The notes beneath the pieces are model-generated. The model did not search any database, had not been told where the DNA came from, and saw nothing but the letters and a program-made list of their open reading frames with translations. From Phycisphaerae bacterium (GTDB lineage Bacteria > Planctomycetota > Phycisphaerae > Phycisphaerales > Phycisphaeraceae): a DNA stretch of 64,000 nucleotides. Each line of letters begins with the position of its first letter. Position 1 is the first letter of the stretch. Position numbers and translations under genes: made by a program. Shown here piece by piece: positions 1 to 64,000 of the stretch. The stretch spans positions 186,001-250,000 of the forward strand of contig JAUHZU010000002.1 of assembly GCA_030425705.1 (NCBI GenBank), written 5' to 3'.

Positions 1-2795
1 TCCACAAGGGACGGGTCGCCGCCTTCGACGACCGCGAGGCCTGGCGGTGGGCCCAGCAGTTCCGCGACGAACGCTTCACGGACGACCAGGTCGAACGCCC
101 GGTCATGCGCATCCCCGCGGACGACATCCAGCGGTTCCTCGACCGGCTGTACATGCTCCCGCACCTGCCGGACATCGACCTGCCCGAGGGGCTCGGCCGG
201 GCCGAGCAGACCATCGAGCCCGTCCCGCACCTGGACCTGCACAGCCCCAACTCCTTGCCCGCCATGGAGCTCGCGCCGTCCACCGCGAAGAACCACCTCG
301 TCGGCCGGCTGTGGTTCGGCTACGGCGAGCAGCGCGTCAGCCCTGTGCAGCCCGGCCGGTTCGTCCCCATCACCCCGGCCGCCGGCGAAACCGCCGGAGC
401 CGCCGGCAACGATGAGACCCCGCCCGCGCCGGCCCCCGTCGCAGAAGACTCAGGGGGGGGCACCGCGCCGGATGCGGCGACCGCGACGCAGACCGCGCCC
501 GACCCCGCGCCGATGGATGACGACGACCCGTTCGCGCTGCCCGAGGACGGTGCCCGGCTGATCCGCCGCAACCGCCGCGCCGAGCGCCTCGCGATCCAGC
601 GGGCCTGCTCGCTGGGGCTGCGTCACATCGACACGCCGGCCGGTGACACGATGCTCCTGCCCGTCAAGCTCATGCCCCCGGTCGTCGCCAACCTCATGAA
701 CGAGGGCTGGGTCGTCGCCGCCGACCAGCAGGCCGTCCGCACCGCCGGCCCGCCGTCCTTGTCCATCACCTCCGGCATCGACTGGTTCGAGCTGCGCGGC
801 AACGTCACCTTCGCCGGCGAAGACGGCACGCAGCACGAGGTCGCCCTGCCCGACGTCCTCGCCGCCGCGCGGGCCGGCCGCAACATGATCACCCTCGGCG
901 ACGGCACGCAGGGCCTGCTGCCCCAGCAGTGGCTCGAAGAGCACGGCCTGCTCACCGCGCTGGGCCAGCTCAACGGCGACCACCTCCGCTTCCGCTCGTC
1001 CCAGGCGGCCATGCTCGACGCGCTGCTGGGCGAGCGCGAGGGCGTCAGCGTCGACGAAACCTTTACCCGTGTGCGCGAGCAGCTCCGCGCGTTCGAGGGC
1101 GTCAAGCCCATGCAGCCGGCCGACGACTTCGCCGGCACGCTCCGCGCCTACCAGCAGCGGGGGCTGGGCTGGCTGGGGTTCCTCCGGCGGTTCGGGATGG
1201 GCGGGATCCTCGCCGACGACATGGGCCTGGGCAAGACGGTCCAGGTCCTCGCCATGCTCCAGGGCCGCAAGCTCGGGCTCACCGAGTACACCGACGCCGT
1301 CGCCATGCCCGGCAGCGAGAACGCGACCAACCGCCCGTCGATCATCGTGGTCCCCCGCAGCGTGATCTTCAACTGGGTCGACGAGGCGCGCAAGTTCACG
1401 CAGGACCTCCGCGTCCTGGCGTACACCGGCCCCGACCGCGAGCAGTCCGCCGAGGCGCTGAACCGCTACGACCTGATCGTCACGTCCTACGGCCTGATGC
1501 GCCGCGACATCGACTTCCTCAGCCAGATCGACTTCGACTACGCCGTGCTCGACGAGGCCCAGGCGATCAAGAACCCCCAGAGCCAGTCCGCCAAGGCCGC
1601 GCGCCTGCTCAAGGCCCGCCACAAGCTCGCGCTGACCGGCACGCCGATCGAGAACCACCTCGGCGACCTGTGGTCGATCTTCGAGTACCTCAACCCCGGC
1701 ATGCTCGGCAGCAACGCACGCTTCGCCGAGCTCATCCGCGGGGCCGCGGGCTCCACCGGCCGACGCGCGGGCCAGCCCGCCGCCAACGGCGCGTTCGTCA
1801 CCCTGCCCGGCACGCTCCCGGCCGACGGCCTGCCCCCGGCCGGCGACGACGGGCCCGACGCCGAACGCGCCGCCGACGCCGCGGCCGCCTCCAACACCGA
1901 CAGCCAGGGTGACAGCGACGGCCCCAGCCGGGACGCGCTCGTCCAGGTCGCCGGCGCGATCCGCCCGTTCATCCTCCGACGCACCAAGCACCAGGTCCTC
2001 ACCGACCTACCCGCCAAGACAGAGCAGACCATCATCTGCGAGATGGACCCGGCTCAACGCAAGATCTACGACCAGCTCCGCGCCTACTACCGCGGCAACC
2101 TGCTCAAGCAACTCGACGCGCCCGGCAACGGCGGCAAGGCCACGGCCGGCTCAGCCAGCGGCCGCGGGCTCGGCCGGGCCGCGTTCATGGTCCTCGAGGC
2201 CCTGCTCCGCCTCCGCCAGGCCGCCTGCCACCCCGCGCTCATCGACAAGACCGCCGCCGCCGCGTCCTTCGACGCCCAGGGCGCGCCCAGCGCCAAGCTG
2301 GACGAGCTCGAACAACGCCTGGACGAGGTCATCGACGAGGGCAGCAAGGCCCTGGTCTTCAGCCAGTTCACCTCCATGCTCGGGCTCATCCGCAAACGCC
2401 TGGACGAGCGCGGCATCAAGTACGCCTACCTCGACGGCCAGACCCGCAACCGCAAGGACGTCGTCGAGCGGTTCCAGGAAGACCCGGACCTGCCGGTGTT
2501 CCTGATCTCGCTCAAGGCCGGCGGCGTCGGGCTCAACCTCACCGCGGCCGAGTACGTCTTCATCATGGACCCGTGGTGGAACCCGGCCGTCGAGGCCCAG
2601 GCCATCGACCGGACCCACCGCATCGGCCAGACCAAGCCGGTCTTCGCCTACCGCATGATCTGCGAGGACACCGTCGAGCAGCGCATCCTCGAGCTGCAGG
2701 GCCGCAAGCGCGACCTCGCCGAGGCCATCGTCGGCGGCGAAGAAAACATCATCGCCAACCTGACGCGCGACGACCTGGAACGGTTGTTGAGTTAG
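1..2795 (+). CDS. SNF2-family DEAD/DEAH helicase, 5'-truncated by the window edge
   Basis: ATP-dependent SNF2/Rad54-like helicase or DNA translocase. The frame is open to the left edge of the window, so the true start lies outside it. Motif I (DDMGLGKT) is encoded near 1216-1239 and the DEAQ box of motif II at 1551-1562. The C-terminal lobe has the LKAGGVGLNLT and DRTHRIGQT motifs typical of the family. Between the lobes (about 1735-1935) lies a low-complexity Ala/Gly/Asp-rich insertion. Bacterial members often carry an N-terminal SWIM zinc finger, which cannot be checked here. The role in the cell (repair, transcription recycling or other) is not evident from context. The downstream neighbour is unrelated. 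Family assignment is secure; specific function is not. Confidence 0.93.
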   Translation, partial: HKGRVAAFDDREAWRWAQQFRDERFTDDQVERPVMRIPADDIQRFLDRLYMLPHLPDIDLPEGLGRAEQTIEPVPHLDLHSPNSLPAMELAPSTAKNHLVGRLWFGYGEQRVSPVQPGRFVPITPAAGETAGAAGNDETPPAPAPVAEDSGGGTAPDAATATQTAPDPAPMDDDDPFALPEDGARLIRRNRRAERLAIQRACSLGLRHIDTPAGDTMLLPVKLMPPVVANLMNEGWVVAADQQAVRTAGPPSLSITSGIDWFELRGNVTFAGEDGTQHEVALPDVLAAARAGRNMITLGDGTQGLLPQQWLEEHGLLTALGQLNGDHLRFRSSQAAMLDALLGEREGVSVDETFTRVREQLRAFEGVKPMQPADDFAGTLRAYQQRGLGWLGFLRRFGMGGILADDMGLGKTVQVLAMLQGRKLGLTEYTDAVAMPGSENATNRPSIIVVPRSVIFNWVDEARKFTQDLRVLAYTGPDREQSAEALNRYDLIVTSYGLMRRDIDFLSQIDFDYAVLDEAQAIKNPQSQSAKAARLLKARHKLALTGTPIENHLGDLWSIFEYLNPGMLGSNARFAELIRGAAGSTGRRAGQPAANGAFVTLPGTLPADGLPPAGDDGPDAERAADAAAASNTDSQGDSDGPSRDALVQVAGAIRPFILRRTKHQVLTDLPAKTEQTIICEMDPAQRKIYDQLRAYYRGNLLKQLDAPGNGGKATAGSASGRGLGRAAFMVLEALLRLRQAACHPALIDKTAAAASFDAQGAPSAKLDELEQRLDEVIDEGSKALVFSQFTSMLGLIRKRLDERGIKYAYLDGQTRNRKDVVERFQEDPDLPVFLISLKAGGVGLNLTAAEYVFIMDPWWNPAVEAQAIDRTHRIGQTKPVFAYRMICEDTVEQRILELQGRKRDLAEAIVGGEENIIANLTRDDLERLLS

Positions 2796-2826
2796 GCGCG
2801 GTTGTGTTCGCGGCGGTGTGGTTCAA

Positions 2827-2858
2827 CGCCAAGACGCGGAGACGCCAAGACGCCAAGA
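2827..2858. repeat. Four tandem 8-nt units (consensus CGCCAAGA)
   Basis: Four adjacent octamers, the second diverged to CGCGGAGA, followed by an A-run. The array lies between the helicase stop and the palindromic repeat at 2868, in non-coding DNA. Similar AAGACGC-type arrays are, from memory, common intergenic repeats in planctomycetes and other bacteria; the genome-wide copy number was not checked. Confidence 0.6.
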
Positions 2859-2867
2859 AAAGGCAAT

Positions 2868-2909
2868 GCGTAGGGTGGGTGGAGCGAGTCCGCGAGCGAT
2901 ACCCACCGA
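2868..2909 (+). repeat. 42-bp repeat, left copy of an inverted pair
   Basis: This 42-nt sequence is identical to the reverse complement of 3497-3538. Each copy has a self-complementary GGTGGGT / ACCCACC end, so it can form a hairpin by itself. The two copies bracket the low-GC SUKH-like gene. The arrangement looks like a small non-autonomous mobile or REP-like element pair; mobility is inference. Confidence 0.8.
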
Positions 2910-2913
2910 TTTG

Positions 2914-3477
2914 TCAAAGTACAGTCGTAAACTGCATCCGATACACCGAGACGAGCTGTTCAACAGAATCGTCGGGCCAACCGTAATGCCCTACGAAAAC
3001 CTCCGCCATCGCCCAGTGCAACAGGTGGTCCAAAGACGCGAACGCGACTGGAGTTGAGGCCGGATCATGGCAAAGGTAACGACAACTTTCAGACGCGAGA
3101 TCGTAGCTGATGAAGTTGTCTGATCTTCCAACATCAATTAGCAGCAACTGGTCGCACAACAGCGCCCGCTCTGCCTCGGACAGCGAGTCGATGAACCAAA
3201 CGGATGTCCCAAGCTCAACTTCTTGAGCATTTAGAAACCTGACATGGCCCAGGTCCAATGGGCCAATCAGTTGGTACAGCTTCATGAGTTTTTCTGGAAA
3301 AGGCCGCGATACGCGTTTGTGAATCAATCCAATCTCATCATCATTCATAGGCTGAGGCAAAGGCACGCCATACGATCGAAGCCGTGTGCGTATTGCATCT
3401 TCCCACCCGGGATCGCCAATTGATTCAAACCCTACGTCAATGTCTTCAATCGCTTTGGGTTTTGGCGGTTCGTTCAT
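2914..3477 (-). CDS. SMI1/KNR4 (SUKH)-like hypothetical protein
   Basis: 187-aa soluble protein with no signal peptide. The spacing and order of conserved elements (an early region around PLPQPMNDDEIGLIHKRV, a hydrophobic YQLIGPLDLG stretch, then FLNAQEVELG and IDVGRSDNF) resemble the SMI1/KNR4 or SUKH fold. Many SUKH members are immunity proteins for polymorphic toxins. No toxin gene is adjacent. Base composition is clearly lower in GC than the neighbours and the gene sits between two inverted 42-bp repeats, which suggests recent transfer. Assignment is by eye and moderate; immunity function is only a family-level possibility. Confidence 0.6.
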   Translation of the reverse strand: MNEPPKPKAIEDIDVGFESIGDPGWEDAIRTRLRSYGVPLPQPMNDDEIGLIHKRVSRPFPEKLMKLYQLIGPLDLGHVRFLNAQEVELGTSVWFIDSLSEAERALLCDQLLLIDVGRSDNFISYDLASESCRYLCHDPASTPVAFASLDHLLHWAMAEVFVGHYGWPDDSVEQLVSVYRMQFTTVL

Positions 3478-3496
3478 CTTCAGTTTTTCTCATGAC

Positions 3497-3538
3497 TCGG
3501 TGGGTATCGCTCGCGGACTCGCTCCACCCACCCTACGC
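3497..3538 (-). repeat. 42-bp repeat, right copy of an inverted pair
   Basis: Exact inverted copy of 2868-2909, located 19 nt upstream of the start codon of the SUKH-like gene. It may therefore overlap that gene's promoter. Confidence 0.8.
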
Positions 3539-3559
3539 GCTACGCGCCGAGGCCTCGCC

Positions 3560-3594
3560 GAGACCCGAAACCCCGGGCCCGAAACCCGCCCCTA
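3560..3594. repeat. Phased 7-nt repeat (NNNACCC type) near ferredoxin 3' end
   Basis: Five consecutive 7-nt units; three end in ACCC and GAAACCC occurs twice in register. This is the same degenerate heptamer that abuts the start codons of padR, atpD, a glycosyltransferase and the HDOD kinase. Here it lies between the ferredoxin stop codon and the 42-bp repeat. Confidence 0.55.
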
Positions 3595-3993
3595 ATGCGG
3601 GACTTCCTTCACCGCGTTGCGGTTCCAGGCGGGGACGCGGATGGTGATGGGGACGCCTTCTTTCTGGATGCGGCACTGGCAGGCGAGCCGGCTGGTCATG
3701 TCGTTGCCGGGGGCTTCTTCGACGCGGTCGAGCTCTTCGTCCTCGGGCTCGTCGAAGGCGTCTTCGCCGTCCTCGACGTGGACGTGGCAGGTGGAGCAGG
3801 CGCAGACGCCGCCGCAGGAGTGCTCGATGTTGATGCCGTTGGCCAGGGCGAGTTCGAGGATGGACTCGCCGACGGCGCCGGTGAGCCGGACCTCCTTCTC
3901 GTCGTGGCCGGTGAGGGGCTTGGGGTCTTCGAGCTCGAGGGTGACGGGCACGTTGCGCGGGCCCAGCGGCGTGTCGGACGCCTTCATGTGCAT
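3592..3993 (-). CDS. 2Fe-2S ferredoxin (adrenodoxin-like)
   Basis: 133-aa electron carrier. The cluster-binding cysteines follow the adrenodoxin/Isc-ferredoxin pattern: C60, C66 and C69 in CGGVCACSTC, and the fourth at C105 or C107 in LACQC. This is the plant/vertebrate-type 2Fe-2S ferredoxin fold used in Fe-S assembly or oxygenase electron transfer. No isc or oxygenase genes are adjacent, so the partner is unknown. The acidic stretch at residues 74-93 is typical of the docking surface. C64 is an extra cysteine within the loop. Confidence 0.88.
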   Translation of the reverse strand: MHMKASDTPLGPRNVPVTLELEDPKPLTGHDEKEVRLTGAVGESILELALANGINIEHSCGGVCACSTCHVHVEDGEDAFDEPEDEELDRVEEAPGNDMTSRLACQCRIQKEGVPITIRVPAWNRNAVKEVPH

Positions 3994-4045
3994 GGTGTGG
4001 TCGCTCCGGGAAACGGGGCATACTAGCAGGTCAGAACCATAAGAG

Positions 4046-4072
4046 AAGCCCGCGCTCGTCGGGCGCGGGCTT
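4046..4072 (-). terminator. GC-rich hairpin, possible terminator
   Basis: Perfect 10-bp stem (4046-4055 with 4063-4072) and a 7-nt loop, downstream of the small minus-strand membrane gene ending at 4108. No strong U-run follows on the minus strand, so termination efficiency is uncertain. Confidence 0.5.
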
Positions 4073-4107
4073 GCTGGATCGTGGGGGGCGGGGCTGCGGG
4101 GCGCGGG

Positions 4108-4332
4108 TCAGGGGCGTGCGTCGCCGCGGGGCGTGGGGGCCGGGGCGGGGTCGTGGTCGCTGGCGGGGGCCGCGTCTCGGCCGGTGACCTCCGGCGGCTG
4201 GCTGGTGATGAGCCGGCCGACGGCGGTGCCGGCGATCAGCGCGGCGGCGAGCACCAGTAGCGTGCGCACCCATCGGCCGGCGCGGGACCGGGTCGCGGGC
4301 GTGGAACGGGATCGGTCGGGCGGGTCGGGCAT
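4108..4332 (-). CDS. Small single-pass membrane protein
   Basis: 74-aa protein of unknown function. It has a basic N-terminus (residues 1-20), one hydrophobic segment at about residues 21-42 (WVRTLLVLAAALIAGTAVG) and a Pro/Ala/Asp-rich tail. This predicts an N-in membrane anchor with a short extracytoplasmic tail. The frame is open further upstream, but the Arg-rich upstream part looks non-coding, so the ATG at 4332 was chosen. No family was recognised. It diverges from the kinase-like gene at 4564. Confidence 0.5.
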   Translation of the reverse strand: MPDPPDRSRSTPATRSRAGRWVRTLLVLAAALIAGTAVGRLITSQPPEVTGRDAAPASDHDPAPAPTPRGDARP

Positions 4333-4563
4333 CGGGCCGGCTCCGGCAAAGCAACAGCGCGGGGCGTGCCGCACATCGCGGACGCCGGGCCTCCTCCGGT
4401 TGCGGTCGTGTCGGCCCCCCACTGCTCGGGCCGACGCTGCCATTCAGAACGAATCGAGACAGGACTACAAGGAGAAGTCTACCCCGAGATCGGCCGGACG
4501 CCAGCGTGGGCCGCAGTTTCCGCGTCCCGCGCCGCCCCCCACGGGCCGATATGCTATCGCGCG

Positions 4564-5295
4564 ATGACCGCCGCCCCCGACCCCCTCCATCTCGCCAACG
4601 GCCGGAAGATCGGCTCCCGCTACGAGGTGCAGGGCCTGATCGGTGCCGGCTCGGAGGGTTCGGTCTACCGCGTCATGGACCCGGCCACGGGCATCCCCCG
4701 CGCCGCGAAGATCTTCCGGCCCGGCATCGACCCGCGCGCCCGCCGGTCCTCCCAGCACGCCCGCAAGCTCAACTCGCTGCGCCACTGCGCGATCGTCCTG
4801 CAGTACCTGCACAGCGAGACGGTCAACGTCCGCGGCCAGAAGCTCACCGCGATGATCTCCGAGCTGTGCGAGGGGGTACCGCTGCAGGTCTTCATCGACA
4901 GCCAGCCGGGCAAGCGCCTCCCGCCGTACATGGCGTTGCATGTCCTGGCGGCGCTGGTCGACGGGCTGGTCGAGGTGCACGACGCCGGCGAGTACCACGC
5001 GGACGTGCATACCGAGAACATCCTGATCCAGCCGCGCGGCGTGCGCTTCGACCTGAAGCTCATCGACTTCTACGAGTGGGGCCGGACGACCCGGGGCAAG
5101 CAGCAGCAGGACACGCTCGACTCCGTGCGTGTGCTGTACGACATGGTCGGCGGGCGGGCGCACTACGCCAAACAGCCCGAGCCGGTCCGGCACATCTGCG
5201 CGGGCCTGCAGCACAAGCGCATCCTCCAGCGCTTCCCCACGCTCCACGCCCTGAACGCCTACCTCGACAGCTTCGCGTGGGCGTCGATGCGGTAG
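4564..5295 (+). CDS. Protein kinase-like protein with altered DFG motif
   Basis: 243-aa protein with a eukaryotic-type kinase core. It has a glycine loop GAGSEGSV (27-34), VAIK-type lysine K49 (RAAKIF), catalytic loop HADVHTEN with D147 and N152, and D168 in LIDFYEWG, where the usual DFG glycine is Tyr. The C-lobe after the DFG position is short (about 75 residues). The start at 4564 was chosen because the glycine loop begins 26 residues later and upstream residues look non-coding. It may phosphorylate a protein or small molecule, or be a pseudokinase; catalytic residues are present except for the DFG change. No substrate or membrane segment is visible. Confidence 0.75.
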   Translation: MTAAPDPLHLANGRKIGSRYEVQGLIGAGSEGSVYRVMDPATGIPRAAKIFRPGIDPRARRSSQHARKLNSLRHCAIVLQYLHSETVNVRGQKLTAMISELCEGVPLQVFIDSQPGKRLPPYMALHVLAALVDGLVEVHDAGEYHADVHTENILIQPRGVRFDLKLIDFYEWGRTTRGKQQQDTLDSVRVLYDMVGGRAHYAKQPEPVRHICAGLQHKRILQRFPTLHALNAYLDSFAWASMR

Positions 5296-5318
5296 GGAAG
5301 GCTGTAGAGCATCGCGGG

Positions 5319-6137
5319 CTAGCGTTCGCCGAACAAGACAAAGTTATGGACCGGCTCGGTCGCCGGGACACTATCAAACGGCCCGCCAAGATCAACATAC
5401 AGCGCGGTGGATGGGCCACCATCCAGGTTAAGTGCGCGGTCGATCTGGTTCACCCCGAACAACTCGGGGCGTTCGTGCAGCAGCTTTGCGAGCTGATATA
5501 GCGACATCGCGTCCGCCACGATCAAGACGATTCGACGATCGGTAGTCGTCGCAATCACGGAACGCCGCTGGCTTCGGTGGTCGTCGGAATGGATGCCGAT
5601 CGTCCCGCCGGGATCAATCAGGAACGGTCCGGCCTGGATCGCGCTTTCGCATGGCGGGAGTTCGGCGGAACGGGGAATCAATTGCAGCCCGCCGTCTTCC
5701 GACACCACGAGGAAACCCGACAGGACGGGCTCATCAGACGCCGGCTGCATCTGGATGCCTTGATCGATCACCAGCCCCGATGGCATGAACCCGTCCGTGA
5801 AGTATCCGCTGTTGATCGCGAACGCCGCGCCATCTGACCTCGCCACATCGTGGAGGAGTTGGGCGTCTCCGGGTTCTGTTGCCGGTGGGTGGAACCACAG
5901 GCCTGCCTTCAAGGCGTTGTCTGGGAACACGACGACATGAAGCCATGTGGTCGTGTCTGACAAAGGGTTGTGCCAGCCGAACACACGGTAGGTCGCACCA
6001 CCCCGCAGGTTAGATAAAACCTCAAGGTCGATCACCCGCGGAGCTGTCGCCCTGTTCCAGAAGAAGAAGGAGCAGAGGCAAGCCAGAAGCGTCCCCGCCG
6101 TGATGACGAACAGCACGCGATGGCTCGGGGTCTTCAC
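5319..6137 (-). CDS. Phosphodiester glycosidase (NAGPA / DUF2233) family protein
   Basis: 272-aa protein with an N-terminal membrane anchor (residues about 8-27) followed by a NAGPA-type domain. Supporting signatures are FAINSGYFTDGFMPSGLVID, GPFLIDPGG, RRSVIATTTDRRIVLIV and a C-terminal ALNLDGGPST, which matches the family NLDGGxS motif. The domain hydrolyses phosphodiester-linked sugars in characterised members and occurs in exopolysaccharide contexts. The start is a GTG at 6137, two bases after the stop of the upstream lipoprotein gene, so the two are probably co-transcribed. Base composition is somewhat lower in GC than the surroundings. Predicted to face the periplasm. Confidence 0.83.
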   Translation of the reverse strand: MKTPSHRVLFVITAGTLLACLCSFFFWNRATAPRVIDLEVLSNLRGGATYRVFGWHNPLSDTTTWLHVVVFPDNALKAGLWFHPPATEPGDAQLLHDVARSDGAAFAINSGYFTDGFMPSGLVIDQGIQMQPASDEPVLSGFLVVSEDGGLQLIPRSAELPPCESAIQAGPFLIDPGGTIGIHSDDHRSQRRSVIATTTDRRIVLIVADAMSLYQLAKLLHERPELFGVNQIDRALNLDGGPSTALYVDLGGPFDSVPATEPVHNFVLFGER

Positions 6138-6139
6138 GG

Positions 6140-6667
6140 CTACTCGTCGTCTTCCGCCAGCGTGTAGAGGTGGTTGCTCGCGGCTTTGGACCATTCCTGG
6201 CGCTCGAAGGCGAAGCGGACGCCGGGGTCGACGATGAGTTCGACGTCCGGGTCGTCCAGCGGGCCCATGTGGCGGATGCGGCAGCGCTCGAGGGAGAACT
6301 CGCTTTCCGACTCGCCCCAGAGCAGGCCGTCGGTCGTGTAGACCGAGTCGTCCTGCGGGTCGCGGAACAGGTTGGCCGAGCGGTCGAAGTGCACGGTCCG
6401 TCCGGTGTCGGGGTTGACCAGCAGCAGGGCGACGAGCATGTCGTGGGCGCTGACGAGGACCACGCCGTGTTCCTGGGCGTAGTCCCAGTACATGCCTTCT
6501 TCGCGCCAGTCGCTGGCGGGGCCGATCTCGAAGGGCTTGCGGTCGACGTCGGGGGACTTGTTCATCGCCCGGCGTTGGGGGTCGCCGAAGATCGTGTTTT
6601 CCCCGCACCCGGCGGGCAGGAGGGCGAGGGCGATTAGCAGCGGGATGGCGGTCGCGCGTCGGTCCAC
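6140..6667 (-). CDS. Hypothetical lipoprotein
   Basis: 175-aa protein of unknown function with a lipoprotein signal: VDRRATAIPLLIALALL followed by the lipobox LPAGC. The GTG at 6667 was chosen because it places the signal peptide at the N-terminus; the 89 upstream residues of the open frame are Arg/Pro/Ser-rich and overlap ParA in another frame. The mature part is acidic with no recognised motif. It lies 52 bp downstream of parA and directly upstream of the NAGPA gene, forming a probable operon. Confidence 0.6.
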   Translation of the reverse strand: MDRRATAIPLLIALALLPAGCGENTIFGDPQRRAMNKSPDVDRKPFEIGPASDWREEGMYWDYAQEHGVVLVSAHDMLVALLLVNPDTGRTVHFDRSANLFRDPQDDSVYTTDGLLWGESESEFSLERCRIRHMGPLDDPDVELIVDPGVRFAFERQEWSKAASNHLYTLAEDDE

Positions 6668-6719
6668 GCAGGGTTTATCGACGGGCCGGGGCCGGCGGCT
6701 GTAAACGCGGCCGGGTGGG

Positions 6720-7862
6720 CTAGACTGCGGCCTTGGCGACGGAGCGGGCGAGCCTGGCGTAGTCCTTCGCGCCGTTGCTGTCCGGTGCGTAGGTGAGGAC
6801 CGACTGGCCGAAGCTCGGGGCCTCGGCGAGCTTGATGTTGCGGCGGATGGGCGGCGGGTAGACCTCGGCGTTGGCCCAGGGCAGCGCGGTGCCGCGGGCG
6901 CTCTCGAAGAAGCCCTCGACGTCGGCGACGACATCGCTGGCGAGGATCGTGTTCGCCTCGTGCATGCACAGCACGACGCCCGCCACCGTGAGCGACGGGT
7001 TGATGCCCTGGCGGATCATGTTGATCGTCTCGAACAGCTTGCCCATGCCCTGCAGCGCGAGGAAGTGGGCCTGCATCGGGACGATGATCTCCTGCGCCGC
7101 GGTGAGCCCGTTGATGGTCAACAGCCCCAGCGACGGCGGGCAGTCCAGCAGGACGTAGTCGAACTGCCTGACCAGGTCGTTGGTCTTGTTGCGGAGGATC
7201 GTCTGTGCCAGGCCGGTGGCGACCATCTCCGACAGCTCGCTCTCGACGCCGGCCAGGTTGGTGACCGCGGGGAGCACGCCGAGGTTCGGGCTGCCCTCGA
7301 CCATGCGGACGACCTCGCCGGCGGAGACGCCGGTCTCGGTGAGCAGCTCGTAGACCGACAGGTCCAGGTCGTCGGGGTCGATCCCCAGGGAGAGGGTGAG
7401 GTGGGCCTGGGGGTCCAGGTCGATCATGAGGACGCGGAGGCCGGACGCGGCGAGGGCCGCGCCGAGGTTGACGGTGGTGGTGGTCTTGCCGACGCCGCCC
7501 TTCTGGTTGATGAGCGCGATGCGCCGGGGTTCCTGCGGCCGAGGCAGGCGTTCGAGCTTGGGCAGCACCGGCGGGCCGGGCTGGATGTCCGCCTCGACGC
7601 CGTTGGCATCGTCCGGTTGGGCCTCGGCTGACGGGGTGTCGGCTGGCGCTGCGGACGCGCTGTCGACGCTGGCCTGCGCGGTGTGCGCGTCGGGCGCGTC
7701 GGCCGGTGCGGTGTCGCTGGGCGCGGGGTGGTCGGCGTCGAGCTCGGCCCAGCGCGGGGGCAGGTCGATCGCGTCGGTGTCGGCGTCGGGGTCCGGCTGC
7801 GCGGGGGCATCGGCCGGGCGCGTCGAGTCCACGGCAGCGGTCGTCGGTTCCTGGCTATTCAC
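6720..7862 (-). CDS. ParA/Soj-family ATPase with long disordered N-terminus
   Basis: 380-aa ParA-type ATPase. The deviant Walker A motif KGGVGKTT is at 121-128, with the signature lysine at its start. Walker A-prime is DLDPQAH and Walker B is YVLLDCPPSLG. The C-terminal region shows the RRNIKLAEAPSFG signature of chromosomal ParA/Soj proteins. About 110 N-terminal residues are Ala/Asp/Pro-rich and predicted disordered, unlike the usual 260-aa Soj. No parB or parS site is adjacent, so this may be a chromosome partitioning protein separated from ParB, or an orphan positioning ATPase. Confidence 0.9.
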   Translation of the reverse strand: MNSQEPTTAAVDSTRPADAPAQPDPDADTDAIDLPPRWAELDADHPAPSDTAPADAPDAHTAQASVDSASAAPADTPSAEAQPDDANGVEADIQPGPPVLPKLERLPRPQEPRRIALINQKGGVGKTTTTVNLGAALAASGLRVLMIDLDPQAHLTLSLGIDPDDLDLSVYELLTETGVSAGEVVRMVEGSPNLGVLPAVTNLAGVESELSEMVATGLAQTILRNKTNDLVRQFDYVLLDCPPSLGLLTINGLTAAQEIIVPMQAHFLALQGMGKLFETINMIRQGINPSLTVAGVVLCMHEANTILASDVVADVEGFFESARGTALPWANAEVYPPPIRRNIKLAEAPSFGQSVLTYAPDSNGAKDYARLARSVAKAAV

Positions 7863-7964
7863 GGGACGCCTCCATGCGTCGGGGATGGGATCTCCTGAGC
7901 ACAGAGTATATCGCGCGGGGGTCGGTATGAAAGCGGTTCAACCCGATCGCCGGCAAGAGCCGGC

Positions 7965-8906
7965 TCAGCGCGGCGGCGCGGACGCGGCAACGGCGTGGGC
8001 CCTGACCCGTGCCCAGACGCGCCTTGCCCCCCACATCACGACGCCCGCGGTTGGCAGGACGACAACCAGCCAGGGCGCAACCGTCACCGCCGCCAACGCG
8101 ATGGCCCGGCCCGCGCCTACCAGCGCCGACACCGAACCGGACCACGCCCGGCCCGCCTGCGCCGCGAAGCCCGGCTCCTCCGTGGGGGCGGGCACATAGT
8201 CCCTGATCTCCTCGACCCGGACCGTCACCGTAGACATCGCGGTAAGGTCGGTGAGCACGTTGAGCCGGCCCTGCAGGACCTCGGCCTCGCCGCGCACCCG
8301 CGACAGCTCGCGTTCAACGCGGAGGATGTCCTCCAGATCGCCCGTCGAGGACTCGAGGTGTTGGGCAAGGCGCTGCTCTTGGGCGATCTTGTTCCGCAGG
8401 CGGGACTGCAGGTCGACAAACTCCGCGGTGACTTCCTCGCTGCTGCTCCGCGTACGGCGGACCTGGCCGAGCGACTCCGCGTCGCTTAGGAGCTGGTCGA
8501 ACGAGCTGGCGGGGATACGCAGGGTCCACCGCCCGCTCCGCGGTTCGCCCGCCGCGCCGTGCACCTCCGACTCCGCCACGAACCCGCCGTGCGCAAGGGC
8601 CAGGTCCGCCACGCGGGCGGGGGTGCCCGTGAAGTCGTCGACCACGAGGTCCAGGTCGGCGTTGAAGATGATGTGCCGGGCACGATCCGCGGTGTGCAGT
8701 GTGGTCGGGAGCGCCGGGCCGCCGCTGCCGTCCTGGCCAGAATCCGTCGGGCTGGAGGCCGGAAGCGCCTCCCGATCTGCAACAGGGCCGTAGGACGCCT
8801 GGTCGGCGGTGAGGGTCTTCGATGAGCCGGAGCCGGCGTCATCGCAGCCGGGAACCCCGACGATCGCCAGCATCAGGATCACGCACAGCATCGGCATGTT
8901 TCGCAT
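7965..8906 (-). CDS. DUF4349-type lipoprotein
   Basis: 313-aa envelope protein. The ATG at 8906 has GAGGAG seven bases upstream and gives a clean lipoprotein signal ending in VGVPGC. The middle of the protein fits DUF4349: a beta domain (ARHIIFNADLDLVVDDF, GGFVAESEVHG, WTLRIPASSFDQLL), then a coiled coil (residues about 150-215, VDLQSRLRNKIAQEQRL) and the end motif TVTVRVEEI. A C-terminal hydrophobic segment near residues 270-300 would re-enter the membrane. Function is unknown in the family. An upstream ATG exists, but the signal argues for this start. Confidence 0.75.
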   Translation of the reverse strand: MRNMPMLCVILMLAIVGVPGCDDAGSGSSKTLTADQASYGPVADREALPASSPTDSGQDGSGGPALPTTLHTADRARHIIFNADLDLVVDDFTGTPARVADLALAHGGFVAESEVHGAAGEPRSGRWTLRIPASSFDQLLSDAESLGQVRRTRSSSEEVTAEFVDLQSRLRNKIAQEQRLAQHLESSTGDLEDILRVERELSRVRGEAEVLQGRLNVLTDLTAMSTVTVRVEEIRDYVPAPTEEPGFAAQAGRAWSGSVSALVGAGRAIALAAVTVAPWLVVVLPTAGVVMWGARRVWARVRAHAVAASAPPR

Positions 8907-10021
8907 CGTTCGGCTCCTCGGGTTGGACACCGGTATAGATGCGCCGGGCTGGCTCGGGTTCATTCCGCGCCGGATCGGATGCGGTCACTTTGGGATCGTG
9001 GGGTTCTAGCCAGGGCATCGCGTGTTACCGCTGGTGGATGAGCAGTTGCTCGCGCTGGGCCTCCAGTTCGTAGTGCCGGGCCTGCAGCACGTCGATCCGG
9101 TTGGCGAGGTCGTCGCGTTCCGCGGACAGCCGCAAGGCCTCGGGCCCGCCGGTCTGGAGTTCATCGAACCGCGCTTCGAGCATCACCAGACGCTCCTGCA
9201 TGGCAAGCCGTTCGTGCATCGTTTCCTCGATCTGCACCTGGAGGCGTTGGAGTTCGTCGCGGGTCTCGGCGTCGGCACGTTCCCGGCGGATCGCGTCGCG
9301 TCGCTGCACGTGCGCGCTGATGTTCTCCAGCAGGGTCTCGGCCTGGGCGTAGGCGTCGTCGGTGGCAGTGATGATCAGGAACTCCTCGAACGCGCGGACG
9401 TGGATCGCCGACGGGCCCTGGGCCGAGACGGTCGCGACGGTCTGCTCCACGGCCTTGGCCAGCGCCTCGGTCCGCTCGAGCAGGTCCAGCCCGTCCTGAC
9501 GCGGCGCGAGGATCTCCGTGCAGTCCAGCACGTGGATCGAAAGGTCCAGTGGCTCGGTGACGAACCCCCCGCCCCCCCTGGGCCCGCCCATGCCGCTCGC
9601 CATCCCGCCGGGTCGTCCGCCCGGCGAGACACCGCCGCGCGCGGGTGCGGGCGCGGCGGCTCCTTCCGCCCCGCCGTTGGTCTCCGCCAGTCCAGGCGCC
9701 CTGCCGCCGCCGACCCCGCCGCCCTGTGCCCCGGCCATCGGCTGGGCCGGGTGGCCCTGGTAGTTGTTCGGGGTCAGCGTCATCACGGCGAAAGCAACAA
9801 CGGCGGCGGTGGCGATGGTCCCAAAGGCGGTCTGCATGATGCGTCTCCGGTGGCGGTGTTTCCCGATCGTGGTGAAGTCGTTGGCTAACGCGCTGGCGTC
9901 GCCGAACTCGGCGAGCGCGGTGGCGATGGCCTGCTGCTTGTCGTGCCCCTCGGCGGTGAGTTCTTCGAGGCGGGCTTCGAGGTGGTCGCGCAGCTCGCTG
10001 GCGATCGCGCCGCGCTGCTTG

Positions 10022-12453
<2,432 letters not shown>

Positions 12454-12485
12454 AGCGGATCGACCGCAAGACACGACATACAACC

Positions 12486-12515
12486 AAGCCCACGCCGTCA
12501 CGGCGTGGGCTTTTT
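12486..12515 (+). terminator. Strong intrinsic terminator of atpD
   Basis: Perfect 12-bp stem (12486-12497 with 12501-12512), a 3-nt loop and a T-run (12511-12515), 33 nt after the atpD stop. It also separates atpD from the convergent murQ. Confidence 0.9.
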
Positions 12516-12545
12516 CACTGCTACTGTTCGGGAGCCCCGGGCGAT

Positions 12546-13559
12546 CTACTTCGGCGGCCCCAGGATCGGGCGCAGCTTCTGGTCGTGCTCGTCCAGCAGC
12601 TTGAGCGCCTGCGCGCGGTCGACCTTGCGCAGGGCCATGATGAGCGCGACCTTGACCCGGCCGTCGGCGCGGTCGATGAGGTCGGCGGCGTCCTCGCGGG
12701 AGAGCCCGGTCTGCCCGACGACGATGCGGATCGAGCGGTCGACCAGCTTGGCGTTGGTGGCCTTGAGGTCGACCATCAGGTTGCCCCAGGCCTTGCCGAG
12801 TTGGAGCATGGTGACGGTGCTGATCATGTTCAGCGCGAGCTTCGTGGCGGTGCCGGCCTTCATGCGGGTCGAGCCGGTGACGACCTCGGGCCCGGTGATC
12901 AGCTCGATCGCGTGGTCCAGCGGCGCGGGGAGCGCCGGCGGGGGCGGCACGCTCAGCGGCTGGTTGCCCTTGACGACCTCGGCCTTCGGCCGGGTCTGCA
13001 GCGACTTGATCGTGACACAGGTGACCAACCCGGTGGTCGCGCCGCGTTGCCCGGCGTACTCGATCGCGCCCCAGACGTAGGGCGTGGTCCCGCCGGCGGC
13101 GATGCCGATGAGCGTGTCGTGTTCGCCGAGGCCCAGCCGGTCGATCTCGGGCTTTGCGCCGTCCCAGTCGTCTTCCGCGCCCTCGACGGCGACGCGGAGC
13201 GCCCCGTCGCCGCCGGCGATGAAGCCGACGACCTGCTCGGGCTCGGAGCAGAAGGTGGGCGGGCACTCGCTGGCGTCGAGCACGCCCAGCCGGCCGGACG
13301 TGCCGGCCCCGCAGTAGACCAGCCGGCCGCCCCGTTTCATGCCGGCGACCACGTCCTCGACGAGCCGGGTCAGCGCGGGGATCGCGTGGCGCACGGCCTG
13401 GGGGACCTGCATGTCCTGGGTGTTCATCAGGCGCAGCGCGGCCTCGACGTCCAGGGCATCGGCGGCGGCGGCGGCGGCGAGGCGCTGCTCGGTCGCGAGG
13501 TGCCCGCGCGGCGCGGAGGACTGGATCGCGGGCCTGGCATTCGGGTCGGGGGTCGTCAT
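12546..13559 (-). CDS. murQ: N-acetylmuramic acid 6-phosphate etherase
   Basis: 337-aa SIS-domain enzyme that cleaves the lactyl ether of MurNAc-6-phosphate to give GlcNAc-6-phosphate and lactate in peptidoglycan recycling. Signatures are LMNTQDMQVPQAV, GAGTSGR (84-90) with LGVLDASECPPTF, GGDGALRVAVEGAEDD, GIAAGGTTPYVWGA, and STRMKAGTATKLALNM near the end. The C-terminal helical region (DLIDRADGRVKVALIM) is also typical. It lies downstream of anmK on the same strand, and that kinase makes its substrate. The two are 172 bp apart with an inverted repeat between them, so they may not share one transcript. Confidence 0.95.
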   Translation of the reverse strand: MTTPDPNARPAIQSSAPRGHLATEQRLAAAAAADALDVEAALRLMNTQDMQVPQAVRHAIPALTRLVEDVVAGMKRGGRLVYCGAGTSGRLGVLDASECPPTFCSEPEQVVGFIAGGDGALRVAVEGAEDDWDGAKPEIDRLGLGEHDTLIGIAAGGTTPYVWGAIEYAGQRGATTGLVTCVTIKSLQTRPKAEVVKGNQPLSVPPPPALPAPLDHAIELITGPEVVTGSTRMKAGTATKLALNMISTVTMLQLGKAWGNLMVDLKATNAKLVDRSIRIVVGQTGLSREDAADLIDRADGRVKVALIMALRKVDRAQALKLLDEHDQKLRPILGPPK

Positions 13560-13638
13560 AGGCGGGACAGTGTAGCGGGATCGCCGATGTTATAGAAAAA
13601 CGGGGGTGGGTTGCTGCCGGGTGTACCTCTATTCAATA

Positions 13639-13706
13639 GCCGCCGCGTCACACACGGCAGGAGTCGGACGGTCCTGATGTGCCCCCGCCGCGTGTGACGC
13701 GGCGGC
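13639..13706. repeat. 20-bp inverted repeat between anmK and murQ
   Basis: Arms 13639-13658 and 13687-13706 are complementary except for one base, with a 28-nt loop. There is no U-run on either side. It may be a REP-like hairpin or a transcript-processing structure between the two recycling genes. Confidence 0.55.
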
Positions 13707-13731
13707 TCATCACGCACGCATGGACACGGTT

Positions 13732-14928
13732 TTACCGGGGGCTCGGCCCCGCCCAGACGCCCGCGACGCCGGGGTCTTTCGCGCCCGTGACCTGCGGCAG
13801 CGAGCAGGGCACGCCGTCCTGCGACAACGCCCCGAGCACCGCAAACCCCATCGCCTCCCGCGCCTCGCAGGGGATGCCGAGGTCGTCGGAGAGGAAGACG
13901 CTCTCGCAAAACGAGTCGGGTTCGATGACGTCCCGGATGTACTTCACAAGTGTCTTGTTCTTTGCCCCCCCGCCCGCAAGAACCAGCCTCTGAGCGGCAG
14001 TACCTTCAAACACTTCGCCGATCGTTTGGCCAACAAAAGCGATCGCATTGAACAGGATGTCGGCCGCGGTACGATCTTGATGGTCCGTCACGATCCGATC
14101 GATCACACCGCTCTGTAGATTCTCCCGGCCCAGTGAACCTCCGCCCGGTGACACGACTTCGAGGCGACCAGACAGGTCTCGCCAAAGCGATTCATCGAAC
14201 ATGCCCGACGACGCAACCGCGCCGTCTTTGTCGTACGGCCTGTCGATCAGGCGTTGGGCCAAGCCATCCAACAGCAGGTTGCACAGGCAGATGTCGCCGC
14301 CTTCGACCGCGCCCACTCCCGGCTCGGTGCCGAGCGACCAGTAGGTGCAGTTGAACACCCCGCCCAGGTTCGCAATCAGGTCTGCTCTGCCCCGGTACAT
14401 CACCCAGTCCGCCAACGGCGTCAGCGGAGCGCCTTCCCCGCCCGCGATGAGGTCGGCCTGGCGCAGGTCGTAGCACACCGGGACGCCGTGCCGCCTCACC
14501 ACCGGCCAGGGGTCGAAGAGCTGCCAGCTCTTGGGCCCGCCGCCCGGGATCGTGGAGCCGGCGTCGTCCTGCCGGGGGTCGCGCGGGGCGTGCCAGATCG
14601 TCTGGCCGTGCGCGACGACGAACGCGGGCCTGGGCCCGTCCGTCTCGTCCAGCAGGTGCTGCACGCCGTCGGCGTAGAGTTCGCCCATCCCGCGCGCGGC
14701 GCGCAGGTAGGTCAGCGGCTCGGCGGCACCCCCGGAAGCGAGGTGCATCAGCGTGTCGCGCAGCCCCGGGTCCATCGGGTGCGAGACCCAGCCGAGGTAC
14801 TCGGCGGTCATGTCCAGCCCCGTGCCGACGATGCGGACCAGCGCCGCGTCGAGCCCGTCCAGCGAGGTCCCGGTCATGCAGCCGACGACGATGCGTTCGC
14901 GCGGCGGGTTTGAGTCGGTGTCGGTCAT
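13732..14928 (-). CDS. anmK: Anhydro-N-acetylmuramic acid kinase
   Basis: 398-aa ASKHA-fold kinase that converts 1,6-anhydro-MurNAc to MurNAc-6-phosphate during cell-wall recycling. The N-terminal VVGCMTGTSLDGLDAALVRI phosphate motif, HGQTIWHAP, NLGGVFNCT, the LAGGGAKN motif and GIPCEAREAMGFAVLG near the end are all family signatures. The ATG at 14928 was chosen because GTSLDGLD begins 19 residues later, as in known members. The product feeds murQ immediately downstream. The 3' half (13850-14340) has clearly lower third-position GC than the 5' half, which suggests a mosaic origin. Confidence 0.95.
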   Translation of the reverse strand: MTDTDSNPPRERIVVGCMTGTSLDGLDAALVRIVGTGLDMTAEYLGWVSHPMDPGLRDTLMHLASGGAAEPLTYLRAARGMGELYADGVQHLLDETDGPRPAFVVAHGQTIWHAPRDPRQDDAGSTIPGGGPKSWQLFDPWPVVRRHGVPVCYDLRQADLIAGGEGAPLTPLADWVMYRGRADLIANLGGVFNCTYWSLGTEPGVGAVEGGDICLCNLLLDGLAQRLIDRPYDKDGAVASSGMFDESLWRDLSGRLEVVSPGGGSLGRENLQSGVIDRIVTDHQDRTAADILFNAIAFVGQTIGEVFEGTAAQRLVLAGGGAKNKTLVKYIRDVIEPDSFCESVFLSDDLGIPCEAREAMGFAVLGALSQDGVPCSLPQVTGAKDPGVAGVWAGPSPR

Positions 14929-14970
14929 CGCCCAAGGATATCGGCCGGCGTTGGGCCCGGCCGGGCGCAG

Positions 14971-15009
14971 AAAAAATCCCGACGGCTGCCATCCGTGCAG
15001 CCGCCGGGA
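14971..15009 (-). terminator. Intrinsic terminator of the HAD phosphatase gene
   Basis: On the minus strand, a 13-bp stem with one G-U pair (14977-14989 with 14997-15009) and a 7-nt loop are followed by six U residues (14971-14976). It lies 48 nt after the stop of the gene at 15057-15881 and before anmK. Confidence 0.88.
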
Positions 15010-15056
15010 ACAGGAGGAATCCAGGGGGGGCCGCCGGGGTGGCCCGGCGGGCCGTG

Positions 15057-15881
15057 TTACACCAGTGCCGGGACCGCGGCGGCCTGGCCGCGTGTGGCTT
15101 GGTGGTGGAGGCACGCTTCGAGCTTGCCGATGTCCAGGTCGGCGACCGAGTCGACGATCGTGTCGGGCTGGTAGGCGAACTGGTCGAGGTCTTCGCGTCG
15201 TGTCCCGCCGGTGAGGACGAGGATGGTGTGGTAGCCCAGCTGCGTGCCGCCGAGGATATCGGTGGACATCGTGTCGCCGATCATGAAGGTGTGCGCGGCG
15301 TCGAAGCCGAGTTCCTTGCGGGCGGCGCGCATCATGATCGGGCTGGGCTTGCCGACGGAGAACGCCGTGACGCCGGTGGCCTCTTCGAGGAGCCGGACGA
15401 CCGCGCCGCACCCGGGGCGGGTGCCGGCCTGGGTCGGGCAGTTGGGGTCCATGTTGGTCGCGATCAGCCGGGCCCCGCGGAGGATCAGGTTCGTGGCGTG
15501 CTCGAGCATCTCGAAGGTGTAGGTCCGGCCTTCGCCGACGACGACGTAGTCCGGGTCCTTATCGACGACCGCGAAGCCGTTGTGGTGCAGCGCGGTGGTG
15601 AGCCCGGACTCGCCCAGGACGTAGGCGGTCCCGCCGGGCTTCTGGTGGGCGAGGAAGCGCGCGGTCGCCATCGCGCAGGTGAAGACGTGCTCGGCCCCGG
15701 CCTGGACGCCCATGCGCGCGAGCTTCGCGGCGATGTCCCGGCGGGTGCGTTGCGAGTTGTTGGTCAGGAAGAGGAACGGGACGTGGTAGTCGTGCAGGAG
15801 GCGGATAAAACGGTCGGCCCCGGGGATGAGTTCACTGCCGCGGTAGATCACGCCGTCCATATCGATCAGGATGCCAAACAT
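15057..15881 (-). CDS. HAD-IIA family sugar/nucleotide phosphatase (NagD-like)
   Basis: 274-aa HAD hydrolase. Motif I is DMDGV with nucleophile D7 and acid D9, motif II LTNNS, motif III includes the lysine in VGKPSP, and motif IV is MIGDTMSTDI. The large C2-type cap between motifs II and III identifies subclass IIA (NagD, p-nitrophenylphosphatase, phosphoglycolate phosphatase). The ATG at 15881 starts directly before the nucleophile strand, as is usual. Location upstream of anmK and murQ raises the possibility of an amino-sugar phosphate substrate, but this is inference; its own terminator separates it from them. Confidence 0.88.
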   Translation of the reverse strand: MFGILIDMDGVIYRGSELIPGADRFIRLLHDYHVPFLFLTNNSQRTRRDIAAKLARMGVQAGAEHVFTCAMATARFLAHQKPGGTAYVLGESGLTTALHHNGFAVVDKDPDYVVVGEGRTYTFEMLEHATNLILRGARLIATNMDPNCPTQAGTRPGCGAVVRLLEEATGVTAFSVGKPSPIMMRAARKELGFDAAHTFMIGDTMSTDILGGTQLGYHTILVLTGGTRREDLDQFAYQPDTIVDSVADLDIGKLEACLHHQATRGQAAAVPALV

Positions 15882-16240
15882 CTTGGGCTCCGATTCTTCG
15901 CATGGGCTGCGAGGGGTGGTTGAAGTTGGGGGGCCGGGGAACAGCCCGGCCCGTTCGGACAACGGGTGAAATACAAACCCTGTGCCACACGCATCGGCTA
16001 CTGCCGGATTTGCGGATTCGTGACGCAGACCCCGCATGGGTGTGCATCAGGCGGGTTTGTTCCGCTGGGAGCTGCGTAGAAACCGCATTCGCGCCGTGCC
16101 TGGGCTGCCCAAGAAAACACCGCGCGGGGCGGATTGTCGCGCCCGTAGGCAGGAGCGCGGGCGGCCGGACGGCGACGATCTATCGATCCGGCCACCCTAC
16201 ATTGCTCCGAAGCACACCCTTATTTTTACCTAACTTTTAC
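15882..16240. other. Intergenic region without recognised gene
   Basis: About 490 bp separate the HAD gene start from the next gene at 16372. Open frames here have atypical Arg/Cys-rich translations and no family resemblance. The only supported signal is the promoter at 16241-16269; the stretch before it becomes AT-rich near 16215-16240. Confidence 0.5.
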
Positions 16241-16269
16241 TTGACGGCGGGTGCACTGCTCGGTACAAA
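16241..16269 (+). promoter_or_regulatory. Predicted sigma70-type promoter
   Basis: TTGACG (16241-16246) and TACAAA (16264-16269) have a 17-bp spacer, preceded by an AT-rich stretch. It would give a leader of about 95 nt for the NTF2-like gene, whose ATG at 16372 has AAGGAG about eight bases upstream. Confidence 0.55.
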
Positions 16270-16371
16270 GGACGCTCGGCGACAGTGGGATCGCCGTGTG
16301 GCCCAGCCCGCCACGCATCGTCGGGCGGTATCGGCCGAGCCCCCTCCCCCCCCCTCCAAGGAGACCGAAAC

Positions 16372-16782
16372 ATGTCCACCGAACAAGCCCTCAACCCCTG
16401 CCTCGAGGTCGGCAAGAAGCTCGTCGCGCTGTGCCAGGAAGGCAAGAATCTCGAAGCGATCAACACCCTCTATGCCGACGACATCGAGAGCGTCGAGGTC
16501 TGCGGCGACGAGAGCATGCCCCGGGTGATGAACGGCATCGAAGCGATCCGCGGCAAGACCCAGTGGTGGTACGACAACCACGAGGTGCACGGCGGGTCGT
16601 GCGAGGGCCCCTACCCCAATGGCGACGACTTCATCTGTATCTTTGAGATGGACATCACCCCGAAGGTCGGGCCGATGGCTGGCAAGCGGTTCCAGATGAA
16701 GGAGGCCGCCCGCTACACCGTGAAGGACGGGAAGATCGCCCGCGAAGAGTTCTACTACGACGTGTCCGGCTTCGAGTGCTGA
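16372..16782 (+). CDS. SnoaL/NTF2-like domain protein
   Basis: 136-aa cytosolic protein with the NTF2-like cone fold layout: N-terminal helices (VGKKLVALCQEGKNLEAINTLYADD), IESVEV, GIEAIRGKTQWWYDN, then strands FICIFEMDITP and a C-terminal YTVKDGKIAREEFYYD. The family includes isomerases, hydrolases and ligand-binding proteins. There is no clear catalytic residue set to name a reaction. The AAGGAG ribosome-binding site supports this ATG. A predicted promoter about 100 bp upstream and a 12-bp hairpin after the gene suggest a single-gene transcript. Confidence 0.8.
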   Translation: MSTEQALNPCLEVGKKLVALCQEGKNLEAINTLYADDIESVEVCGDESMPRVMNGIEAIRGKTQWWYDNHEVHGGSCEGPYPNGDDFICIFEMDITPKVGPMAGKRFQMKEAARYTVKDGKIAREEFYYDVSGFEC

Positions 16783-16810
16783 GCCGAGCGCGGGTTCCCC
16801 TTGCAGCCAC

Positions 16811-16841
16811 GCCGCCGCGCCACTGCTCCTGGCGCGGCGGC
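16811..16841 (+). terminator. GC-rich hairpin after the NTF2-like gene
   Basis: Perfect 12-bp stem (16811-16822 with 16830-16841) and a 7-nt loop. No U-run follows, so it may be a weak terminator or a 3'-protecting structure. Confidence 0.5.
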
Positions 16842-16847
16842 GGCTGT

Positions 16848-17297
16848 GTGCGCCCGGGGCGGGTTGTTTGTGGGGCGACGTGGATCTCGATCGGTTGGCT
16901 GGTGAACGCACTGACACCGCTCGCCTACCTCTGGGCCTCGCCGAACACCCTGGTCGGGCTGTCGCTGGCCGCGCTGGCGCGGCTGACCGGGGGTGGGCTG
17001 TCGGTCCACACCGGGGTGGTCGAGGCCCACGGGGGGTGGGTCCGCACGCTGCTGGAGCGTGCACCGTTTGTCCGGGGCGGGGCCTCGGCGATCACCTTCG
17101 GGCACGTGGTGCTGGCCCGCGACGCGGCGCTGCTCGACCGGACGCGGACGCACGAGCGGGTGCACGTGGCCCAGTACGCCCGCTGGGGGCCGGCGTTCCT
17201 GCCCGCGTATGTGCTGGCCGGGCTGTGGCAGGGCCTCCGCGGCCGGGACCCCTACCGCGACAACCCGTTCGAGGTCGAGGCCTACGCGGTGGGGTAG
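16848..17297 (+). CDS. Small membrane-associated HExxH protein
   Basis: 149-aa protein of unknown function. It has hydrophobic stretches at about residues 12-40 and near the C-terminus (FLPAYVLAGLWQGL). The key motif is HERVHVAQYARWGP, an HExxH pattern as in zinc metalloproteases, followed by the conserved-looking end DNPFEVEAYAVG, whose Glu residues could be a third ligand. The start is uncertain: the frame is open back to a GTG at 16776 overlapping the previous stop, but the intervening hairpin argues for GTG 16848 or later. Protease activity is inferred only from the motif. Confidence 0.6.
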   Translation: MRPGRVVCGATWISIGWLVNALTPLAYLWASPNTLVGLSLAALARLTGGGLSVHTGVVEAHGGWVRTLLERAPFVRGGASAITFGHVVLARDAALLDRTRTHERVHVAQYARWGPAFLPAYVLAGLWQGLRGRDPYRDNPFEVEAYAVG

Positions 17298-17388
17298 CGC
17301 CGTCCGATACGGCTCCACTTCGGCCATTCCCGGGCCGACCGCACGGCGGGCGGGGTAGAATCCCCGCAACGATCAGAAGGGAACGGCT

Positions 17389-18231
17389 ATGAAGCGTTGG
17401 CTGTGTGTGTGTCTGTTGGTGTCGCTCTCGGCCGGGTGCCAGGGTCGAGACAGCGTGTACGTGAAGTCGCTGCTCGCTGGGGAGCAGACGCATTCGTTTG
17501 TTGAGCCGGCGACGTCCGAGCGCCCCGACCTGACGCTGGAGCAGGCGTACAAGGAGCAGGCCGGCTACGTCCGTGCCCAGCGCCGCGCCGGGCGGGAGGT
17601 CGTCGGCTACAAGGTTGCATATACGAGCACGGCGTCGCAGCTCCGCGCGCGGATCGATACCCCGGTCTACGGCCGGCTGTTCGAGGGTATGTCCGTGCCG
17701 AATGGCGGGTCGGTGGTGTCCGGCGGGTTCCGGCGGTTTGTCGTCGAGGCCGAGGTCGCTGTGACGATCGGCCGGACGATCGACGAACCGATCGAGACGG
17801 TCGACCAACTGCTGCCTTACATCGCGACGCTGCACCCGGCGTTGGAGATGCCCGACGCGCTGTTCGGGTTTGATGTCGCGCCCAACGCGGTGGACATGGT
17901 CGCGGCGAACACGGCGGCGTACCGCTACGCAGTGGGGGCGGGCATCGAGCCGGTTGGCTTCGACCCGGCGGACCTGGAGGTGGCGTTGTTTACGGATCGG
18001 ACCCGCTACAGCACGGGGCCGGCGTCGGACTGCCTGGGTGGCCCGCTGCAGGTGGTGCTGTGGCTGGTGCAGGCGCTGCAGGCCGAGGGCGAGACGCTCG
18101 AGGCCGGCCAGGTCGTGCTCACCGGCACGCCGGCACGGACGATCATCCAGCCGACCCCCGACAGCGATATCGCCCGGGAGTACACCGCCGACTGCGGCGC
18201 GCTCGGCCGAGTCACGGTCGTCGTCCGCTAA
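17389..18231 (+). CDS. Lipoprotein with 2-keto-4-pentenoate hydratase / FAH-superfamily fold
   Basis: 280-aa protein whose N-terminus is a lipoprotein signal ending in LSLSAGC (Cys17). The mature part matches the MhpD-type hydratase family: GYKVAYTS, YGRLFEGM, FVVEAEVAVTIGR, LHPALEMPD and VLTGTP. The Glu residues of EAE and ALEMPD correspond to metal ligands of catabolic hydratases. Such enzymes normally act in the cytosol on 2-hydroxypentadienoate, so export as a lipoprotein is unusual. It may have been recruited as a periplasmic enzyme or binding protein. No aromatic catabolism genes are nearby. The gene begins after GAAGGGAAC. Confidence 0.8.
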   Translation: MKRWLCVCLLVSLSAGCQGRDSVYVKSLLAGEQTHSFVEPATSERPDLTLEQAYKEQAGYVRAQRRAGREVVGYKVAYTSTASQLRARIDTPVYGRLFEGMSVPNGGSVVSGGFRRFVVEAEVAVTIGRTIDEPIETVDQLLPYIATLHPALEMPDALFGFDVAPNAVDMVAANTAAYRYAVGAGIEPVGFDPADLEVALFTDRTRYSTGPASDCLGGPLQVVLWLVQALQAEGETLEAGQVVLTGTPARTIIQPTPDSDIAREYTADCGALGRVTVVVR

Positions 18232-18348
18232 GCCGGGTGCCGACGGGCTGCATGTCACCTGCGCCGGGGCTCGGATGGAACCCCCTATCTTCAGGCGGGG
18301 CCGCGGGTTCGGGTACAATCCCCGATTCGCTCCCGACCGGCCCCAGCC

Positions 18349-20028
18349 ATGTGTGGAATCTACGGCGGACATCCCGGACTGCTCGCGGCCGATGCCGGGG
18401 AACGCCTGCGCCACCGCGGGCCCGACCAGCAGGGCTGCATCGACACTATCGCCCCCGGTGGCCAGCCGCTCCGCCTCGGGCAGACCCGGCTGAGCATCGT
18501 CGATCGGCACGATGTCCCCGTCCCGCTCACCCTCGGCGACGCGACGATCGTCTACAACGGCGAGGTCTACAACTGGCGCGCGCTCCGCGACCAGCTCGAG
18601 GCCCTCGGCCACCGCTTCACCACGCAGACCGACACCGAGGTCGTGCTCGCGGCCTACCTCGCGTGGGGGCCCGGCTGCCTCGAGCGGTTCAACGGCATGT
18701 TCGCCTTTGCCGTCCACCGGGGCGACACGCTCTTCCTTGCCCGCGACCGCATGGGCAAGAAGCCCCTGTTCGTGGTGCAGGACCGCGACGGCCGGCTCGC
18801 GTTCGCGTCGGAGGTCAAGGCGCTGGCCGACCTCGCCTACGCCCCGGACCCGGCCTGCGACCGGCTGGAGTTCTACTTCGACCAGGCCACCCCCTACACC
18901 GCCGCCGGCCGACCGGTCGTGAGCGTCTGCCCCGGCGAGACGCTGACTGTCTCGCTGAGTGACGGCACGTCGACGCGGCAGACCTGGTGGCGGATGCCCG
19001 ACGCCGACGCTGCCCTCGACGACGAGGGCGAAGCGCTCCGCCTGTTCCTGGACCTGTTCGCCGACGCGTGCGGGCTGCGTAAGCTCGCGGACGTGCCGGT
19101 GACGACGTTCCTCTCCGGCGGGATCGACTCGTCACTGATCCAGGCGGTGGTGAAATCCGAGCGGACCTACACCGTTCACTTTGAGGAGTACCGCGGGCGG
19201 ATCGACGAGCGGCCGTACGTGCGCGAGCTGGCCGACCGGCTGGGCTTTGATGCGCAGGTCGTGGTGCCGACGCGCGACGACCTGGTCGAGCACCTGGACA
19301 CGATCGCGCGGTCGATCGAGTCGCCGGTGGGCAGCTTCAGTCTGCTGCCGTTGTTCATGCTGTCGCGTGCGGCGCGGGCGGACGGGTTCGAGGTCGGACT
19401 GTCGGGCGAGGGCGCGGACGAGTTGTTCGGCGGGTACCACCGCACGGGCGTGCTGCTGCGGGAGGAGGCGTGGATCGAGCGCGAGTCGTCGGGGGCCTAC
19501 GGCCCGCTGGCGCGTCGGTACTTCGGGTCGGGGCTGGAGCGGTTCGCGCGCATGGCGTCGCGCGACGGGCTCGCCGGGGCCGTGGCGCTGGCGGCGCTGC
19601 TGCGCCCGCGCTGGCGTGAGGGGGCGTCGCTGTTGGAGAACATCACCCGGGTCGAGGCGGGCGTGTTCCTGCAGCCGCTGCTCGCGATGGCCGACCGCAT
19701 GAGCATGGCCAACGGGCTGGAGATGCGCAACCCCTTCCTCGACCACCGCCTGGTGGACCTGGCGTTCCGGCTGCACCCGTCCCTGAAGTTCCGCGACGGG
19801 CAGGGCAAGTGGCTGCTCCGCCGGGCGCTGCGCGAGCTGGTCGGCGGCGATCTGGGCGTCGTCACCCGGCGGGATAAGCACGGGCTGCCCGCGCCGGTCA
19901 ACCAATGGCTGTTCGAGGACGCCGGGCTTGGGCGGAAGCCCTGGAACGCGCTGGTCGCCGAGCGCGCGGCCGCGCAGCTCGTCGCGGCCGACGCGGGGCA
20001 GGCCCCCCGCCCGTGCGAGGCGCGGTAG
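18349..20028 (+). CDS. asnB: Glutamine-dependent asparagine synthetase homologue (glycan cluster 1)
   Basis: 559-aa class II amidotransferase fused to an ATP-dependent synthetase. Cys2 is the N-terminal nucleophile after Met removal; the glutaminase domain shows RHRGPDQ and YNGEVYN, and the PP-loop SGGIDSS is at 256-262 with LSGEGADELFGGYHR downstream. All key motifs are intact. As it heads a run of glycosyltransferase, methyltransferase and NeuB-like genes, it probably amidates a sugar acid or aglycone rather than making free asparagine, as in other polysaccharide clusters; this is inference. It ends seven bases before the next gene. Confidence 0.9.
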   Translation: MCGIYGGHPGLLAADAGERLRHRGPDQQGCIDTIAPGGQPLRLGQTRLSIVDRHDVPVPLTLGDATIVYNGEVYNWRALRDQLEALGHRFTTQTDTEVVLAAYLAWGPGCLERFNGMFAFAVHRGDTLFLARDRMGKKPLFVVQDRDGRLAFASEVKALADLAYAPDPACDRLEFYFDQATPYTAAGRPVVSVCPGETLTVSLSDGTSTRQTWWRMPDADAALDDEGEALRLFLDLFADACGLRKLADVPVTTFLSGGIDSSLIQAVVKSERTYTVHFEEYRGRIDERPYVRELADRLGFDAQVVVPTRDDLVEHLDTIARSIESPVGSFSLLPLFMLSRAARADGFEVGLSGEGADELFGGYHRTGVLLREEAWIERESSGAYGPLARRYFGSGLERFARMASRDGLAGAVALAALLRPRWREGASLLENITRVEAGVFLQPLLAMADRMSMANGLEMRNPFLDHRLVDLAFRLHPSLKFRDGQGKWLLRRALRELVGGDLGVVTRRDKHGLPAPVNQWLFEDAGLGRKPWNALVAERAAAQLVAADAGQAPRPCEAR

Positions 20029-20035
20029 CCCGGCC

Positions 20036-21346
20036 ATGAGCGCATCCCATGACACCCTCGCCTGCGTGTTCGCGCACAACAACGCGGCGCTGTTGCGCAA
20101 CTGCCTCGCGTCAATCCGCCGCTACTTCCCCGGCATGCCGGTGCTGGTGCTGGACGACGCCTCGACCGAGCCGGCGATGGGGCCGCTGCTGGACCGGCTC
20201 GACGCCGAGCGCGGCGTGAGCGTGCTGCGCGGCGCGGTCAAGCGGGGCGACCCGGCGCAGGCCTGGTCGGTCGATGGCGAGCCGGCGGACCTGAACCGCC
20301 CGAACCCGCTGCTGCGTGAGGACGAGCGGGAGCGGCTGCGCGATGCGTGCCGTGTGTGGTCGGCCGGGAGCCCGCCGGTCAGTCGGCACGGCTACTTCTA
20401 CCTGCACCAGAAGCTCGCGCTGCGGCTGGCGATCGCGCGCGGGTACCGGCACGCGTGGTTTATCGAAGGGGACATGCAGCTCGTGGCCGGCGACGACGGC
20501 TGGCTCGCCGCACGCCTGGCGAAGCTGGAGCGGGACCCGGCGATGTGCCAGCTCGCGGTGCAGTTCCTGCTCCGGCCCGGGCGGTTTGATTTCCGCGCGC
20601 TGCCCGACGCCGGCCTTTACCAGCCGCCGCGCAGCTACAACACCAGCGGCCTGTTCCCGCTGGAGCGCCTGCGCGGACGGCCGGAGCTGGTCGACGCGGT
20701 CTGCGACGAGGCCCCGGCCGGGAACCTGCGCACGACCTCGTACCGGTGGAGCCGGCTGGGCGCGCGCTGCGGGTTCGATGCGTACCCGGTGCAGGCGCAC
20801 GTGCCATGGCCGGAGGTGTTCCACGACGGGACGGTGGCGTTGCCGGCCGAGACGCCGGCGATCCAACCGCTTACCGGGCGAGCGCTCGAGGCGTGGGCGA
20901 CGCGCGACATCACCGTCCCGCCGTTCGCCGAGTACTTCCTGACGCTGAACTACAAGACGCCGGTCCCCGGCCCGCCGTGGTGGTACAACCGCGCATTCAC
21001 CGAGCGGTACCTGGACCTATGCCTCGCCCACGAGCGGGCCGACCGCGCGGCGGAGACGGACATCGTGCGATGGCCGGCGGGCGACCCCGCGCATCCGCCG
21101 GCCCACTACTGGTCGCCCGCGCCCGGCGAGCCCGATGCCGCGAGTGCTGATGCCCCCGCCCCCGCCCCGCCGCCCCGGCTGCGCGACCGGCTGCGTTGGT
21201 TCAAGCCGTTGGTCTGGGCGTTCGCCGGCTGCAAGCTTGCTCGGCTGCGGGCCAAGCGCCGGCGCTACCGCGCGTTCTGCAGGCGCGTCGCGCGCGAGCG
21301 CGAACGGGTGCTGAGCGGTGCGTATCCGGCGGGTGATGGGCATTGA
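20036..21346 (+). CDS. Family 2-like (GT-A) glycosyltransferase
   Basis: 436-aa putative glycosyltransferase. The N-terminus is a GT-A nucleotide-sugar fold: LACVFAHNNAALLRNCLASI, VLVLDDAST and HAWFIEGDMQL, where EGD occupies the place of the DxD metal motif. The rest is divergent and no exact subfamily was recognised. A basic C-terminal region (DRLRWFKPLVWAFAGCKLAR) may contact the membrane. The ATG at 20036 lies just after the asnB stop. It overlaps the downstream methyltransferase start. Substrate and acceptor are unknown. Confidence 0.68.
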   Translation: MSASHDTLACVFAHNNAALLRNCLASIRRYFPGMPVLVLDDASTEPAMGPLLDRLDAERGVSVLRGAVKRGDPAQAWSVDGEPADLNRPNPLLREDERERLRDACRVWSAGSPPVSRHGYFYLHQKLALRLAIARGYRHAWFIEGDMQLVAGDDGWLAARLAKLERDPAMCQLAVQFLLRPGRFDFRALPDAGLYQPPRSYNTSGLFPLERLRGRPELVDAVCDEAPAGNLRTTSYRWSRLGARCGFDAYPVQAHVPWPEVFHDGTVALPAETPAIQPLTGRALEAWATRDITVPPFAEYFLTLNYKTPVPGPPWWYNRAFTERYLDLCLAHERADRAAETDIVRWPAGDPAHPPAHYWSPAPGEPDAASADAPAPAPPPRLRDRLRWFKPLVWAFAGCKLARLRAKRRRYRAFCRRVARERERVLSGAYPAGDGH

Positions 21347-22271
21347 GTTACGACGGGTTGCCCGCGCGGGCGGGGCCCCGGATAATCCCCGCTTGGCCGA
21401 GACACACTACGACGTCCCGACGCACTACGACCTGGTGGCCTCGCCGTGCTGGTGCGGCTGCACCGCGTCACGCGTCATCGCCGAGCGCGACCGCTACGGC
21501 CAGCCGCTCACCACCGTGATGTGCCGGGCCTGCGGGACGCTGCGGCTGGACCCCTACCTCACGCCCGAGGACGCCGGCCGATACTACGCCGACGACTACC
21601 TCCGGCCCGGCTACAACCAGGGCTTTGCCGAGCGCTTCGCCGACCGCGCGAACGAGCAGCAACACCTCCGCCCGCTGGCGGACCGGCTCGCGCCCGGCAG
21701 CGCGGTGCTGGACTTCGGCTGCGGCTGCGGCGGCGTCACCCACGGGCTCATCGAGATGGGCCACCGGGTCTACGGCACGGACCTGAGCGAGGCCGCGCTG
21801 GACTACGCGCTCGGCACCGGCCTGCTCCCTCACGCGCCCGGCCAACGGTACGACGCGGTTGTCACCTACCACAGCGTCGAGCACCACGTCGACCCCAACC
21901 AGACGCTCGGCGAGATGGCGGCGCTGCTCAAGGACGGCGGGCTGCTTTGCATCGCCGTGCCCCTCATCAACCGCATCGTCGCGGGGGCCCGGCCCAGCGG
22001 GATCGTCGGCGAGCTGTACTTCCCGCACCGCTGGTACTTCTCCGTCGACAACCTCGACGGCCTGCTCGGCCGGCTGGGCCTGGAGCGCGTGTGGTCTGAC
22101 TTTGAGACGACGAGCATCTACCGGAAGACCGGGCGGGCGACCGCCACACCACCCGGCGCGGGTGCGCGGTGGCGCGCCGCGGTGCGCCTCCGACTGATCA
22201 ACGCTTCGCCGACACTGTGCAGGCTGCCGGGCGTGGCACGCCTGCTGTGGCGGATGCGTAAGCTGGCGTAG
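21336..22271 (+). CDS. Class I SAM methyltransferase with zinc-ribbon N-terminus
   Basis: 311-aa methyltransferase. The N-terminal part has paired cysteines (SPCWCGC and MCRACG) typical of sugar C- or N-methyltransferases in polysaccharide clusters, followed by LDPYLTPED. The SAM-binding motif is VLDFGCGCGGVTHGL, with GTDLSE and a YHSVEHHVDP post-motif. The C-terminal tail is basic and probably membrane-associated. The ATG at 21336 overlaps the previous stop; a GTG at 21318 is an alternative. Probably methylates a sugar in the surface glycan made by this cluster. Confidence 0.82.
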   Translation: MGIELRRVARAGGAPDNPRLAETHYDVPTHYDLVASPCWCGCTASRVIAERDRYGQPLTTVMCRACGTLRLDPYLTPEDAGRYYADDYLRPGYNQGFAERFADRANEQQHLRPLADRLAPGSAVLDFGCGCGGVTHGLIEMGHRVYGTDLSEAALDYALGTGLLPHAPGQRYDAVVTYHSVEHHVDPNQTLGEMAALLKDGGLLCIAVPLINRIVAGARPSGIVGELYFPHRWYFSVDNLDGLLGRLGLERVWSDFETTSIYRKTGRATATPPGAGARWRAAVRLRLINASPTLCRLPGVARLLWRMRKLA

Positions 22272-22293
22272 CACAACCCGGCACTTGTATATC

Positions 22294-22337
22294 CTCACCC
22301 CCAACCCCTGATCCGCAACCCTAAACTCCCAACCCCC
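22294..22337 (+). repeat. Phased heptamer repeat abutting a glycosyltransferase start
   Basis: Six consecutive 7-nt units (four are NNNACCC, two degenerate) are followed by two C residues and the ATG at 22338. This is the same pattern as at atpD and padR. No purine-rich ribosome-binding site is present. Confidence 0.65.
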
Positions 22338-23612
22338 ATGCACCTCTGCCTCGTCACCGTCGCGATCCCCGACCCGTTCACCGGTGGCGGGGGCAACTGG
22401 ATGTCGTGCTACCTTGATCGGCTGGTCGGGGCGCATCGGCTGACGATGGTCGCGGTGGTGGGCAAGCACGCGTTCGACCCCGAGCGCGTCGCGCGGCTGC
22501 AGGCGCAGTGGGCCGAGCGCGGCGTCGAGGTGAAGACGGTGGGGTATGACGCGCAGACGGTGTCGCGCGGGCAGCGGGTGCGGGGCATGCTCGGGTGGGA
22601 TGACGCCGCATTGCTGCCGGACCTGGCGACGGCGGCGCGGGTGAAGCCGGTGGTCGAGGCGGTGGGCGCGGACATCGTGGTGGCGCAGTCGTGCGTGGCG
22701 GCGTGCTACGCGTCGTCGGTGTCTGGCGTGCCGAAGCTGGCAATCCAGGCGGAGGGGTACCACGTGAACCTGGTCACGCAGCACCGGTTCAACCCGCCGC
22801 CTGTAGGGGAACGCCCGCCAAGCTACGGTCTGAAGCAGCGTCGTCTGGCGTCGGCGACGGACGCGGCGGAGCGGCGGATGCTCGCGGGCTACGACCGGCT
22901 GGCGTACATGGGCCAGCACTACGTCGCGCGGGCGCACCGGCACGGACTGCAGCAGGCGGTGTTTGTCTCAACACCCGTGCCCGAGCCGGCGGCGCGTCGG
23001 CCCGTGCCGTTTGTCCGCGAGCCCGGCCGGCCGTTCACCGCGCTGCTCATCGGGCACCTGCACTCGACCAGCAACCGCACGCAGCTCCCGCTGCTGATCG
23101 ACGGGGTGCTGCCCGCGATGGACCGGCACTTTGCCGGGGTCGACTGGTGCATGCGGATTGTCGGCCGGCACGACAGCGTCGAGGACCGCTACCTCGCGCC
23201 GCTGCGCGACCACCCCAACGTCGACCTGGCCGGCCCGGTGTTCCCGCCCGACGGCGAGTTCCTCGGCTGTGACGCGCTGTTCGTGCCCGTGCCCGCGGAG
23301 ACCGGCTCACGCGTCCGCATCGTGCAGGGCTTCGCGTTCGGCTGCCCGGTCGTCGCGCACACCGCCAACGCCCTGGGCATCGCCGAGCTGGCGCACGGCG
23401 GCAACGTGCTCCTCAGCGGGACCGGCGACGGACTGGCCTCGCAGCTCCGGCGGCTGAACGACGACCCGGCGCTCGGCGACCGGCTGGGCACCGCGGGGCG
23501 GGCGGTCTACGACGCGTGCTACCGGCCGGGCTATGCGGCGGACCTGCTTGAGCACCTGCTCGCGGAGACCTGGGCGGCGTATCACAGCCGGCCGGTGTCG
23601 GGCTGGGCCTAG
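22338..23612 (+). CDS. GT-B glycosyltransferase (group 1-like)
   Basis: 424-aa putative glycosyltransferase. The N-terminal half begins with the strand MHLCLVTVAIPDPFTGGGG, usual for GT4 enzymes. The C-terminal half has FTALLIGHLHSTSNRTQLPLL, a PNVDLAGPVFPPDGEFL region and the nucleotide-sugar part IVQGFAFGCPVVAHTANALGI, with E in place of part of the usual EX7E motif. No transmembrane segment is visible. It sits in the middle of glycan cluster 1, after a methyltransferase and before the NeuB-like synthase. Donor and linkage are unknown. Confidence 0.8.
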   Translation: MHLCLVTVAIPDPFTGGGGNWMSCYLDRLVGAHRLTMVAVVGKHAFDPERVARLQAQWAERGVEVKTVGYDAQTVSRGQRVRGMLGWDDAALLPDLATAARVKPVVEAVGADIVVAQSCVAACYASSVSGVPKLAIQAEGYHVNLVTQHRFNPPPVGERPPSYGLKQRRLASATDAAERRMLAGYDRLAYMGQHYVARAHRHGLQQAVFVSTPVPEPAARRPVPFVREPGRPFTALLIGHLHSTSNRTQLPLLIDGVLPAMDRHFAGVDWCMRIVGRHDSVEDRYLAPLRDHPNVDLAGPVFPPDGEFLGCDALFVPVPAETGSRVRIVQGFAFGCPVVAHTANALGIAELAHGGNVLLSGTGDGLASQLRRLNDDPALGDRLGTAGRAVYDACYRPGYAADLLEHLLAETWAAYHSRPVSGWA

Positions 23613-23632
23613 CCAGCGGATATCATGCGGGC

Positions 23633-24631
23633 ATGACAGCCCACACGGTCCGGATCATCGCGGAGGTCGGGTCGGTCCACGACGGCAGCTTCGGCAACGC
23701 GCAGAAGCTGATCGAGTTGGCCGCGTCGGTCGGCGCGGACGCGGTCAAGTTCCAGACGCACCTGCCCGAGCACGAGACGCTGCGCGACGCGCCCTCGCCC
23801 AAGTACTTCAGCACCGAGGGGCGGTACGACTACTTCCGGCGGACGGGCTTCAGCGCGGACCAGTGGTCGCACCTGCGGCGGCACGCCGACGAGGCGGGCA
23901 TCGCGTTCCTGTCCTCGCCGTTCAGCGAGGCGGCGGTGGACCTGCTGGAGAAGGTCGGGGTGCCGCTGTACAAGGTGCCGTCGGGCGAGGTGACGAACCT
24001 GCCGCTGCTGGAGCGGGTCGCCGCGACGGGTAAGCCGGTGCTGTTGAGCAGCGGGATGAGCAGTTGGGCGGAGCTGGACGCGGCGGTGGCGGTGTTGGGC
24101 GACGGCACGGACCTGACGCTGATGCAGTGCACCTCGGCGTACCCGTGCCCGCCGGAGCGCGTCGGGCTCAACGTCATGCGCGCGATGGCGGAGCGGTACG
24201 GCCGACCCGTCGGGCTCAGCGACCACACGCTGGACGCGTTCAGCAGCTACGCGGCGGTGTCGTTGGGCGCGGGGGTCATCGAGAAGCACCTGACGTTCAG
24301 CCGGGCGATGTACGGCAGCGACGCGAAGCACTCGCTCGAGCCGCCGGCCTTCGCGGAGCTGGTGCGCGGGGTGCGCGCGATCGAGGCGATGCTCGCGCAC
24401 CCGGTCGACAAGGACGACCTGTCGCCCTACCGCGAGATGAAGGCGGTGTTTGAGAAATCGGTCGTGGTCAAGCGGCACATCTCCGGCGGGACGAAGATCA
24501 CCCGCGACATGCTCGACGTGCGCAAGCCCGGCACGGGCATCCCCGCCCGCGAGATCGGCCGGGTTGTCGGCCGGGTCGCGGCGCACTCGCTTGAGCCGGA
24601 CCACCTGCTGCGCGAAGGGGACCTGAAGTGA
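23633..24631 (+). CDS. NeuB-like N-acetylneuraminate (sialic-acid-type) synthase with SAF domain
   Basis: 332-aa enzyme that condenses phosphoenolpyruvate with an N-acetyl-mannosamine-like or 6-deoxy sugar to give a nonulosonic acid. Signatures are IIAEVGSVHDGS, DAVKFQTH, FLSSPFS, YKVPSGEVTNLPLL, LSSGM, MQCTSAYPCPPE, GLSDHT and GVIEKHLTFSR, followed by a C-terminal SAF/antifreeze-like domain (about 275-332) with ISGGTKITRDMLDVRKPGTGI. Cognate neuA (CMP transferase) and neuC genes are not in the window. It overlaps the next gene by four bases. Which nonulosonic acid is made cannot be decided from sequence alone. Confidence 0.9.
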   Translation: MTAHTVRIIAEVGSVHDGSFGNAQKLIELAASVGADAVKFQTHLPEHETLRDAPSPKYFSTEGRYDYFRRTGFSADQWSHLRRHADEAGIAFLSSPFSEAAVDLLEKVGVPLYKVPSGEVTNLPLLERVAATGKPVLLSSGMSSWAELDAAVAVLGDGTDLTLMQCTSAYPCPPERVGLNVMRAMAERYGRPVGLSDHTLDAFSSYAAVSLGAGVIEKHLTFSRAMYGSDAKHSLEPPAFAELVRGVRAIEAMLAHPVDKDDLSPYREMKAVFEKSVVVKRHISGGTKITRDMLDVRKPGTGIPAREIGRVVGRVAAHSLEPDHLLREGDLK

Positions 24632-25566
24632 CGGCGGTGATCGGCCACCAGCCCGGCGACACCGTGCGCGTCGCCTGCCGGCTGTGCGGCGGCACGGACC
24701 AGCGGGTGAAGCTCGCGATCGACCGGCCCGACCGGTTCGAGCGCGCCGCGGGCATCGCGGAGGCCGGCTACCGGCGGTACTGGCTGGACTGCACCGGCTG
24801 CGGGCTGCTCAACAACCACTACGAGCACGACCTCAGCGCGGTCTACGACAGCGACTACTACGACCCGGCCGTGGAGGGCGAGAGCGTGCGCGAGCGGTTT
24901 ACGCGCATCCTTGCGCTGCCCAACGCCGGCTCGGACAACTGGGCGCGGGTGCAGCGGGTTAACGCGTTTGTCTCGGCGTACCGCACGGCGTGGGCCGGCA
25001 CTACCCCGCCGGCGAGTGTGCTGGACATCGGCGCGGGCACGGGCATCTTCCTCTACCGCTATCTGGAGGCGTGCCCCGGCTGGTCGGCGACGGCGGTGGA
25101 GCCGGTGCCCCAGGCGTGCGAGCACCTCGCGTCGCTCGCGGGGGTCGCGGGCACGGACCCGGCCTGCACGGATGTACGCGCGGTGCGCGGGTTCTACCGG
25201 GCCGGCATGCCTGAGCTGGCCGGCGAGCGGTTCGGGCTGGTGACGCTCAACAAGGTGGTCGAGCACCTGCCCGATCCTGCGGCGCTGGTGCGCGACGCGG
25301 GCGAGGCGCTCTCGCCCGGCGGGGTGCTGTATGTCGAGGTGCCTGACAAGGCGACGGCAGACCACCGGCCGGCGGCGGACAACATCCTCGGGGCGCTGCA
25401 CTTCGCGTTGTTCGACGCGTCGACGCTCGCGCGGGTGTTCGACCGCGCGGGGCTGGCGACGCTGCAGGTCCAGCGGTACACCGAGCCGAGCGGGAAGATC
25501 ACGGTCAGCGGCTTCGCCTGCCGGGCCGGGGACTTCGCCGCGCGGTGCGCGTCGGGCGGCGCGTGA
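24628..25566 (+). CDS. SAM-dependent methyltransferase, glycan cluster 1
   Basis: 312-aa methyltransferase starting at a GTG that overlaps the neuB-like stop. The N-terminal zinc-binding cysteines are CRLCGG and DCTGCGL, as in sugar methyltransferases. The SAM motif is VLDIGAGTGIFLY, with LNKVVEHLPDPAAL and LSPGGVLYVEVPD downstream. The tight overlap indicates co-translation with the NeuB-like synthase, so its substrate may be a nonulosonic acid or an adjoining sugar. It is the last gene of the cluster and converges with a CPBP protease 10 bp away. Confidence 0.83.
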   Translation: MTAVIGHQPGDTVRVACRLCGGTDQRVKLAIDRPDRFERAAGIAEAGYRRYWLDCTGCGLLNNHYEHDLSAVYDSDYYDPAVEGESVRERFTRILALPNAGSDNWARVQRVNAFVSAYRTAWAGTTPPASVLDIGAGTGIFLYRYLEACPGWSATAVEPVPQACEHLASLAGVAGTDPACTDVRAVRGFYRAGMPELAGERFGLVTLNKVVEHLPDPAALVRDAGEALSPGGVLYVEVPDKATADHRPAADNILGALHFALFDASTLARVFDRAGLATLQVQRYTEPSGKITVSGFACRAGDFAARCASGGA

Positions 25567-25576
25567 CGCCGGTGCT

Positions 25577-26209
25577 TTACCCCGCCGGCACCATCAGGTG
25601 CTTGCTGAAGACCAGCACGTCGTAGAGCGTGTGGGTCGCGACGACCAGGCCGAAGCCCCGGCCGAGGTACACCGCCGCGAAGTACACGCCGGTGACAAAG
25701 TAGAACAGGAATCGGCCGGCATCGAAGGGGATGCCCTGCCCGAAGTGGATCAGCGCGAAGCCGACGGACGAGAGGACGACGGCGGCCCCGACGCAGACCT
25801 CTTCGGGGAGTGCCAGGATTTCTTTGGTGGCGATACCGATGACGGCGATGGCGATGAGGCGGAAGGCGAGCTCTTCGTAGACGCCCGCGCCGATCGAGAT
25901 GACCAGCGAGGCCTTCCACTGCTCGAAGGTGTCGGCGCTCGTGGCCGAGAGCAGGCCCGCGGGGTCGAGCGTGCCGGCGGCCGCGGCGTTGGGCTCGCGG
26001 AACAGCGCGCTGGTGAGGACAAACAGGGGCAGGGCGAGGACGACGGCCTCGAGCGCCATGGCGAGGTAGAGCTTCGGCTCGGGCCGCCAGGGGTCGGGCG
26101 TCGCCGGGTCGCGCCGCCGGACCAGGTGCATGCCCAGGAGGACGGCGGCGACGACGAGCGCGGGCAGGTGCCGGCCGGTGACGCCGAACAGGTCGAGGAA
26201 GTCGAGCAT
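25577..26209 (-). CDS. CPBP-family intramembrane metalloprotease
   Basis: Multi-pass membrane protein with the CPBP/CAAX-protease motifs: EELAFRLIA (EExxxR), ALIHFGQG and ATHTLYDVL with the two conserved histidines. The ATG at 26209 gives 210 aa, but the same frame continues to read as a good protein for about 45 codons upstream (TRWPLQSLYFLLPLLIIYEL, then GAATYLWDQGRQ), exactly as expected for the missing first transmembrane helix, with no ATG, GTG or TTG in that stretch. Either translation starts from a rare codon or the gene is frameshifted after an ATG at 26421. Active-site residues themselves are intact. Confidence 0.75.
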   Translation of the reverse strand: MLDFLDLFGVTGRHLPALVVAAVLLGMHLVRRRDPATPDPWRPEPKLYLAMALEAVVLALPLFVLTSALFREPNAAAAGTLDPAGLLSATSADTFEQWKASLVISIGAGVYEELAFRLIAIAVIGIATKEILALPEEVCVGAAVVLSSVGFALIHFGQGIPFDAGRFLFYFVTGVYFAAVYLGRGFGLVVATHTLYDVLVFSKHLMVPAG

Positions 26210-26453
26210 CAGCCGGTGGGCGGTGTGCTGGCGTCCCTGGTCCCAGAGGTAGGTGGCGGCGCCCAGCTCGTAGATGATGAGCAGCGGCAGGAGGAAGTAC
26301 AGCGACTGCAGCGGCCAGCGCGTGCGTTCCCAGTAGGACGTGATGGCGGGCGGGTGGGCGATGGCGGGCCACGGGCGGGGGAGCGGGCCGCGCGGCCGTC
26401 CGTGGTCGCGCGGGGTGGCATTATTGAGCAGCGGTCCGCGGCGGGCAATCGGC

Positions 26454-26969
26454 CTAGTACGTCAGGACCGCGTGGACGTCGCCGTCGATGCCGAGCTTGT
26501 CCCGGCCGTGGAGGAAGGTCAGCTCGATGAGCACGGTGACGCCGGCGATCTCCCCGCCGAGCTTGCGGACCAGGTCGCAGCAGGCCCGCATCGTCCCGCC
26601 GGTGGCGAGCAGGTCGTCGACCATGAGGACGGTCTGGCCCGGCTCGATGGCGTCGGTGTGGATCTCGAGGTTGTCCGAGCCGTACTCCAGCTCGTAGGCC
26701 ATGCTGTGGGTCTTGTAGGGCAGCTTGCCGGGCTTGCGGATGGGGACGAACCCGGCCGAGAGCGCCTGGGCGACGGCGGTGCCGAAGATGAACCCGCGGG
26801 ACTCGGCACCGCAGACAATGTCAACACCCAGGCCGCGGTAGGGGTTGGCCATGTGCTCGACCGCGAGGGCCAGCCCCGCCGGGTGGCGCAGCAGCGGCGA
26901 GATGTCTTTGAAGACAATGCCGGGCTTGGGGTAGTCGGCGACGTCGCGGATAAGGGTGTGCAGGTCCAT
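26454..26969 (-). CDS. apt: Adenine phosphoribosyltransferase
   Basis: 171-aa purine salvage enzyme that makes AMP from adenine and PRPP. It has the family N-terminal FKDISPLL, CGAESRGFIFG, RKPGKLPYKT, and the PRPP-binding motif VLMVDDLLATGGT. The ATG at 26969 gives the usual APRT length of about 170 aa; the ORF extension upstream is basic and Pro-rich without family similarity. Its stop lies 33 bp upstream of the candidate ATG of the CPBP gene on the same strand. Cytosolic, expected homodimer. Confidence 0.95.
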   Translation of the reverse strand: MDLHTLIRDVADYPKPGIVFKDISPLLRHPAGLALAVEHMANPYRGLGVDIVCGAESRGFIFGTAVAQALSAGFVPIRKPGKLPYKTHSMAYELEYGSDNLEIHTDAIEPGQTVLMVDDLLATGGTMRACCDLVRKLGGEIAGVTVLIELTFLHGRDKLGIDGDVHAVLTY

Positions 26970-27148
26970 GGGGGCGGGTCCGGGGCCTGTTTTGCAGGGA
27001 TTCGGGGGAAAGACTGTCGTGTCGGCTTTCCCGATCGATGCAGGTTGTACCATGAACCGTTCACCTCGGTCATGGATGCCGAGCCGGCTTGCCGATGGAC
27101 GGTAGGAATCGGAAACTAAAGCGCTCCTTCACACCCTAGGCCCTCTTC

Positions 27149-28675
27149 ATGGACGCATTTGTCATCAACGGCGGCAAACCGCTGCGCGGATCGGTCCACA
27201 TCAACGGCTCGAAGAACGCCGCCCTGCCCCTTATGGCCGCGGCGCTGCTCACCACCGAGCCCGTCACGCTGCACGGCGTGCCCGACCTGTCGGACATCCG
27301 CAACATGAAGACGCTGCTGGCCTCGCTGGGCCTGGTCTTCCACGAGCCGCCCGCCGACGGCGGTGAGCCGCGCTCGGCCCGGGGCGAGGACACGCCCCTG
27401 CCCCCGATGCCCCCCCTGCCCGACGCCGGCCCGACCGGCCGCGAGCCCAAGCCCGACCCCCGCTACGCCGGGCTCACCTCCCTGCTCAAGAACCGGCCCG
27501 CCGGCACCGCGACGCTCCCCCCGCCGCCCCAGACCGAGACCGCCCGCGTCCCCGCCGCCGCCTCGGCCGGCCCCAACGCGCACTCGCTGACGATCGCCAC
27601 CAACGACGCCGACCCCACCCTCGCCCACTACGACATCGTCCGCAAGATGCGCGCGGGCATCTGCGTGCTCGGGCCCCTGCTCGCGGCACGCGGCGAGGCC
27701 CGCGTGTCCCTGCCCGGCGGCTGCGCGATCGGGGACCGCCCCGTGGACCTGCACCTGCGCGGGCTCAAGGCCCTGGGCGCCCGCATCGAGCTCGACGCCG
27801 GCTACATCATCGCCAAGCCCCCCGTCTCCGGGAAGCTCCGCGGCACGACGATCTTCCTGGGTGGGCCCAACGGCTCGACCGTGCTCGGCACCGCCAACGT
27901 GCTGTGCGCCGCGGTCCTCGCCGAGGGCACCACGGTCATCGAGTCCGCCGCCTGTGAGCCGGAGATCGCCGACCTGTGCGCGCTGCTGACGAAGATGGGC
28001 GCGAAGATCGCCGGGGCCGGCACGCCGCGGCTGGTCATCGAAGGCGTCGACAAGCTGCACGGCGCCGAGCACCACGTCCTGCCCGACCGCATCGAGGCCG
28101 GCACCTATGTCATGGCTGCCGCGATCACCGGCGGGGACGTCACGCTCACCAACTTCCCGACCGACACGCTCCTGGCCGCGCTCGACCGGCTGCACGAGAT
28201 GGGCATCACCCTCGAAGCGGTCGGGAGCGACGGCATGAACCGCGACACCGTGCGCGTCGTTACGCCCCGCGTGTTCAACGCCGTGCAGGTCGTCACCCAG
28301 CCCCACCCCGGGTTCCCGACGGACCTGCAGGCCCAGCTCATGGCCCTGCTCACCCTGGCCGAGGGCAACTCGATCGTGACCGAGAAGATCTTCCCCGACC
28401 GGTTCCTCCACGTCGCCGAGCTGATGCGCATGGGCGCGAACATCACCCGCGTGGGCAACTCGGCGGTCGTCACCGGCACGCGCTCGCTGTTCGGCGCCCC
28501 GGTCATGGCCAGCGACCTCCGCGCCTCCGCCGGGCTGGTGATCGCCGGCCTCGCCGCCCGCGGCACTACCACCATCAACCGCGTCTACCACCTGGACCGC
28601 GGCTACCAGACGATGGAAACCACCCTCCAGGCACTCGGCGCCGACATCGAACGCGTCGAGGGCCAGAGTGTGTGA
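27149..28675 (+). CDS. murA: UDP-N-acetylglucosamine 1-carboxyvinyltransferase with an insertion
   Basis: 508-aa enzyme for the first committed step of peptidoglycan synthesis (PEP plus UDP-GlcNAc). N-terminal FVINGGKPLRGSVHINGSKNAALP, the active-site loop SLPGGCAIGDRPVDLHL with Cys192 (equivalent to E. coli Cys115), HVLPDRIEAGTY and PGFPTDLQAQLMAL are all conserved. Known MurA proteins are about 420 aa; the excess is a Pro/Ala/Glu-rich insertion at about 67-142 in the first domain. The insert is low-complexity and probably disordered, and should not disrupt the catalytic core. It is followed after 9 bp by the ADP-ribosylglycohydrolase gene. Confidence 0.95.
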   Translation: MDAFVINGGKPLRGSVHINGSKNAALPLMAAALLTTEPVTLHGVPDLSDIRNMKTLLASLGLVFHEPPADGGEPRSARGEDTPLPPMPPLPDAGPTGREPKPDPRYAGLTSLLKNRPAGTATLPPPPQTETARVPAAASAGPNAHSLTIATNDADPTLAHYDIVRKMRAGICVLGPLLAARGEARVSLPGGCAIGDRPVDLHLRGLKALGARIELDAGYIIAKPPVSGKLRGTTIFLGGPNGSTVLGTANVLCAAVLAEGTTVIESAACEPEIADLCALLTKMGAKIAGAGTPRLVIEGVDKLHGAEHHVLPDRIEAGTYVMAAAITGGDVTLTNFPTDTLLAALDRLHEMGITLEAVGSDGMNRDTVRVVTPRVFNAVQVVTQPHPGFPTDLQAQLMALLTLAEGNSIVTEKIFPDRFLHVAELMRMGANITRVGNSAVVTGTRSLFGAPVMASDLRASAGLVIAGLAARGTTTINRVYHLDRGYQTMETTLQALGADIERVEGQSV

Positions 28676-28684
28676 GGCCTCTCG

Positions 28685-29605
28685 ATGGACCTAGTCGAGC
28701 GGTACAGAGGATGCTTGCTGGGCCTTGCCTTAGGTGACGCGCTTGGCGCCCCCTTTGAGGGCTGGTCCACAGAGCAGACGGACTGGCGGCCGTACAGCCC
28801 GAGGCAATCCGGTTCGTTGCTTCGCTATACCGACGATACCGCCATGATGATTGGCTGTGCGGCCTGTCTCATCGAGCACCGTGGCCTCGAAGTCGATGCG
28901 ATGGCAAAACGGTGGGCGGATGATGCAGACCCGAACCGTGGTTACGGCCCTGCTGTCCTGCGCACGCTTGAGGGCATCCGGAGTGGCCAGCACTGGTCGG
29001 AAGCTGCACACATAGTGTTCCCGGATGGTTCGTTTGGCAACGGCGCAGCGATGCGGGTTGCACCACTGGCGCTGTTTTATCGAGAGGAAAAGACGCGCGA
29101 TGAAGCTGTTGTGGCCGCAAGTCGAGTAACCCACGCGCACAGACTGGCGATTGATGGGGCCCGGATCATCGCCGCCGGAGTAACATCGGCATTAGAGGGC
29201 GCCCCGGGGCAAGACCTGCTCCATCCACCAGACGGCTTGTATGCCAGAGAATATGCCGTTCAATTCCAAATCGCCCGGGGGCTGGTCGAGCACGGCGTCC
29301 CCGATCATCGTCGGGTTGCAGAGCAGCTTGGCCATGGGATCGAATCACACCGATCGGTTGTCGCTTCGCTTGTTATCGCGTCTTGCTTCTTGGACCGTCC
29401 CTTCGAAGACTTGATCGGATACATCATTTCTCTGGGGGGTGATGTTGATACGATAGCCGCGATGTCGTCGGCGATCTGGGGAGCGAGCCAAGGGGCGGCG
29501 GCCTTACCCGTCGAGTCACTGGCCCGCCTAGAAGACCGCGACCTGATCGATCAATTGGCGGTGCGGTTAGTCGAGCACGGCATAGGATTAGAGGAACACA
29601 GATGA
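28685..29605 (+). CDS. ADP-ribosylglycohydrolase (DraG-like) family protein
   Basis: 306-aa all-helical hydrolase. Family signatures are [28 protein letters not shown] with the metal-binding Asp pair, [13 protein letters not shown] and the second metal site [10 protein letters not shown]. These proteins remove ADP-ribose from proteins or act on related substrates. Codon use is less GC-rich than in murA before it, which suggests separate origin. The last codons overlap the Trm112-like gene start (ATGA-type overlap). Likely co-transcribed with murA, without obvious functional link. Confidence 0.9.
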
Positions 29606-29832
29606 GTCAATTCGACGACAAGCTCTTGGCCATCCTCGTGTGCCCGCTCACGCGTAGCCCGCTCAAGCAGGAAGGCGACTGGCTCGTCGCGCAGCAGCCC
29701 GAGGGCGCGGGGCTACGCTACCCCATCCGCGACGGCATCCCCGTCCTGCTCATGGACCAGGCGACCCTTCCCGACGGCGTCGCGACGCTCGACGACTTCA
29801 AGGCCAGGTACGCCGACCTGATCCCCGCGTAG
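29602..29832 (+). CDS. Trm112-family small protein (UPF0434/YcaR-like)
   Basis: 76-aa protein beginning at an ATG overlapping the previous stop. It has the Trm112-like pattern [27 protein letters not shown], with the CPL turn but without a full set of zinc cysteines, as in bacterial YcaR-type members. Family members act as small adaptors for methyltransferases or have unknown roles. The tight overlap shows translational coupling to the hydrolase gene. Confidence 0.85.
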
Positions 29833-29888
29833 ACGGCGTGTCCCCCCGAGGCCGAGGGGTGCGTCAGCGGGCGTGCCCCTTGGTTTCT

Positions 29889-29912
29889 CGCCAGCGAGCC
29901 GCTACGCTGGCG
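29889..29912 (+). promoter_or_regulatory. Inverted repeat just upstream of the DUF3500 start
   Basis: CGCCAGCG (29889-29896) and CGCTGGCG (29905-29912) are perfectly complementary with an 8-nt loop; the ATG follows two bases later. In RNA the hairpin would cover the ribosome-binding region and could restrict initiation. Confidence 0.4.
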
Positions 29913-29914
29913 GG

Positions 29915-30979
29915 ATGACACGCACCTCCCCCCTCGTTCTCGCCGCCCTGCTGCTGGCCGGGTGCCACTCGGCCCCGACAGTTTCTGAAGTGACGCTGGT
30001 CAGCGACGCGGCGTCCGCCCCGACGGCCGCGCCGAACGATGGCGACGCCCGCGCCGCGGCGGTCGATCTCATCGCGTCGATGAACGACGCCCAGCGCGCC
30101 GCGACCGTCCTCGCGGTGGACCACGACGCGCACGCCGACTGGCACTACGTCCCCCGCCGCCGGCGCGGGCTGTCGATCGGCGACATGACCGAGGCGCAGC
30201 GACACGGCCTGCACCGCCTGCTCCAGCACGCGCTGTCGGATGTCGGCTACCTCAAGGCGATGGATATCGTCTGGCTCGAATCGGTGCTGCAGGAACTCGA
30301 GAACGGCAGCCCCGGCCGCGACCCCGGGCGGTACACGCTGCTGCTCTTCGGCGACCCGGCGGCCGCCGACGCCGCCTGGGGCTGGCGCTTCGAGGGTCAC
30401 CATCTGTCGCTGAACTTCACGTACACCGACCGGGGCGTGGTGACGACGCCGATGTTCATGGGCGCTTCGCCGGCCGTCGTGCCCCACGGCCTGCACGCGG
30501 GCAAACGTATCCTCGCGGACGAGCACCACCTCGCGTTCGCGTTGATCGCGTCGCTGACCGACGAGCAGCGGCAGGCGATGATGCTCGACCAGCGCCCGGG
30601 CGATGTCATCACCGGCCCCGGCCGGGAACGTGCGCTCCGCGAGCCGGCGGGCATCGCTTATCGCGACCTGAACGAGTCGCAGCAGGCGGCGCTGGTGGAC
30701 CTGATGATGGTCTACGCCGACCGGCTCACACGTGAAGACACGGAGCGTTTCGTCTGGCCGGTGCTCATCAGCCAGGGCATCCACTTCGCCTGGGCAGGAT
30801 CAACCAACCCCGACGAGCCGCACTACTACCGCATCTTCGCCCGTGACGAGTTTGTCATCGAGTACAACTGCCAGGACGGCGGGGTCAGCCATGTGCACGG
30901 CGTCATGCACGACCTGACCGATCCCTTGGCCGAGGACCTGCTGCGCCGCCACTTCGAGCAGCACCACGCCGGCGAGTAG
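29915..30979 (+). CDS. DUF3500 family lipoprotein
   Basis: 354-aa exported protein. The ATG at 29915 gives a lipoprotein signal ending in LLLAGC. The rest resembles DUF3500: LNDAQRAATVLAVDHDAHADWHYVPR in the N-terminal part, SIGDMTEAQRHGLHRLLQHALSDVGYLKAMDIVWLE, a GRDPGRYTLLLFG region, and the C-terminal HYYRIFARDEFVIEYNCQ with histidines in HVHGVMHDLTDP. The function of DUF3500 is unknown; it is frequent in planctomycete and related genomes. It is convergent with the zinc-ribbon gene, two bases away. Confidence 0.8.
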   Translation: MTRTSPLVLAALLLAGCHSAPTVSEVTLVSDAASAPTAAPNDGDARAAAVDLIASMNDAQRAATVLAVDHDAHADWHYVPRRRRGLSIGDMTEAQRHGLHRLLQHALSDVGYLKAMDIVWLESVLQELENGSPGRDPGRYTLLLFGDPAAADAAWGWRFEGHHLSLNFTYTDRGVVTTPMFMGASPAVVPHGLHAGKRILADEHHLAFALIASLTDEQRQAMMLDQRPGDVITGPGRERALREPAGIAYRDLNESQQAALVDLMMVYADRLTREDTERFVWPVLISQGIHFAWAGSTNPDEPHYYRIFARDEFVIEYNCQDGGVSHVHGVMHDLTDPLAEDLLRRHFEQHHAGE

Positions 30980-30981
30980 CT

Positions 30982-32130
30982 TTAGCTGAACGCGCCGAGC
31001 AGGACCAGGAGCCCGCAGGCCAGGCCCAGGAGGATGAGGACGAACCCCGTGATCTTCCAGAAGCTGTAGGGGCGGTGGCCCTTGACCTTGCCGGTGACCG
31101 CGTTGACCAGGAAGCGATAGACCTTGCCGTTGAACCGGTAGGCGCAGGACCACACGGGCAGCAGGATGTGCTTGAACGCGATGTTGTGGTACTGCGTGGT
31201 GACGCGGTGGATGCGTTGCTCGTCCCCGCCGATGTCGCGCTTCACCGCGTAGCGGATGTCCGGGGCCATCTTCTGTTGCGCCTGCGCGAAGCCCGGCTCG
31301 ACGCCGAGCTGGTACCGCTCGGCCAGGAACCCCGCGAGGTACGCGTCCTGGTAGGGCTGGAGCCGTTCCAGGTCCCAGGGCGTGAGCTTGTTCACCAGCG
31401 CCTCGGGAAGCGACCGCCCCGCCAGCACGAGCACATCGTCGAACGGCACGCTGACCCGGCCCGACGCGGGGTACCACCGCGTCTTGCGCACCCGGCGGGT
31501 CTTCATGACTTGCTGGCTGCGGGTCCGGCCGTGGCTGTCGGTGCGGGTCTCGGTGGTCCAGTAGGTCTCGTTGACCCAGTAGTGCTCGCCGCGCTGGCCG
31601 GTGTAGTCGCTGGTGGTGTGGGTGTCGTAGGTCCAGTACGGGATGTACACGCCCGTCAGCCGGTGGCCCGCGCGGGCGTCGCGCTTGAGCCGGCCGGGCG
31701 CGAACCATAGCCGGCGGACCCACCGGCGGAACGCGTCGCGGGCCTCCTGCTCGCCGAGGTGGAACGGCAGCACCGCCTCGGGCCGGAGCACGCGCTGGCT
31801 GATCTTCTCGTCGACGAGCCCGTAGCCGCAGAACGGGCAGGGCATCGCGTCCAGGTGCGGCGGCCGGTCGACCTGCGCGCCGCAGCCGCTGCAGCGCAGC
31901 GTCGGCGTGTTGATCGTGTCGTGGCGTTGGCGGAGCTGGGCAAGGGCCTGGAGGTAGTCGCGCTCTTCGACGGCCGAGTCGTCCGTGCCGGGCAGCGGGT
32001 TGTCGGTCCCGCAGTAGTCGCAGGTGAGCCCGTGCGTACCGGGCGTGTACGCCAACCCCGCGCCGCAGGATCGGCACGGGAACGAGCTGACGCCGCCGGG
32101 CGCGGTCGGGCTATTCGTCGGCTTGGCCAT
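30982..32130 (-). CDS. Zinc-ribbon membrane protein of unknown function
   Basis: 382-aa protein. It begins with two zinc ribbons: CRSCG with CDYCG, and CSGCG with CPFCG. A middle domain follows with RRLWFAPGRLKRDA and a VYIPYWTYDTHTTSDYTGQRG segment, then ILLPVWSCAYRFNGKVYRFLVNAVTGKVKG and a C-terminal hydrophobic hairpin (WKITGFVLILLGLACGLLVLL). This layout is known in proteins often misnamed as replication-restart or DNA-helicase related; no helicase motif is present here. It overlaps argH by 20 bp on the same strand, so the two are probably expressed together. Confidence 0.72.
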   Translation of the reverse strand: MAKPTNSPTAPGGVSSFPCRSCGAGLAYTPGTHGLTCDYCGTDNPLPGTDDSAVEERDYLQALAQLRQRHDTINTPTLRCSGCGAQVDRPPHLDAMPCPFCGYGLVDEKISQRVLRPEAVLPFHLGEQEARDAFRRWVRRLWFAPGRLKRDARAGHRLTGVYIPYWTYDTHTTSDYTGQRGEHYWVNETYWTTETRTDSHGRTRSQQVMKTRRVRKTRWYPASGRVSVPFDDVLVLAGRSLPEALVNKLTPWDLERLQPYQDAYLAGFLAERYQLGVEPGFAQAQQKMAPDIRYAVKRDIGGDEQRIHRVTTQYHNIAFKHILLPVWSCAYRFNGKVYRFLVNAVTGKVKGHRPYSFWKITGFVLILLGLACGLLVLLGAFS

Positions 32131-33568
32131 CCGTCGGTTGATCCCCCAGGCGCTCCTTCCACGCCGCGAGCTGCTGCTCGAACCCGCTCACCCCCGCGTT
32201 GCCGGCACTCTGGTAACGCTTCACCACGTTCGCCGGCCCGAGCCAGTCAAACACGTCGGCACCCACCGCACCGGCGCTCCGGTACTCGGCGCACACCGCG
32301 TTCATCTCGTCGACCGTGAGCTGCTCGAGCTTGTATCGGCCGGTGGTGTTGCACAGCCCGACGAGCCGGCCGACGACCTGGTGCGACGTACGGAACGGCA
32401 CGCCCTTGGTCACGAGGTACTCCGCCAGCGAGGTCGCGTCGAGGTAGCCGCGGTCGAGGCCCTGCTTGATCCGGTCTTCGTTGAATGTGACGGTCTTGAC
32501 GATGCCCGTGGCCATGTCGAGGCAGTCGCACACCGCGTCGTAGGCGGCGAAGAGGTGGCGCTTGTCCTCCTGCAGGTCGCGGTTGTAGCCGACGGTAAGC
32601 CCCTTGCACATGGTGAGCAGGGCCACGAGCGAGCCGTAGACCTGGCCGGTCTTGCCGCGGATGAGCTCGAGCATGTCCGGGTTCTGCTTCTGCGGCATCA
32701 TCGACGACCCGGTCGTGTAGGTGTCGGCGATCGTGATGAACCCGAACTCCGTCGTCGCGTAGATGATCCACTGCTCCGCCCAACGCGAGAGCCACATGGA
32801 GGTCATGGTGAGGGCGTAGCAGAAGTCGAGCGCCGCGTCGCGCGAGGCGGTCGCGTCGATCGAGTTTTCTGATGGCGGCCCGGCCATGGGCAGTTCCATC
32901 GCCGTGAAGTCGCGGTCTAGTGGGAGGCTACTCCCCGCGATCGCGCCGCTCCCAAGCGGGCAGGCGCTGTTTCCGGCGTTGACGTTCAGTGAATTGAGGC
33001 GCGTCGCGGCGCGATCGAGCGATGCAAGCCAAGCCATGACTTCGCCGCCGAGCACGATCGGTTGTGCACGCTGCAGGTGCGTGTAGGACGGCATGACAAT
33101 GTGCCCATCCTTCTCCGCCAACGAAACAAATGCTTCACAGAGCGTGTCGATCTGGTCCAGGATTTGTTCTTCGGCGGCATCGACCCACAGCATAAGGTCC
33201 GTTGCCACCTGATCGTTCCGACTCCGCCCGGTATGCAGCTTCCGGCCCGCGTCGCCCGCCTTCTCGATCAGGGCGGCTTCGATGCACATGTGGACATCTT
33301 CCAGCTCAACCTTCCAGCCGGGCCAGGCATCGCCCTGCTCGGCGATCTCTGCTTCGATGGCGTCGAGCCCGGCGTTGATCGCGCTCAGGTCGTCGTCGGT
33401 GATGAGCCCGACCTTGCACAGCATCGCGGCGTGGGCCTTGGACCCGCGGATGTCGTGGGTGTACAGCCGCTTGTCGTAGTCCAGCGACGCGACGAACCGC
33501 GCGGCCAGAGGGTCGCCCTCGCTGCCCGACGATTTCGCGTGTTCCCAGGGCTTGTGTGTACTGCTCAT
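32111..33568 (-). CDS. argH: Argininosuccinate lyase
   Basis: 485-aa member of the fumarase/aspartase superfamily that releases arginine and fumarate from argininosuccinate. Signatures are DVHMCIEAAL, THLQRAQPIVLG, the flexible-loop motif GSSMMPQKQNPD (287-298) containing the catalytic serine, and GYNRDLQEDKR. Length is normal. The segment at about 32870-33300 (residues about 90-233) has lower third-position GC than the rest, hinting at recombination within the gene. No other arg genes are in the window, so it is not in an arg operon. Confidence 0.95.
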   Translation of the reverse strand: MSSTHKPWEHAKSSGSEGDPLAARFVASLDYDKRLYTHDIRGSKAHAAMLCKVGLITDDDLSAINAGLDAIEAEIAEQGDAWPGWKVELEDVHMCIEAALIEKAGDAGRKLHTGRSRNDQVATDLMLWVDAAEEQILDQIDTLCEAFVSLAEKDGHIVMPSYTHLQRAQPIVLGGEVMAWLASLDRAATRLNSLNVNAGNSACPLGSGAIAGSSLPLDRDFTAMELPMAGPPSENSIDATASRDAALDFCYALTMTSMWLSRWAEQWIIYATTEFGFITIADTYTTGSSMMPQKQNPDMLELIRGKTGQVYGSLVALLTMCKGLTVGYNRDLQEDKRHLFAAYDAVCDCLDMATGIVKTVTFNEDRIKQGLDRGYLDATSLAEYLVTKGVPFRTSHQVVGRLVGLCNTTGRYKLEQLTVDEMNAVCAEYRSAGAVGADVFDWLGPANVVKRYQSAGNAGVSGFEQQLAAWKERLGDQPTDGQADE

Positions 33569-33693
33569 CGCGGCAGTGTATCGGAGGAGCGAGCAGCGAG
33601 GCGCGACGAGAACCCGCGGTGTTGCTGTCGCAGCACCGCGGGCATGGGGTTCCTGTGTTTCTCGCCCCCCGATCCCCGCGCCTCACGCCTGCC

Positions 33694-34953
33694 CTAGAAC
33701 GGCAGGTCGTCGTCGCCGTTGTCGTCGGGTTCGTCCTCTTCGCCGAAGGGGTGCTGCTTGGCGTCGTAGCCGTCCCACTCGGTGTGGGGGAGGAAGGTGT
33801 CTTCGCCGAGCAGCTCGTCGGTGGTGGCCTCGCCGAAGACCTCGTCGGGTGTGGCGCGGTGGTGGACGCGGATGATGCGGGCGAGGGTCTCGCCCATAAC
33901 GTCGGCGACGGTGCGGCAGGCCTCTTCGAGCCCGTCGGGGAACGGCTGGTTCTCGTCGCGGAACAGGGCGACCACGGCGAGGGGCTCGTCGTCGGCGACG
34001 CAGGCGAAGGTGATCAGCCGGCTGTCGGCGAGGTAGTGCCAGTCGTCGCCCATGAGCACCTGCATCGCGGCGTTGTCGCGGACGTGCACGAGCTGGTCGT
34101 GCTCGCCGATGCGCGGGGCGAGGACGTCGGCCAGGTGCTGCAGCAGCATGTCGGCCGACTCCTTGGGGCAGTCGTAGTTCACGTAGCCGCCCAGCGAGTA
34201 CTCGTCCATGCTCGCGGGCAGGAAGATCGCGGCGTTGCACGGGCCGGCCTTGCCGACCAGGTGCTCGAGGGTCTTGCGGAGGACGGTCTCCAGGTCCAGC
34301 TCGCCGTCGATGATCGCGGTGAAGCCGGAGGCCTGCACGGCGTCCTGCATCTGCACGGCCAGCTCCTGGTAGGCGGTGACCAGGTCGTTGCAGAGGATGT
34401 CGACCTGGTCGGAGACTTCGGCGCGGGCGGCGTCCAGCCGCTTGCAGAGCTTCTTGAGCCGGCGGATGTGGCGCTGCTGCTCGTGGGCCTGGTCGCGGCG
34501 GGTGAGCGCGGCGCGGACACGGTCGGCCAGGAGCGCGGCGTCGATGAGTTCGGCCGCGCCGCTCTGCTTCACCAGGAAGTCGCTCGCCCCGGCGCGCATC
34601 GCGTGCTGGGCCAGCTCGAAGCGGTCCGAACCGGAGACGACCAGCGCCTGCGTGACGGACGTGCCGGCGGTGAGTTCTTTGGCGAAGTCCAGCCCGTTGC
34701 CGTCGCCCAGGTCCGGGTCGATGAGGGCGACGTCGACCGGCCCCTCGGCGTGGAGGAGGACGCGGGCCTCGGCGATCGAGCCGGCGTAGAGGACGGTGGC
34801 GGGCACGTCCGCGCAGCGCTCCAGCGGGGTGCGGAGCGCGGGGTCGCGGTCGACCAGCAGGAGCTTGGGCGGCTGGGCCTGGGTCGGGGGCTGGGGCTTG
34901 CCGGCCTGGCGTTCCACGCCGTGGGCCGGGCGGTTGTCGCGTGCGTCGCTCAC
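33694..34953 (-). CDS. Response regulator with coiled coil and GAF-like domain
   Basis: 419-aa signalling protein. The GTG start at 34953 has AGAGGAGAG upstream. Residues about 29-160 are a receiver domain: LLLVDRDP, the phospho-acceptor region VALIDPDLGDGNGLDF and GASDFLVKQSG. A coiled coil follows (HIRRLKKLCKRLDAARAEVSDQVD), then a GAF-like sensor (GFTAIIDGELDLETVLRKTLEHLV to LAVVALFRDENQPF) and an acidic tail. No DNA-binding or enzymatic output is visible. It lies downstream of a histidine kinase on the same strand and is the first element of the signalling block. Confidence 0.8.
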   Translation of the reverse strand: MSDARDNRPAHGVERQAGKPQPPTQAQPPKLLLVDRDPALRTPLERCADVPATVLYAGSIAEARVLLHAEGPVDVALIDPDLGDGNGLDFAKELTAGTSVTQALVVSGSDRFELAQHAMRAGASDFLVKQSGAAELIDAALLADRVRAALTRRDQAHEQQRHIRRLKKLCKRLDAARAEVSDQVDILCNDLVTAYQELAVQMQDAVQASGFTAIIDGELDLETVLRKTLEHLVGKAGPCNAAIFLPASMDEYSLGGYVNYDCPKESADMLLQHLADVLAPRIGEHDQLVHVRDNAAMQVLMGDDWHYLADSRLITFACVADDEPLAVVALFRDENQPFPDGLEEACRTVADVMGETLARIIRVHHRATPDEVFGEATTDELLGEDTFLPHTEWDGYDAKQHPFGEEDEPDDNGDDDLPF

Positions 34954-35167
34954 GAAGTCTCTCCTCTGGGTGTGCCCGTTCTCCGCCGGGCGCTGCTGAT
35001 CCAGAGGGGGTATCGACGGTGGTCGCGGGCCGGTGAAGCGTGCGGCGGGGGTTTTTGGGGCGGCCCGATTGGCCATGCCGGATGAGCGGGATACGGGCTT
35101 ATGGGGCGTGCGCTGGGCGGCGCAGGCGGTACAACCGGGCGGGGTGGTGGCGCGGTCAAACAACGAT

Positions 35168-35196
35168 CCCACGGCGTCGCGGTGCAACGCCGCGGG
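35168..35196 (-). terminator. Possible weak terminator between kinase and regulator genes
   Basis: Hairpin with a 10-bp stem (35168-35177 with 35187-35196; one G-U pair) and a 9-nt loop, about 55 nt after the stop of the HDOD kinase gene. On the minus strand it is followed by a short imperfect U-run. May attenuate read-through into the GAF regulator. Confidence 0.4.
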
Positions 35197-35250
35197 CTTG
35201 CGTTTGTGCGGAATGTGCTTGCCTGTTGTGCCCCGCTCCGAGCGCGTTAT

Positions 35251-37548
35251 CTACGACGCGTTGCCGCGGAGGGGCAGCGTCAGCGAGGCGGTGGTGCCGA
35301 CGCCGGGCGTGGAGTGCAGGTCGATGCGTCCGCCGTGGGCGATGGCGAGCTGCTGGGCGCGGGGCAGGCCCATGCCGACCTGTCGGCCGGCGGGCTTCGC
35401 GCTAAAGAACGGGTCGAAGGCGTGGCTGGCGGTGCGCTCGTCCATGCCGTCGCCGTCGTCGATGACCTGGACGACGATGGACTCGGTATCGTGCTCGACC
35501 TGCGCGGCGATGTTGACCGCGGAGCGTGGGTTGGACTGCAAGGCGTTGACGATCAGCTCGGTGAGGATGCGGGCGACCAGCGGCGCGTCGCAGTTGACCA
35601 CGGGCAGCTCGTGCTTGATCGAGAGGTAGATCTCGGCGGTACGTTCGCGCTTGGACCGGCCGAGCTTCACCTTGCGGACGACCTCGTCGAGCAGCGCGAG
35701 CATGTCGACGGGCCGGCACTCGGCCTTGGGCGGGTCGGCGAAGAGGTGCAGCCCGGTGATGAGGTCGCTGAGGCGGTGGGCCTCCTGGAAGATGAGCTGG
35801 GCGTTCTGCTGGTCCTTGCTGCCGGTGGGCAGCGCGAGGGTGAGCAGCTGCGACCGGCCGGAGATCACGGCCAGGGGGTTGTTCATCTCGTGGGCCGCGC
35901 CCGACGCCATCTCGCCCAGGCGGGCGAGCGATTCCTGCCGGAGCAGCCGGTCCTGCGCCGCGGCGAGGGCGGCGGAGGTCTGCGCGAGCTCTTCGCTGAG
36001 CTGGCGGGCGCCCTCGAACTGCGCGGCGGCGGCGACGGCCGAGCCCCACGCCCCGACCAGCGGCTGCATCATGACCCACGACGGCAGCTTCTCCCGGTCG
36101 TGCATCAGGATCGCCGCGGTCCCCCACCCGCTGGGCAGGGGCAGCATCTGCACCCGGCGGAGGTCGTCGGCGCCGACGAGGTGGTCCGCCAGCCAGGGCA
36201 TCAGCCCCGCCAGGGTCATGCCGATCGGCTGGGTCGCGTCCATCTTTGTCAGGTCCGGCGCGTGCGGCGGCGGGTCGATGCACTCGAAGTGCGAGCCGCG
36301 CGCCTCAGCCGGGGCGTGGCCCAGCAGCCATTGGGTGTTGTTCTGCTCGTCCCGGGTCGGGTACAGCACGGCGTAGAAGCCCGAGCCGAGCAGGCCCGTC
36401 GCCGACCGCATCACCCGCTCGAGGACGTCCTGCACGCCCAGGCCCGGCTCGTCGCCGGCGTGGAACGCCTGCACCGCCTGCATCACCTGCTGCTGCAGCG
36501 CGACCTGCCAGCCGCGCTGTTCGAGCTGCTGGTTCAGCCGGCCCAGCGCCTCGTTGGCCTTCTGTACCGACTGCATCAGCAGCTCGCGCGAGGGCACCTC
36601 GTGCAGCCCGAGCATCGCGCCTCGCGTCTCCAGCTCGTCGTAGAGCCGGTCGGTCGCGGCGGACACCAGCGCCGGGTCCAGCCCGAGCTGCGCGGCCAAC
36701 TCGTCGGGGCGCTGCTTGAACGCGTGGTTGCCCGAGAAGCCGATGAGCTGCCGGCGGACGATCGTGTCGGCCAGGGTGATGAGCCCGATCATCCGGCGGT
36801 GTTCGAGCTTGGGCAGCGTCTCGAACGCGCTGCCGTGCAGCCAGAGGCAGTCCTGCAGCATGTGCGGCAGCCCCCACTGCTCGGCCAGCCGTTTGCCGGC
36901 CGTGTGGTGGTCCAACCCGATGACCCGGCGTTCGTACTCGGCGACATCACCCTGCCGCAGCTTCGCGGCCTCGATCACCCGTGCGTAGCTGCGCGGCAGG
37001 ACCAGATCCAGCGCGAGCTTGCCCATGTCGTGCAGGAGCCCGCAGACAAACGCCTCCTCGGGCACCAGGTCCTTGTGGTCGGGGTGCAGCTTGGCGATCA
37101 GCTCGGCGACTATGGCGACGGCCAGGGAGTGCGACCAGAAGCCGGCCCGGTCGAACGGCTCGGGTTCCGCGCCGCGGGCCGTGTCGCCAGAGAGCCGGCC
37201 GGCCGCGGTGGTCAGCGGCACCTGGTCCTCGCGCTTGGCGTCGAAGAGCTCGAAGAGCTTGAGCGACAGTACCGCGTTGCGGATCGCCTGGAAGCCCAGC
37301 AGCTTGACGGCGTGCTCGACGGTGAGGACGTTGCGGACGCCCTTGTCGGCGGTCTTGCACAGCGACAGGACCTTGGCGGTCAACGCCGGGTCGGCGGCGA
37401 CCATCTGCACGACCTCGCGGGTGTGCGCGTCGTCGCTGGCGGTGAGCTGGAGCAGGCGCGTGGCCACCGCCGGCAGCGTCGGGAGCGAGTCGATCTGCCG
37501 GAGGATCAGTTCGATGCGGCGCGGCTTGGACAGCTCGGCAGAGACCAT
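35251..37548 (-). CDS. HDOD/HD-domain histidine kinase fusion
   Basis: 765-aa cytosolic fusion. Residues about 12-265 form an HDOD domain with HD signature H173-D174 in CGLLHDMGK and HHTAGKRLAEQW. A helical linker leads to a GAF-like sensor (about 350-510). The kinase part has the HisKA box H553 in ASGAAHEMNNPLAVIS, N668 in ELIVNALQSN, DDGDGM and GMGLPRA, so the catalytic residues are intact. HDOD usually occurs with diguanylate cyclase or phosphodiesterase outputs; fusion to a soluble histidine kinase is less common. It starts right after a phased heptamer repeat. Probably partners the GAF regulator downstream or the HTH regulator upstream. Confidence 0.85.
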   Translation of the reverse strand: MVSAELSKPRRIELILRQIDSLPTLPAVATRLLQLTASDDAHTREVVQMVAADPALTAKVLSLCKTADKGVRNVLTVEHAVKLLGFQAIRNAVLSLKLFELFDAKREDQVPLTTAAGRLSGDTARGAEPEPFDRAGFWSHSLAVAIVAELIAKLHPDHKDLVPEEAFVCGLLHDMGKLALDLVLPRSYARVIEAAKLRQGDVAEYERRVIGLDHHTAGKRLAEQWGLPHMLQDCLWLHGSAFETLPKLEHRRMIGLITLADTIVRRQLIGFSGNHAFKQRPDELAAQLGLDPALVSAATDRLYDELETRGAMLGLHEVPSRELLMQSVQKANEALGRLNQQLEQRGWQVALQQQVMQAVQAFHAGDEPGLGVQDVLERVMRSATGLLGSGFYAVLYPTRDEQNNTQWLLGHAPAEARGSHFECIDPPPHAPDLTKMDATQPIGMTLAGLMPWLADHLVGADDLRRVQMLPLPSGWGTAAILMHDREKLPSWVMMQPLVGAWGSAVAAAAQFEGARQLSEELAQTSAALAAAQDRLLRQESLARLGEMASGAAHEMNNPLAVISGRSQLLTLALPTGSKDQQNAQLIFQEAHRLSDLITGLHLFADPPKAECRPVDMLALLDEVVRKVKLGRSKRERTAEIYLSIKHELPVVNCDAPLVARILTELIVNALQSNPRSAVNIAAQVEHDTESIVVQVIDDGDGMDERTASHAFDPFFSAKPAGRQVGMGLPRAQQLAIAHGGRIDLHSTPGVGTTASLTLPLRGNAS

Positions 37549-37584
37549 AGGGAACAGGCCTGGGGGTCAGGGGCCAAGGGGGAA
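37549..37584 (-). repeat. Phased GGG/CCC heptamer repeat upstream of the HDOD kinase
   Basis: On the minus strand five consecutive 7-nt units ending mostly in CCC precede the ATG at 37548 with a single T between. Units are more degenerate than at atpD, but the phase is exact. Assigned to the same repeat class with lower confidence. Confidence 0.5.
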
Positions 37585-37621
37585 CCGGCGTCCGGTTGCC
37601 TGCCCGCGGGCCCCTCGGGGG

Positions 37622-38251
37622 TCACGCTTCCAGGAGGTTGTCGATCTGCTCCATCAGCTTCTGCACATCAAACGGCTTCTTCACGAACGCGTCGGCCCCG
37701 GCCTTGAGCAGACCGTCGATCTCGTGCTGGTCGACCACGCCGGACACGATGAGGATGCGCATGGCCTGGAGGTCCTGGTTCTCGCGGACGGTCTTGCAGA
37801 CCACGTTGCCGTTGACGTCCGGGAGCATGAAGTCCAGGACCATGAGGTCGGGCTTGAACTCCGCGGAGACGATGCCCGCGTCGTAGCCTGTGCTCGCGGT
37901 GCGGACCTCGAAGCGGTCGTCGCGGGAGAGGACATCCTGCATCAGGTCGACGATCTGCGGGTCGTCGTCGACGACGAGGACCTTCTTGCGGCCGTGCGCG
38001 AAGTCCTCGGTGGGGATATCGTTGTTCTTCATGAACCGGATCAGCTCTTCGCGGGGGATCCGGCGGAAGCGGGAGCCGGGCACGCGGAAGCCCTTGAGCC
38101 GGCCGGCGTCGAAACAGCGGATGATGGTCTGCTGGGAGACCTTGCAGACCTCGGCGGCCTCGCCGGTGGTGAAGACCTGCTTCTCGAACAGGTCGCTCTT
38201 GCCGTTCTTGCCGTTCTTTTCGGGATGGGAGGTGCCGTTGTTGGCGCTCAT
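37622..38251 (-). CDS. Response regulator with excisionase-type HTH N-terminus
   Basis: 209-aa regulator. Residues about 25-77 are an excisionase/MerR-type winged HTH (FTTGEAAEVCKVSQQTIIRCFDAG, then GFRVPGSRFRRIPREEL). A receiver follows at about 89-209 with acidic D95-D97, phospho-acceptor D140 (LMVLDFMLPDVNG) and K191 (AFVKKPFD). In most response regulators the DNA-binding domain is C-terminal, so the order is inverted. It lies 73 bp upstream of the HDOD kinase on the same strand, consistent with a cognate pair, and diverges from the FHA kinase. Confidence 0.9.
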   Translation of the reverse strand: MSANNGTSHPEKNGKNGKSDLFEKQVFTTGEAAEVCKVSQQTIIRCFDAGRLKGFRVPGSRFRRIPREELIRFMKNNDIPTEDFAHGRKKVLVVDDDPQIVDLMQDVLSRDDRFEVRTASTGYDAGIVSAEFKPDLMVLDFMLPDVNGNVVCKTVRENQDLQAMRILIVSGVVDQHEIDGLLKAGADAFVKKPFDVQKLMEQIDNLLEA

Positions 38252-38506
38252 AGCGTGTCCCCTGATCGCGGGCTCGTCGGGGGCGTCGTGGCGTAAACCC
38301 TGTCTGATCCTAGGGTTCGGCGCATACGTCGCCGGCCAAACTTGCCCAGTTTGTCCATCTTTACATCGGGGGCCCGGACAACCGACTTAAGGCCATCGGG
38401 CGGGTCTTGACGATTTCCCGGGCTGGGGTATCCCTTGGGGGTGGGTCGGCCGGCGATACAGCCCGAACGCCGGCCGGACTAGAATTGTGGCCAGCATCGC
38501 GCACCC
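38252..38506. promoter_or_regulatory. Divergent intergenic region between two signalling genes
   Basis: 255 bp separating the divergently transcribed HTH regulator (minus) and FHA kinase (plus). Both must have promoters here. The HTH regulator could control both; no clear palindromic operator or consensus promoter stood out to me. Confidence 0.4.
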
Positions 38507-40186
38507 GTGGAGACCCGCTTGCTTGTACTCAACGTCATCCAGGGACCGGACAAAGGGATGCGGATCACCCTGCCCGACGACGAGCCCCAGCTCATCGGCC
38601 GGTCGTCCGAGGCGATCGTGCTCAGCGACCAGACCATCTCCCGCCGGCACGCCGAACTCACCCCCGAGGGCGACGGGACGTGGTACATCCGCGACCTGCA
38701 GTCCGCCAACGGCACGTTCATCAACGGTGTCCGTGCCACCACCGAACGCCGAAAGCTCAAGCTCGGCGACCAGGTCCGCACCGGCAACACGCTGCTGATC
38801 TACGGCGAGAACGTCCGCAACCCGCTGGCGAACCGGCTCAAGCTCGCCCCGGCCGACGAGATGGACGTGTCGTTCGAGCGCACCATCGACGCGAACGACG
38901 AGTCGATGATCATGTCGTCGCCCGAGCCGTCCCAGGCCGCGCAGTTCCAGCTCCAGATCGTCTACGAGTTGGTTGCGCTAATCGGGTCGGTGACGAACAA
39001 GCAGCAGCTCCTCGAGAAGGTGATGGACGTGGTCTTCGAGTACTTCTCGGCCGACCGCGCGTTCCTGCTGCTGTGCGAACACCCGCTGGACGAGCCCGAG
39101 CCCGCGGTCCTGCGGTTCCGGGAGGACGAGGACACGCTGCCCGATCCCAACCGGCCGGCAACGATCAGCCGGACGATCGTGCACTACGTCCTGGAGCGCG
39201 GCGTCGCGGTGCTCTCCAGCAACGCGATGAGCGACACCCGGTTTACCTCCGGCGACTCGGTCCAGGCGTACGGCATCCGCTCGGCGATGTGCGTGCCCAT
39301 CGTGCACAAGGACAAGTACTACGGCGTGATCCACCTCGACTCGCAGATCGCCAACTACACCTTTACCGAGGACCAGCTCTCCCTGCTCACCGCGATCGGC
39401 GTGCAGACCGGGCTCGCGCTGGACAACGCCCGCCTGCTCGAGCAGCGCGTGCAGGAAGAACGTCTCGCCGCGATGGGCCAGACCATCGCGTCGCTCAGCC
39501 ACTCGATCAAGAACATCCTCCAGGGCATGCGCGGCGGGTCGGACCTCGTCGAGCTGGGGCTGCGCAAGAAGAACCCCGACGCGCTGCGGCAGGGCTGGGA
39601 GATCGTGCAGCGCAACCAGGACAAGATCTTCGCGCTGACACTGAACATGCTCCAGTACAGCAAGCAGCGCCAGCCGGAGCTGGAGATGTGCCAACTCGGG
39701 CCGATGTTCGAGGACCTGGTCGCGCTGGTGCAGGGCCGGTACGACGCGAAGCGGGTCGCGCTAATCGTCGACATGGAGCCGGGCCTGCCGCCCGTGCCGA
39801 TGGAGCAGTCGGGCATGCACCAGGCGGTGCTGAACCTGCTGCACAATGCGTTGGACGCCTGCGAGTCGGAGACGGGCGCGGTAACGCTGTCCTGCCGGCT
39901 GGACCCGCTGGACCACGAGGTGAAGATCAGCGTCGCAGACAACGGCATCGGCATGAACCGGGCCCAGCGGATGCAGCTCTTCACGCCGTTCCAGTCGACC
40001 AAGGGCTATGGCGGGACCGGGCTGGGGCTAGTGGTTACCAAGAAGATCGTCGAGGAGCACGGCGGCGAGATCGACGTGCAGTCCAAGGCCAAGAAGGGCA
40101 CGACCTTCACCATCTCCCTGCCCACGGAGATGCGGGGCGCCCCGGCCGAGACCCACGCCCCGGCGTCGAGCAAGTGGCGTTTCTAG
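38507..40186 (+). CDS. FHA-GAF histidine kinase
   Basis: 559-aa soluble sensor kinase starting at a GTG. Residues about 6-100 are an FHA domain with GRS (31-33), SRRHAE (45-50) and NGT (68-70), which bind phosphothreonine peptides in known FHA proteins. A GAF domain spans about 150-310. The kinase core has the phospho-acceptor H332 in IASLSHSIKNILQGM, NLLHNALDA, DNGIGM and GTGLGL. An FHA domain on a histidine kinase couples Ser/Thr phosphorylation to His-Asp signalling. Kinase-like genes elsewhere in the window are not adjacent. Divergent from the HTH response regulator, its most likely partner. Confidence 0.9.
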   Translation: METRLLVLNVIQGPDKGMRITLPDDEPQLIGRSSEAIVLSDQTISRRHAELTPEGDGTWYIRDLQSANGTFINGVRATTERRKLKLGDQVRTGNTLLIYGENVRNPLANRLKLAPADEMDVSFERTIDANDESMIMSSPEPSQAAQFQLQIVYELVALIGSVTNKQQLLEKVMDVVFEYFSADRAFLLLCEHPLDEPEPAVLRFREDEDTLPDPNRPATISRTIVHYVLERGVAVLSSNAMSDTRFTSGDSVQAYGIRSAMCVPIVHKDKYYGVIHLDSQIANYTFTEDQLSLLTAIGVQTGLALDNARLLEQRVQEERLAAMGQTIASLSHSIKNILQGMRGGSDLVELGLRKKNPDALRQGWEIVQRNQDKIFALTLNMLQYSKQRQPELEMCQLGPMFEDLVALVQGRYDAKRVALIVDMEPGLPPVPMEQSGMHQAVLNLLHNALDACESETGAVTLSCRLDPLDHEVKISVADNGIGMNRAQRMQLFTPFQSTKGYGGTGLGLVVTKKIVEEHGGEIDVQSKAKKGTTFTISLPTEMRGAPAETHAPASSKWRF

Positions 40187-40273
40187 CCGCGAACGCTCAG
40201 GCCCCATCCGCCGATCGGGCAATAGGGCCTTGCCCTTAGGCGTCTTGCATGTACCCCCTGCCGAGGCCACGCC

Positions 40274-41764
40274 ATGCCCCCGACGACCTCCCTCCGACCG
40301 ATCCGCCCGAGCGCGTTCACCCCCGCTAAGGCGTGGCACCTTCAGGCCCGCGCGGGGTTCGGCGGGTCGGCCCAGGCGCTGCGCGACCTGCATGCGCTGG
40401 GCCTCGACGCCGCGGTGGACCGCGTGGTGAACTACCAGCAGGTCCCCGCCGACCACCTGCCTGCCGCGGACACCGACCCGGACACGATCCGCCCGAACAC
40501 CCCCGAGGAGCGCCAGGAGCTGCTGCGGGCCCGGCGTGAAGGCGACCAGGAGGCGATCGACCGGTACCGCCGGGACCGCAACGCCGCCCGGGCCGAGGAC
40601 CGCCGGATGCACCTGGGGCTGCAGGCCTGGTGGCTGGAGCGGATGGTGGCCACGCCCCGCCCCGCGGAGGAAAAACTCACACTGCTCTGGCACAGCCACT
40701 TCGCGACCCGGCACCGGGACATCCGCGACAGCTACCTGATGCAGCAGCAGAACGACCTGTTCCGCACGCACGCCAACGGCTCGTTCGCCGACCTCGCCGC
40801 GGGCATTGTCCGCGACCCCGCGATGATCCGGTTCCTCAACAACGACCGCAACAACGCGCGCCGGCCCAACGAAAACCTCGCCCGCGAACTCATGGAGCTG
40901 TTCACCCTCGGCGAGGGCAACTACACCGAGCAGGACATCCGCGAGGGCGCCCGCGCCCTGACCGGCTACACCGCGCAGGACAACGACTTCCGCTTCAACC
41001 GCAACGCCCACGACCAGGGCCGCAAGCAGATCCTCGGCCAGGAGGGCGCGTGGGACGGGGACGACTTCGTCCGGCTGCTGCTGCGGCAGGAGGCCTGCGC
41101 CCGGTTCGTCGCGCTCAAGCTCTACCGCCACTTCGTCGCCGATGTCTCGGACGACTGGGACCTGTTGTCCACCGAGACCCGGCAGGTCGTGGACGCGTTG
41201 GCCGGGCGGCTGCGCCGCTCGGGGTACGAGCTGTCGCCGGTGCTGGTGACGCTGTTCAAGAGCGAGCACTTTTATGATGCGCAGATCGTCGGGCGGAAGA
41301 TCAAGAGCCCGGTCCAACTGATCGCGGGGACCGCCCGGTCGCTCGAAGCGCCGGAGCGTGACGCGCGGGCGCTGGCGGGCACGCTGCGGGCGATGGGCCA
41401 GGACCTCTTCGAGCCGCCGAGCGTCGCCGGCTGGGACGGCGGCCGGGCGTGGATCAACACGTCGACGCTGCTGATGCGGCAGAACACCTGCGCGTACCTG
41501 GTCACCGGCAAGACCACGCGTGGCCGACGCAACCAGCAGGGCGAGCCCGTCGATACCGAGGCGCTGCTGACCGGGCTGGATCGCCCGACACCGCGGCGGG
41601 TCGTCGACCACCTTTGCGACACGCTGCTGGGCCCGCACGTCTCGGCCGAACGCCGCGACCCGCTGTACCGCTACATGCAGGAGCGCCGCGTCGGCGTCAC
41701 GAACGAGACCGTCCTCGGGCTGCTGCTGCTCATCACCGCGATGCCGGACTACCAACTCTGCTAG
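40274..41764 (+). CDS. DUF1800 family protein
   Basis: 496-aa protein with the typical DUF1800 order: AWHLQARAGFGGS, RMHLGLQAWWLERMVATPRPAEEKLTLLWHSHFATR, NENLARELMELFTLGEGNYTEQDIREGARALTGY, KLYRHFV and PPSVAGWDGGRAWIN. The family is almost always followed by a DUF1501 gene, as here after 30 bp. The function is unknown; the pair is abundant in planctomycetes and is thought to act in the envelope or in handling of extracellular material. No convincing signal peptide is seen. Confidence 0.92.
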   Translation: MPPTTSLRPIRPSAFTPAKAWHLQARAGFGGSAQALRDLHALGLDAAVDRVVNYQQVPADHLPAADTDPDTIRPNTPEERQELLRARREGDQEAIDRYRRDRNAARAEDRRMHLGLQAWWLERMVATPRPAEEKLTLLWHSHFATRHRDIRDSYLMQQQNDLFRTHANGSFADLAAGIVRDPAMIRFLNNDRNNARRPNENLARELMELFTLGEGNYTEQDIREGARALTGYTAQDNDFRFNRNAHDQGRKQILGQEGAWDGDDFVRLLLRQEACARFVALKLYRHFVADVSDDWDLLSTETRQVVDALAGRLRRSGYELSPVLVTLFKSEHFYDAQIVGRKIKSPVQLIAGTARSLEAPERDARALAGTLRAMGQDLFEPPSVAGWDGGRAWINTSTLLMRQNTCAYLVTGKTTRGRRNQQGEPVDTEALLTGLDRPTPRRVVDHLCDTLLGPHVSAERRDPLYRYMQERRVGVTNETVLGLLLLITAMPDYQLC

Positions 41765-41794
41765 AGACCAAGCCCCCGCCACGGGATTTTCGCC

Positions 41795-43123
41795 ATGTGC
41801 AACCACTACCACCCGCTGAGCACGAACACACCGACCCGCCTCGGGCTGCCGCACACCCGCCGACAGTTCCTCGGCCGGCTGGGGCTCATCTCCGCCGCCG
41901 CCACCCTGCCGGGGTTTGTGGACCGCTCGGCCTTCGCGGCGACGGACACCGACTGGTACACCAAGGACCGGCCGGGCGTGCCCGACGAGCGTGTGCTCGT
42001 GGTCGTGCAGCTCTCGGGCGGCAATGATGGCATGAACTGCGTCGTGCCCGTCGGCGAGGACGCGTACTACCGCGGCCGGCCCGCGCTGGCGATCCGCGAG
42101 GACGACACCCTGCCGATCGGCGTGGACGGGCTCGCGCTCAACCCGCAGATGCGCGGCATCCAGCAGCTCATCCGGTCCGGCCGGGGCGCCGTGGTCAACG
42201 GCGTGGGCTACCCCAACCCCAACCGGTCGCACTTCAAGTCCATGGATATCTGGCACTCGGCGAAGACCGAGGAGCGCGACATGCGCGGCCGGGGGTGGGT
42301 CGGCAACGCGATGGACACCGCCTACCCGCTGGACCGGCACGGCAACGCGCCCGAGGCCGCGGGGATGGCCACCGTCGCGCTGGGCAACGACGCGCCGATG
42401 GCGACGCAGGGCGCGCACGTCAAGCCCGTCACCTTCGAGACGCCCGAGGCGTTCCGCTGGATCCCGCGCGACGTCCACCGCACGCTGTCGGACGCCTACG
42501 ACTCGCTCCACGACAGCGCGGCTCGGCCCGAGGTCGCGCCCGACGACCCACTGGCGTTCGTGTACCGCACGGCGTGCGATGCGCAGGCGGCGTCCGGCCG
42601 GGTGCGCGACGCCGTCGCGCGCGGCTCGGAGACCCGCTTCCCCAACAACCCGCTGGCGCGTCAGCTCGAGATGGTCGCGAAGATGATCGCCGCCGAGCTG
42701 CCCACCCGCGTCTACTACGTCACGCTCGGCGGGTTCGACACGCACGCCCAGCAGCTGGGCCGGCACAACGGGCTGCTCGGCCAGTTCAGCCAGGCGATGA
42801 AGGCGTTCTACGACGAGCTCGACGCGACCGGGCAGGCCGGGCGGGTCGTGAGTCTCGCGTTCAGCGAGTTCGGGAGGCGCGTCCGCCAGAACGCCTCGGG
42901 CGGCACGGACCACGGCGTGGCCGGCCCGTCGTTCGTCTTCGGCGACGCGGTGAACGCCGGCGTCCTCGGGCGGTACCCGTCGCTGACCGACCTGGACAAC
43001 GGCGACCTCAAGCACACCACCGACTTCCGCGGGCTCTACGCCGACCTGCTCGACAACTGGATGCGGATCGACGCCCGCGCCGCGCTCGGCGGCCGGTTCG
43101 ATCACGTCGGGCTGTTCGGCTGA
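41795..43123 (+). CDS. DUF1501 family protein with Tat-type signal
   Basis: 442-aa sulfatase-fold-like exported protein. The N-terminus has a twin-arginine motif RRQFLGRLGLISAAATLPGF, indicating Tat export. Family signatures are VLVVVQLSGGNDGMNCVVP, the SHFKSMDIWHSAK region, TLGGFDTHAQQ and VVSLAFSEFGRRVRQN with GTDHGVAGPSFVFG, suggesting an alkaline-phosphatase-like metal centre (D/H in GGFDTHAQQ and TDHG). Forms a two-gene unit with the DUF1800 gene upstream. Substrate unknown. Confidence 0.93.
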   Translation: MCNHYHPLSTNTPTRLGLPHTRRQFLGRLGLISAAATLPGFVDRSAFAATDTDWYTKDRPGVPDERVLVVVQLSGGNDGMNCVVPVGEDAYYRGRPALAIREDDTLPIGVDGLALNPQMRGIQQLIRSGRGAVVNGVGYPNPNRSHFKSMDIWHSAKTEERDMRGRGWVGNAMDTAYPLDRHGNAPEAAGMATVALGNDAPMATQGAHVKPVTFETPEAFRWIPRDVHRTLSDAYDSLHDSAARPEVAPDDPLAFVYRTACDAQAASGRVRDAVARGSETRFPNNPLARQLEMVAKMIAAELPTRVYYVTLGGFDTHAQQLGRHNGLLGQFSQAMKAFYDELDATGQAGRVVSLAFSEFGRRVRQNASGGTDHGVAGPSFVFGDAVNAGVLGRYPSLTDLDNGDLKHTTDFRGLYADLLDNWMRIDARAALGGRFDHVGLFG

Positions 43124-43174
43124 TCGGCCGTGAGGCAGGCACCCTGCCTGTCGGTAGGCAGCAAGCGGCCGCGC

Positions 43175-44959
43175 TTACGCCTGCCAGTCGATGCCCTGCT
43201 CGCGCGAGAGCGCGTGGAACACGCCGCCCTGTGCGTCGACCTCGGCGATGGGGCCCTGCTCGACAACCCGGCCCTGGTCCATCACGAACACGCGGTCGCA
43301 CCCGGCGATCGTCGATAGCCGGTGCGCGACGATGATGATGGTCAGTTCGCCGGGGAGCGCGTCGATCGCCTCGCGGACCTGCCGCTCGGAGATGCTGTCG
43401 AGCGCGCTGGTCGCCTCGTCGAAGATGAGCACTTGCCGGCGGTTGGCCAGGGCACGGGCGATGGCGACGCGCTGCCGCTGGCCGCCGGACAGCCGGGTCC
43501 CGCGGTCGCCGACGGGCGTGTCCAGCCCGGCCGGCAGGTCGTCGAGGAACGCGCCGACCCGCGCGGCGTCCGCGGCGCGGCGGACGTCCGCGTCGCTGAG
43601 GGAGTCGTCGCCGAAGCGGATGTTCTCGCCCACCGTGGCGCTGAGCAGGAACGCCTCCTGCGGCACGACGCCGAACAGCGAACGCCAGGCGGCCGTCGCC
43701 GCGTCGGTGCTTGGCAGCCCGTCGATGCAGACCCGGCCCACGCGCGGCACGTGGAACTTCAGCAGCAGGTCCACGAGCGTCGACTTGCCCGACCCGCTGG
43801 GACCGACGACCGCGACCCGCTCGCCCCGTCGGATGGTCAGGTCGACGTCCCGCAGCGCGAACGACTCGCCCGCGTCGTGCGCGAACGCGACGTGTTGCAG
43901 CGTGATCGCCTCGCGGAACGGCACGTCCGTGACCGGGCCGTCGGGCACGCGGTGGTCCTCGCCCCGCTGGAGGAACGCGACGATCTCCAGTGTCGTCGGG
44001 TAGGTGACGGCGACCTGCGAACGGATCGCGATGAGCTGCTGCGCGTAGCTGAGCGTGCGGGCGACGATGACGAAGAACGTGACGAAGAGCAGCACCGTCG
44101 AGCGCTGCGGGCCGTAGACGAGGATGAAGCCCATGAGGATGAGCGCGAGCCCGGCGTGCGCGAGCGTCGCGACGAGGCCGGGCGTCATGTTCATGAGGAT
44201 GTAGCGTCGGCGGAGCACGTGGTTGAGGGTGAGGAACGCGTCCCACAGCCGGCCGCGGAAGACGCGCTCGCGGGAGAACGCGGCGATCGCGCGGAAGCCG
44301 TTGAGCGTGTCGAGCGTCTCGAAGTTGACCTGCTTGACCTGCTCTTTCTGTTCGCGTCCGGTGCGGGCCTGGGCGCGGTGCAGCCCGCGGAGCAGGAGGT
44401 AGACGCAGGCGAACAGCCCGAGGGCCATGGCCGTGCCCGCGGGGCTGATGAGCAGCGAGGCGGTGCCCAGGAGCAGCAGGCCGAACAGCGCGGGCAGCGG
44501 GCCGACGATGCTCGCGAAGACCTCGCCGGCGTTGTTGCTGTGCGGGCCGAGGTAGGTGTGCAGGTCCGACAGCCGGTACCGCTGCACCGCCGCGAGGTCC
44601 ATGGAGAACAGCTTGTCGAGCACGGCCTTCTTGATGTGCATGTTGACCAGCAGGTGCAGCTTCGTCAGCAGGACCGCGTACACCAGCCGGCCGACGAACG
44701 CGACGACGGCCAGCACCAGGATCGCGCCCGCGAGCACCCAGAGCTTGCGCTCCAGGCCTATGCCGTCGAACAGCGCCTGCCACTCCGCGAGCACGCCGGG
44801 GAGAGAGGCCGCGCTGCCCGGCTCCAGCAGCGACGCGAGCACCGGCAGCACCATGCCCACCGACAACAGCTCGGCCAACGGCAGCACTCCCGCGACGAGC
44901 ACCAGCGCGAGCGACAACCCCTTGTGCCGCAGCAGGACCTCAGCGAACAGGTAACGCAT
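43175..44959 (-). CDS. ABC transporter, fused permease and ATPase (lipid/glycan exporter type)
   Basis: 594-aa half-transporter of the MsbA/PglK-like group. The N-terminal half has about six transmembrane helices (residues 10-320). The ATPase has Walker A GPSGSGKST (386-394), the signature LSGGQ (490-494), Walker B LIFDEAT (511-517) and the H-loop in IIVAHRLST. Expected to dimerise and flip a lipid-linked sugar or export a small molecule. It lies 82 bp downstream of the asparagine synthetase in glycan-type operon 2, so lipid-linked glycan export is the favoured role. Confidence 0.92.
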   Translation of the reverse strand: MRYLFAEVLLRHKGLSLALVLVAGVLPLAELLSVGMVLPVLASLLEPGSAASLPGVLAEWQALFDGIGLERKLWVLAGAILVLAVVAFVGRLVYAVLLTKLHLLVNMHIKKAVLDKLFSMDLAAVQRYRLSDLHTYLGPHSNNAGEVFASIVGPLPALFGLLLLGTASLLISPAGTAMALGLFACVYLLLRGLHRAQARTGREQKEQVKQVNFETLDTLNGFRAIAAFSRERVFRGRLWDAFLTLNHVLRRRYILMNMTPGLVATLAHAGLALILMGFILVYGPQRSTVLLFVTFFVIVARTLSYAQQLIAIRSQVAVTYPTTLEIVAFLQRGEDHRVPDGPVTDVPFREAITLQHVAFAHDAGESFALRDVDLTIRRGERVAVVGPSGSGKSTLVDLLLKFHVPRVGRVCIDGLPSTDAATAAWRSLFGVVPQEAFLLSATVGENIRFGDDSLSDADVRRAADAARVGAFLDDLPAGLDTPVGDRGTRLSGGQRQRVAIARALANRRQVLIFDEATSALDSISERQVREAIDALPGELTIIIVAHRLSTIAGCDRVFVMDQGRVVEQGPIAEVDAQGGVFHALSREQGIDWQA

Positions 44960-45041
44960 GGTGGGCAGTGTAGTGCGGGCGAGCGGAGAGGTTCGAGGCA
45001 CGCGGGCCGCGGTCTGGGCTCGGTTCTTTGCCTCGCGCCCC

Positions 45042-46940
45042 TTAGGCCACGAAGGTCCGCCACCACAGCGCGAGGTTGTACAGCGTCCACGCCGGCTGCC
45101 CGGCCCCGCGCCGCAACAACGCATCGACCTCGGCCGGGTCGAACAGGCCGGTCTCGGCCACAAACCCGCCGACCGTCTCGCGCACGCGGTCGCCCAGCCG
45201 GTCGAAACACCACTCATAGACGGGCACGCCGAACCCCTGCTTCGGCCGATCGATGAGGTCGTCGGGGATGACGCCGCGGACCGCGCGCTTCAGGACCCGC
45301 TTGGACGTCCCGCCGTCGCCGAGCTTGACCGCCGTGGGCAGGGACAGCGCCAGCTCGACGAAGCGGTGGTCGAGGAACGGCACGCGGCCCTCGAGCGAGA
45401 CGCCCATCGCCATCTTGTCGACACGCATGAGCAGCAGCTCGGGCAGGCGCAGGTGCAGGTCGCTGTGCGTCATCCAGTGCAGCGCGCTGGGCTCCCACGC
45501 CTTGGCCAGGAAGTGTTCGTGCATCGGCCGCAGCGCGTCCCACGACGAGACCCCCGCGAACCGCTCGCGCATCGCCGGCGAAAGCAGCCGGCGCTTGGCC
45601 GACTCGGTGAAGCACTCCGCGCCCGACCAGAACACCGGCTCACCCGCCGCGCCGCGGCGCAGCCACTCGGTGTAGTGCTTGTCGCCCCGGCCGGCCGCGC
45701 GCAGCCCCGCGAGGCCGACGCGCTTCAGCGGGCCGGCGTACCACCGGTCACTCATCGCCTGCAGCTTCAGCATGCGTTGCCAGTACGGGTAGCCGCAGAA
45801 CAGTTCGTCTGCGCCCTCGCCGACCTGAGCGACGATCATGCCGTGCTCCCGCGCGAGCTTGCTCACAAAGTGCACGGGCACGCACACCGGGTCCGCGATC
45901 GGTTCGTCCTGCAGCCAGACCATCCGCTCGACAAAGCCCAGCAGGTCGTCGACCGACAGCCGCAGCTCGTGGTGCTCGGCGCCGAGCCGGTCGGCCATGC
46001 GGCGGGCGTGGTGCAGCTCGCTCTTGTATGTGCCGTACTCGTCGTCGTAGCCGATGCTGAACGTCTTGACCGGCGAGCGCTCGCCCGCGCTGAAGAGTGC
46101 CGCGTTGGTACTCGAATCGACCCCGCCCGACAGGAACACGCCCACGGGCACGTCGCTCACCTTCCGCGCCGCGACCGAGGTCTTCAGCGACGCCAGCACG
46201 CGTTCGGCCGCCTCGGCTTCGCCGATGCCGTGCAGCGCGTCCACGTGGTCCCACACGTCGTACCAGCGCTCCTGCCGCACGCCGCCCTCGGCGCTGATGC
46301 GCAGCAGGCACCCGCCGGGCAGCTTGGCGATGCCGTCGAACAGTGTATCGGGCGCGGGCGGGACGAGGAAGCTGAGGTAGTGGTAGAGCGCCTGCTCGTT
46401 GATCTTGCGCGGCTGGTCGGGGTCGGCGAGCAGGGCCTTGATCTCGCTGGCGAACGCGAGATTGCCGTCGTGCTGCGCGAAGTAGAGCGGCTTGATACCG
46501 ATACGGTCGCGCACGAGCAAGAGCTCGCGTTTGCCGGCGTCCCACACGGCGAAGGCGAACATGCCGACCAGCTTGTCGAGCAGGTCCAGCCCCCAGTAGC
46601 GGTAGCCGTGCAGGAGGACCTCGGTGTCCGAGTGGTCGGTGCGCCACGGCCCGACGCCGGCGAGCTCGAGCTCGTGGCGCAGCTCGGCGTGGTTGTAGAT
46701 CTCGCCGTTGAAGACCAGCGCGGTCCGGCCGTCGGCGCTGAGCATGGGCTGGTTCGCGGCGGGGTCGGGGTCGATGATCGCCAGCCGGCGGTGGCCCAGG
46801 CCGAGGTTGCGGTCGCCGCGGACCCAGACGCCCGCGCCGTCGGGGCCGCGGTGGGTCATCGTGTCGCGCATGCGCTCGAGCGTGGGCTGCTCGATCCGGC
46901 CGCGCTGCTTCAGGTCGATGACGCCGACGATCCCGCACAT
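45042..46940 (-). CDS. asnB: Glutamine-dependent asparagine synthetase homologue (glycan operon 2)
   Basis: 632-aa amidotransferase-synthetase. Cys2 is the glutaminase nucleophile; THRGPDGAGVW, VFNGEIYNHAELR and the PP-loop SGGVDSS (271-277) are intact, as is GEGADELFCGYPYW. Its start overlaps the stop of the upstream bi-domain oxidoreductase by one base (TGATG), so the two are co-translated. Together with the ABC exporter, it likely amidates a sugar acid of an exported glycan. It differs from the shorter homologue at 18349 and is not a recent duplicate by eye. Confidence 0.92.
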   Translation of the reverse strand: MCGIVGVIDLKQRGRIEQPTLERMRDTMTHRGPDGAGVWVRGDRNLGLGHRRLAIIDPDPAANQPMLSADGRTALVFNGEIYNHAELRHELELAGVGPWRTDHSDTEVLLHGYRYWGLDLLDKLVGMFAFAVWDAGKRELLLVRDRIGIKPLYFAQHDGNLAFASEIKALLADPDQPRKINEQALYHYLSFLVPPAPDTLFDGIAKLPGGCLLRISAEGGVRQERWYDVWDHVDALHGIGEAEAAERVLASLKTSVAARKVSDVPVGVFLSGGVDSSTNAALFSAGERSPVKTFSIGYDDEYGTYKSELHHARRMADRLGAEHHELRLSVDDLLGFVERMVWLQDEPIADPVCVPVHFVSKLAREHGMIVAQVGEGADELFCGYPYWQRMLKLQAMSDRWYAGPLKRVGLAGLRAAGRGDKHYTEWLRRGAAGEPVFWSGAECFTESAKRRLLSPAMRERFAGVSSWDALRPMHEHFLAKAWEPSALHWMTHSDLHLRLPELLLMRVDKMAMGVSLEGRVPFLDHRFVELALSLPTAVKLGDGGTSKRVLKRAVRGVIPDDLIDRPKQGFGVPVYEWCFDRLGDRVRETVGGFVAETGLFDPAEVDALLRRGAGQPAWTLYNLALWWRTFVA

Positions 46941-49090
46941 CAGCCGCGCCCCGTGATCTGGTCCTGCACCCGCAGGGCGATGTCCATCGCGTCGTGCTGC
47001 TGCTGCAGCGGGATGGGCCAGTCCCCGCCGTCGCGGATCGCGGTTGCGAACGCTTCGAGCTCTTCGCGGTGGCCCTTCTGCGTGGTGCGGTGCGTGACGC
47101 CGCGTGCGGGTGTGCCGGCGACGCGGAGCTGCCTGTAGTCGTCCAGCGAGAGCACCATGCCGTCGACGAAGAGGTCGGCGGTCTCCTTGGGGAACTTCGC
47201 GGAGCCCAGGGCGGTGTAGGTCAGCGTCGCGAGCGAGCCGTCGTCGAAGGTGACGGTCGCGGCGAAGTTGTCGTCGGTGCGGTCGTGCGCGGAGCCGGGC
47301 GTGATCGCGTGCGCCGAGACGTGCATGGGCCGTGCGCCGGTCCACGCGAGGAACAGGTCGTAGATGTGGCAGGCCTCGCCGAGGTTGCGGCCACCGCCCT
47401 CGGGCCCGTGGGTCCAGTGGTCGGGGGGGAGGAAACCGGCGTTCATGCGGTAGTTGATGACGACCGGCGAGGTCCGGCCCTGCATCAGCTCGGCCGCGCG
47501 GCGGGCGCAGGCGGAGAACCGGCGGTTGTACCCGGTGAGCAGGACGGGCTTCCCTGCCGAGTCGTCGTTGTAGAACGCGAGCAGCGCGTCGAGGCCCGCT
47601 CGGCTGAGCGCGGTGGGCTTCTCGACGAGCACGTGCTTGCCCGCGCGCAGTGCCGCGAGGGCGATGTCCGCGTGCTGGTCGTGCCGGGTGCAGATCAGGA
47701 CGGCGTCGATGTCGTCCGCGGTGAGGGCCGCGTCGAGGTCGGTGGTCGATCGCGCCGCGCCGAACTGCCGGGCCGTCTCGCTGGCGTTGTGGCCGGACCG
47801 GCTCACAATGGTTTGCAGGTGGTACGCCTCGCCGAGGGCCTGCACGTTGGGCAGGTGGACGCCGCGCGCGAACGCCCCGGCACCGATGACCGCGAGGCGG
47901 ACCCCGCCCTCGCCCGCGGGCTCGGCCCGGGGGTTGGCGATCACGGCCGGCCCCGCAGGGTGCTCCGCGTCGTCCGGCTCGTCGTACGCGAGGAGCACGG
48001 CGAGGGGCTTGTCTTCGCCGCTGTTCAGCCGGCGGTATGCGGTCGGCGCCTCATCGAGCGGGTAGGTCTGCGCGATAAGCGGCGCGACCTGCACGCCGCC
48101 GCGATCGAGCTGGCCGAGGTAAGCGGCCATGTTGCGGTTCTCGGTCCAGCGGACGTGGCCGACGGGGTAGTCCAGGCCGTCTTCCTCGTAGCGGGTGTCG
48201 TACCGCCCCGGGCCGTAGGACGTGGAGACGCGGAAGTCCAGCTCCTTGAGGTAGATGTCGTCGCGTTGGAGGTCGAGCCCGACATCGCCGACGAGGACGA
48301 CGCGTCCCTTGCGTCGGCACATGCGGAAGGCGTGGGCGACGATGGCAGAGTCGGGGCTGGCGGCGGTGATGATGACGCCGTCGGCGCCGTGACCGTCGCT
48401 GAGCCGGTGGGCCTGGGCGATGGGGTCGCCGGCGTCATGGAGCGCGGCGTGCATGCCCAGGTCGGTGGCGTGTTGTCGTCGGGCCGGGTTAGGGTCGCCG
48501 CCGAGGACCGTGCAGCCGTGGGCCCGCAGGAGCTGCGTCGTGAGCTGGCCGATGAGCCCGAGCCCGAGGACGACAAAGGTCTCGCCGAGTGTCGGCTCGG
48601 CCCGGCGGACGCCCTGCAGCGCAATGGCCCCGAGGGTGACGGTGCTCGCCGCGTCGTCGTCGACCCCGTCGGGCACGGGCACAAGCAGGTTGCGCGGCAC
48701 CGAGACGACCTCCGCGTGGTGGGCGCACTGGGCCCCGGCACACGCGACCCGGTCGCCGGGCCGCAGGTCCTGCACCCCCTCGCCCACGCCGAGGACGACC
48801 CCCGCGGCCGAGTACCCGGTGGGCTGGCAGGCGTTGAGCTTGTTCTGCACTGTCTGCCTGGCCTGGGCGACACCCTGCTCCAGGGCCATCGCCACCACGC
48901 GCTTGACCTGCTGGGGCTTGTCCAGGGCCTTCTTCCACAGCGGCGTGCCAGACGCTCGGACCCCCGCCATCTCCGTGCCGATCGAAATGCATGACCGCCG
49001 GACCCGCACCAAGACCCGGCCCGGCTCGATCCCCGGGGCCGGGACCTCCCGGACGACCGCCTCGCCTTGCTGGATCAGCACCTGCTTCAT
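46940..49090 (-). CDS. Bi-domain oxidoreductase: zinc-dehydrogenase-like plus Gfo/Idh/MocA
   Basis: 716-aa fusion. Residues about 1-345 are a medium-chain dehydrogenase-like domain (SCISIGTEM, GYSAAGVVLGVGEG, FVVLGLGLIGQL for NAD(P)), and about 375-716 a Gfo/Idh/MocA domain (LAVIGAGAFARGVHL, CTRHDQHADIALAAL, VLVEKPTALS). Such fusions occur in lipopolysaccharide and exopolysaccharide loci, where they oxidise or reduce a nucleotide-sugar. The start at 49090 was chosen because the dehydrogenase fold starts here (MKQVLIQQGEAVV). It is the first gene of operon 2. Confidence 0.9.
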   Translation of the reverse strand: MKQVLIQQGEAVVREVPAPGIEPGRVLVRVRRSCISIGTEMAGVRASGTPLWKKALDKPQQVKRVVAMALEQGVAQARQTVQNKLNACQPTGYSAAGVVLGVGEGVQDLRPGDRVACAGAQCAHHAEVVSVPRNLLVPVPDGVDDDAASTVTLGAIALQGVRRAEPTLGETFVVLGLGLIGQLTTQLLRAHGCTVLGGDPNPARRQHATDLGMHAALHDAGDPIAQAHRLSDGHGADGVIITAASPDSAIVAHAFRMCRRKGRVVLVGDVGLDLQRDDIYLKELDFRVSTSYGPGRYDTRYEEDGLDYPVGHVRWTENRNMAAYLGQLDRGGVQVAPLIAQTYPLDEAPTAYRRLNSGEDKPLAVLLAYDEPDDAEHPAGPAVIANPRAEPAGEGGVRLAVIGAGAFARGVHLPNVQALGEAYHLQTIVSRSGHNASETARQFGAARSTTDLDAALTADDIDAVLICTRHDQHADIALAALRAGKHVLVEKPTALSRAGLDALLAFYNDDSAGKPVLLTGYNRRFSACARRAAELMQGRTSPVVINYRMNAGFLPPDHWTHGPEGGGRNLGEACHIYDLFLAWTGARPMHVSAHAITPGSAHDRTDDNFAATVTFDDGSLATLTYTALGSAKFPKETADLFVDGMVLSLDDYRQLRVAGTPARGVTHRTTQKGHREELEAFATAIRDGGDWPIPLQQQHDAMDIALRVQDQITGRG

Positions 49091-49183
49091 GCGCGGCAAT
49101 CTTAGGGGATCGGCCCTCTTGGGGGGGCGTTGGCGGCGGATCTGGGCCAAGTGGCCCGTAGGGTCCGAGAATCGCGGGGACAT

Positions 49184-49202
49184 ATCACCCAAGTGGGGTG
49201 AT
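49184..49202. promoter_or_regulatory. Palindrome between divergent oxidoreductase and prepilin genes
   Basis: ATCACCC (49184-49190) and GGGTGAT (49196-49202) are perfect inverted arms with a 5-bp spacer, upstream of both divergent genes. It has the size of a dimeric repressor operator. No regulator is assigned. Confidence 0.4.
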
Positions 49203-49225
49203 TACCTGGTTCAGATGGAAAATGC

Positions 49226-49254
49226 TTGATTTTGTCAAGGCACCCAAGTATCTT
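49226..49254 (+). promoter_or_regulatory. Predicted promoter of the prepilin-type gene
   Basis: TTGATT (49226-49231) and TATCTT (49249-49254) have a 17-bp spacer, giving a leader of about 65 nt. The AGGAG ribosome-binding site is at 49318-49322, five bases before the ATG. Confidence 0.5.
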
Positions 49255-49327
49255 GCGTGGCCCCCCAGATCCCGTGCCGTCCCGGCACACGTGCGTGAAC
49301 TTTTTCCATCTTTTCTAGGAGCAATCG

Positions 49328-50149
49328 ATGCGTCAACGCCGTCAAGGTTTCACCCTGATCGAACTGCTGGTGGTCATCTCGATCATCGCCCTGCTGATCG
49401 GTATTCTGCTGCCGGCCCTGGGTGCCGCCCGCCGGACCGCCCGCCGTATGCAGAACTCGACCCAGCTGCGCGGTATCCACCAGGGCCTGGTTACCTTCGC
49501 CAACTCCAACAAGGAGAAGTTCCCCGGGCTCACTTCTAAGGGTGTCTTCGTCGCCAACTCCGCGGAAGACACCGGCAACTCCGGTGACGGCCGTGCGCTG
49601 CAGGCCCAGATGTGGATGATGATGACCGGCGACTTCTTCACCCCCGAGTACGCCATCAGCCCGTCCGAGACGGCGAATGTCGAAGAGTACGAAGAACCGA
49701 CCTCCGGCACCACCGCCGTGGTCTGGAACACCGGCACCGGCGACAAGAACTACTCCTACGCCGCCCTCGCGCTGGACACCGCCACGACCAACGGCAACAA
49801 CGTCACACCGACCGGCCCTCGCGCCGCTGAGTGGACGCAGACCCTCAACACCCAGGCCATCGTCTTCTCTGACCGTGCGACCTCTGGCAACTCTGCGACC
49901 ACTTGGGAAAGCATCCACACCAGCGAGCCGGGCGACTGGAAGGGTTCGGTCCTCTGGAACGACAACCACGTCGCCTTCGAGCAGTCCGAGATCCTCGAAA
50001 CCCGCTACGGCAGTGGTGAGCTCAACGTGGACAACAATGGCGACCCGATCGACAGCTTGTTCGTCGACAACGACGGCAACACGACCGACGCCGACGCCCT
50101 GATGGCTCCCGCGTTCAGCGGCTCGGCCTTCATCATCACCGGCGGCTAA
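49328..50149 (+). CDS. Prepilin-type N-terminal cleavage/methylation domain protein
   Basis: 273-aa pseudopilin-like protein. The N-terminus RRQGFTLIELLVVISIIALL is a canonical prepilin-peptidase site: cleavage after Gly7 with methylated Phe8 and Glu12 of the mature hydrophobic helix. The C-terminal domain is polar, Thr/Asn/Gly-rich, and includes DDNHVAFEQS-like and DNDGNTTDADALMAP segments that resemble extracellular planctomycete pseudopilins (DUF1559-type). Expected to be anchored in the inner membrane and assembled by a type II secretion-like system; no assembly genes are in the window. It ends with a strong terminator, so it is monocistronic. Confidence 0.9.
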   Translation: MRQRRQGFTLIELLVVISIIALLIGILLPALGAARRTARRMQNSTQLRGIHQGLVTFANSNKEKFPGLTSKGVFVANSAEDTGNSGDGRALQAQMWMMMTGDFFTPEYAISPSETANVEEYEEPTSGTTAVVWNTGTGDKNYSYAALALDTATTNGNNVTPTGPRAAEWTQTLNTQAIVFSDRATSGNSATTWESIHTSEPGDWKGSVLWNDNHVAFEQSEILETRYGSGELNVDNNGDPIDSLFVDNDGNTTDADALMAPAFSGSAFIITGG

Positions 50150-50186
50150 ACTCGCAGGCACGCGTGCCAAACATCTGAAGACAAGC

Positions 50187-50217
50187 AACCGGAGGCCCAA
50201 GGGCCTCCGGTTGTTTT
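50187..50217 (+). terminator. Intrinsic terminator of the prepilin-type gene
   Basis: 12-bp stem (50187-50198 with 50201-50212) with a very tight loop, followed by a T-run at 50214-50219. It lies 37 nt after the stop and also separates the convergent sodC. Confidence 0.88.
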
Positions 50218-50271
50218 TTGCACAGTTCCATTAGGTGGTGTACCCCGGCTGCGGGCGGTCCGGCGGGTGTT

Positions 50272-50889
50272 TTACTCGGGTGCCGCGTCGATGCCGATGA
50301 CGCCCTGGGCGATGCGGGGCCCGGCGTTTCCCGTGGGCTGATGATCCGCACCCAAGTCCTCATCGCGGTGGACGATGATGCTCCTGCCGACAATAGACTC
50401 GGGGCCGTTGAGGTGCAGGTCGGCGTAGGTCACGTCGTAGCTGGCGTGGCCGGTGTCGTCGGCGTCGAGGTTGCCCAGGTCGCCGGCGTGCCCGCCGACG
50501 TGGGCGTGGTCGTCGTGCATGCCCGGCAGCCCGTGGTCGACGCCGTGCGGGTCGAAGTGCCCGCCGGTGGCCGTGCCGTCGGCAGCGGACAGGTCGCCGA
50601 ACATGTGGACATGGAACCCGTGCTTGCCGGGGGTGAGCCCGTCGACCTCGGCGGTGACACGCACGCCGGCGTCGGTCTGTTCGAACCGGATCCAGCCGGC
50701 GACGGCGTTGCCTTCGGTCGCGGAGAGGACGCAGATCGCGTGGGTGACGCCCTGGATGCCCTCGGCATGGTCGTGGTGGTGACCGTCGGCGTGGGCGGCG
50801 TGCTGGCCGGTGCCGGCCGACTGGTTGCCGCAGGCGGGCAGGAAGCAGAGGGTCGCGCAGAGCGCGGCGGTCGGGATCGAACGTGTCAT
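50272..50889 (-). CDS. sodC: Cu/Zn superoxide dismutase lipoprotein
   Basis: 205-aa exported enzyme that dismutates superoxide in the periplasm. The ATG at 50889 has AAGGAG upstream and gives a lipobox LPAC (Cys20). Metal ligands are seen in GFHVHMFGDL, GGHFDPHG and HVGGHAGDLGNL, and the C-terminal end of the fold is SIIVHRDEDL. A His-rich segment (HADGHHHDHAEG) after the signal could help metal capture. Antioxidant role fits the katG gene at the end of the window, though they are not linked. Confidence 0.92.
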   Translation of the reverse strand: MTRSIPTAALCATLCFLPACGNQSAGTGQHAAHADGHHHDHAEGIQGVTHAICVLSATEGNAVAGWIRFEQTDAGVRVTAEVDGLTPGKHGFHVHMFGDLSAADGTATGGHFDPHGVDHGLPGMHDDHAHVGGHAGDLGNLDADDTGHASYDVTYADLHLNGPESIVGRSIIVHRDEDLGADHQPTGNAGPRIAQGVIGIDAAPE

Positions 50890-50994
50890 CGTGGAAGCTC
50901 CTTGGGGTTCTGGGCACAAAGGCGGGACGACGGTCATTGTAGACCGCGAAGGCCTGGAGTCGTGTGGTGTGGTGCCTGTTACCGGCTAACGCCG

Positions 50995-51894
50995 CTACAC
51001 CGGCACCGCGCCCAGCGGGACGATCATCTGGGCGTAGGCGTCGCGGTCCATCCGCTCGGTGAGGTCCAGGGGCAGCGCGCACGCGTGGTCGTGGTCGCTG
51101 GCGAGGATGAGGATGTTGTGGGCCATCTCCTCCCAGCCCATGAGCGCGGGCTGGTGGCCGAGCAGGAACGTCTGCACGCCCCAGACCTCGGCCAGTTCCT
51201 CGGCGATCTTCTTGGTCTGGTGCCGGCCCCACACCATGAGCTGGGCCGAGCCGTCGGGCCCGGTGTAGTCCGCCTCGGTCATCCGCCGGTCGAGCACGGT
51301 CGGGTCGAACACATCGATCTTCCGCGGGCTGGGCAGCGAGTGGGCACATAGCAGCCCGTTCTCGCAACGGACCGCGAGGGGCAGCGAATCGACATACGCA
51401 TCGAACGCGGCGTGGACGGCCTCGGCCTCGTCGCCGAACAGGTGGTCCAGCCCGTCGTTGAACGCATCGATATCGCTGCCGCCGGTCTTGGAGACGTGTT
51501 CCTGCCGGCGTTGGGCGAGCTCGTGGTTGCTCAGGAGCATGTAGACCTGGTCGGGGTAGGCGAGCTTGACGGCGCAGGCGCGGGCGAGCGTGCGGATCGA
51601 CAGGTCCATGCCGTTGACCCGCGCGTGGCCGTGGACGATCTCGTGGAGGATCAGCCGGTGGTCCTTGCCCTTGTGGAGCCTGGCGAGCTTGACGATCTGC
51701 TGGAGCCCGCGGGCGTTGTCGTGCAGGTCGCCGGTCATGAGCAGCTTGTCGGCGGCGGGGAGGTGGGCGCAGCTGCCGTTGCGGGTCGGGTCGTCGAGGT
51801 TCGCCGCCGCGGTGCGGGTGAGCAGGTCGATGACCACGGCGGGGTCGGCGAGGTCCAGGTCGCTGCCGGGCAGGATAAAGGGCTTGGTGGCCAT
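50995..51894 (-). CDS. Metallophosphoesterase
   Basis: 299-aa calcineurin-like phosphoesterase. The metal-binding pattern is seen in MTGDLHDN, LLSNHE and the later HSLPSPRK and GHQP histidines. It resembles protein-phosphatase-like or bis(5'-nucleosyl)-tetraphosphatase-like enzymes rather than nucleotidases, but the exact substrate is unclear. The ATG at 51894 gives the start MATKPFILPG; upstream residues in the frame are low-complexity. Divergent from the ECF sigma gene. Confidence 0.82.
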   Translation of the reverse strand: MATKPFILPGSDLDLADPAVVIDLLTRTAAANLDDPTRNGSCAHLPAADKLLMTGDLHDNARGLQQIVKLARLHKGKDHRLILHEIVHGHARVNGMDLSIRTLARACAVKLAYPDQVYMLLSNHELAQRRQEHVSKTGGSDIDAFNDGLDHLFGDEAEAVHAAFDAYVDSLPLAVRCENGLLCAHSLPSPRKIDVFDPTVLDRRMTEADYTGPDGSAQLMVWGRHQTKKIAEELAEVWGVQTFLLGHQPALMGWEEMAHNILILASDHDHACALPLDLTERMDRDAYAQMIVPLGAVPV

Positions 51895-52048
51895 AGGCGA
51901 TGCAGTATGCTGGATCGTGCGGGACGCCGCCAATCCGGGCCGGCGTGCTCTGGCGGCGGGCCCGGTGGGACGTGACTGGCCGCGTTGACTCGGTGAGGCC
52001 GGCAATAGTTGGCGTGGCGTGAGCGTTGTTCTGACGGATCGGAGCGGT

Positions 52049-52750
52049 ATGCGTGAGACCCCATCCAGCCCCGGGACACCCCTGGACCAGACCCTGGCCG
52101 CCGCGGCCGGAGGCGATGGAGCCGCGTGGTCGGTGCTGGTCGAGACGTACACTCGGCGGGTCTTTGGCCTGATCTACAAGCAGTGTAAGGACAAGGATTT
52201 AGCCGAAGAAATCACGCAGGATACGTTCGTCAAGATCGTCCAGAAGCTCGGCGGCGGCGCCGACGGGGCGTATCAGGAGCGTGGCCGGTTCGAGCCCTGG
52301 CTGTTCAGGATCGCGATGAATAACCTCCGGGACGAGATGCGGCGGCGCGGGCGGCAGGCCCGGCCGATGGATATGAGCCCTGCGGCCGGCGCGGGGGGCA
52401 CGGGCGATACGCCCAGCGGCTGGGCCGCGGCCGAGCAGTCGGTCATCGCCGGTGGGCCCGCGATGCCGGCCGCGCCGATGGACGCGGCCGACCACGCCGA
52501 GCAGGTCCAGCGTCTGCGGGCCGCGATCGCCGAGCTGCCCGAGGCCGACCAGGAGGTGCTGCACCTCCGCCACACCGCCGGGCTGAGTTTCGCCCAGATC
52601 GCCGAGACCCTGGATCAGCCTCTGGGCACGGTCCTCGCCCGCGGGCACCGGGCCCTGGGCAAGCTCAAGAAACGGCTCAACCCCGAAACGACACGCAGCC
52701 ACGAGACCTCGAACCCACCCGCACGCAACCCCCAGGCACGCACCGCCTGA
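52049..52750 (+). CDS. ECF-type RNA polymerase sigma factor
   Basis: 233-aa sigma factor. Region 2 is seen in AWSVLVETYTRRVFGLIYKQCKDKDLAEEITQDTFVKI and WLFRIAMNNLRDEMRRR, region 4 in IAELPEADQEVLHLRHTAGLSFAQIAETLDQPLGTVLARGHRAL. A long linker (about 110-160, Gly/Ala/Pro) joins them, as in many planctomycete ECF factors. The ATG at 52049 has GGAGCGGT just upstream; a GTG at 52019 is an alternative. Followed by its likely anti-sigma factor, 25 bp downstream. Confidence 0.9.
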   Translation: MRETPSSPGTPLDQTLAAAAGGDGAAWSVLVETYTRRVFGLIYKQCKDKDLAEEITQDTFVKIVQKLGGGADGAYQERGRFEPWLFRIAMNNLRDEMRRRGRQARPMDMSPAAGAGGTGDTPSGWAAAEQSVIAGGPAMPAAPMDAADHAEQVQRLRAAIAELPEADQEVLHLRHTAGLSFAQIAETLDQPLGTVLARGHRALGKLKKRLNPETTRSHETSNPPARNPQARTA

Positions 52751-52775
52751 ACACCCCCGACCCCGGGTACACACG

Positions 52776-53354
52776 ATGAACCTCCACCAACCCACCCCCG
52801 AGACCGACCCCCGGCTGGACGCGCTGCTCGACGAAGCCCTCGCGGCCGGCGACGTCTCCGCCGATTTGCAGGACCGGATCCTGGCGCTGACCGACCCCGG
52901 GATGACCGCGCTGCTCGACGAGGCCCTCGCGCCCGAGGCGGTGCCCGATGGCATCGAGCAGCGTGTGGCTGCGCAGGTCCGCGACGCCCTTGCCGACCGG
53001 CAGAGCCCGGTCCTTGCGACGCTGGGCCCCTCGCCCCGCGCCTGGCTGGGCTACGCCGCGGCGGCGGCGGTCGTGCTGGTCACCGGGCTGGTGTTCTACA
53101 CCCTCGCCGACCGCGCGAACCCGTCCGGGCCCGCACCGATCGCAGATAACAACCGCACCCCCGACACGGTGGACGATACCGAGGCGCTGCTCGCCTTCGC
53201 CAGCGACGCGGAGATCCAGGAGCAGATCAGCTCGATCCAGAGCCACATCCTCCGCGTCAGCGACGAGCCGATCTGGGGTGCCGAGGGCGACTTCCAGAGC
53301 GAGCTGTGGCGTGAGCTGGCACCCGACGAGGAGTCGGCCGCGCTGCTGTTCTGA
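52776..53354 (+). CDS. Putative anti-sigma factor, single-pass membrane protein
   Basis: 192-aa protein. The N-terminus is a helical, Leu/Ala/Asp-rich domain with repeated LLDEALA units (LDALLDEALAAGDV and TALLDEALAPEAV), then one transmembrane segment at about 90-110 (AAAAAVVLVTGLVFYTL) and a periplasmic tail. Its place directly after an ECF sigma gene supports anti-sigma function, but there is no zinc-finger anti-sigma motif, so the assignment rests on context. The next gene starts 31 bp downstream. Confidence 0.6.
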   Translation: MNLHQPTPETDPRLDALLDEALAAGDVSADLQDRILALTDPGMTALLDEALAPEAVPDGIEQRVAAQVRDALADRQSPVLATLGPSPRAWLGYAAAAAVVLVTGLVFYTLADRANPSGPAPIADNNRTPDTVDDTEALLAFASDAEIQEQISSIQSHILRVSDEPIWGAEGDFQSELWRELAPDEESAALLF

Positions 53355-53385
53355 CCCCGACGCCGGCCAGCGTGCCGGGAGACCC

Positions 53386-54195
53386 ATGATGAAACGACTG
53401 CTGCCCCTGCTCATGATCGCGCTGCTCGCCGCCCCGGGTGTGTCCGCCCAGGACCGCCCCACGCCCGACGCGCCCCCGCCGCCCGGCGAAGCGCGGCCCG
53501 GCGGGCCCGGGCAGGCCGACGGCAGCCCGCCCGAACGCCGACGCGGCCGGCCCGGTGAGGGCGAGGCCGACCGCGGCGACCGGCCCGACCGCGGCGGGCG
53601 CGGCGACTGGGACCGCGGCCGCGACGGCTCGCGCTGGCGGCTCACCCCCGAGCAGCTCGATGAAGCCATCGCGATTGTCGAACAGGTCAACCCCGAGCTG
53701 GCCGAGTCCCTGCGCGCGGCCCGGCGGGACAGCGTCGAGGCGGCGATCCGCCAGATCGCCGAGGAGTTCCCCAACATCTACGAGCTGATGCGGATGCGTG
53801 AGGAAGAGCCCGAGCGCTTCGACCTGCACGTGCAGAGCCTGCAGGTCATGCGCGCGTCCGGCCCGCTGTTCCGCCAGCTCCGGCAGGCGCAGCAGGACGG
53901 GGACGAGGCGCAGATCGCCGAGCTCAGCGAGCAGTTGCGGGAGAGCATCGCGACGATGTTCGACATCCGCATGCAGCTGCGGCAGCTGGAGATCGAGGAC
54001 CTCCGCCGACGGATCACGGAGCTGGAGGAGAAGCTTGAGGAAGACAGCGCCCGCCGGGACGATGCGATCGCCGAGCGGCTGGAGATGATCCTCGAAGGCC
54101 GGTTCGGCCGCGGCCCGCGCGAGGGGCGTGGCGGCGAACGCCGTGGCCCGCGCGGCGACGACGAAGACCGGCCCGACGCCGCCGACGGCGAGTAG
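53386..54195 (+). CDS. Secreted coiled-coil protein, ECF operon member
   Basis: 269-aa exported protein with a signal peptide (LLPLLMIALLAAPGVSA). The region after the signal is Pro/Gly/Asp/Arg-rich (about 25-85), then helical: LTPEQLDEAIAIVEQVNPELAESL and long coiled coils (about 150-245, RRRITELEEKLEED). Asp/Arg-rich tail. The layout recalls Spy/CpxP-type periplasmic sensors linked to envelope-stress sigma factors, without clear sequence identity. It may sense envelope conditions for the sigma/anti-sigma pair upstream. The start is one of two adjacent ATGs. Confidence 0.6.
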   Translation: MMKRLLPLLMIALLAAPGVSAQDRPTPDAPPPPGEARPGGPGQADGSPPERRRGRPGEGEADRGDRPDRGGRGDWDRGRDGSRWRLTPEQLDEAIAIVEQVNPELAESLRAARRDSVEAAIRQIAEEFPNIYELMRMREEEPERFDLHVQSLQVMRASGPLFRQLRQAQQDGDEAQIAELSEQLRESIATMFDIRMQLRQLEIEDLRRRITELEEKLEEDSARRDDAIAERLEMILEGRFGRGPREGRGGERRGPRGDDEDRPDAADGE

Positions 54196-54222
54196 GCCCG
54201 CCTTCCGACATCGACAAAACCC

Positions 54223-54879
54223 TTAGCCCCCGCCCTTGATCCGGTAGACCGCCGCGACCAGCGATTGCACGTCCGCCGGCGGGTCGTCCTGTGACAGCGC
54301 TTGATCGATCCAGAGCACGGCCTGCGCTCGGTTCTCGCCCAGTTGCAACAGCACCTCGATCGCGCCGCGCTGCAGCGATGTCGCCGGACCGGTCTCGGCC
54401 GGCGCACCGCCCACGTCCGGGTCGCCGGGGCCGGCGGGGGCCGGTGTGCCGATAAACCGCTCGACCTTGTCGCGGAGCGTGAGCGCGATGGTCTCGGCGG
54501 TCTTCTTGCCGACCTCGGGCATCGTCTGCAGCAGCTTCACGTCGCGGTCGGCGATGGCGAGCGCGAGCTGGTGGGTCGGCAGGACCATCGCGCGCAGCGC
54601 ACGCTTGTGGCCGATGCCCTTGCACGTGACAAACAGCTCGTAGAACGCGCGGTCGTCGGCCGAGAGGAACCCCGCCAGACGGGGCAGGTACGTTGCGCCC
54701 TGGTTGTTGGACTCGAGGAACTGCAGGGTGTGGAGCGTGACCGGCCGACCGATGGACACCGCAAGCCGGTGCGCCGCGAACGCGGGGAGCAGCAGCTCGT
54801 AGACCAGCCCGTGCCCGGGGTCGAGGTAGGCGGTCTCGCCTTGCAGGTCGGTCAGGGTGCCGGTGACACTGGCGATCAT
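54223..54879 (-). CDS. ruvA: Holliday junction branch migration protein RuvA
   Basis: 218-aa DNA-binding subunit of the RuvAB branch-migration complex. Domain I is the OB-like N-terminus (MIASVTGTLTDLQGETAYLD), domain II has two helix-hairpin-helix motifs (CKGIGHKRALRAM and MPEVGKKTAETIAL), and domain III is the C-terminal RuvB-contacting helical part (AIEVLLQLGENRAQAVLWIDQAL) joined by a Pro/Gly linker. Length is normal. ruvB and ruvC are not adjacent. Read on the minus strand after exodeoxyribonuclease III. Confidence 0.93.
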   Translation of the reverse strand: MIASVTGTLTDLQGETAYLDPGHGLVYELLLPAFAAHRLAVSIGRPVTLHTLQFLESNNQGATYLPRLAGFLSADDRAFYELFVTCKGIGHKRALRAMVLPTHQLALAIADRDVKLLQTMPEVGKKTAETIALTLRDKVERFIGTPAPAGPGDPDVGGAPAETGPATSLQRGAIEVLLQLGENRAQAVLWIDQALSQDDPPADVQSLVAAVYRIKGGG

Positions 54880-54899
54880 GGGGGGATGATATTTGTTTC

Positions 54900-54971
54900 G
54901 CGGGCGACGCGTAGCGTCATGCGTGGACCGGCCCAAACCGCGACACACGCGGGGCGCTGCGCGTCGCCCGC
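54900..54971. repeat. 17-bp inverted repeat between exodeoxyribonuclease III and ruvA
   Basis: Arms 54900-54916 and 54955-54971 are complementary except one base, separated by 38 nt, in the gap between two co-directional genes. May be a transcription terminator or a REP-like element; no U-run is present. Confidence 0.5.
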
Positions 54972-54984
54972 AAAACATCAACAC

Positions 54985-55836
54985 CTACACGTCCAGGTCC
55001 ACCGAGACCGGCGCGTGGTCGCTGCATGCCAGCCCCGCGGCGCGGTGGATGTGTGACTGCCTGAAGCGCTCGGCCGCGGGCGCGTTGGCGAGGAGGTAGT
55101 CGATGCGCCAGCCGCGGTTGTTGTGCCGGGCACTGCCGCGGTTGGACCACCAGGAGTACGGGCCGTGCTTGGCCGGGTCGATGCCCTCGCCCTCGACGCC
55201 GAAGCGTGCGACCACGTCCGCGTGGTGTTCGCCGGCGTCACCGAGCAGCGTGTCGTAGTCCTCGCGGACCAGGTCGCGCCAGCCGGACGCGAAGACCTTG
55301 CCCAGCCATTCTCGTTCGTGCGGGAGGAAGCCGGAGGTGTTGGCGTTTCCCTTGGCGTAGAAGATATCGCGTTCGGTGTGTGCGATGTTGAGGTCGCCGC
55401 CGAAGAGGAACGGTGCGTCGAGCTTGCGCTGCCTGTCCGCCCAGGGCTTGAAGCGTTTCATCCACGCCTCTTTTTCGACCTGCCGATGCTCGCCGGACGA
55501 GCCGGACGGCAGGTACACGCAGCCGAGCGTGACGCCCGCGACGGTCGCGGTCACGAGCCGGCCCTCGGGGTCGTGGTCCGCCTTGGTCAGGCCGATGGCG
55601 TGCGATTCGATCGGGTGGCGCGACCAGATCGCGGTGCCGGCGTAGCCCTTCTTCTGCGCCGGGTTCCACAGCACGTGCCAGCCGTCGGGCTGCTGCCACG
55701 CGTCCGGGAGCTGCTCGGGCAACGCGCGGACCTCCTGCAGCAGCAGCACGTCCGGCGCGATCGCGTCCAGGTGCTCGGCGAACCCCTTGCGCAGCGCTGC
55801 GCGCAGCCCGTTGACATTCCACGTCGTGATCCGCAT
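54985..55836 (-). CDS. xth: Exodeoxyribonuclease III
   Basis: 283-aa member of the AP-endonuclease/exonuclease family that repairs abasic sites and removes 3'-blocking groups. Signatures are RITTWNVNGLRAAL, LLLQEVRA (metal Glu), CVYLPSGS, the GGDLNIAHTERDI motif with Asp-Asn, YSWWSNRG and the C-terminal SDHAPVSVDL with catalytic Asp-His. Length is normal. Divergent from the AICAR transformylase gene and upstream of ruvA. Confidence 0.95.
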   Translation of the reverse strand: MRITTWNVNGLRAALRKGFAEHLDAIAPDVLLLQEVRALPEQLPDAWQQPDGWHVLWNPAQKKGYAGTAIWSRHPIESHAIGLTKADHDPEGRLVTATVAGVTLGCVYLPSGSSGEHRQVEKEAWMKRFKPWADRQRKLDAPFLFGGDLNIAHTERDIFYAKGNANTSGFLPHEREWLGKVFASGWRDLVREDYDTLLGDAGEHHADVVARFGVEGEGIDPAKHGPYSWWSNRGSARHNNRGWRIDYLLANAPAAERFRQSHIHRAAGLACSDHAPVSVDLDV

Positions 55837-55925
55837 CGCGGCAGTTTACCGCTTCGGACAGCGCCTGCCCGAAGCCCACGCCGCGCCCGCGTGGGCTTCC
55901 CCGGCACCCCACCCCATCCGCTACC

Positions 55926-57140
55926 ATGCCGCGCATGCCCAACACCCTCAAGCTCAAGTACGGCTGCAACCCCAACCAGCCCCACGCAAGCATCACCTAC
56001 ACCGGCGGGGGAGAGAACCCGCTGGCCGTGGTCAACGGCACACCCAGCTACATCAACGCGCTCGACGCGCTGCGGGCGTGGGAACTCGTCCGCGACCTCC
56101 GGCACGCGACCGGCAAGCCCGCGGCCGCGTCCTTCAAGCACGTCTCGCCCGCCGGCACCGCGGTCTTCGGCGAAGGCGACACGCTCAGCGCCGACTTCTG
56201 CAAGGCCCACTTCTACCCCGCGCCCGGCGACCACGACTACTCCCCCATCGCCGCGGCCTACGCCCGCGCCCGCTCGTCTGACCGGGTCGCGTCGTTCGGC
56301 GACTTCATCGCGGTGAGCGAGCCGGTCGACCTCTCCCTCGCGAAACTCATCAAGCCCGAGGTGTCCGACGGCATCATCGCGCCGGGCTACGACGACGAGG
56401 CCCGGGACCTCCTCGCCGCGAAGAAAGGCGGCAAGTATGTCATGCTCCGGATCGACCCGGCGTACAACCCCGGGGCGCACACCGAGTCGCGCACCTGCTT
56501 CGGGCTCACACTTGAACAGACGTTCAACGACTGCGTGATCGATGCGTCGATCTTGCAGAACATCGTGACCGCGAACAAGGACCTCCCCGCCGAGGCGGTG
56601 GAGTCGCTGCTGGTCGCGACGGCGGCGATCAAGCACACGCAGAGCAACTCGATCGGCGTCGCGCTGGGTGGGCAGGCCGTGGGCATCGGCGCGGGCCAGC
56701 AGTCGCGCATCGCCTGCACCCGGCTGGCGTGCGACAAGGCCGACCGGTTCCTGCTCAAGCAGCACCCCAAGGCGCTGGCGCTGATCGACCGGTTCAGGCC
56801 GGGCGTCGGTCGGCCCGAGAAGGTCAACGCGCTGGACCAGTTCACCCGCTACCACGAGCTGGACGGCACGGAGCTGAGCGAGCTGCACGCCGTGCTCGAC
56901 GGGGAACCCGCGCCGATCACGCGCGATGAGGCGCTCGACTGGTGCGCATCGTTCGGGGCGCTGGCGCTCTCCAGCGACGCGTTCGTGCCGTTCCGCGACA
57001 ACCTCGACCGCGCGGCGCGCAGCGGCGTGAAGTACGTCCTCCACGCCGGGGGCTCGGCCCGCGACGACCTGGTGACCGATGCCGCCAACGAGCACGGCAT
57101 GGTCATGGCCCTGTCGGGGCTGCGGCTGTTCCTGCACTAA
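55926..57140 (+). CDS. Standalone AICAR formyltransferase domain (PurH C-terminal type)
   Basis: 404-aa enzyme corresponding to the transformylase part of PurH, which forms FAICAR from AICAR and 10-formyl-THF. Signatures are LKYGCNPNQPHA, the active-site SFKHVSPAG with K71 and H72, KTQ-type region VATAAIKHTQSNS and the C-terminal DAFVPFRDNLDRAARSGVKYVLHAGGS. The IMP-cyclohydrolase (IMPCH) domain normally fused at the N-terminus is absent, so that activity must come from another gene. The ATG at 55935 is an alternative start. Confidence 0.9.
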   Translation: MPRMPNTLKLKYGCNPNQPHASITYTGGGENPLAVVNGTPSYINALDALRAWELVRDLRHATGKPAAASFKHVSPAGTAVFGEGDTLSADFCKAHFYPAPGDHDYSPIAAAYARARSSDRVASFGDFIAVSEPVDLSLAKLIKPEVSDGIIAPGYDDEARDLLAAKKGGKYVMLRIDPAYNPGAHTESRTCFGLTLEQTFNDCVIDASILQNIVTANKDLPAEAVESLLVATAAIKHTQSNSIGVALGGQAVGIGAGQQSRIACTRLACDKADRFLLKQHPKALALIDRFRPGVGRPEKVNALDQFTRYHELDGTELSELHAVLDGEPAPITRDEALDWCASFGALALSSDAFVPFRDNLDRAARSGVKYVLHAGGSARDDLVTDAANEHGMVMALSGLRLFLH

Positions 57141-57167
57141 ACATGATGCTCGTCAACGGACCCGCTC

Positions 57168-57740
57168 TTACAGCACCAGCCGCAGCTCCAACTCGAGCTT
57201 GGTCCGGCACGAATCGCACACCGTGTCGCCGACCTCGGTGGGGAAGAGCGTGTCGATGAGCGTGGTGTGCTCGAGGGCCTCGGTGAGCGTGTACCACCGG
57301 CCGTCGGCCTCGAGCTTGTGGCACATGCTGCACTGCACGAGCTTCGGGCAGCGGTGGTAGTCCACGTGGGTGAAGAACACGGCCCGGGGGGTGGGCTGGT
57401 CGTGGAGCAGTTCGCTGCGGAGGTGGACGCGTCGGCCCTCGCCGGGTGTGAGGTTCATGCGCATGTAGCGGATCGCGCCCGGGCAGTCGCCGCGGTAGCG
57501 GAAGCTGAGGCGTCGGCCGGTGGTGCGGACGTGCCAGACCAGCGCGTCGTAGACACGGAGCGTCGCCCCGCCGTTGATAAAGTCCCACAGCGGTCGACCG
57601 ACCACGCAGTCCGGGTCCAGCCGCAGCCCCATGCGGTCGCGCGCCGCGCGCGCCCAGTATGGGCACAGCCGCTCGATGCGGTCGTCACCCGACAGGGTGT
57701 ATGCCAGATCGACCCGGCACGAGTCCGCTTTGCTGACCAT
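57168..57740 (-). CDS. PAS-like protein with C-terminal zinc-ribbon cysteines
   Basis: 190-aa soluble protein. The early part (RIERLCPYWARAARDRMGL then VVGRPLWDFINGGATLRVYDALVWHVRTTGRRL) resembles PAS-domain proteins of planctomycetes. The second half has cysteine pairs CSMC and CDSC, which could bind zinc. No enzymatic motif. The ATG at 57740 has AAAGGGG about seven bases upstream. A predicted promoter lies about 180 bp upstream. Role: probably sensory or regulatory, by resemblance only. Confidence 0.6.
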   Translation of the reverse strand: MVSKADSCRVDLAYTLSGDDRIERLCPYWARAARDRMGLRLDPDCVVGRPLWDFINGGATLRVYDALVWHVRTTGRRLSFRYRGDCPGAIRYMRMNLTPGEGRRVHLRSELLHDQPTPRAVFFTHVDYHRCPKLVQCSMCHKLEADGRWYTLTEALEHTTLIDTLFPTEVGDTVCDSCRTKLELELRLVL

Positions 57741-57919
57741 AGGCATCCCCTTTGAACAAGAGGCGAGAGGTGAGGTGTCCGCTACGTCGGCGGTCACCGG
57801 CCGACGGAGTGGACCGACGTCATCGCGCGGAACCGTCCGCGAGCCGCCGAGCCACAGCCATGTTTCAACCCCTCGATGAGCCTGGGCTGCAAGAAGACAA
57901 CCCATTTTGACACAGACTC

Positions 57920-57947
57920 ATTATCCCGGATCAGGCCCGGCGATCAA
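57920..57947 (-). promoter_or_regulatory. Predicted promoter of the PAS-like gene
   Basis: On the minus strand, -35 TTGATC (57942-57947) and -10 GATAAT (57920-57925) are spaced 16 bp apart, giving an unusually long leader of about 180 nt before the ATG at 57740. Confidence 0.45.
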
Positions 57948-58003
57948 GGAAAATCTCGGACCCTGGGTGCCCGCGAAAACGGCCCCACCCCGTGCATGCC
58001 CAA

Positions 58004-58033
58004 GCGATAATCGGCGATAAACGATTTTATCGC
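58004..58033. promoter_or_regulatory. CGATAA repeats with a perfect palindrome
   Basis: GCGATAA occurs at 58004-58010 and 58014-58020, and a perfect palindrome GCGATAAA-CGAT-TTTATCGC spans 58014-58033. This AT-rich island lies between the two minus-strand genes at 57168 and 58064 and looks like a multi-site operator. The remaining gap (57741-58063) shows nothing else. Confidence 0.5.
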
Positions 58034-58063
58034 AGATGTTTACAAGTAATTTGGCCTGAGCCC

Positions 58064-58465
58064 TCATCGTGAGCCGCTGGCGGGCACGGGGATGGGCTCG
58101 GGGACGAAGACCGGCTTGTGGTGGCCGGGGTAGCGGAGGTGGAAGTCGTGGCTGCCGGTGATCGGCCAGAGGACCAGGAAGTGGTGGATCAGGTCGCTCT
58201 TGATGAGTGCCAGCCCCAGCACCAGCAGCCAGAACGCCACGCCGACGGGCGTCGCCAGCAGCATGACCGCCCCGGCGAGGGCCAGGGGCACGCCCCAGTA
58301 CCCGTGGTGGATGCGCACCCCTCGGGTCCAGCGGGCGACGTATCGGGCGGTGTCGCGGGTGGCCTCGAGCTTGAAACCAAAGCGAAAGACGACGGTGACG
58401 GCCTCGAAGAGCACGGTCAGGCCGACGGTCCACAGCACGATATCCAGCCAGATCAGTCCGGTCAC
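58064..58465 (-). CDS. Small multi-pass membrane protein
   Basis: 133-aa protein with about three hydrophobic segments ([46 protein letters not shown]). A histidine-rich pattern stands out: HHGYWG, IHHFLVLWPITGSHDFHLRYPGHH. No family was recognised. The GTG at 58465 has AAGGAG seven bases upstream and puts the first helix at the N-terminus, whereas the upstream ATG would add Arg/Pro-rich residues. The histidine clusters could bind metal. Confidence 0.6.
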   Translation of the reverse strand: MTGLIWLDIVLWTVGLTVLFEAVTVVFRFGFKLEATRDTARYVARWTRGVRIHHGYWGVPLALAGAVMLLATPVGVAFWLLVLGLALIKSDLIHHFLVLWPITGSHDFHLRYPGHHKPVFVPEPIPVPASGSR

Positions 58466-58517
58466 GGTCCACTCCTTGGGGGCAGCGCGGGGATGCAACT
58501 GTAGGGTTCCCGGCGGG

Positions 58518-58543
58518 AAAAACCAAGGGTGAACCCGGTTTTT
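58518..58543 (-). terminator. Terminator of the WaaP-like kinase gene
   Basis: Outer stem AAAAACC / GGTTTTT (58518-58524 with 58537-58543) with an inner GGGT/ACCC stem, about 67 nt after the stop of the minus-strand gene at 58610. The U-rich arm serves as the U-run on either strand. Confidence 0.55.
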
Positions 58544-58609
58544 TACGCGCATTCGGGGCAAGGCCCTACCCTTTGTACGGCGTGGCGGCGGCCTTGTTCG
58601 CGGAGGCAA

Positions 58610-59479
58610 TCACGCCAGTCGGGCGCGGCGCTTGGCGTCGTGCCGGGCGATGCGTGCGGTCTTGGCGGCGACGGCGCGGGCGAGGCGTTTCTCAGCCGGG
58701 CCGAGTCTCATGACGCCCCGGTACTGCCTGAGCCAGCGGACCCGGTCGGCAATGCTCGCGGCGTCGGGGGGCGTGGAATAGTTCAGAGCCGACAGGTCTT
58801 TGACGACCCAGCGTTGCCAGCGGACGGTCGGCCGGATCATGCGCTGCAGGTCGATGAGCGTCAGCGTGGGCGGGTCATGATCGGTCGTCGCGGGGTCGAG
58901 GAACAGGTGGGCGAGGTAGAGGTCGCGGTGGATGAGCCGGTGGCGGTGCAGGTCGGCGACGAGTGCGGCGACGGCGCGGAGCAGACGACGGCGGATGGCT
59001 CGGTCGGCCAGCGCCCCGCCGGGCGCGCCCTGCGCAGGTACCCAGCGTTCGAGCGATTCGCCGGGCACGGCGGCGGTGACGAGCACGCTGGCGTCTTCGA
59101 GCGCGCCCTTCCGCCGGGCGCCGTAGCACACGGGCACCGGCCCGGGCACCCCCAGCCGGTCCAGCTCGGTCAGCCAGTGCCACTCGACCGCGGCGCAGTC
59201 GGCGTGGCCGGCGAGCCGGTTGTTCCACTGCTCTTTCAGGGGCGGCCGGGTGTAGCGTTTGAGGTAGCACACGGTGGGTGCCGCATCGGGGCCGGGCGCG
59301 ATCGGTGGGAGCTTGAGGCGCAGCCGCTGACGCCAGCCCGCGAGGCCGGGCTTGTGCAGGTCGTCCTCGCCGGGCGTCTGGAGCAGCGCGTCGAGCGAGG
59401 TGAGCCCGGCCGCGTCGAGCGCGTCGGCGTAGTCGGGGTGGACGGTGAGCCCGTCGCGCTGGAGGAAGTCGGTCGGCAT
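58610..59479 (-). CDS. Lipopolysaccharide kinase (WaaP/InaA-like) family protein
   Basis: 289-aa kinase-fold protein. The catalytic loop is HRLIHRDLYLAHLFLD, matching the HRDxYxxH pattern of heptose kinases (WaaP), and LIDLQRM supplies the metal Asp. N-terminal residues include the conserved CYLKRYTRPPLKEQWNNRLAGH and the GVPGPVPVCYG hinge. Catalytic residues are intact. It likely phosphorylates a sugar of the envelope glycolipid. It is divergent from another kinase-like gene with only 36 bp between the starts. Confidence 0.85.
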   Translation of the reverse strand: MPTDFLQRDGLTVHPDYADALDAAGLTSLDALLQTPGEDDLHKPGLAGWRQRLRLKLPPIAPGPDAAPTVCYLKRYTRPPLKEQWNNRLAGHADCAAVEWHWLTELDRLGVPGPVPVCYGARRKGALEDASVLVTAAVPGESLERWVPAQGAPGGALADRAIRRRLLRAVAALVADLHRHRLIHRDLYLAHLFLDPATTDHDPPTLTLIDLQRMIRPTVRWQRWVVKDLSALNYSTPPDAASIADRVRWLRQYRGVMRLGPAEKRLARAVAAKTARIARHDAKRRARLA

Positions 59480-59515
59480 GGCGCGGGTTAGGGTACCATC
59501 GCCGCGAGCCCGGAC

Positions 59516-60199
59516 ATGCCCCAGCCCCCGCCACCCCTGCCCGCCCCCGGACCCCGCCCCGGCCCGAGCGCGCCGACGCGCCTGCGCCGCCGATCGCTCG
59601 CCGACGCCGCGCTCGACAGCGCCGCGCTCGAGGTCTTCAAGCAAGACGCACGGTCGCGCGTCTGGCGGGTCGAGCACGCGACGCGCGGCCCGGTGGTTGT
59701 CAAACGCTTCGAGTACCAGCCGCTGCGGCAGCGCGCGGCGCTGGCGCTGGGCCTGCACCCGGCGCAGTGGGAGCTGCGGCAGAACGCCCGGCTGCGCGGG
59801 GCGGGCGTCCCGGCCGTGCCGATCCAAGACGCGGGGGTTGAGCCTGCCGGCGTCGGTGCGCGGGTGTGGCTGGCGACGCCGTGGTCGGGCAAGAGCATGC
59901 AGACGCTGCTGAAGCAGCCGGGGCAGACACCCGATGACGTCCGCGCGCTGCTCGCGGCCGCGGCCGGCCTGACGCGTCGGCTGATCGAAGTCGGCTACAC
60001 TTTTAAAGACCTCAAGCCCAGCAATCTGGTCATCGACGGCGACGGGCGGGCGCACCTGATCGACGTCGGCTCGGCCCGACGGGACACCGCGCCCGCGCAG
60101 GTTGCCCGTATGCTCGCGGTGATGGACCGGGTGATGGCCCGTGACGGGGTCGATGAAGGCGGACGTCAGTTTTTTAGGGAGCGCGCAAGCGATGGCTGA
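59516..60199 (+). CDS. Kinase-like protein (LPS-kinase/RIO-like fold)
   Basis: 227-aa protein with Pro-rich first 20 residues. The ATP-binding lysine may be in VVVKRF, the catalytic loop is YTFKDLKPSNLVID and the metal motif LIDVGSAR. The HRD histidine is replaced by Phe-Lys (FKD), but Asp and Asn remain. Its start is 36 bp from the divergent WaaP-like gene, so the two probably share regulation. Its 3' end overlaps nagZ by 8 nt, linking it to peptidoglycan recycling. Substrate is unknown. Confidence 0.75.
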   Translation: MPQPPPPLPAPGPRPGPSAPTRLRRRSLADAALDSAALEVFKQDARSRVWRVEHATRGPVVVKRFEYQPLRQRAALALGLHPAQWELRQNARLRGAGVPAVPIQDAGVEPAGVGARVWLATPWSGKSMQTLLKQPGQTPDDVRALLAAAAGLTRRLIEVGYTFKDLKPSNLVIDGDGRAHLIDVGSARRDTAPAQVARMLAVMDRVMARDGVDEGGRQFFRERASDG

Positions 60200-61322
60200 T
60201 GCAATCAACCCCGCCGGCCTGGTGGCCGTCGGGCTGACCGGCACCGAGTTGAACGACGACATCCGCGGCCTGCTGGACCGTGGGGTGGCGGGCGTGATCC
60301 TCTTCGCACGCAACGTCACCTCGCCCGCGCAGGTGGCCGGGCTCTGCCACGAACTCAAGCGGTACGCCGGCCGGCCACTGCTGGTCATGGTGGACCAGGA
60401 GGGCGGCCCGACCGTCCGCCTCAAGGACGGCTTCACCCCCCTGCCAACGATGCGGGCGCTGGGGCGCACCGGCGACCCCGCGATCGCGCGGCAGGTCGGC
60501 GAGATCGTCGGATGTGAACTCCGCGCCGTCGGCATCGACTTTGCCCTCGCGCCCGTGCTCGATGTCGATACCAACCCCGACAACCCCGTCATCGGGCAGC
60601 GGTCGTTCTCCAGCGACCCGGCCGTGGTCTCCGCGATGGCGTGCGCCGTGATCGAGGGCATCCAGTCCCAGGGCGTCGCCGCCTGCGGCAAGCACTTCCC
60701 CGGGCACGGGGATACGGCTCAGGACTCGCACTACACCCTGCCACGCCTGCCCCACGCGCTGGACCGGCTCGAGTCGATCGAGCTGCAGCCATTCCGCGCG
60801 GCGAGCCGGTGCGGCGTCGCGGCCATCATGTCCGCGCACATCGTCTTCGAGGCGATCGACCCGGACCGCCCGGCGACAATGAGCCGGGCCGTCATCGAGG
60901 GCGTGCTCCGCGCGCAGGTCGGATTCGACGGCGTGCTGACCAGTGACTGCATGGAGATGAAGGCCATCGCCGACCCGGAGAACCTCGGTGGCGACGAGCC
61001 CCCGATGCGGCACACCCCCGCCGCGGCGCTCGCGGGCCTTGCGGCCGGGCTCGACCTCGCGCTCGTCTCGCACTCGACCCCCCTCGCCCACGCCGCGATC
61101 GACCTCATCGGCCGGGCTCTGGACGACGGCACGCTCCCCGCCGAACGCGCGGCGCAGGCCCGCTCCCGCCTGGACATCATGACGGCCCGCTACGCCCGCG
61201 GCCCCGAACCCGGCAACCTCGCCCTGCTCAATACCCCCGCGTCCAACGCCGTCACCGCGCCGATCATCGCGGCCGACGAGGCCTCGCGCCGCGACCCCAC
61301 CGCCGCCTTCGGCCGGGGATAG
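60192..61322 (+). CDS. nagZ: Beta-N-acetylhexosaminidase, NagZ-like (GH3)
   Basis: 376-aa GH3 enzyme that cleaves GlcNAc from anhydromuropeptides in cell-wall recycling. It has LLVMVDQEGGPTVRL, the catalytic acid/base motif KHFPGHGDT (167-175), and D252 in DGVLTSDCMEM as nucleophile. There is no signal peptide, consistent with a cytosolic NagZ. It starts in the 3' end of the kinase-like gene. Acts one step before AnmK and MurQ, both encoded at 12546-14928. Confidence 0.94.
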   Translation: MADAINPAGLVAVGLTGTELNDDIRGLLDRGVAGVILFARNVTSPAQVAGLCHELKRYAGRPLLVMVDQEGGPTVRLKDGFTPLPTMRALGRTGDPAIARQVGEIVGCELRAVGIDFALAPVLDVDTNPDNPVIGQRSFSSDPAVVSAMACAVIEGIQSQGVAACGKHFPGHGDTAQDSHYTLPRLPHALDRLESIELQPFRAASRCGVAAIMSAHIVFEAIDPDRPATMSRAVIEGVLRAQVGFDGVLTSDCMEMKAIADPENLGGDEPPMRHTPAAALAGLAAGLDLALVSHSTPLAHAAIDLIGRALDDGTLPAERAAQARSRLDIMTARYARGPEPGNLALLNTPASNAVTAPIIAADEASRRDPTAAFGRG

Positions 61323-61356
61323 GCCGGACCGCAACACCCCGACGCGACGCCCACGC

Positions 61357-61986
61357 ATGAAACGCATCGCTCGCTTCTTCTTCGACGGCCTGCTCGCGGT
61401 CCTGCCCCTGGCGGTCACGATCTACATCCTGGTCTGGCTGTTCCGCACACTCGAGAGCGTGCTGGGCGGCGCGATCCGCTGGCTGCTGCCCGAAGACCTC
61501 TACGTCCCGGGCATGGGGATCGCGCTGGGCGTGGTGGTCATCTTCGTGCTCGGGCTGCTGCTGCGGCTGTGGCTGTTCCGAACGCTCGTCGGCGTGGTCG
61601 ACGCGGTGTTCGACCGCGTGCCGCTAGTCAAGAGCATCTACTCGGCCGTGAAAGACCTGACCAAGCTCTTCCGCGGGTCCGGCGCCGACCAGGGCAAGCG
61701 CGTCGTCATGGTCGACCTGCCCGGCGAGGCGGGCTCGCTCATCGGGTTTGTCACGCGCGACCGGTTCGGCGACCTGCCCGAGGGCATCGGCGGGTCGGGC
61801 AAGGTCGCGGTCTACCTGCCGATGAGCTACCAACTCGGCGGGTACATGCTCGTGGTCGACAAGGACCGCGTGCGCGGCGTGGACATGGCTGTCGAAGACG
61901 CGCTCCGCTTCGCGCTCACGGCCGGGGCGGGAGACGATGACGACGGCAAGGCGAGCACCGACCAAGAAAAAGACCGAGGGGCTTAG
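61357..61986 (+). CDS. DUF502 family membrane protein
   Basis: 209-aa protein. Two transmembrane helices (about 8-35 and 53-75) are followed by the conserved DUF502 segment (VPLVKSIYSAVKDLTKLF, VVMVDLPGEAGSLIGFVT, VAVYLPMSYQLGGYMLVVDKDRV). Function is unknown; the family is widespread. An acidic tail (DDDDGKASTDQEKD) ends the protein. It lies 34 bp after nagZ and may be co-transcribed. Its stop codon sits in a 9-bp hairpin (61974-61995) shared with the convergent katG. Confidence 0.9.
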   Translation: MKRIARFFFDGLLAVLPLAVTIYILVWLFRTLESVLGGAIRWLLPEDLYVPGMGIALGVVVIFVLGLLLRLWLFRTLVGVVDAVFDRVPLVKSIYSAVKDLTKLFRGSGADQGKRVVMVDLPGEAGSLIGFVTRDRFGDLPEGIGGSGKVAVYLPMSYQLGGYMLVVDKDRVRGVDMAVEDALRFALTAGAGDDDDGKASTDQEKDRGA

Positions 61987-61995
61987 GCCCCTCGG
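61974..61995. terminator. Palindromic hairpin overlapping the DUF502 stop codon
   Basis: CCGAGGGGC (61974-61982) and GCCCCTCGG (61987-61995) flank the tetraloop TTAG, which contains the stop codon. It may act as a bidirectional terminator between convergent genes; no T-run follows. Confidence 0.45.
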
Positions 61996-62042
61996 CCTCG
62001 CGATTGCCTATTCATGTTGCCGCACACCAGACGCGCTGTGTG

Positions 62043-64000
<1,958 letters not shown>

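Follow-up and report, generated by a model that had tools for sequence, protein, structure and literature searches.

The window is a 64,000-nucleotide stretch of DNA from a Phycisphaerae bacterium, and it contains a block of four signalling genes next to a gene that we take to be argH, encoding argininosuccinate lyase (Table 1). The first-pass annotation had described four clustered signalling genes; all four open reading frames were confirmed and the descriptions are mostly right. A search of 30900-43200 with Rfam gave 0 matches.

Table 1. Genes and sequence features of the signalling block and its surroundings.
Feature	Position	Strand	Basis or remark
Zinc-ribbon gene	30982..32130	-	Name taken from the cysteine pattern
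argH	32111..33568	-	Family-wide conserved neighbour of the FHA kinase
REC-long helix-GAF protein (REC-GAF)	33694..35187	-	Pfam REC, AlphaFold model; start codon uncertain because most fetched orthologues have 350-430 residues
HDOD-(GAF-like)-HisKA-HATPase soluble histidine kinase (HDOD kinase)	35251..37548	-	Pfam, AlphaFold model, alignment, co-occurrence and adjacency
HTH-REC regulator	37622..38251	-	Winged helix (HTH_17, residues 27-77) at the N terminus, receiver at the C terminus
Putative operator, three 9-bp direct repeats AAGATGGAC AAACTGGGC AAGTTTGGC	38335..38361	-	Just downstream of the promoter-like element
Promoter-like element TTAAGTCG-N12-CCCGATGT	38363..38390	-	Upstream of HTH-REC
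FHA-GAF-histidine kinase (FHA kinase)	38507..40186	+	Pfam, alignment
C-terminal motif ETHAP with T549, located beyond the HATPase domain	40148..40162	+	Candidate FHA ligand if phosphorylated

HTH-REC matches the Pfam families HTH_17 (E 2.2e-10) and REC (E 9.4e-22), both above the gathering score, and the HTH precedes the receiver as the annotation had it. An alignment (A1) of the window copy with 25 of 39 loci, from which L101 was dropped with a stop in its first coordinates, revealed that D95, D140 and K192 are present in 26/26 copies and that D96 and S170 are present in 25/26. The sequence is that expected of a two-component response regulator, with the acidic pair, the phosphoacceptor Asp, the Ser/Thr and the Lys. 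R45, located in the winged helix, is invariant in the 26 copies. In G049 (alignment row L084), which has HTH-REC and no HDOD kinase, S170 and D96 are altered and the loop after the Asp is rewritten.

The HDOD kinase features HDOD (E 9.6e-43), HisKA and HATPase domains, all above the Pfam gathering score. It had been read as an HDOD/HD fusion; the HDOD and kinase parts stand, but the protein has one HDOD domain, not HDOD/HD, because the HD match overlaps HDOD. H553 and N668 are conserved in 37/37 aligned copies and D698 in 34/37, consistent with the H-box His, N box and G1 Asp of a histidine kinase. The model contains a middle alpha/beta region, at about 372-490, in which the order of helices and strands fits a GAF domain. 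This GAF domain is only a reading of the model because Foldseek does not single it out among the 50 matches listed.

The receiver of REC-GAF was matched by Pfam (E 4.8e-12, above the gathering score). The annotated coiled coil and GAF domain have no Pfam match; in their place the AlphaFold model (mean pLDDT 88) features a receiver, a single 77-residue helix and a GAF-like domain, and the Foldseek matches include the GAF structure 5w10. The phosphoacceptor Asp is kept in 13/38 aligned copies, including the window copy, and is absent from 25/38. Two further alignments were made without L070, L098 and L106 (A3) and without L076, L087 and L088 (A4). Aspartate-less receivers are described in the excerpted text of PMC4395418, and the copies of REC-GAF without the Asp resemble them; in contrast to the receivers of that excerpt, the REC-GAF receiver is joined to a GAF-like domain by one long helix and the window copy has the Asp.

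The fourth protein features FHA (E 2.4e-18), GAF (E 1.9e-15) and HATPase domains above the Pfam gathering score. Its description as a divergent kinase with an FHA domain is right as to the FHA domain; a GAF domain is additionally present, and the sequence is divergent in HisKA only, which scores 24.0 bits, below the Pfam cut-off of 26.9. The alignment (A2) consists of the window copy and 17 of 48 loci, and in these 18 copies the kinase core is invariant at H332, N336, N447, D478-N479-G480 and G503-L508, the H-box His, N box and G boxes that a histidine kinase would carry. Also invariant in the FHA domain are G31 R32 S33, S45 R46 R47 H48, N68 G69 T70 and N73 G74, of which the GR, S-x-x-H and N-G residues presumably form the motif that binds phosphothreonine. 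The domain thus has the residues of a predicted phosphothreonine-binding domain.

The conservation of the neighbourhood, which the annotation had proposed as a check, was surveyed in 61 genomes with HTH-REC called at 52% identity or more and the HDOD kinase at E <= 1e-60. Both genes are present in 51 genomes, HTH-REC only in 1 (G049), the kinase only in 0 and neither in 9. One of the nine, G023, shows pieces of the HDOD kinase at a contig end. The two genes are adjacent (same strand, within 1 kb) in 45/51 genomes and apart in 6/51, and HDOD kinase and REC-GAF lie within 1.5 kb of each other in 47/50. A survey of 80 loci on named contigs, 3 of which had no room and were excluded, located the HDOD kinase at most 2.5 kb downstream of HTH-REC in 71/77, and REC-GAF comes next in 40 of those 71. 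Outside the class, HTH-REC is followed by a protein that partially matches the kinase in 9/9 loci (L258-L265, L267). By gene content and order, HTH-REC, HDOD kinase and REC-GAF are a signalling unit common to many planctomycete bacteria, and co-occurrence and adjacency suggest that the HDOD kinase is probably the cognate kinase of HTH-REC.

The FHA kinase follows a different pattern. It lies near the HTH-REC unit in 20/33 family genomes that have both, and some of the unlinked cases may be contig ends because several family genomes are fragmentary. Among the genomes with both from other families of the order, it is near in 0/17. Its steady neighbour within the family is argH, which in linked relatives separates the FHA kinase from REC-GAF; where the triad is far away, the FHA kinase is still beside argH in 8/10 family loci, and one other is cut by a contig end. 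This distribution does not support the single four-gene pathway in the form given by the first-pass annotation.

An integrated relay of four proteins, in which the FHA and HDOD kinases both feed HTH-REC so that Ser/Thr and HDOD signals converge, would account for the linkage within the family. A survey of 294 phylum genomes (HTH-REC at E <= 1e-55, FHA kinase at E <= 1e-70) also agrees with it in that 34 genomes have both, out of 39 with HTH-REC and 48 with the FHA kinase; however, at these cut-offs the FHA kinase occurs in 14 genomes that lack HTH-REC, the reverse holds in 5, and the 17 genomes from other families speak against it. Covariation in 18 sequences, without L101 and L257, is too weak for partner assignment: the receiver covaries with the core of the FHA kinase, over and above argH, at a partial r of 0.27, close to the 0.30 for the HDOD kinase core, which is in line with a relay, whereas the two kinase cores show no covariation in what is a weak test (partial r -0.04). 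The FHA kinase also lacks the upstream operator described below, and we judge the relay to be somewhat unlikely. It is also conceivable that the genes lie together by chance or for argH expression only, with unrelated jobs, as the FHA kinase stays beside this metabolic gene even where the triad is far away. This is highly improbable, given that HTH-REC and the HDOD kinase stay paired across the class, and partly outside it, with a shared upstream site. From its distribution, the FHA kinase is a looser, separately inherited neighbour of the three-gene unit.

The divergent orientation of the FHA kinase gene in the window is a local inversion relative to the congener G001, in which the zinc-ribbon gene is divergent from HTH-REC. 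The zinc-ribbon gene marks a breakpoint between 32110 and 32151; a second one falls between 38371 and 38509. Neither breakpoint showed a conspicuous inverted repeat, and on this ground a programmed inversion switch was rejected; the inversion is either an ordinary one or an error of the assembly.

Upstream of HTH-REC, the pattern AAGT-N16-CGAT occurs in 31/40 and 53/80 regions of two sets that overlap in species, with any other spacing found at most 2 times; a promoter anchor is absent from 8/40 regions. In 19/80 loci TTGACA-N14-20-TTAA stands ahead of similar repeats (0.2 in shuffles), so the repeats stay and the promoter changes. The promoter-like element of the window resembles sigma-28/WhiG promoters, for which we assume a consensus of TAAA-N15-GCCGATAA-like; the spacing and CGAT fit this consensus, which amounts to resemblance. 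TIGR02479 was matched in 61/61 genomes, 58 above the cut-off. A search of the organism's own genome with a sigma-28-type pattern gave 4 matches, vs 3 for the control. Of about 100 flagellin matches, 30 loci were fetched and 29 of them oriented; 28/29 of their upstream regions do not score above their own shuffles for the element, and only L125 (10 of 11) beats all shuffles. An attribution to sigma-28 was rejected on the flagellin result, and the resemblance is retained.

The repeats give a period of 9 bp. Lag-9 self-similarity upstream of HTH-REC has a mean z of 1.44 in 40 regions, 1.04 in 80 and 1.39 in 10, nine of these last from outside the class; among lags 5-16 it is the highest in all three sets and every other lag has a mean z of 0.54 or less. 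Taken one by one, only 12/40, 12/80 and 4/10 regions have a lag-9 value as high as the best among 60 shuffles. A three-repeat score of at least 12 of 15 was obtained in 16/40 and 25/80 regions vs 0/200 shuffles. The full element of promoter and repeats is not above shuffles in 10/40 regions, with a consensus built from the same 40, and no operator above shuffles was found upstream of HTH-REC in G049. Across relatives, what the repeats have in common is an initial AA and a G at positions 6-7, and the C at position 9 of the window repeats is found in 14, 6 and 9 of 32 anchored regions.

Lag 9 upstream of other genes gives 1.0 for the FHA kinase, 0.77 for argH, 0.5 for the HDOD kinase and 0.31 for REC-GAF, mostly alongside lags 6 and 12, as from coding sequence. 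The exception is the FHA kinase, upstream of which lag 9 is the highest lag; of its 48 upstream regions, 7 have z >2 and 0 have an operator score >11 of 15, which leaves no clear site. A paralogue of HTH-REC, about 35-45% identical, is present in most of the 61 genomes; in the two genomes scored, the sequence upstream of it reaches 9 and 8 of 15, likewise with no clear site. The -10-like element with two repeats, allowing 3 mismatches or fewer, occurs once in the genome, and a wider regulon was rejected on these results.

The repeats invite comparison with BldC of Streptomyces, which the excerpted text of PMC5859096 describes as binding one subunit per 9 bp of direct repeat, with the consensus AATTXXXX(C), and as reading C-G through Arg30. 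From the printed alignment of the match, we align R45 of HTH-REC with this Arg30. The BldC entries 6amk (E 0.18) and 6ama (E 0.44) are 2 of the 5 PDB matches to the winged helix, both weak, and a cobalamin-binding regulator outscores them (E 0.019). The sequence features that HTH-REC appears to share with BldC, as far as PMC5859096 in excerpt describes it, are the MerR-like/HTH_17 winged helix with its recognition arginine and, at a putative site, 9-bp direct repeats with A/T-rich bases first. In contrast, BldC is a stand-alone protein of 68 residues (PMC5859096), the winged helix of HTH-REC is fused to an intact receiver, and the position-9 C is not kept across HTH-REC relatives. Because of its C-terminal receiver, HTH-REC is kept out of the BldC family here and is regarded only as likely to work like a member of it. 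On this evidence we propose that the operon regulates itself through a BldC-like protein under receiver control. The widespread paralogue, or a single-domain BldC-like protein, might bind the repeats instead of HTH-REC; this is quite improbable, as most of the 40 HTH-REC upstream regions carry the site, the sequence ahead of the paralogue scores low in two genomes, and L078 and L083, in which the kinase is elsewhere, show by eye only a weaker form of the site beside HTH-REC.

The first-pass annotation suggested that the FHA domain implies input from Ser/Thr phosphorylation into His-Asp signalling. The sequence makes this plausible, as the FHA residues are invariant and Pkinase is matched 14 times in the genome (13 matches exceed the Pfam cut-off, and two of the 13 share a frame). 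The C-terminal tail may supply a ligand. A strict C-terminal threonine motif occurs in 38/48 FHA kinase tails (14.1 in shuffles) and 4/40 HDOD kinase tails, and a loose [DEA]T in 46/48 (26.0 in shuffles) and 10/40; both patterns were written after the tails had been seen, the HDOD kinase tails are shorter (mean 12.7 vs 26.3 residues), and the counts leave out L085 (wrong match) and L257 (cut by a contig end). The conserved threonine is typically within SADTHGP or DPSET, and ten kinases from other families (L268-L277) show the motif weakly or not at all.

GarA/OdhI of Actinobacteria likewise combine an FHA domain with a short-tail threonine that can bind it once phosphorylated, and the FHA-GAF kinase shares these two features, its threonine being a putative ligand. 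However, GarA/OdhI have no kinase domain and their threonine is N-terminal, while that of the planctomycete kinase is C-terminal. EspA of Myxococcus also carries an FHA domain. The FHA-GAF kinase matches NF052573, the EspA/EspC kinase core, at E 8.5e-30 with 103 bits (cut-off 1400), so its likeness to EspA/EspC of Myxococcus xanthus lies in the kinase core. EspA, a hybrid kinase, contains a receiver, whereas the planctomycete kinase is FHA-GAF, has no receiver and features the C-terminal Thr motif. The idea that Ser/Thr phosphorylation feeds a His-Asp system has a precedent of its kind, as EspA has been linked with the Ser/Thr kinase PktA5 in the excerpted text of PMC4320627.

The explanation that we consider rather likely, from the comparative sequence evidence, is a conserved autoregulated planctomycete two-component operon with a loosely attached FHA kinase. 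The soluble HDOD kinase would sense a cytoplasmic signal and phosphorylate the HTH-REC receiver. Conservation shows the repeat site at the HTH-REC promoter, and HTH-REC, like BldC, would sit on it head to tail. The repeats lie just downstream of the -10-like element, and their occupancy would most likely block RNA polymerase, so that phosphorylation would relieve or strengthen autorepression, with either sign. REC-GAF may be an accessory subunit and not a regular phosphate acceptor, as most aligned species lack the phosphoacceptor. The FHA-GAF kinase would be a conserved kinase in its own right, which phosphothreonine tunes via the FHA domain and which became linked, together with argH, to the operon in one family.

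A more specific joint reading combines a phosphorylation-gated BldC-like regulator on the 9-bp repeats of its own promoter with an FHA kinase that carries its own FHA ligand, and we regard it as tentative and, taken whole, unlikely. Assembly of the regulator over its own promoter would be conserved in at least two planctomycete classes, and Hanks kinases would switch the FHA kinase, its C-terminal threonine tail folding onto the FHA domain either of its own subunit or of the partner. Among the literature matches listed there was no account of an HTH-REC/HDOD kinase system in planctomycetes, and neither a phosphorylation-gated BldC-like autoregulator nor a histidine kinase with its own FHA ligand was found described. 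If the proposed operon and its FHA kinase work as described, the BldC mode of DNA binding would be extended to a receiver-controlled regulator, control of a histidine kinase by Ser/Thr kinases would have a concrete candidate peptide, and the planctomycetes would gain a two-component operon that can be tested and whose operator is defined.

The four genes of the signalling block described in the first-pass annotation are all present where it had placed them, and HTH-REC is preceded by a promoter-like element followed by repeats, which together form a putative control site.

Features of the signalling locus and related sites (window positions unless a genome contig is named)
Feature	Position (strand)	Make-up or sequence
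HTH-REC	37622-38251 (-)	HTH_17-REC
HDOD kinase	35251-37548 (-)	HDOD, predicted GAF-like middle, HisKA, HATPase
REC-GAF	33694-35187 (-)	REC, predicted long helix and GAF-like part
argH	32111-33568 (-)	
FHA kinase (P0004)	38507-40186 (+)	FHA-GAF-HisKA-HATPase
Promoter-like element	38363-38390 (-)	TTAAGTCG-N12-CCCGATGT
Three 9-bp repeats (putative operator)	38335-38361 (-)	AAGATGGAC AAACTGGGC AAGTTTGGC
Gene pair after FHA kinase	40274-43123 (+)	presumably DUF1800 and DUF1501
Inversion breakpoints	32110-32151; 38371-38509	
Partial Pkinase match	4621-5070 (+), G000:C16:190621-191070	profile positions 1-142 of 263
HTH-REC paralogue	G000:C16:374760-375308	

Of the HTH-REC upstream regions, 31 in a set of 40 and 53 in a set of 80 contain AAGT-N16-CGAT, a pattern picked after inspection of these sequences, and any other spacing occurs at most twice. 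A lag of 9 tops lags 5-16 in upstream sets of 40, 80, and 10 regions, counted with no motif model. Lag 9 is also seen in control regions of other genes, mostly alongside other multiples of three; the FHA kinase upstream regions depart from the pattern of these controls. Of 80 loci, 19 combine a TTGACA-type promoter with retained, similar repeats, which argues that the repeats would be an operator and not a component of one promoter type.

BldC is described as binding 9-bp direct repeats with the consensus AATTXXXX(C), in which the C-G pair is read by Arg30 (PMC5859096). The window repeats resemble this consensus in their AA start and in the C at position 9, whereas in the relatives AA and G at positions 6-7 recur but C at position 9 does not. 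R45 of HTH-REC, which we aligned with Arg30 of BldC, is invariant in 26 sequences. Additionally, the HTH has the highest mean identity of eight regions compared (0.86, with 0.67 for REC and 0.65 for argH; 18 sequences), as a fixed target would require. We infer that HTH-REC binds the repeats upstream of its own gene. A second HTH-REC paralogue, ~35-45% identical, is found in most of the 61 genomes, and the repeats were absent from the two of its upstream regions examined.

The HDOD kinase is the probable partner of HTH-REC: both are present in 51 genomes, HTH-REC alone in 1, the HDOD kinase alone in 0, and neither is found in 9, of which three are incomplete assemblies. The HDOD kinase lies downstream of HTH-REC in 71 of 77 named loci. 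Because the phosphoacceptor is retained in only 13 of 38 REC-GAF copies, that receiver is, as judged from sequence, mostly a pseudo-receiver; the helix and GAF-like part are better preserved. Counted by eye, 14 of 40 fetched REC-GAF copies have a terminal AA, in many cases as part of GGLAA or GGMAA (L072, L074, L076, L077, L081, L082, L086, L092, L094, L098, L253, L254, L256, and L257), ends that we take to resemble ssrA-type degradation tags; the window copy ends in DDDLPF.

The FHA residues expected to bind phosphothreonine are invariant in 18 aligned copies. A threonine motif C-terminal to the HATPase occurs in its strict form in 38 of 48 FHA kinase tails, versus 14.1 in shuffles, and in 4 of 40 HDOD kinase tails; the loose [DEA]T form occurs in 46 of 48, versus 26.0. 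A second conserved stretch in the linker past the FHA domain (P0004 ~125-145) has the consensus VExTVxxNDDSxIMASPEP, and its threonine, absent from some aligned rows, could be another candidate FHA ligand. The genome features 14 Pkinase matches, of which 13 pass the cut-off; a single frame accounts for two of those 13. The partial Pkinase (Hanks kinase) match in the window scores 50.9 bits in a frame of 344 residues.

Just upstream of some flagellin genes, a perfectly paired stem, GACAATC-AAGGAG-GATTGTC or GACAAAC-AAGGAG-GTTTGTC, carries the ribosome-binding site in its loop, the two versions differing by a paired change; it resembles a CsrA-type site. A stem of at least 5 bp with GGA in the loop occurs at 17 of 29 flagellin loci, 14 of them of the GACAATC/GACAAAC type (L113, L116, L118-L121, L123, L126, L127, L129, L130, L132, L136, and L139).

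Searches of open-access papers yielded, by title and abstract, no description of an HTH-REC/HDOD kinase/REC-GAF operon, of a receiver-fused BldC-like regulator, or of an FHA-GAF kinase of planctomycetes, which is no proof of novelty.

The HTH-REC-to-argH segment of the window, flanked by a zinc-ribbon gene and the FHA kinase, is inverted relative to the congener G001; therefore, the divergent FHA kinase gene reflects either a local change or a misassembly, outside the common design. When the genome of the window and 60 related genomes were searched with all four proteins, the one-strand order HTH-REC, HDOD kinase, REC-GAF, argH, FHA kinase was seen in 18 family loci (L089-L106), and G032 (L257) has the same order from HTH-REC to FHA kinase via argH. 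Genes that we take to be DUF1800 and DUF1501 continue this order in several family loci. HTH-REC and the FHA kinase are both present in 33 of 37 family genomes and lie within 10 kb of each other in 20 of the 37, the window counted; among 51 loci on named contigs that extend far enough (8 kb), 7 have the FHA kinase at most 9 kb downstream. Of 294 genomes sampled from the phylum, 48 have the FHA kinase, 39 have HTH-REC, and 34 have both.

Other families contribute 24 genomes, of which 18 have HTH-REC, 17 the HDOD kinase, and 17 the FHA kinase. There, HTH-REC adjoins the HDOD kinase in 11 of 17 and the HDOD kinase adjoins REC-GAF in 17 of 17, and the FHA kinase is near HTH-REC in none of the 17 genomes with both. 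Where the FHA kinase is unlinked from the triad within the family, argH lies beside it at 8 of 10 loci, the exceptions being L228, which lacks argH, and L235, which is cut by a contig end; this pairing was not seen in fetched loci outside the family. Thus, the triad and the argH-FHA kinase pair look like two units that were joined in one family.
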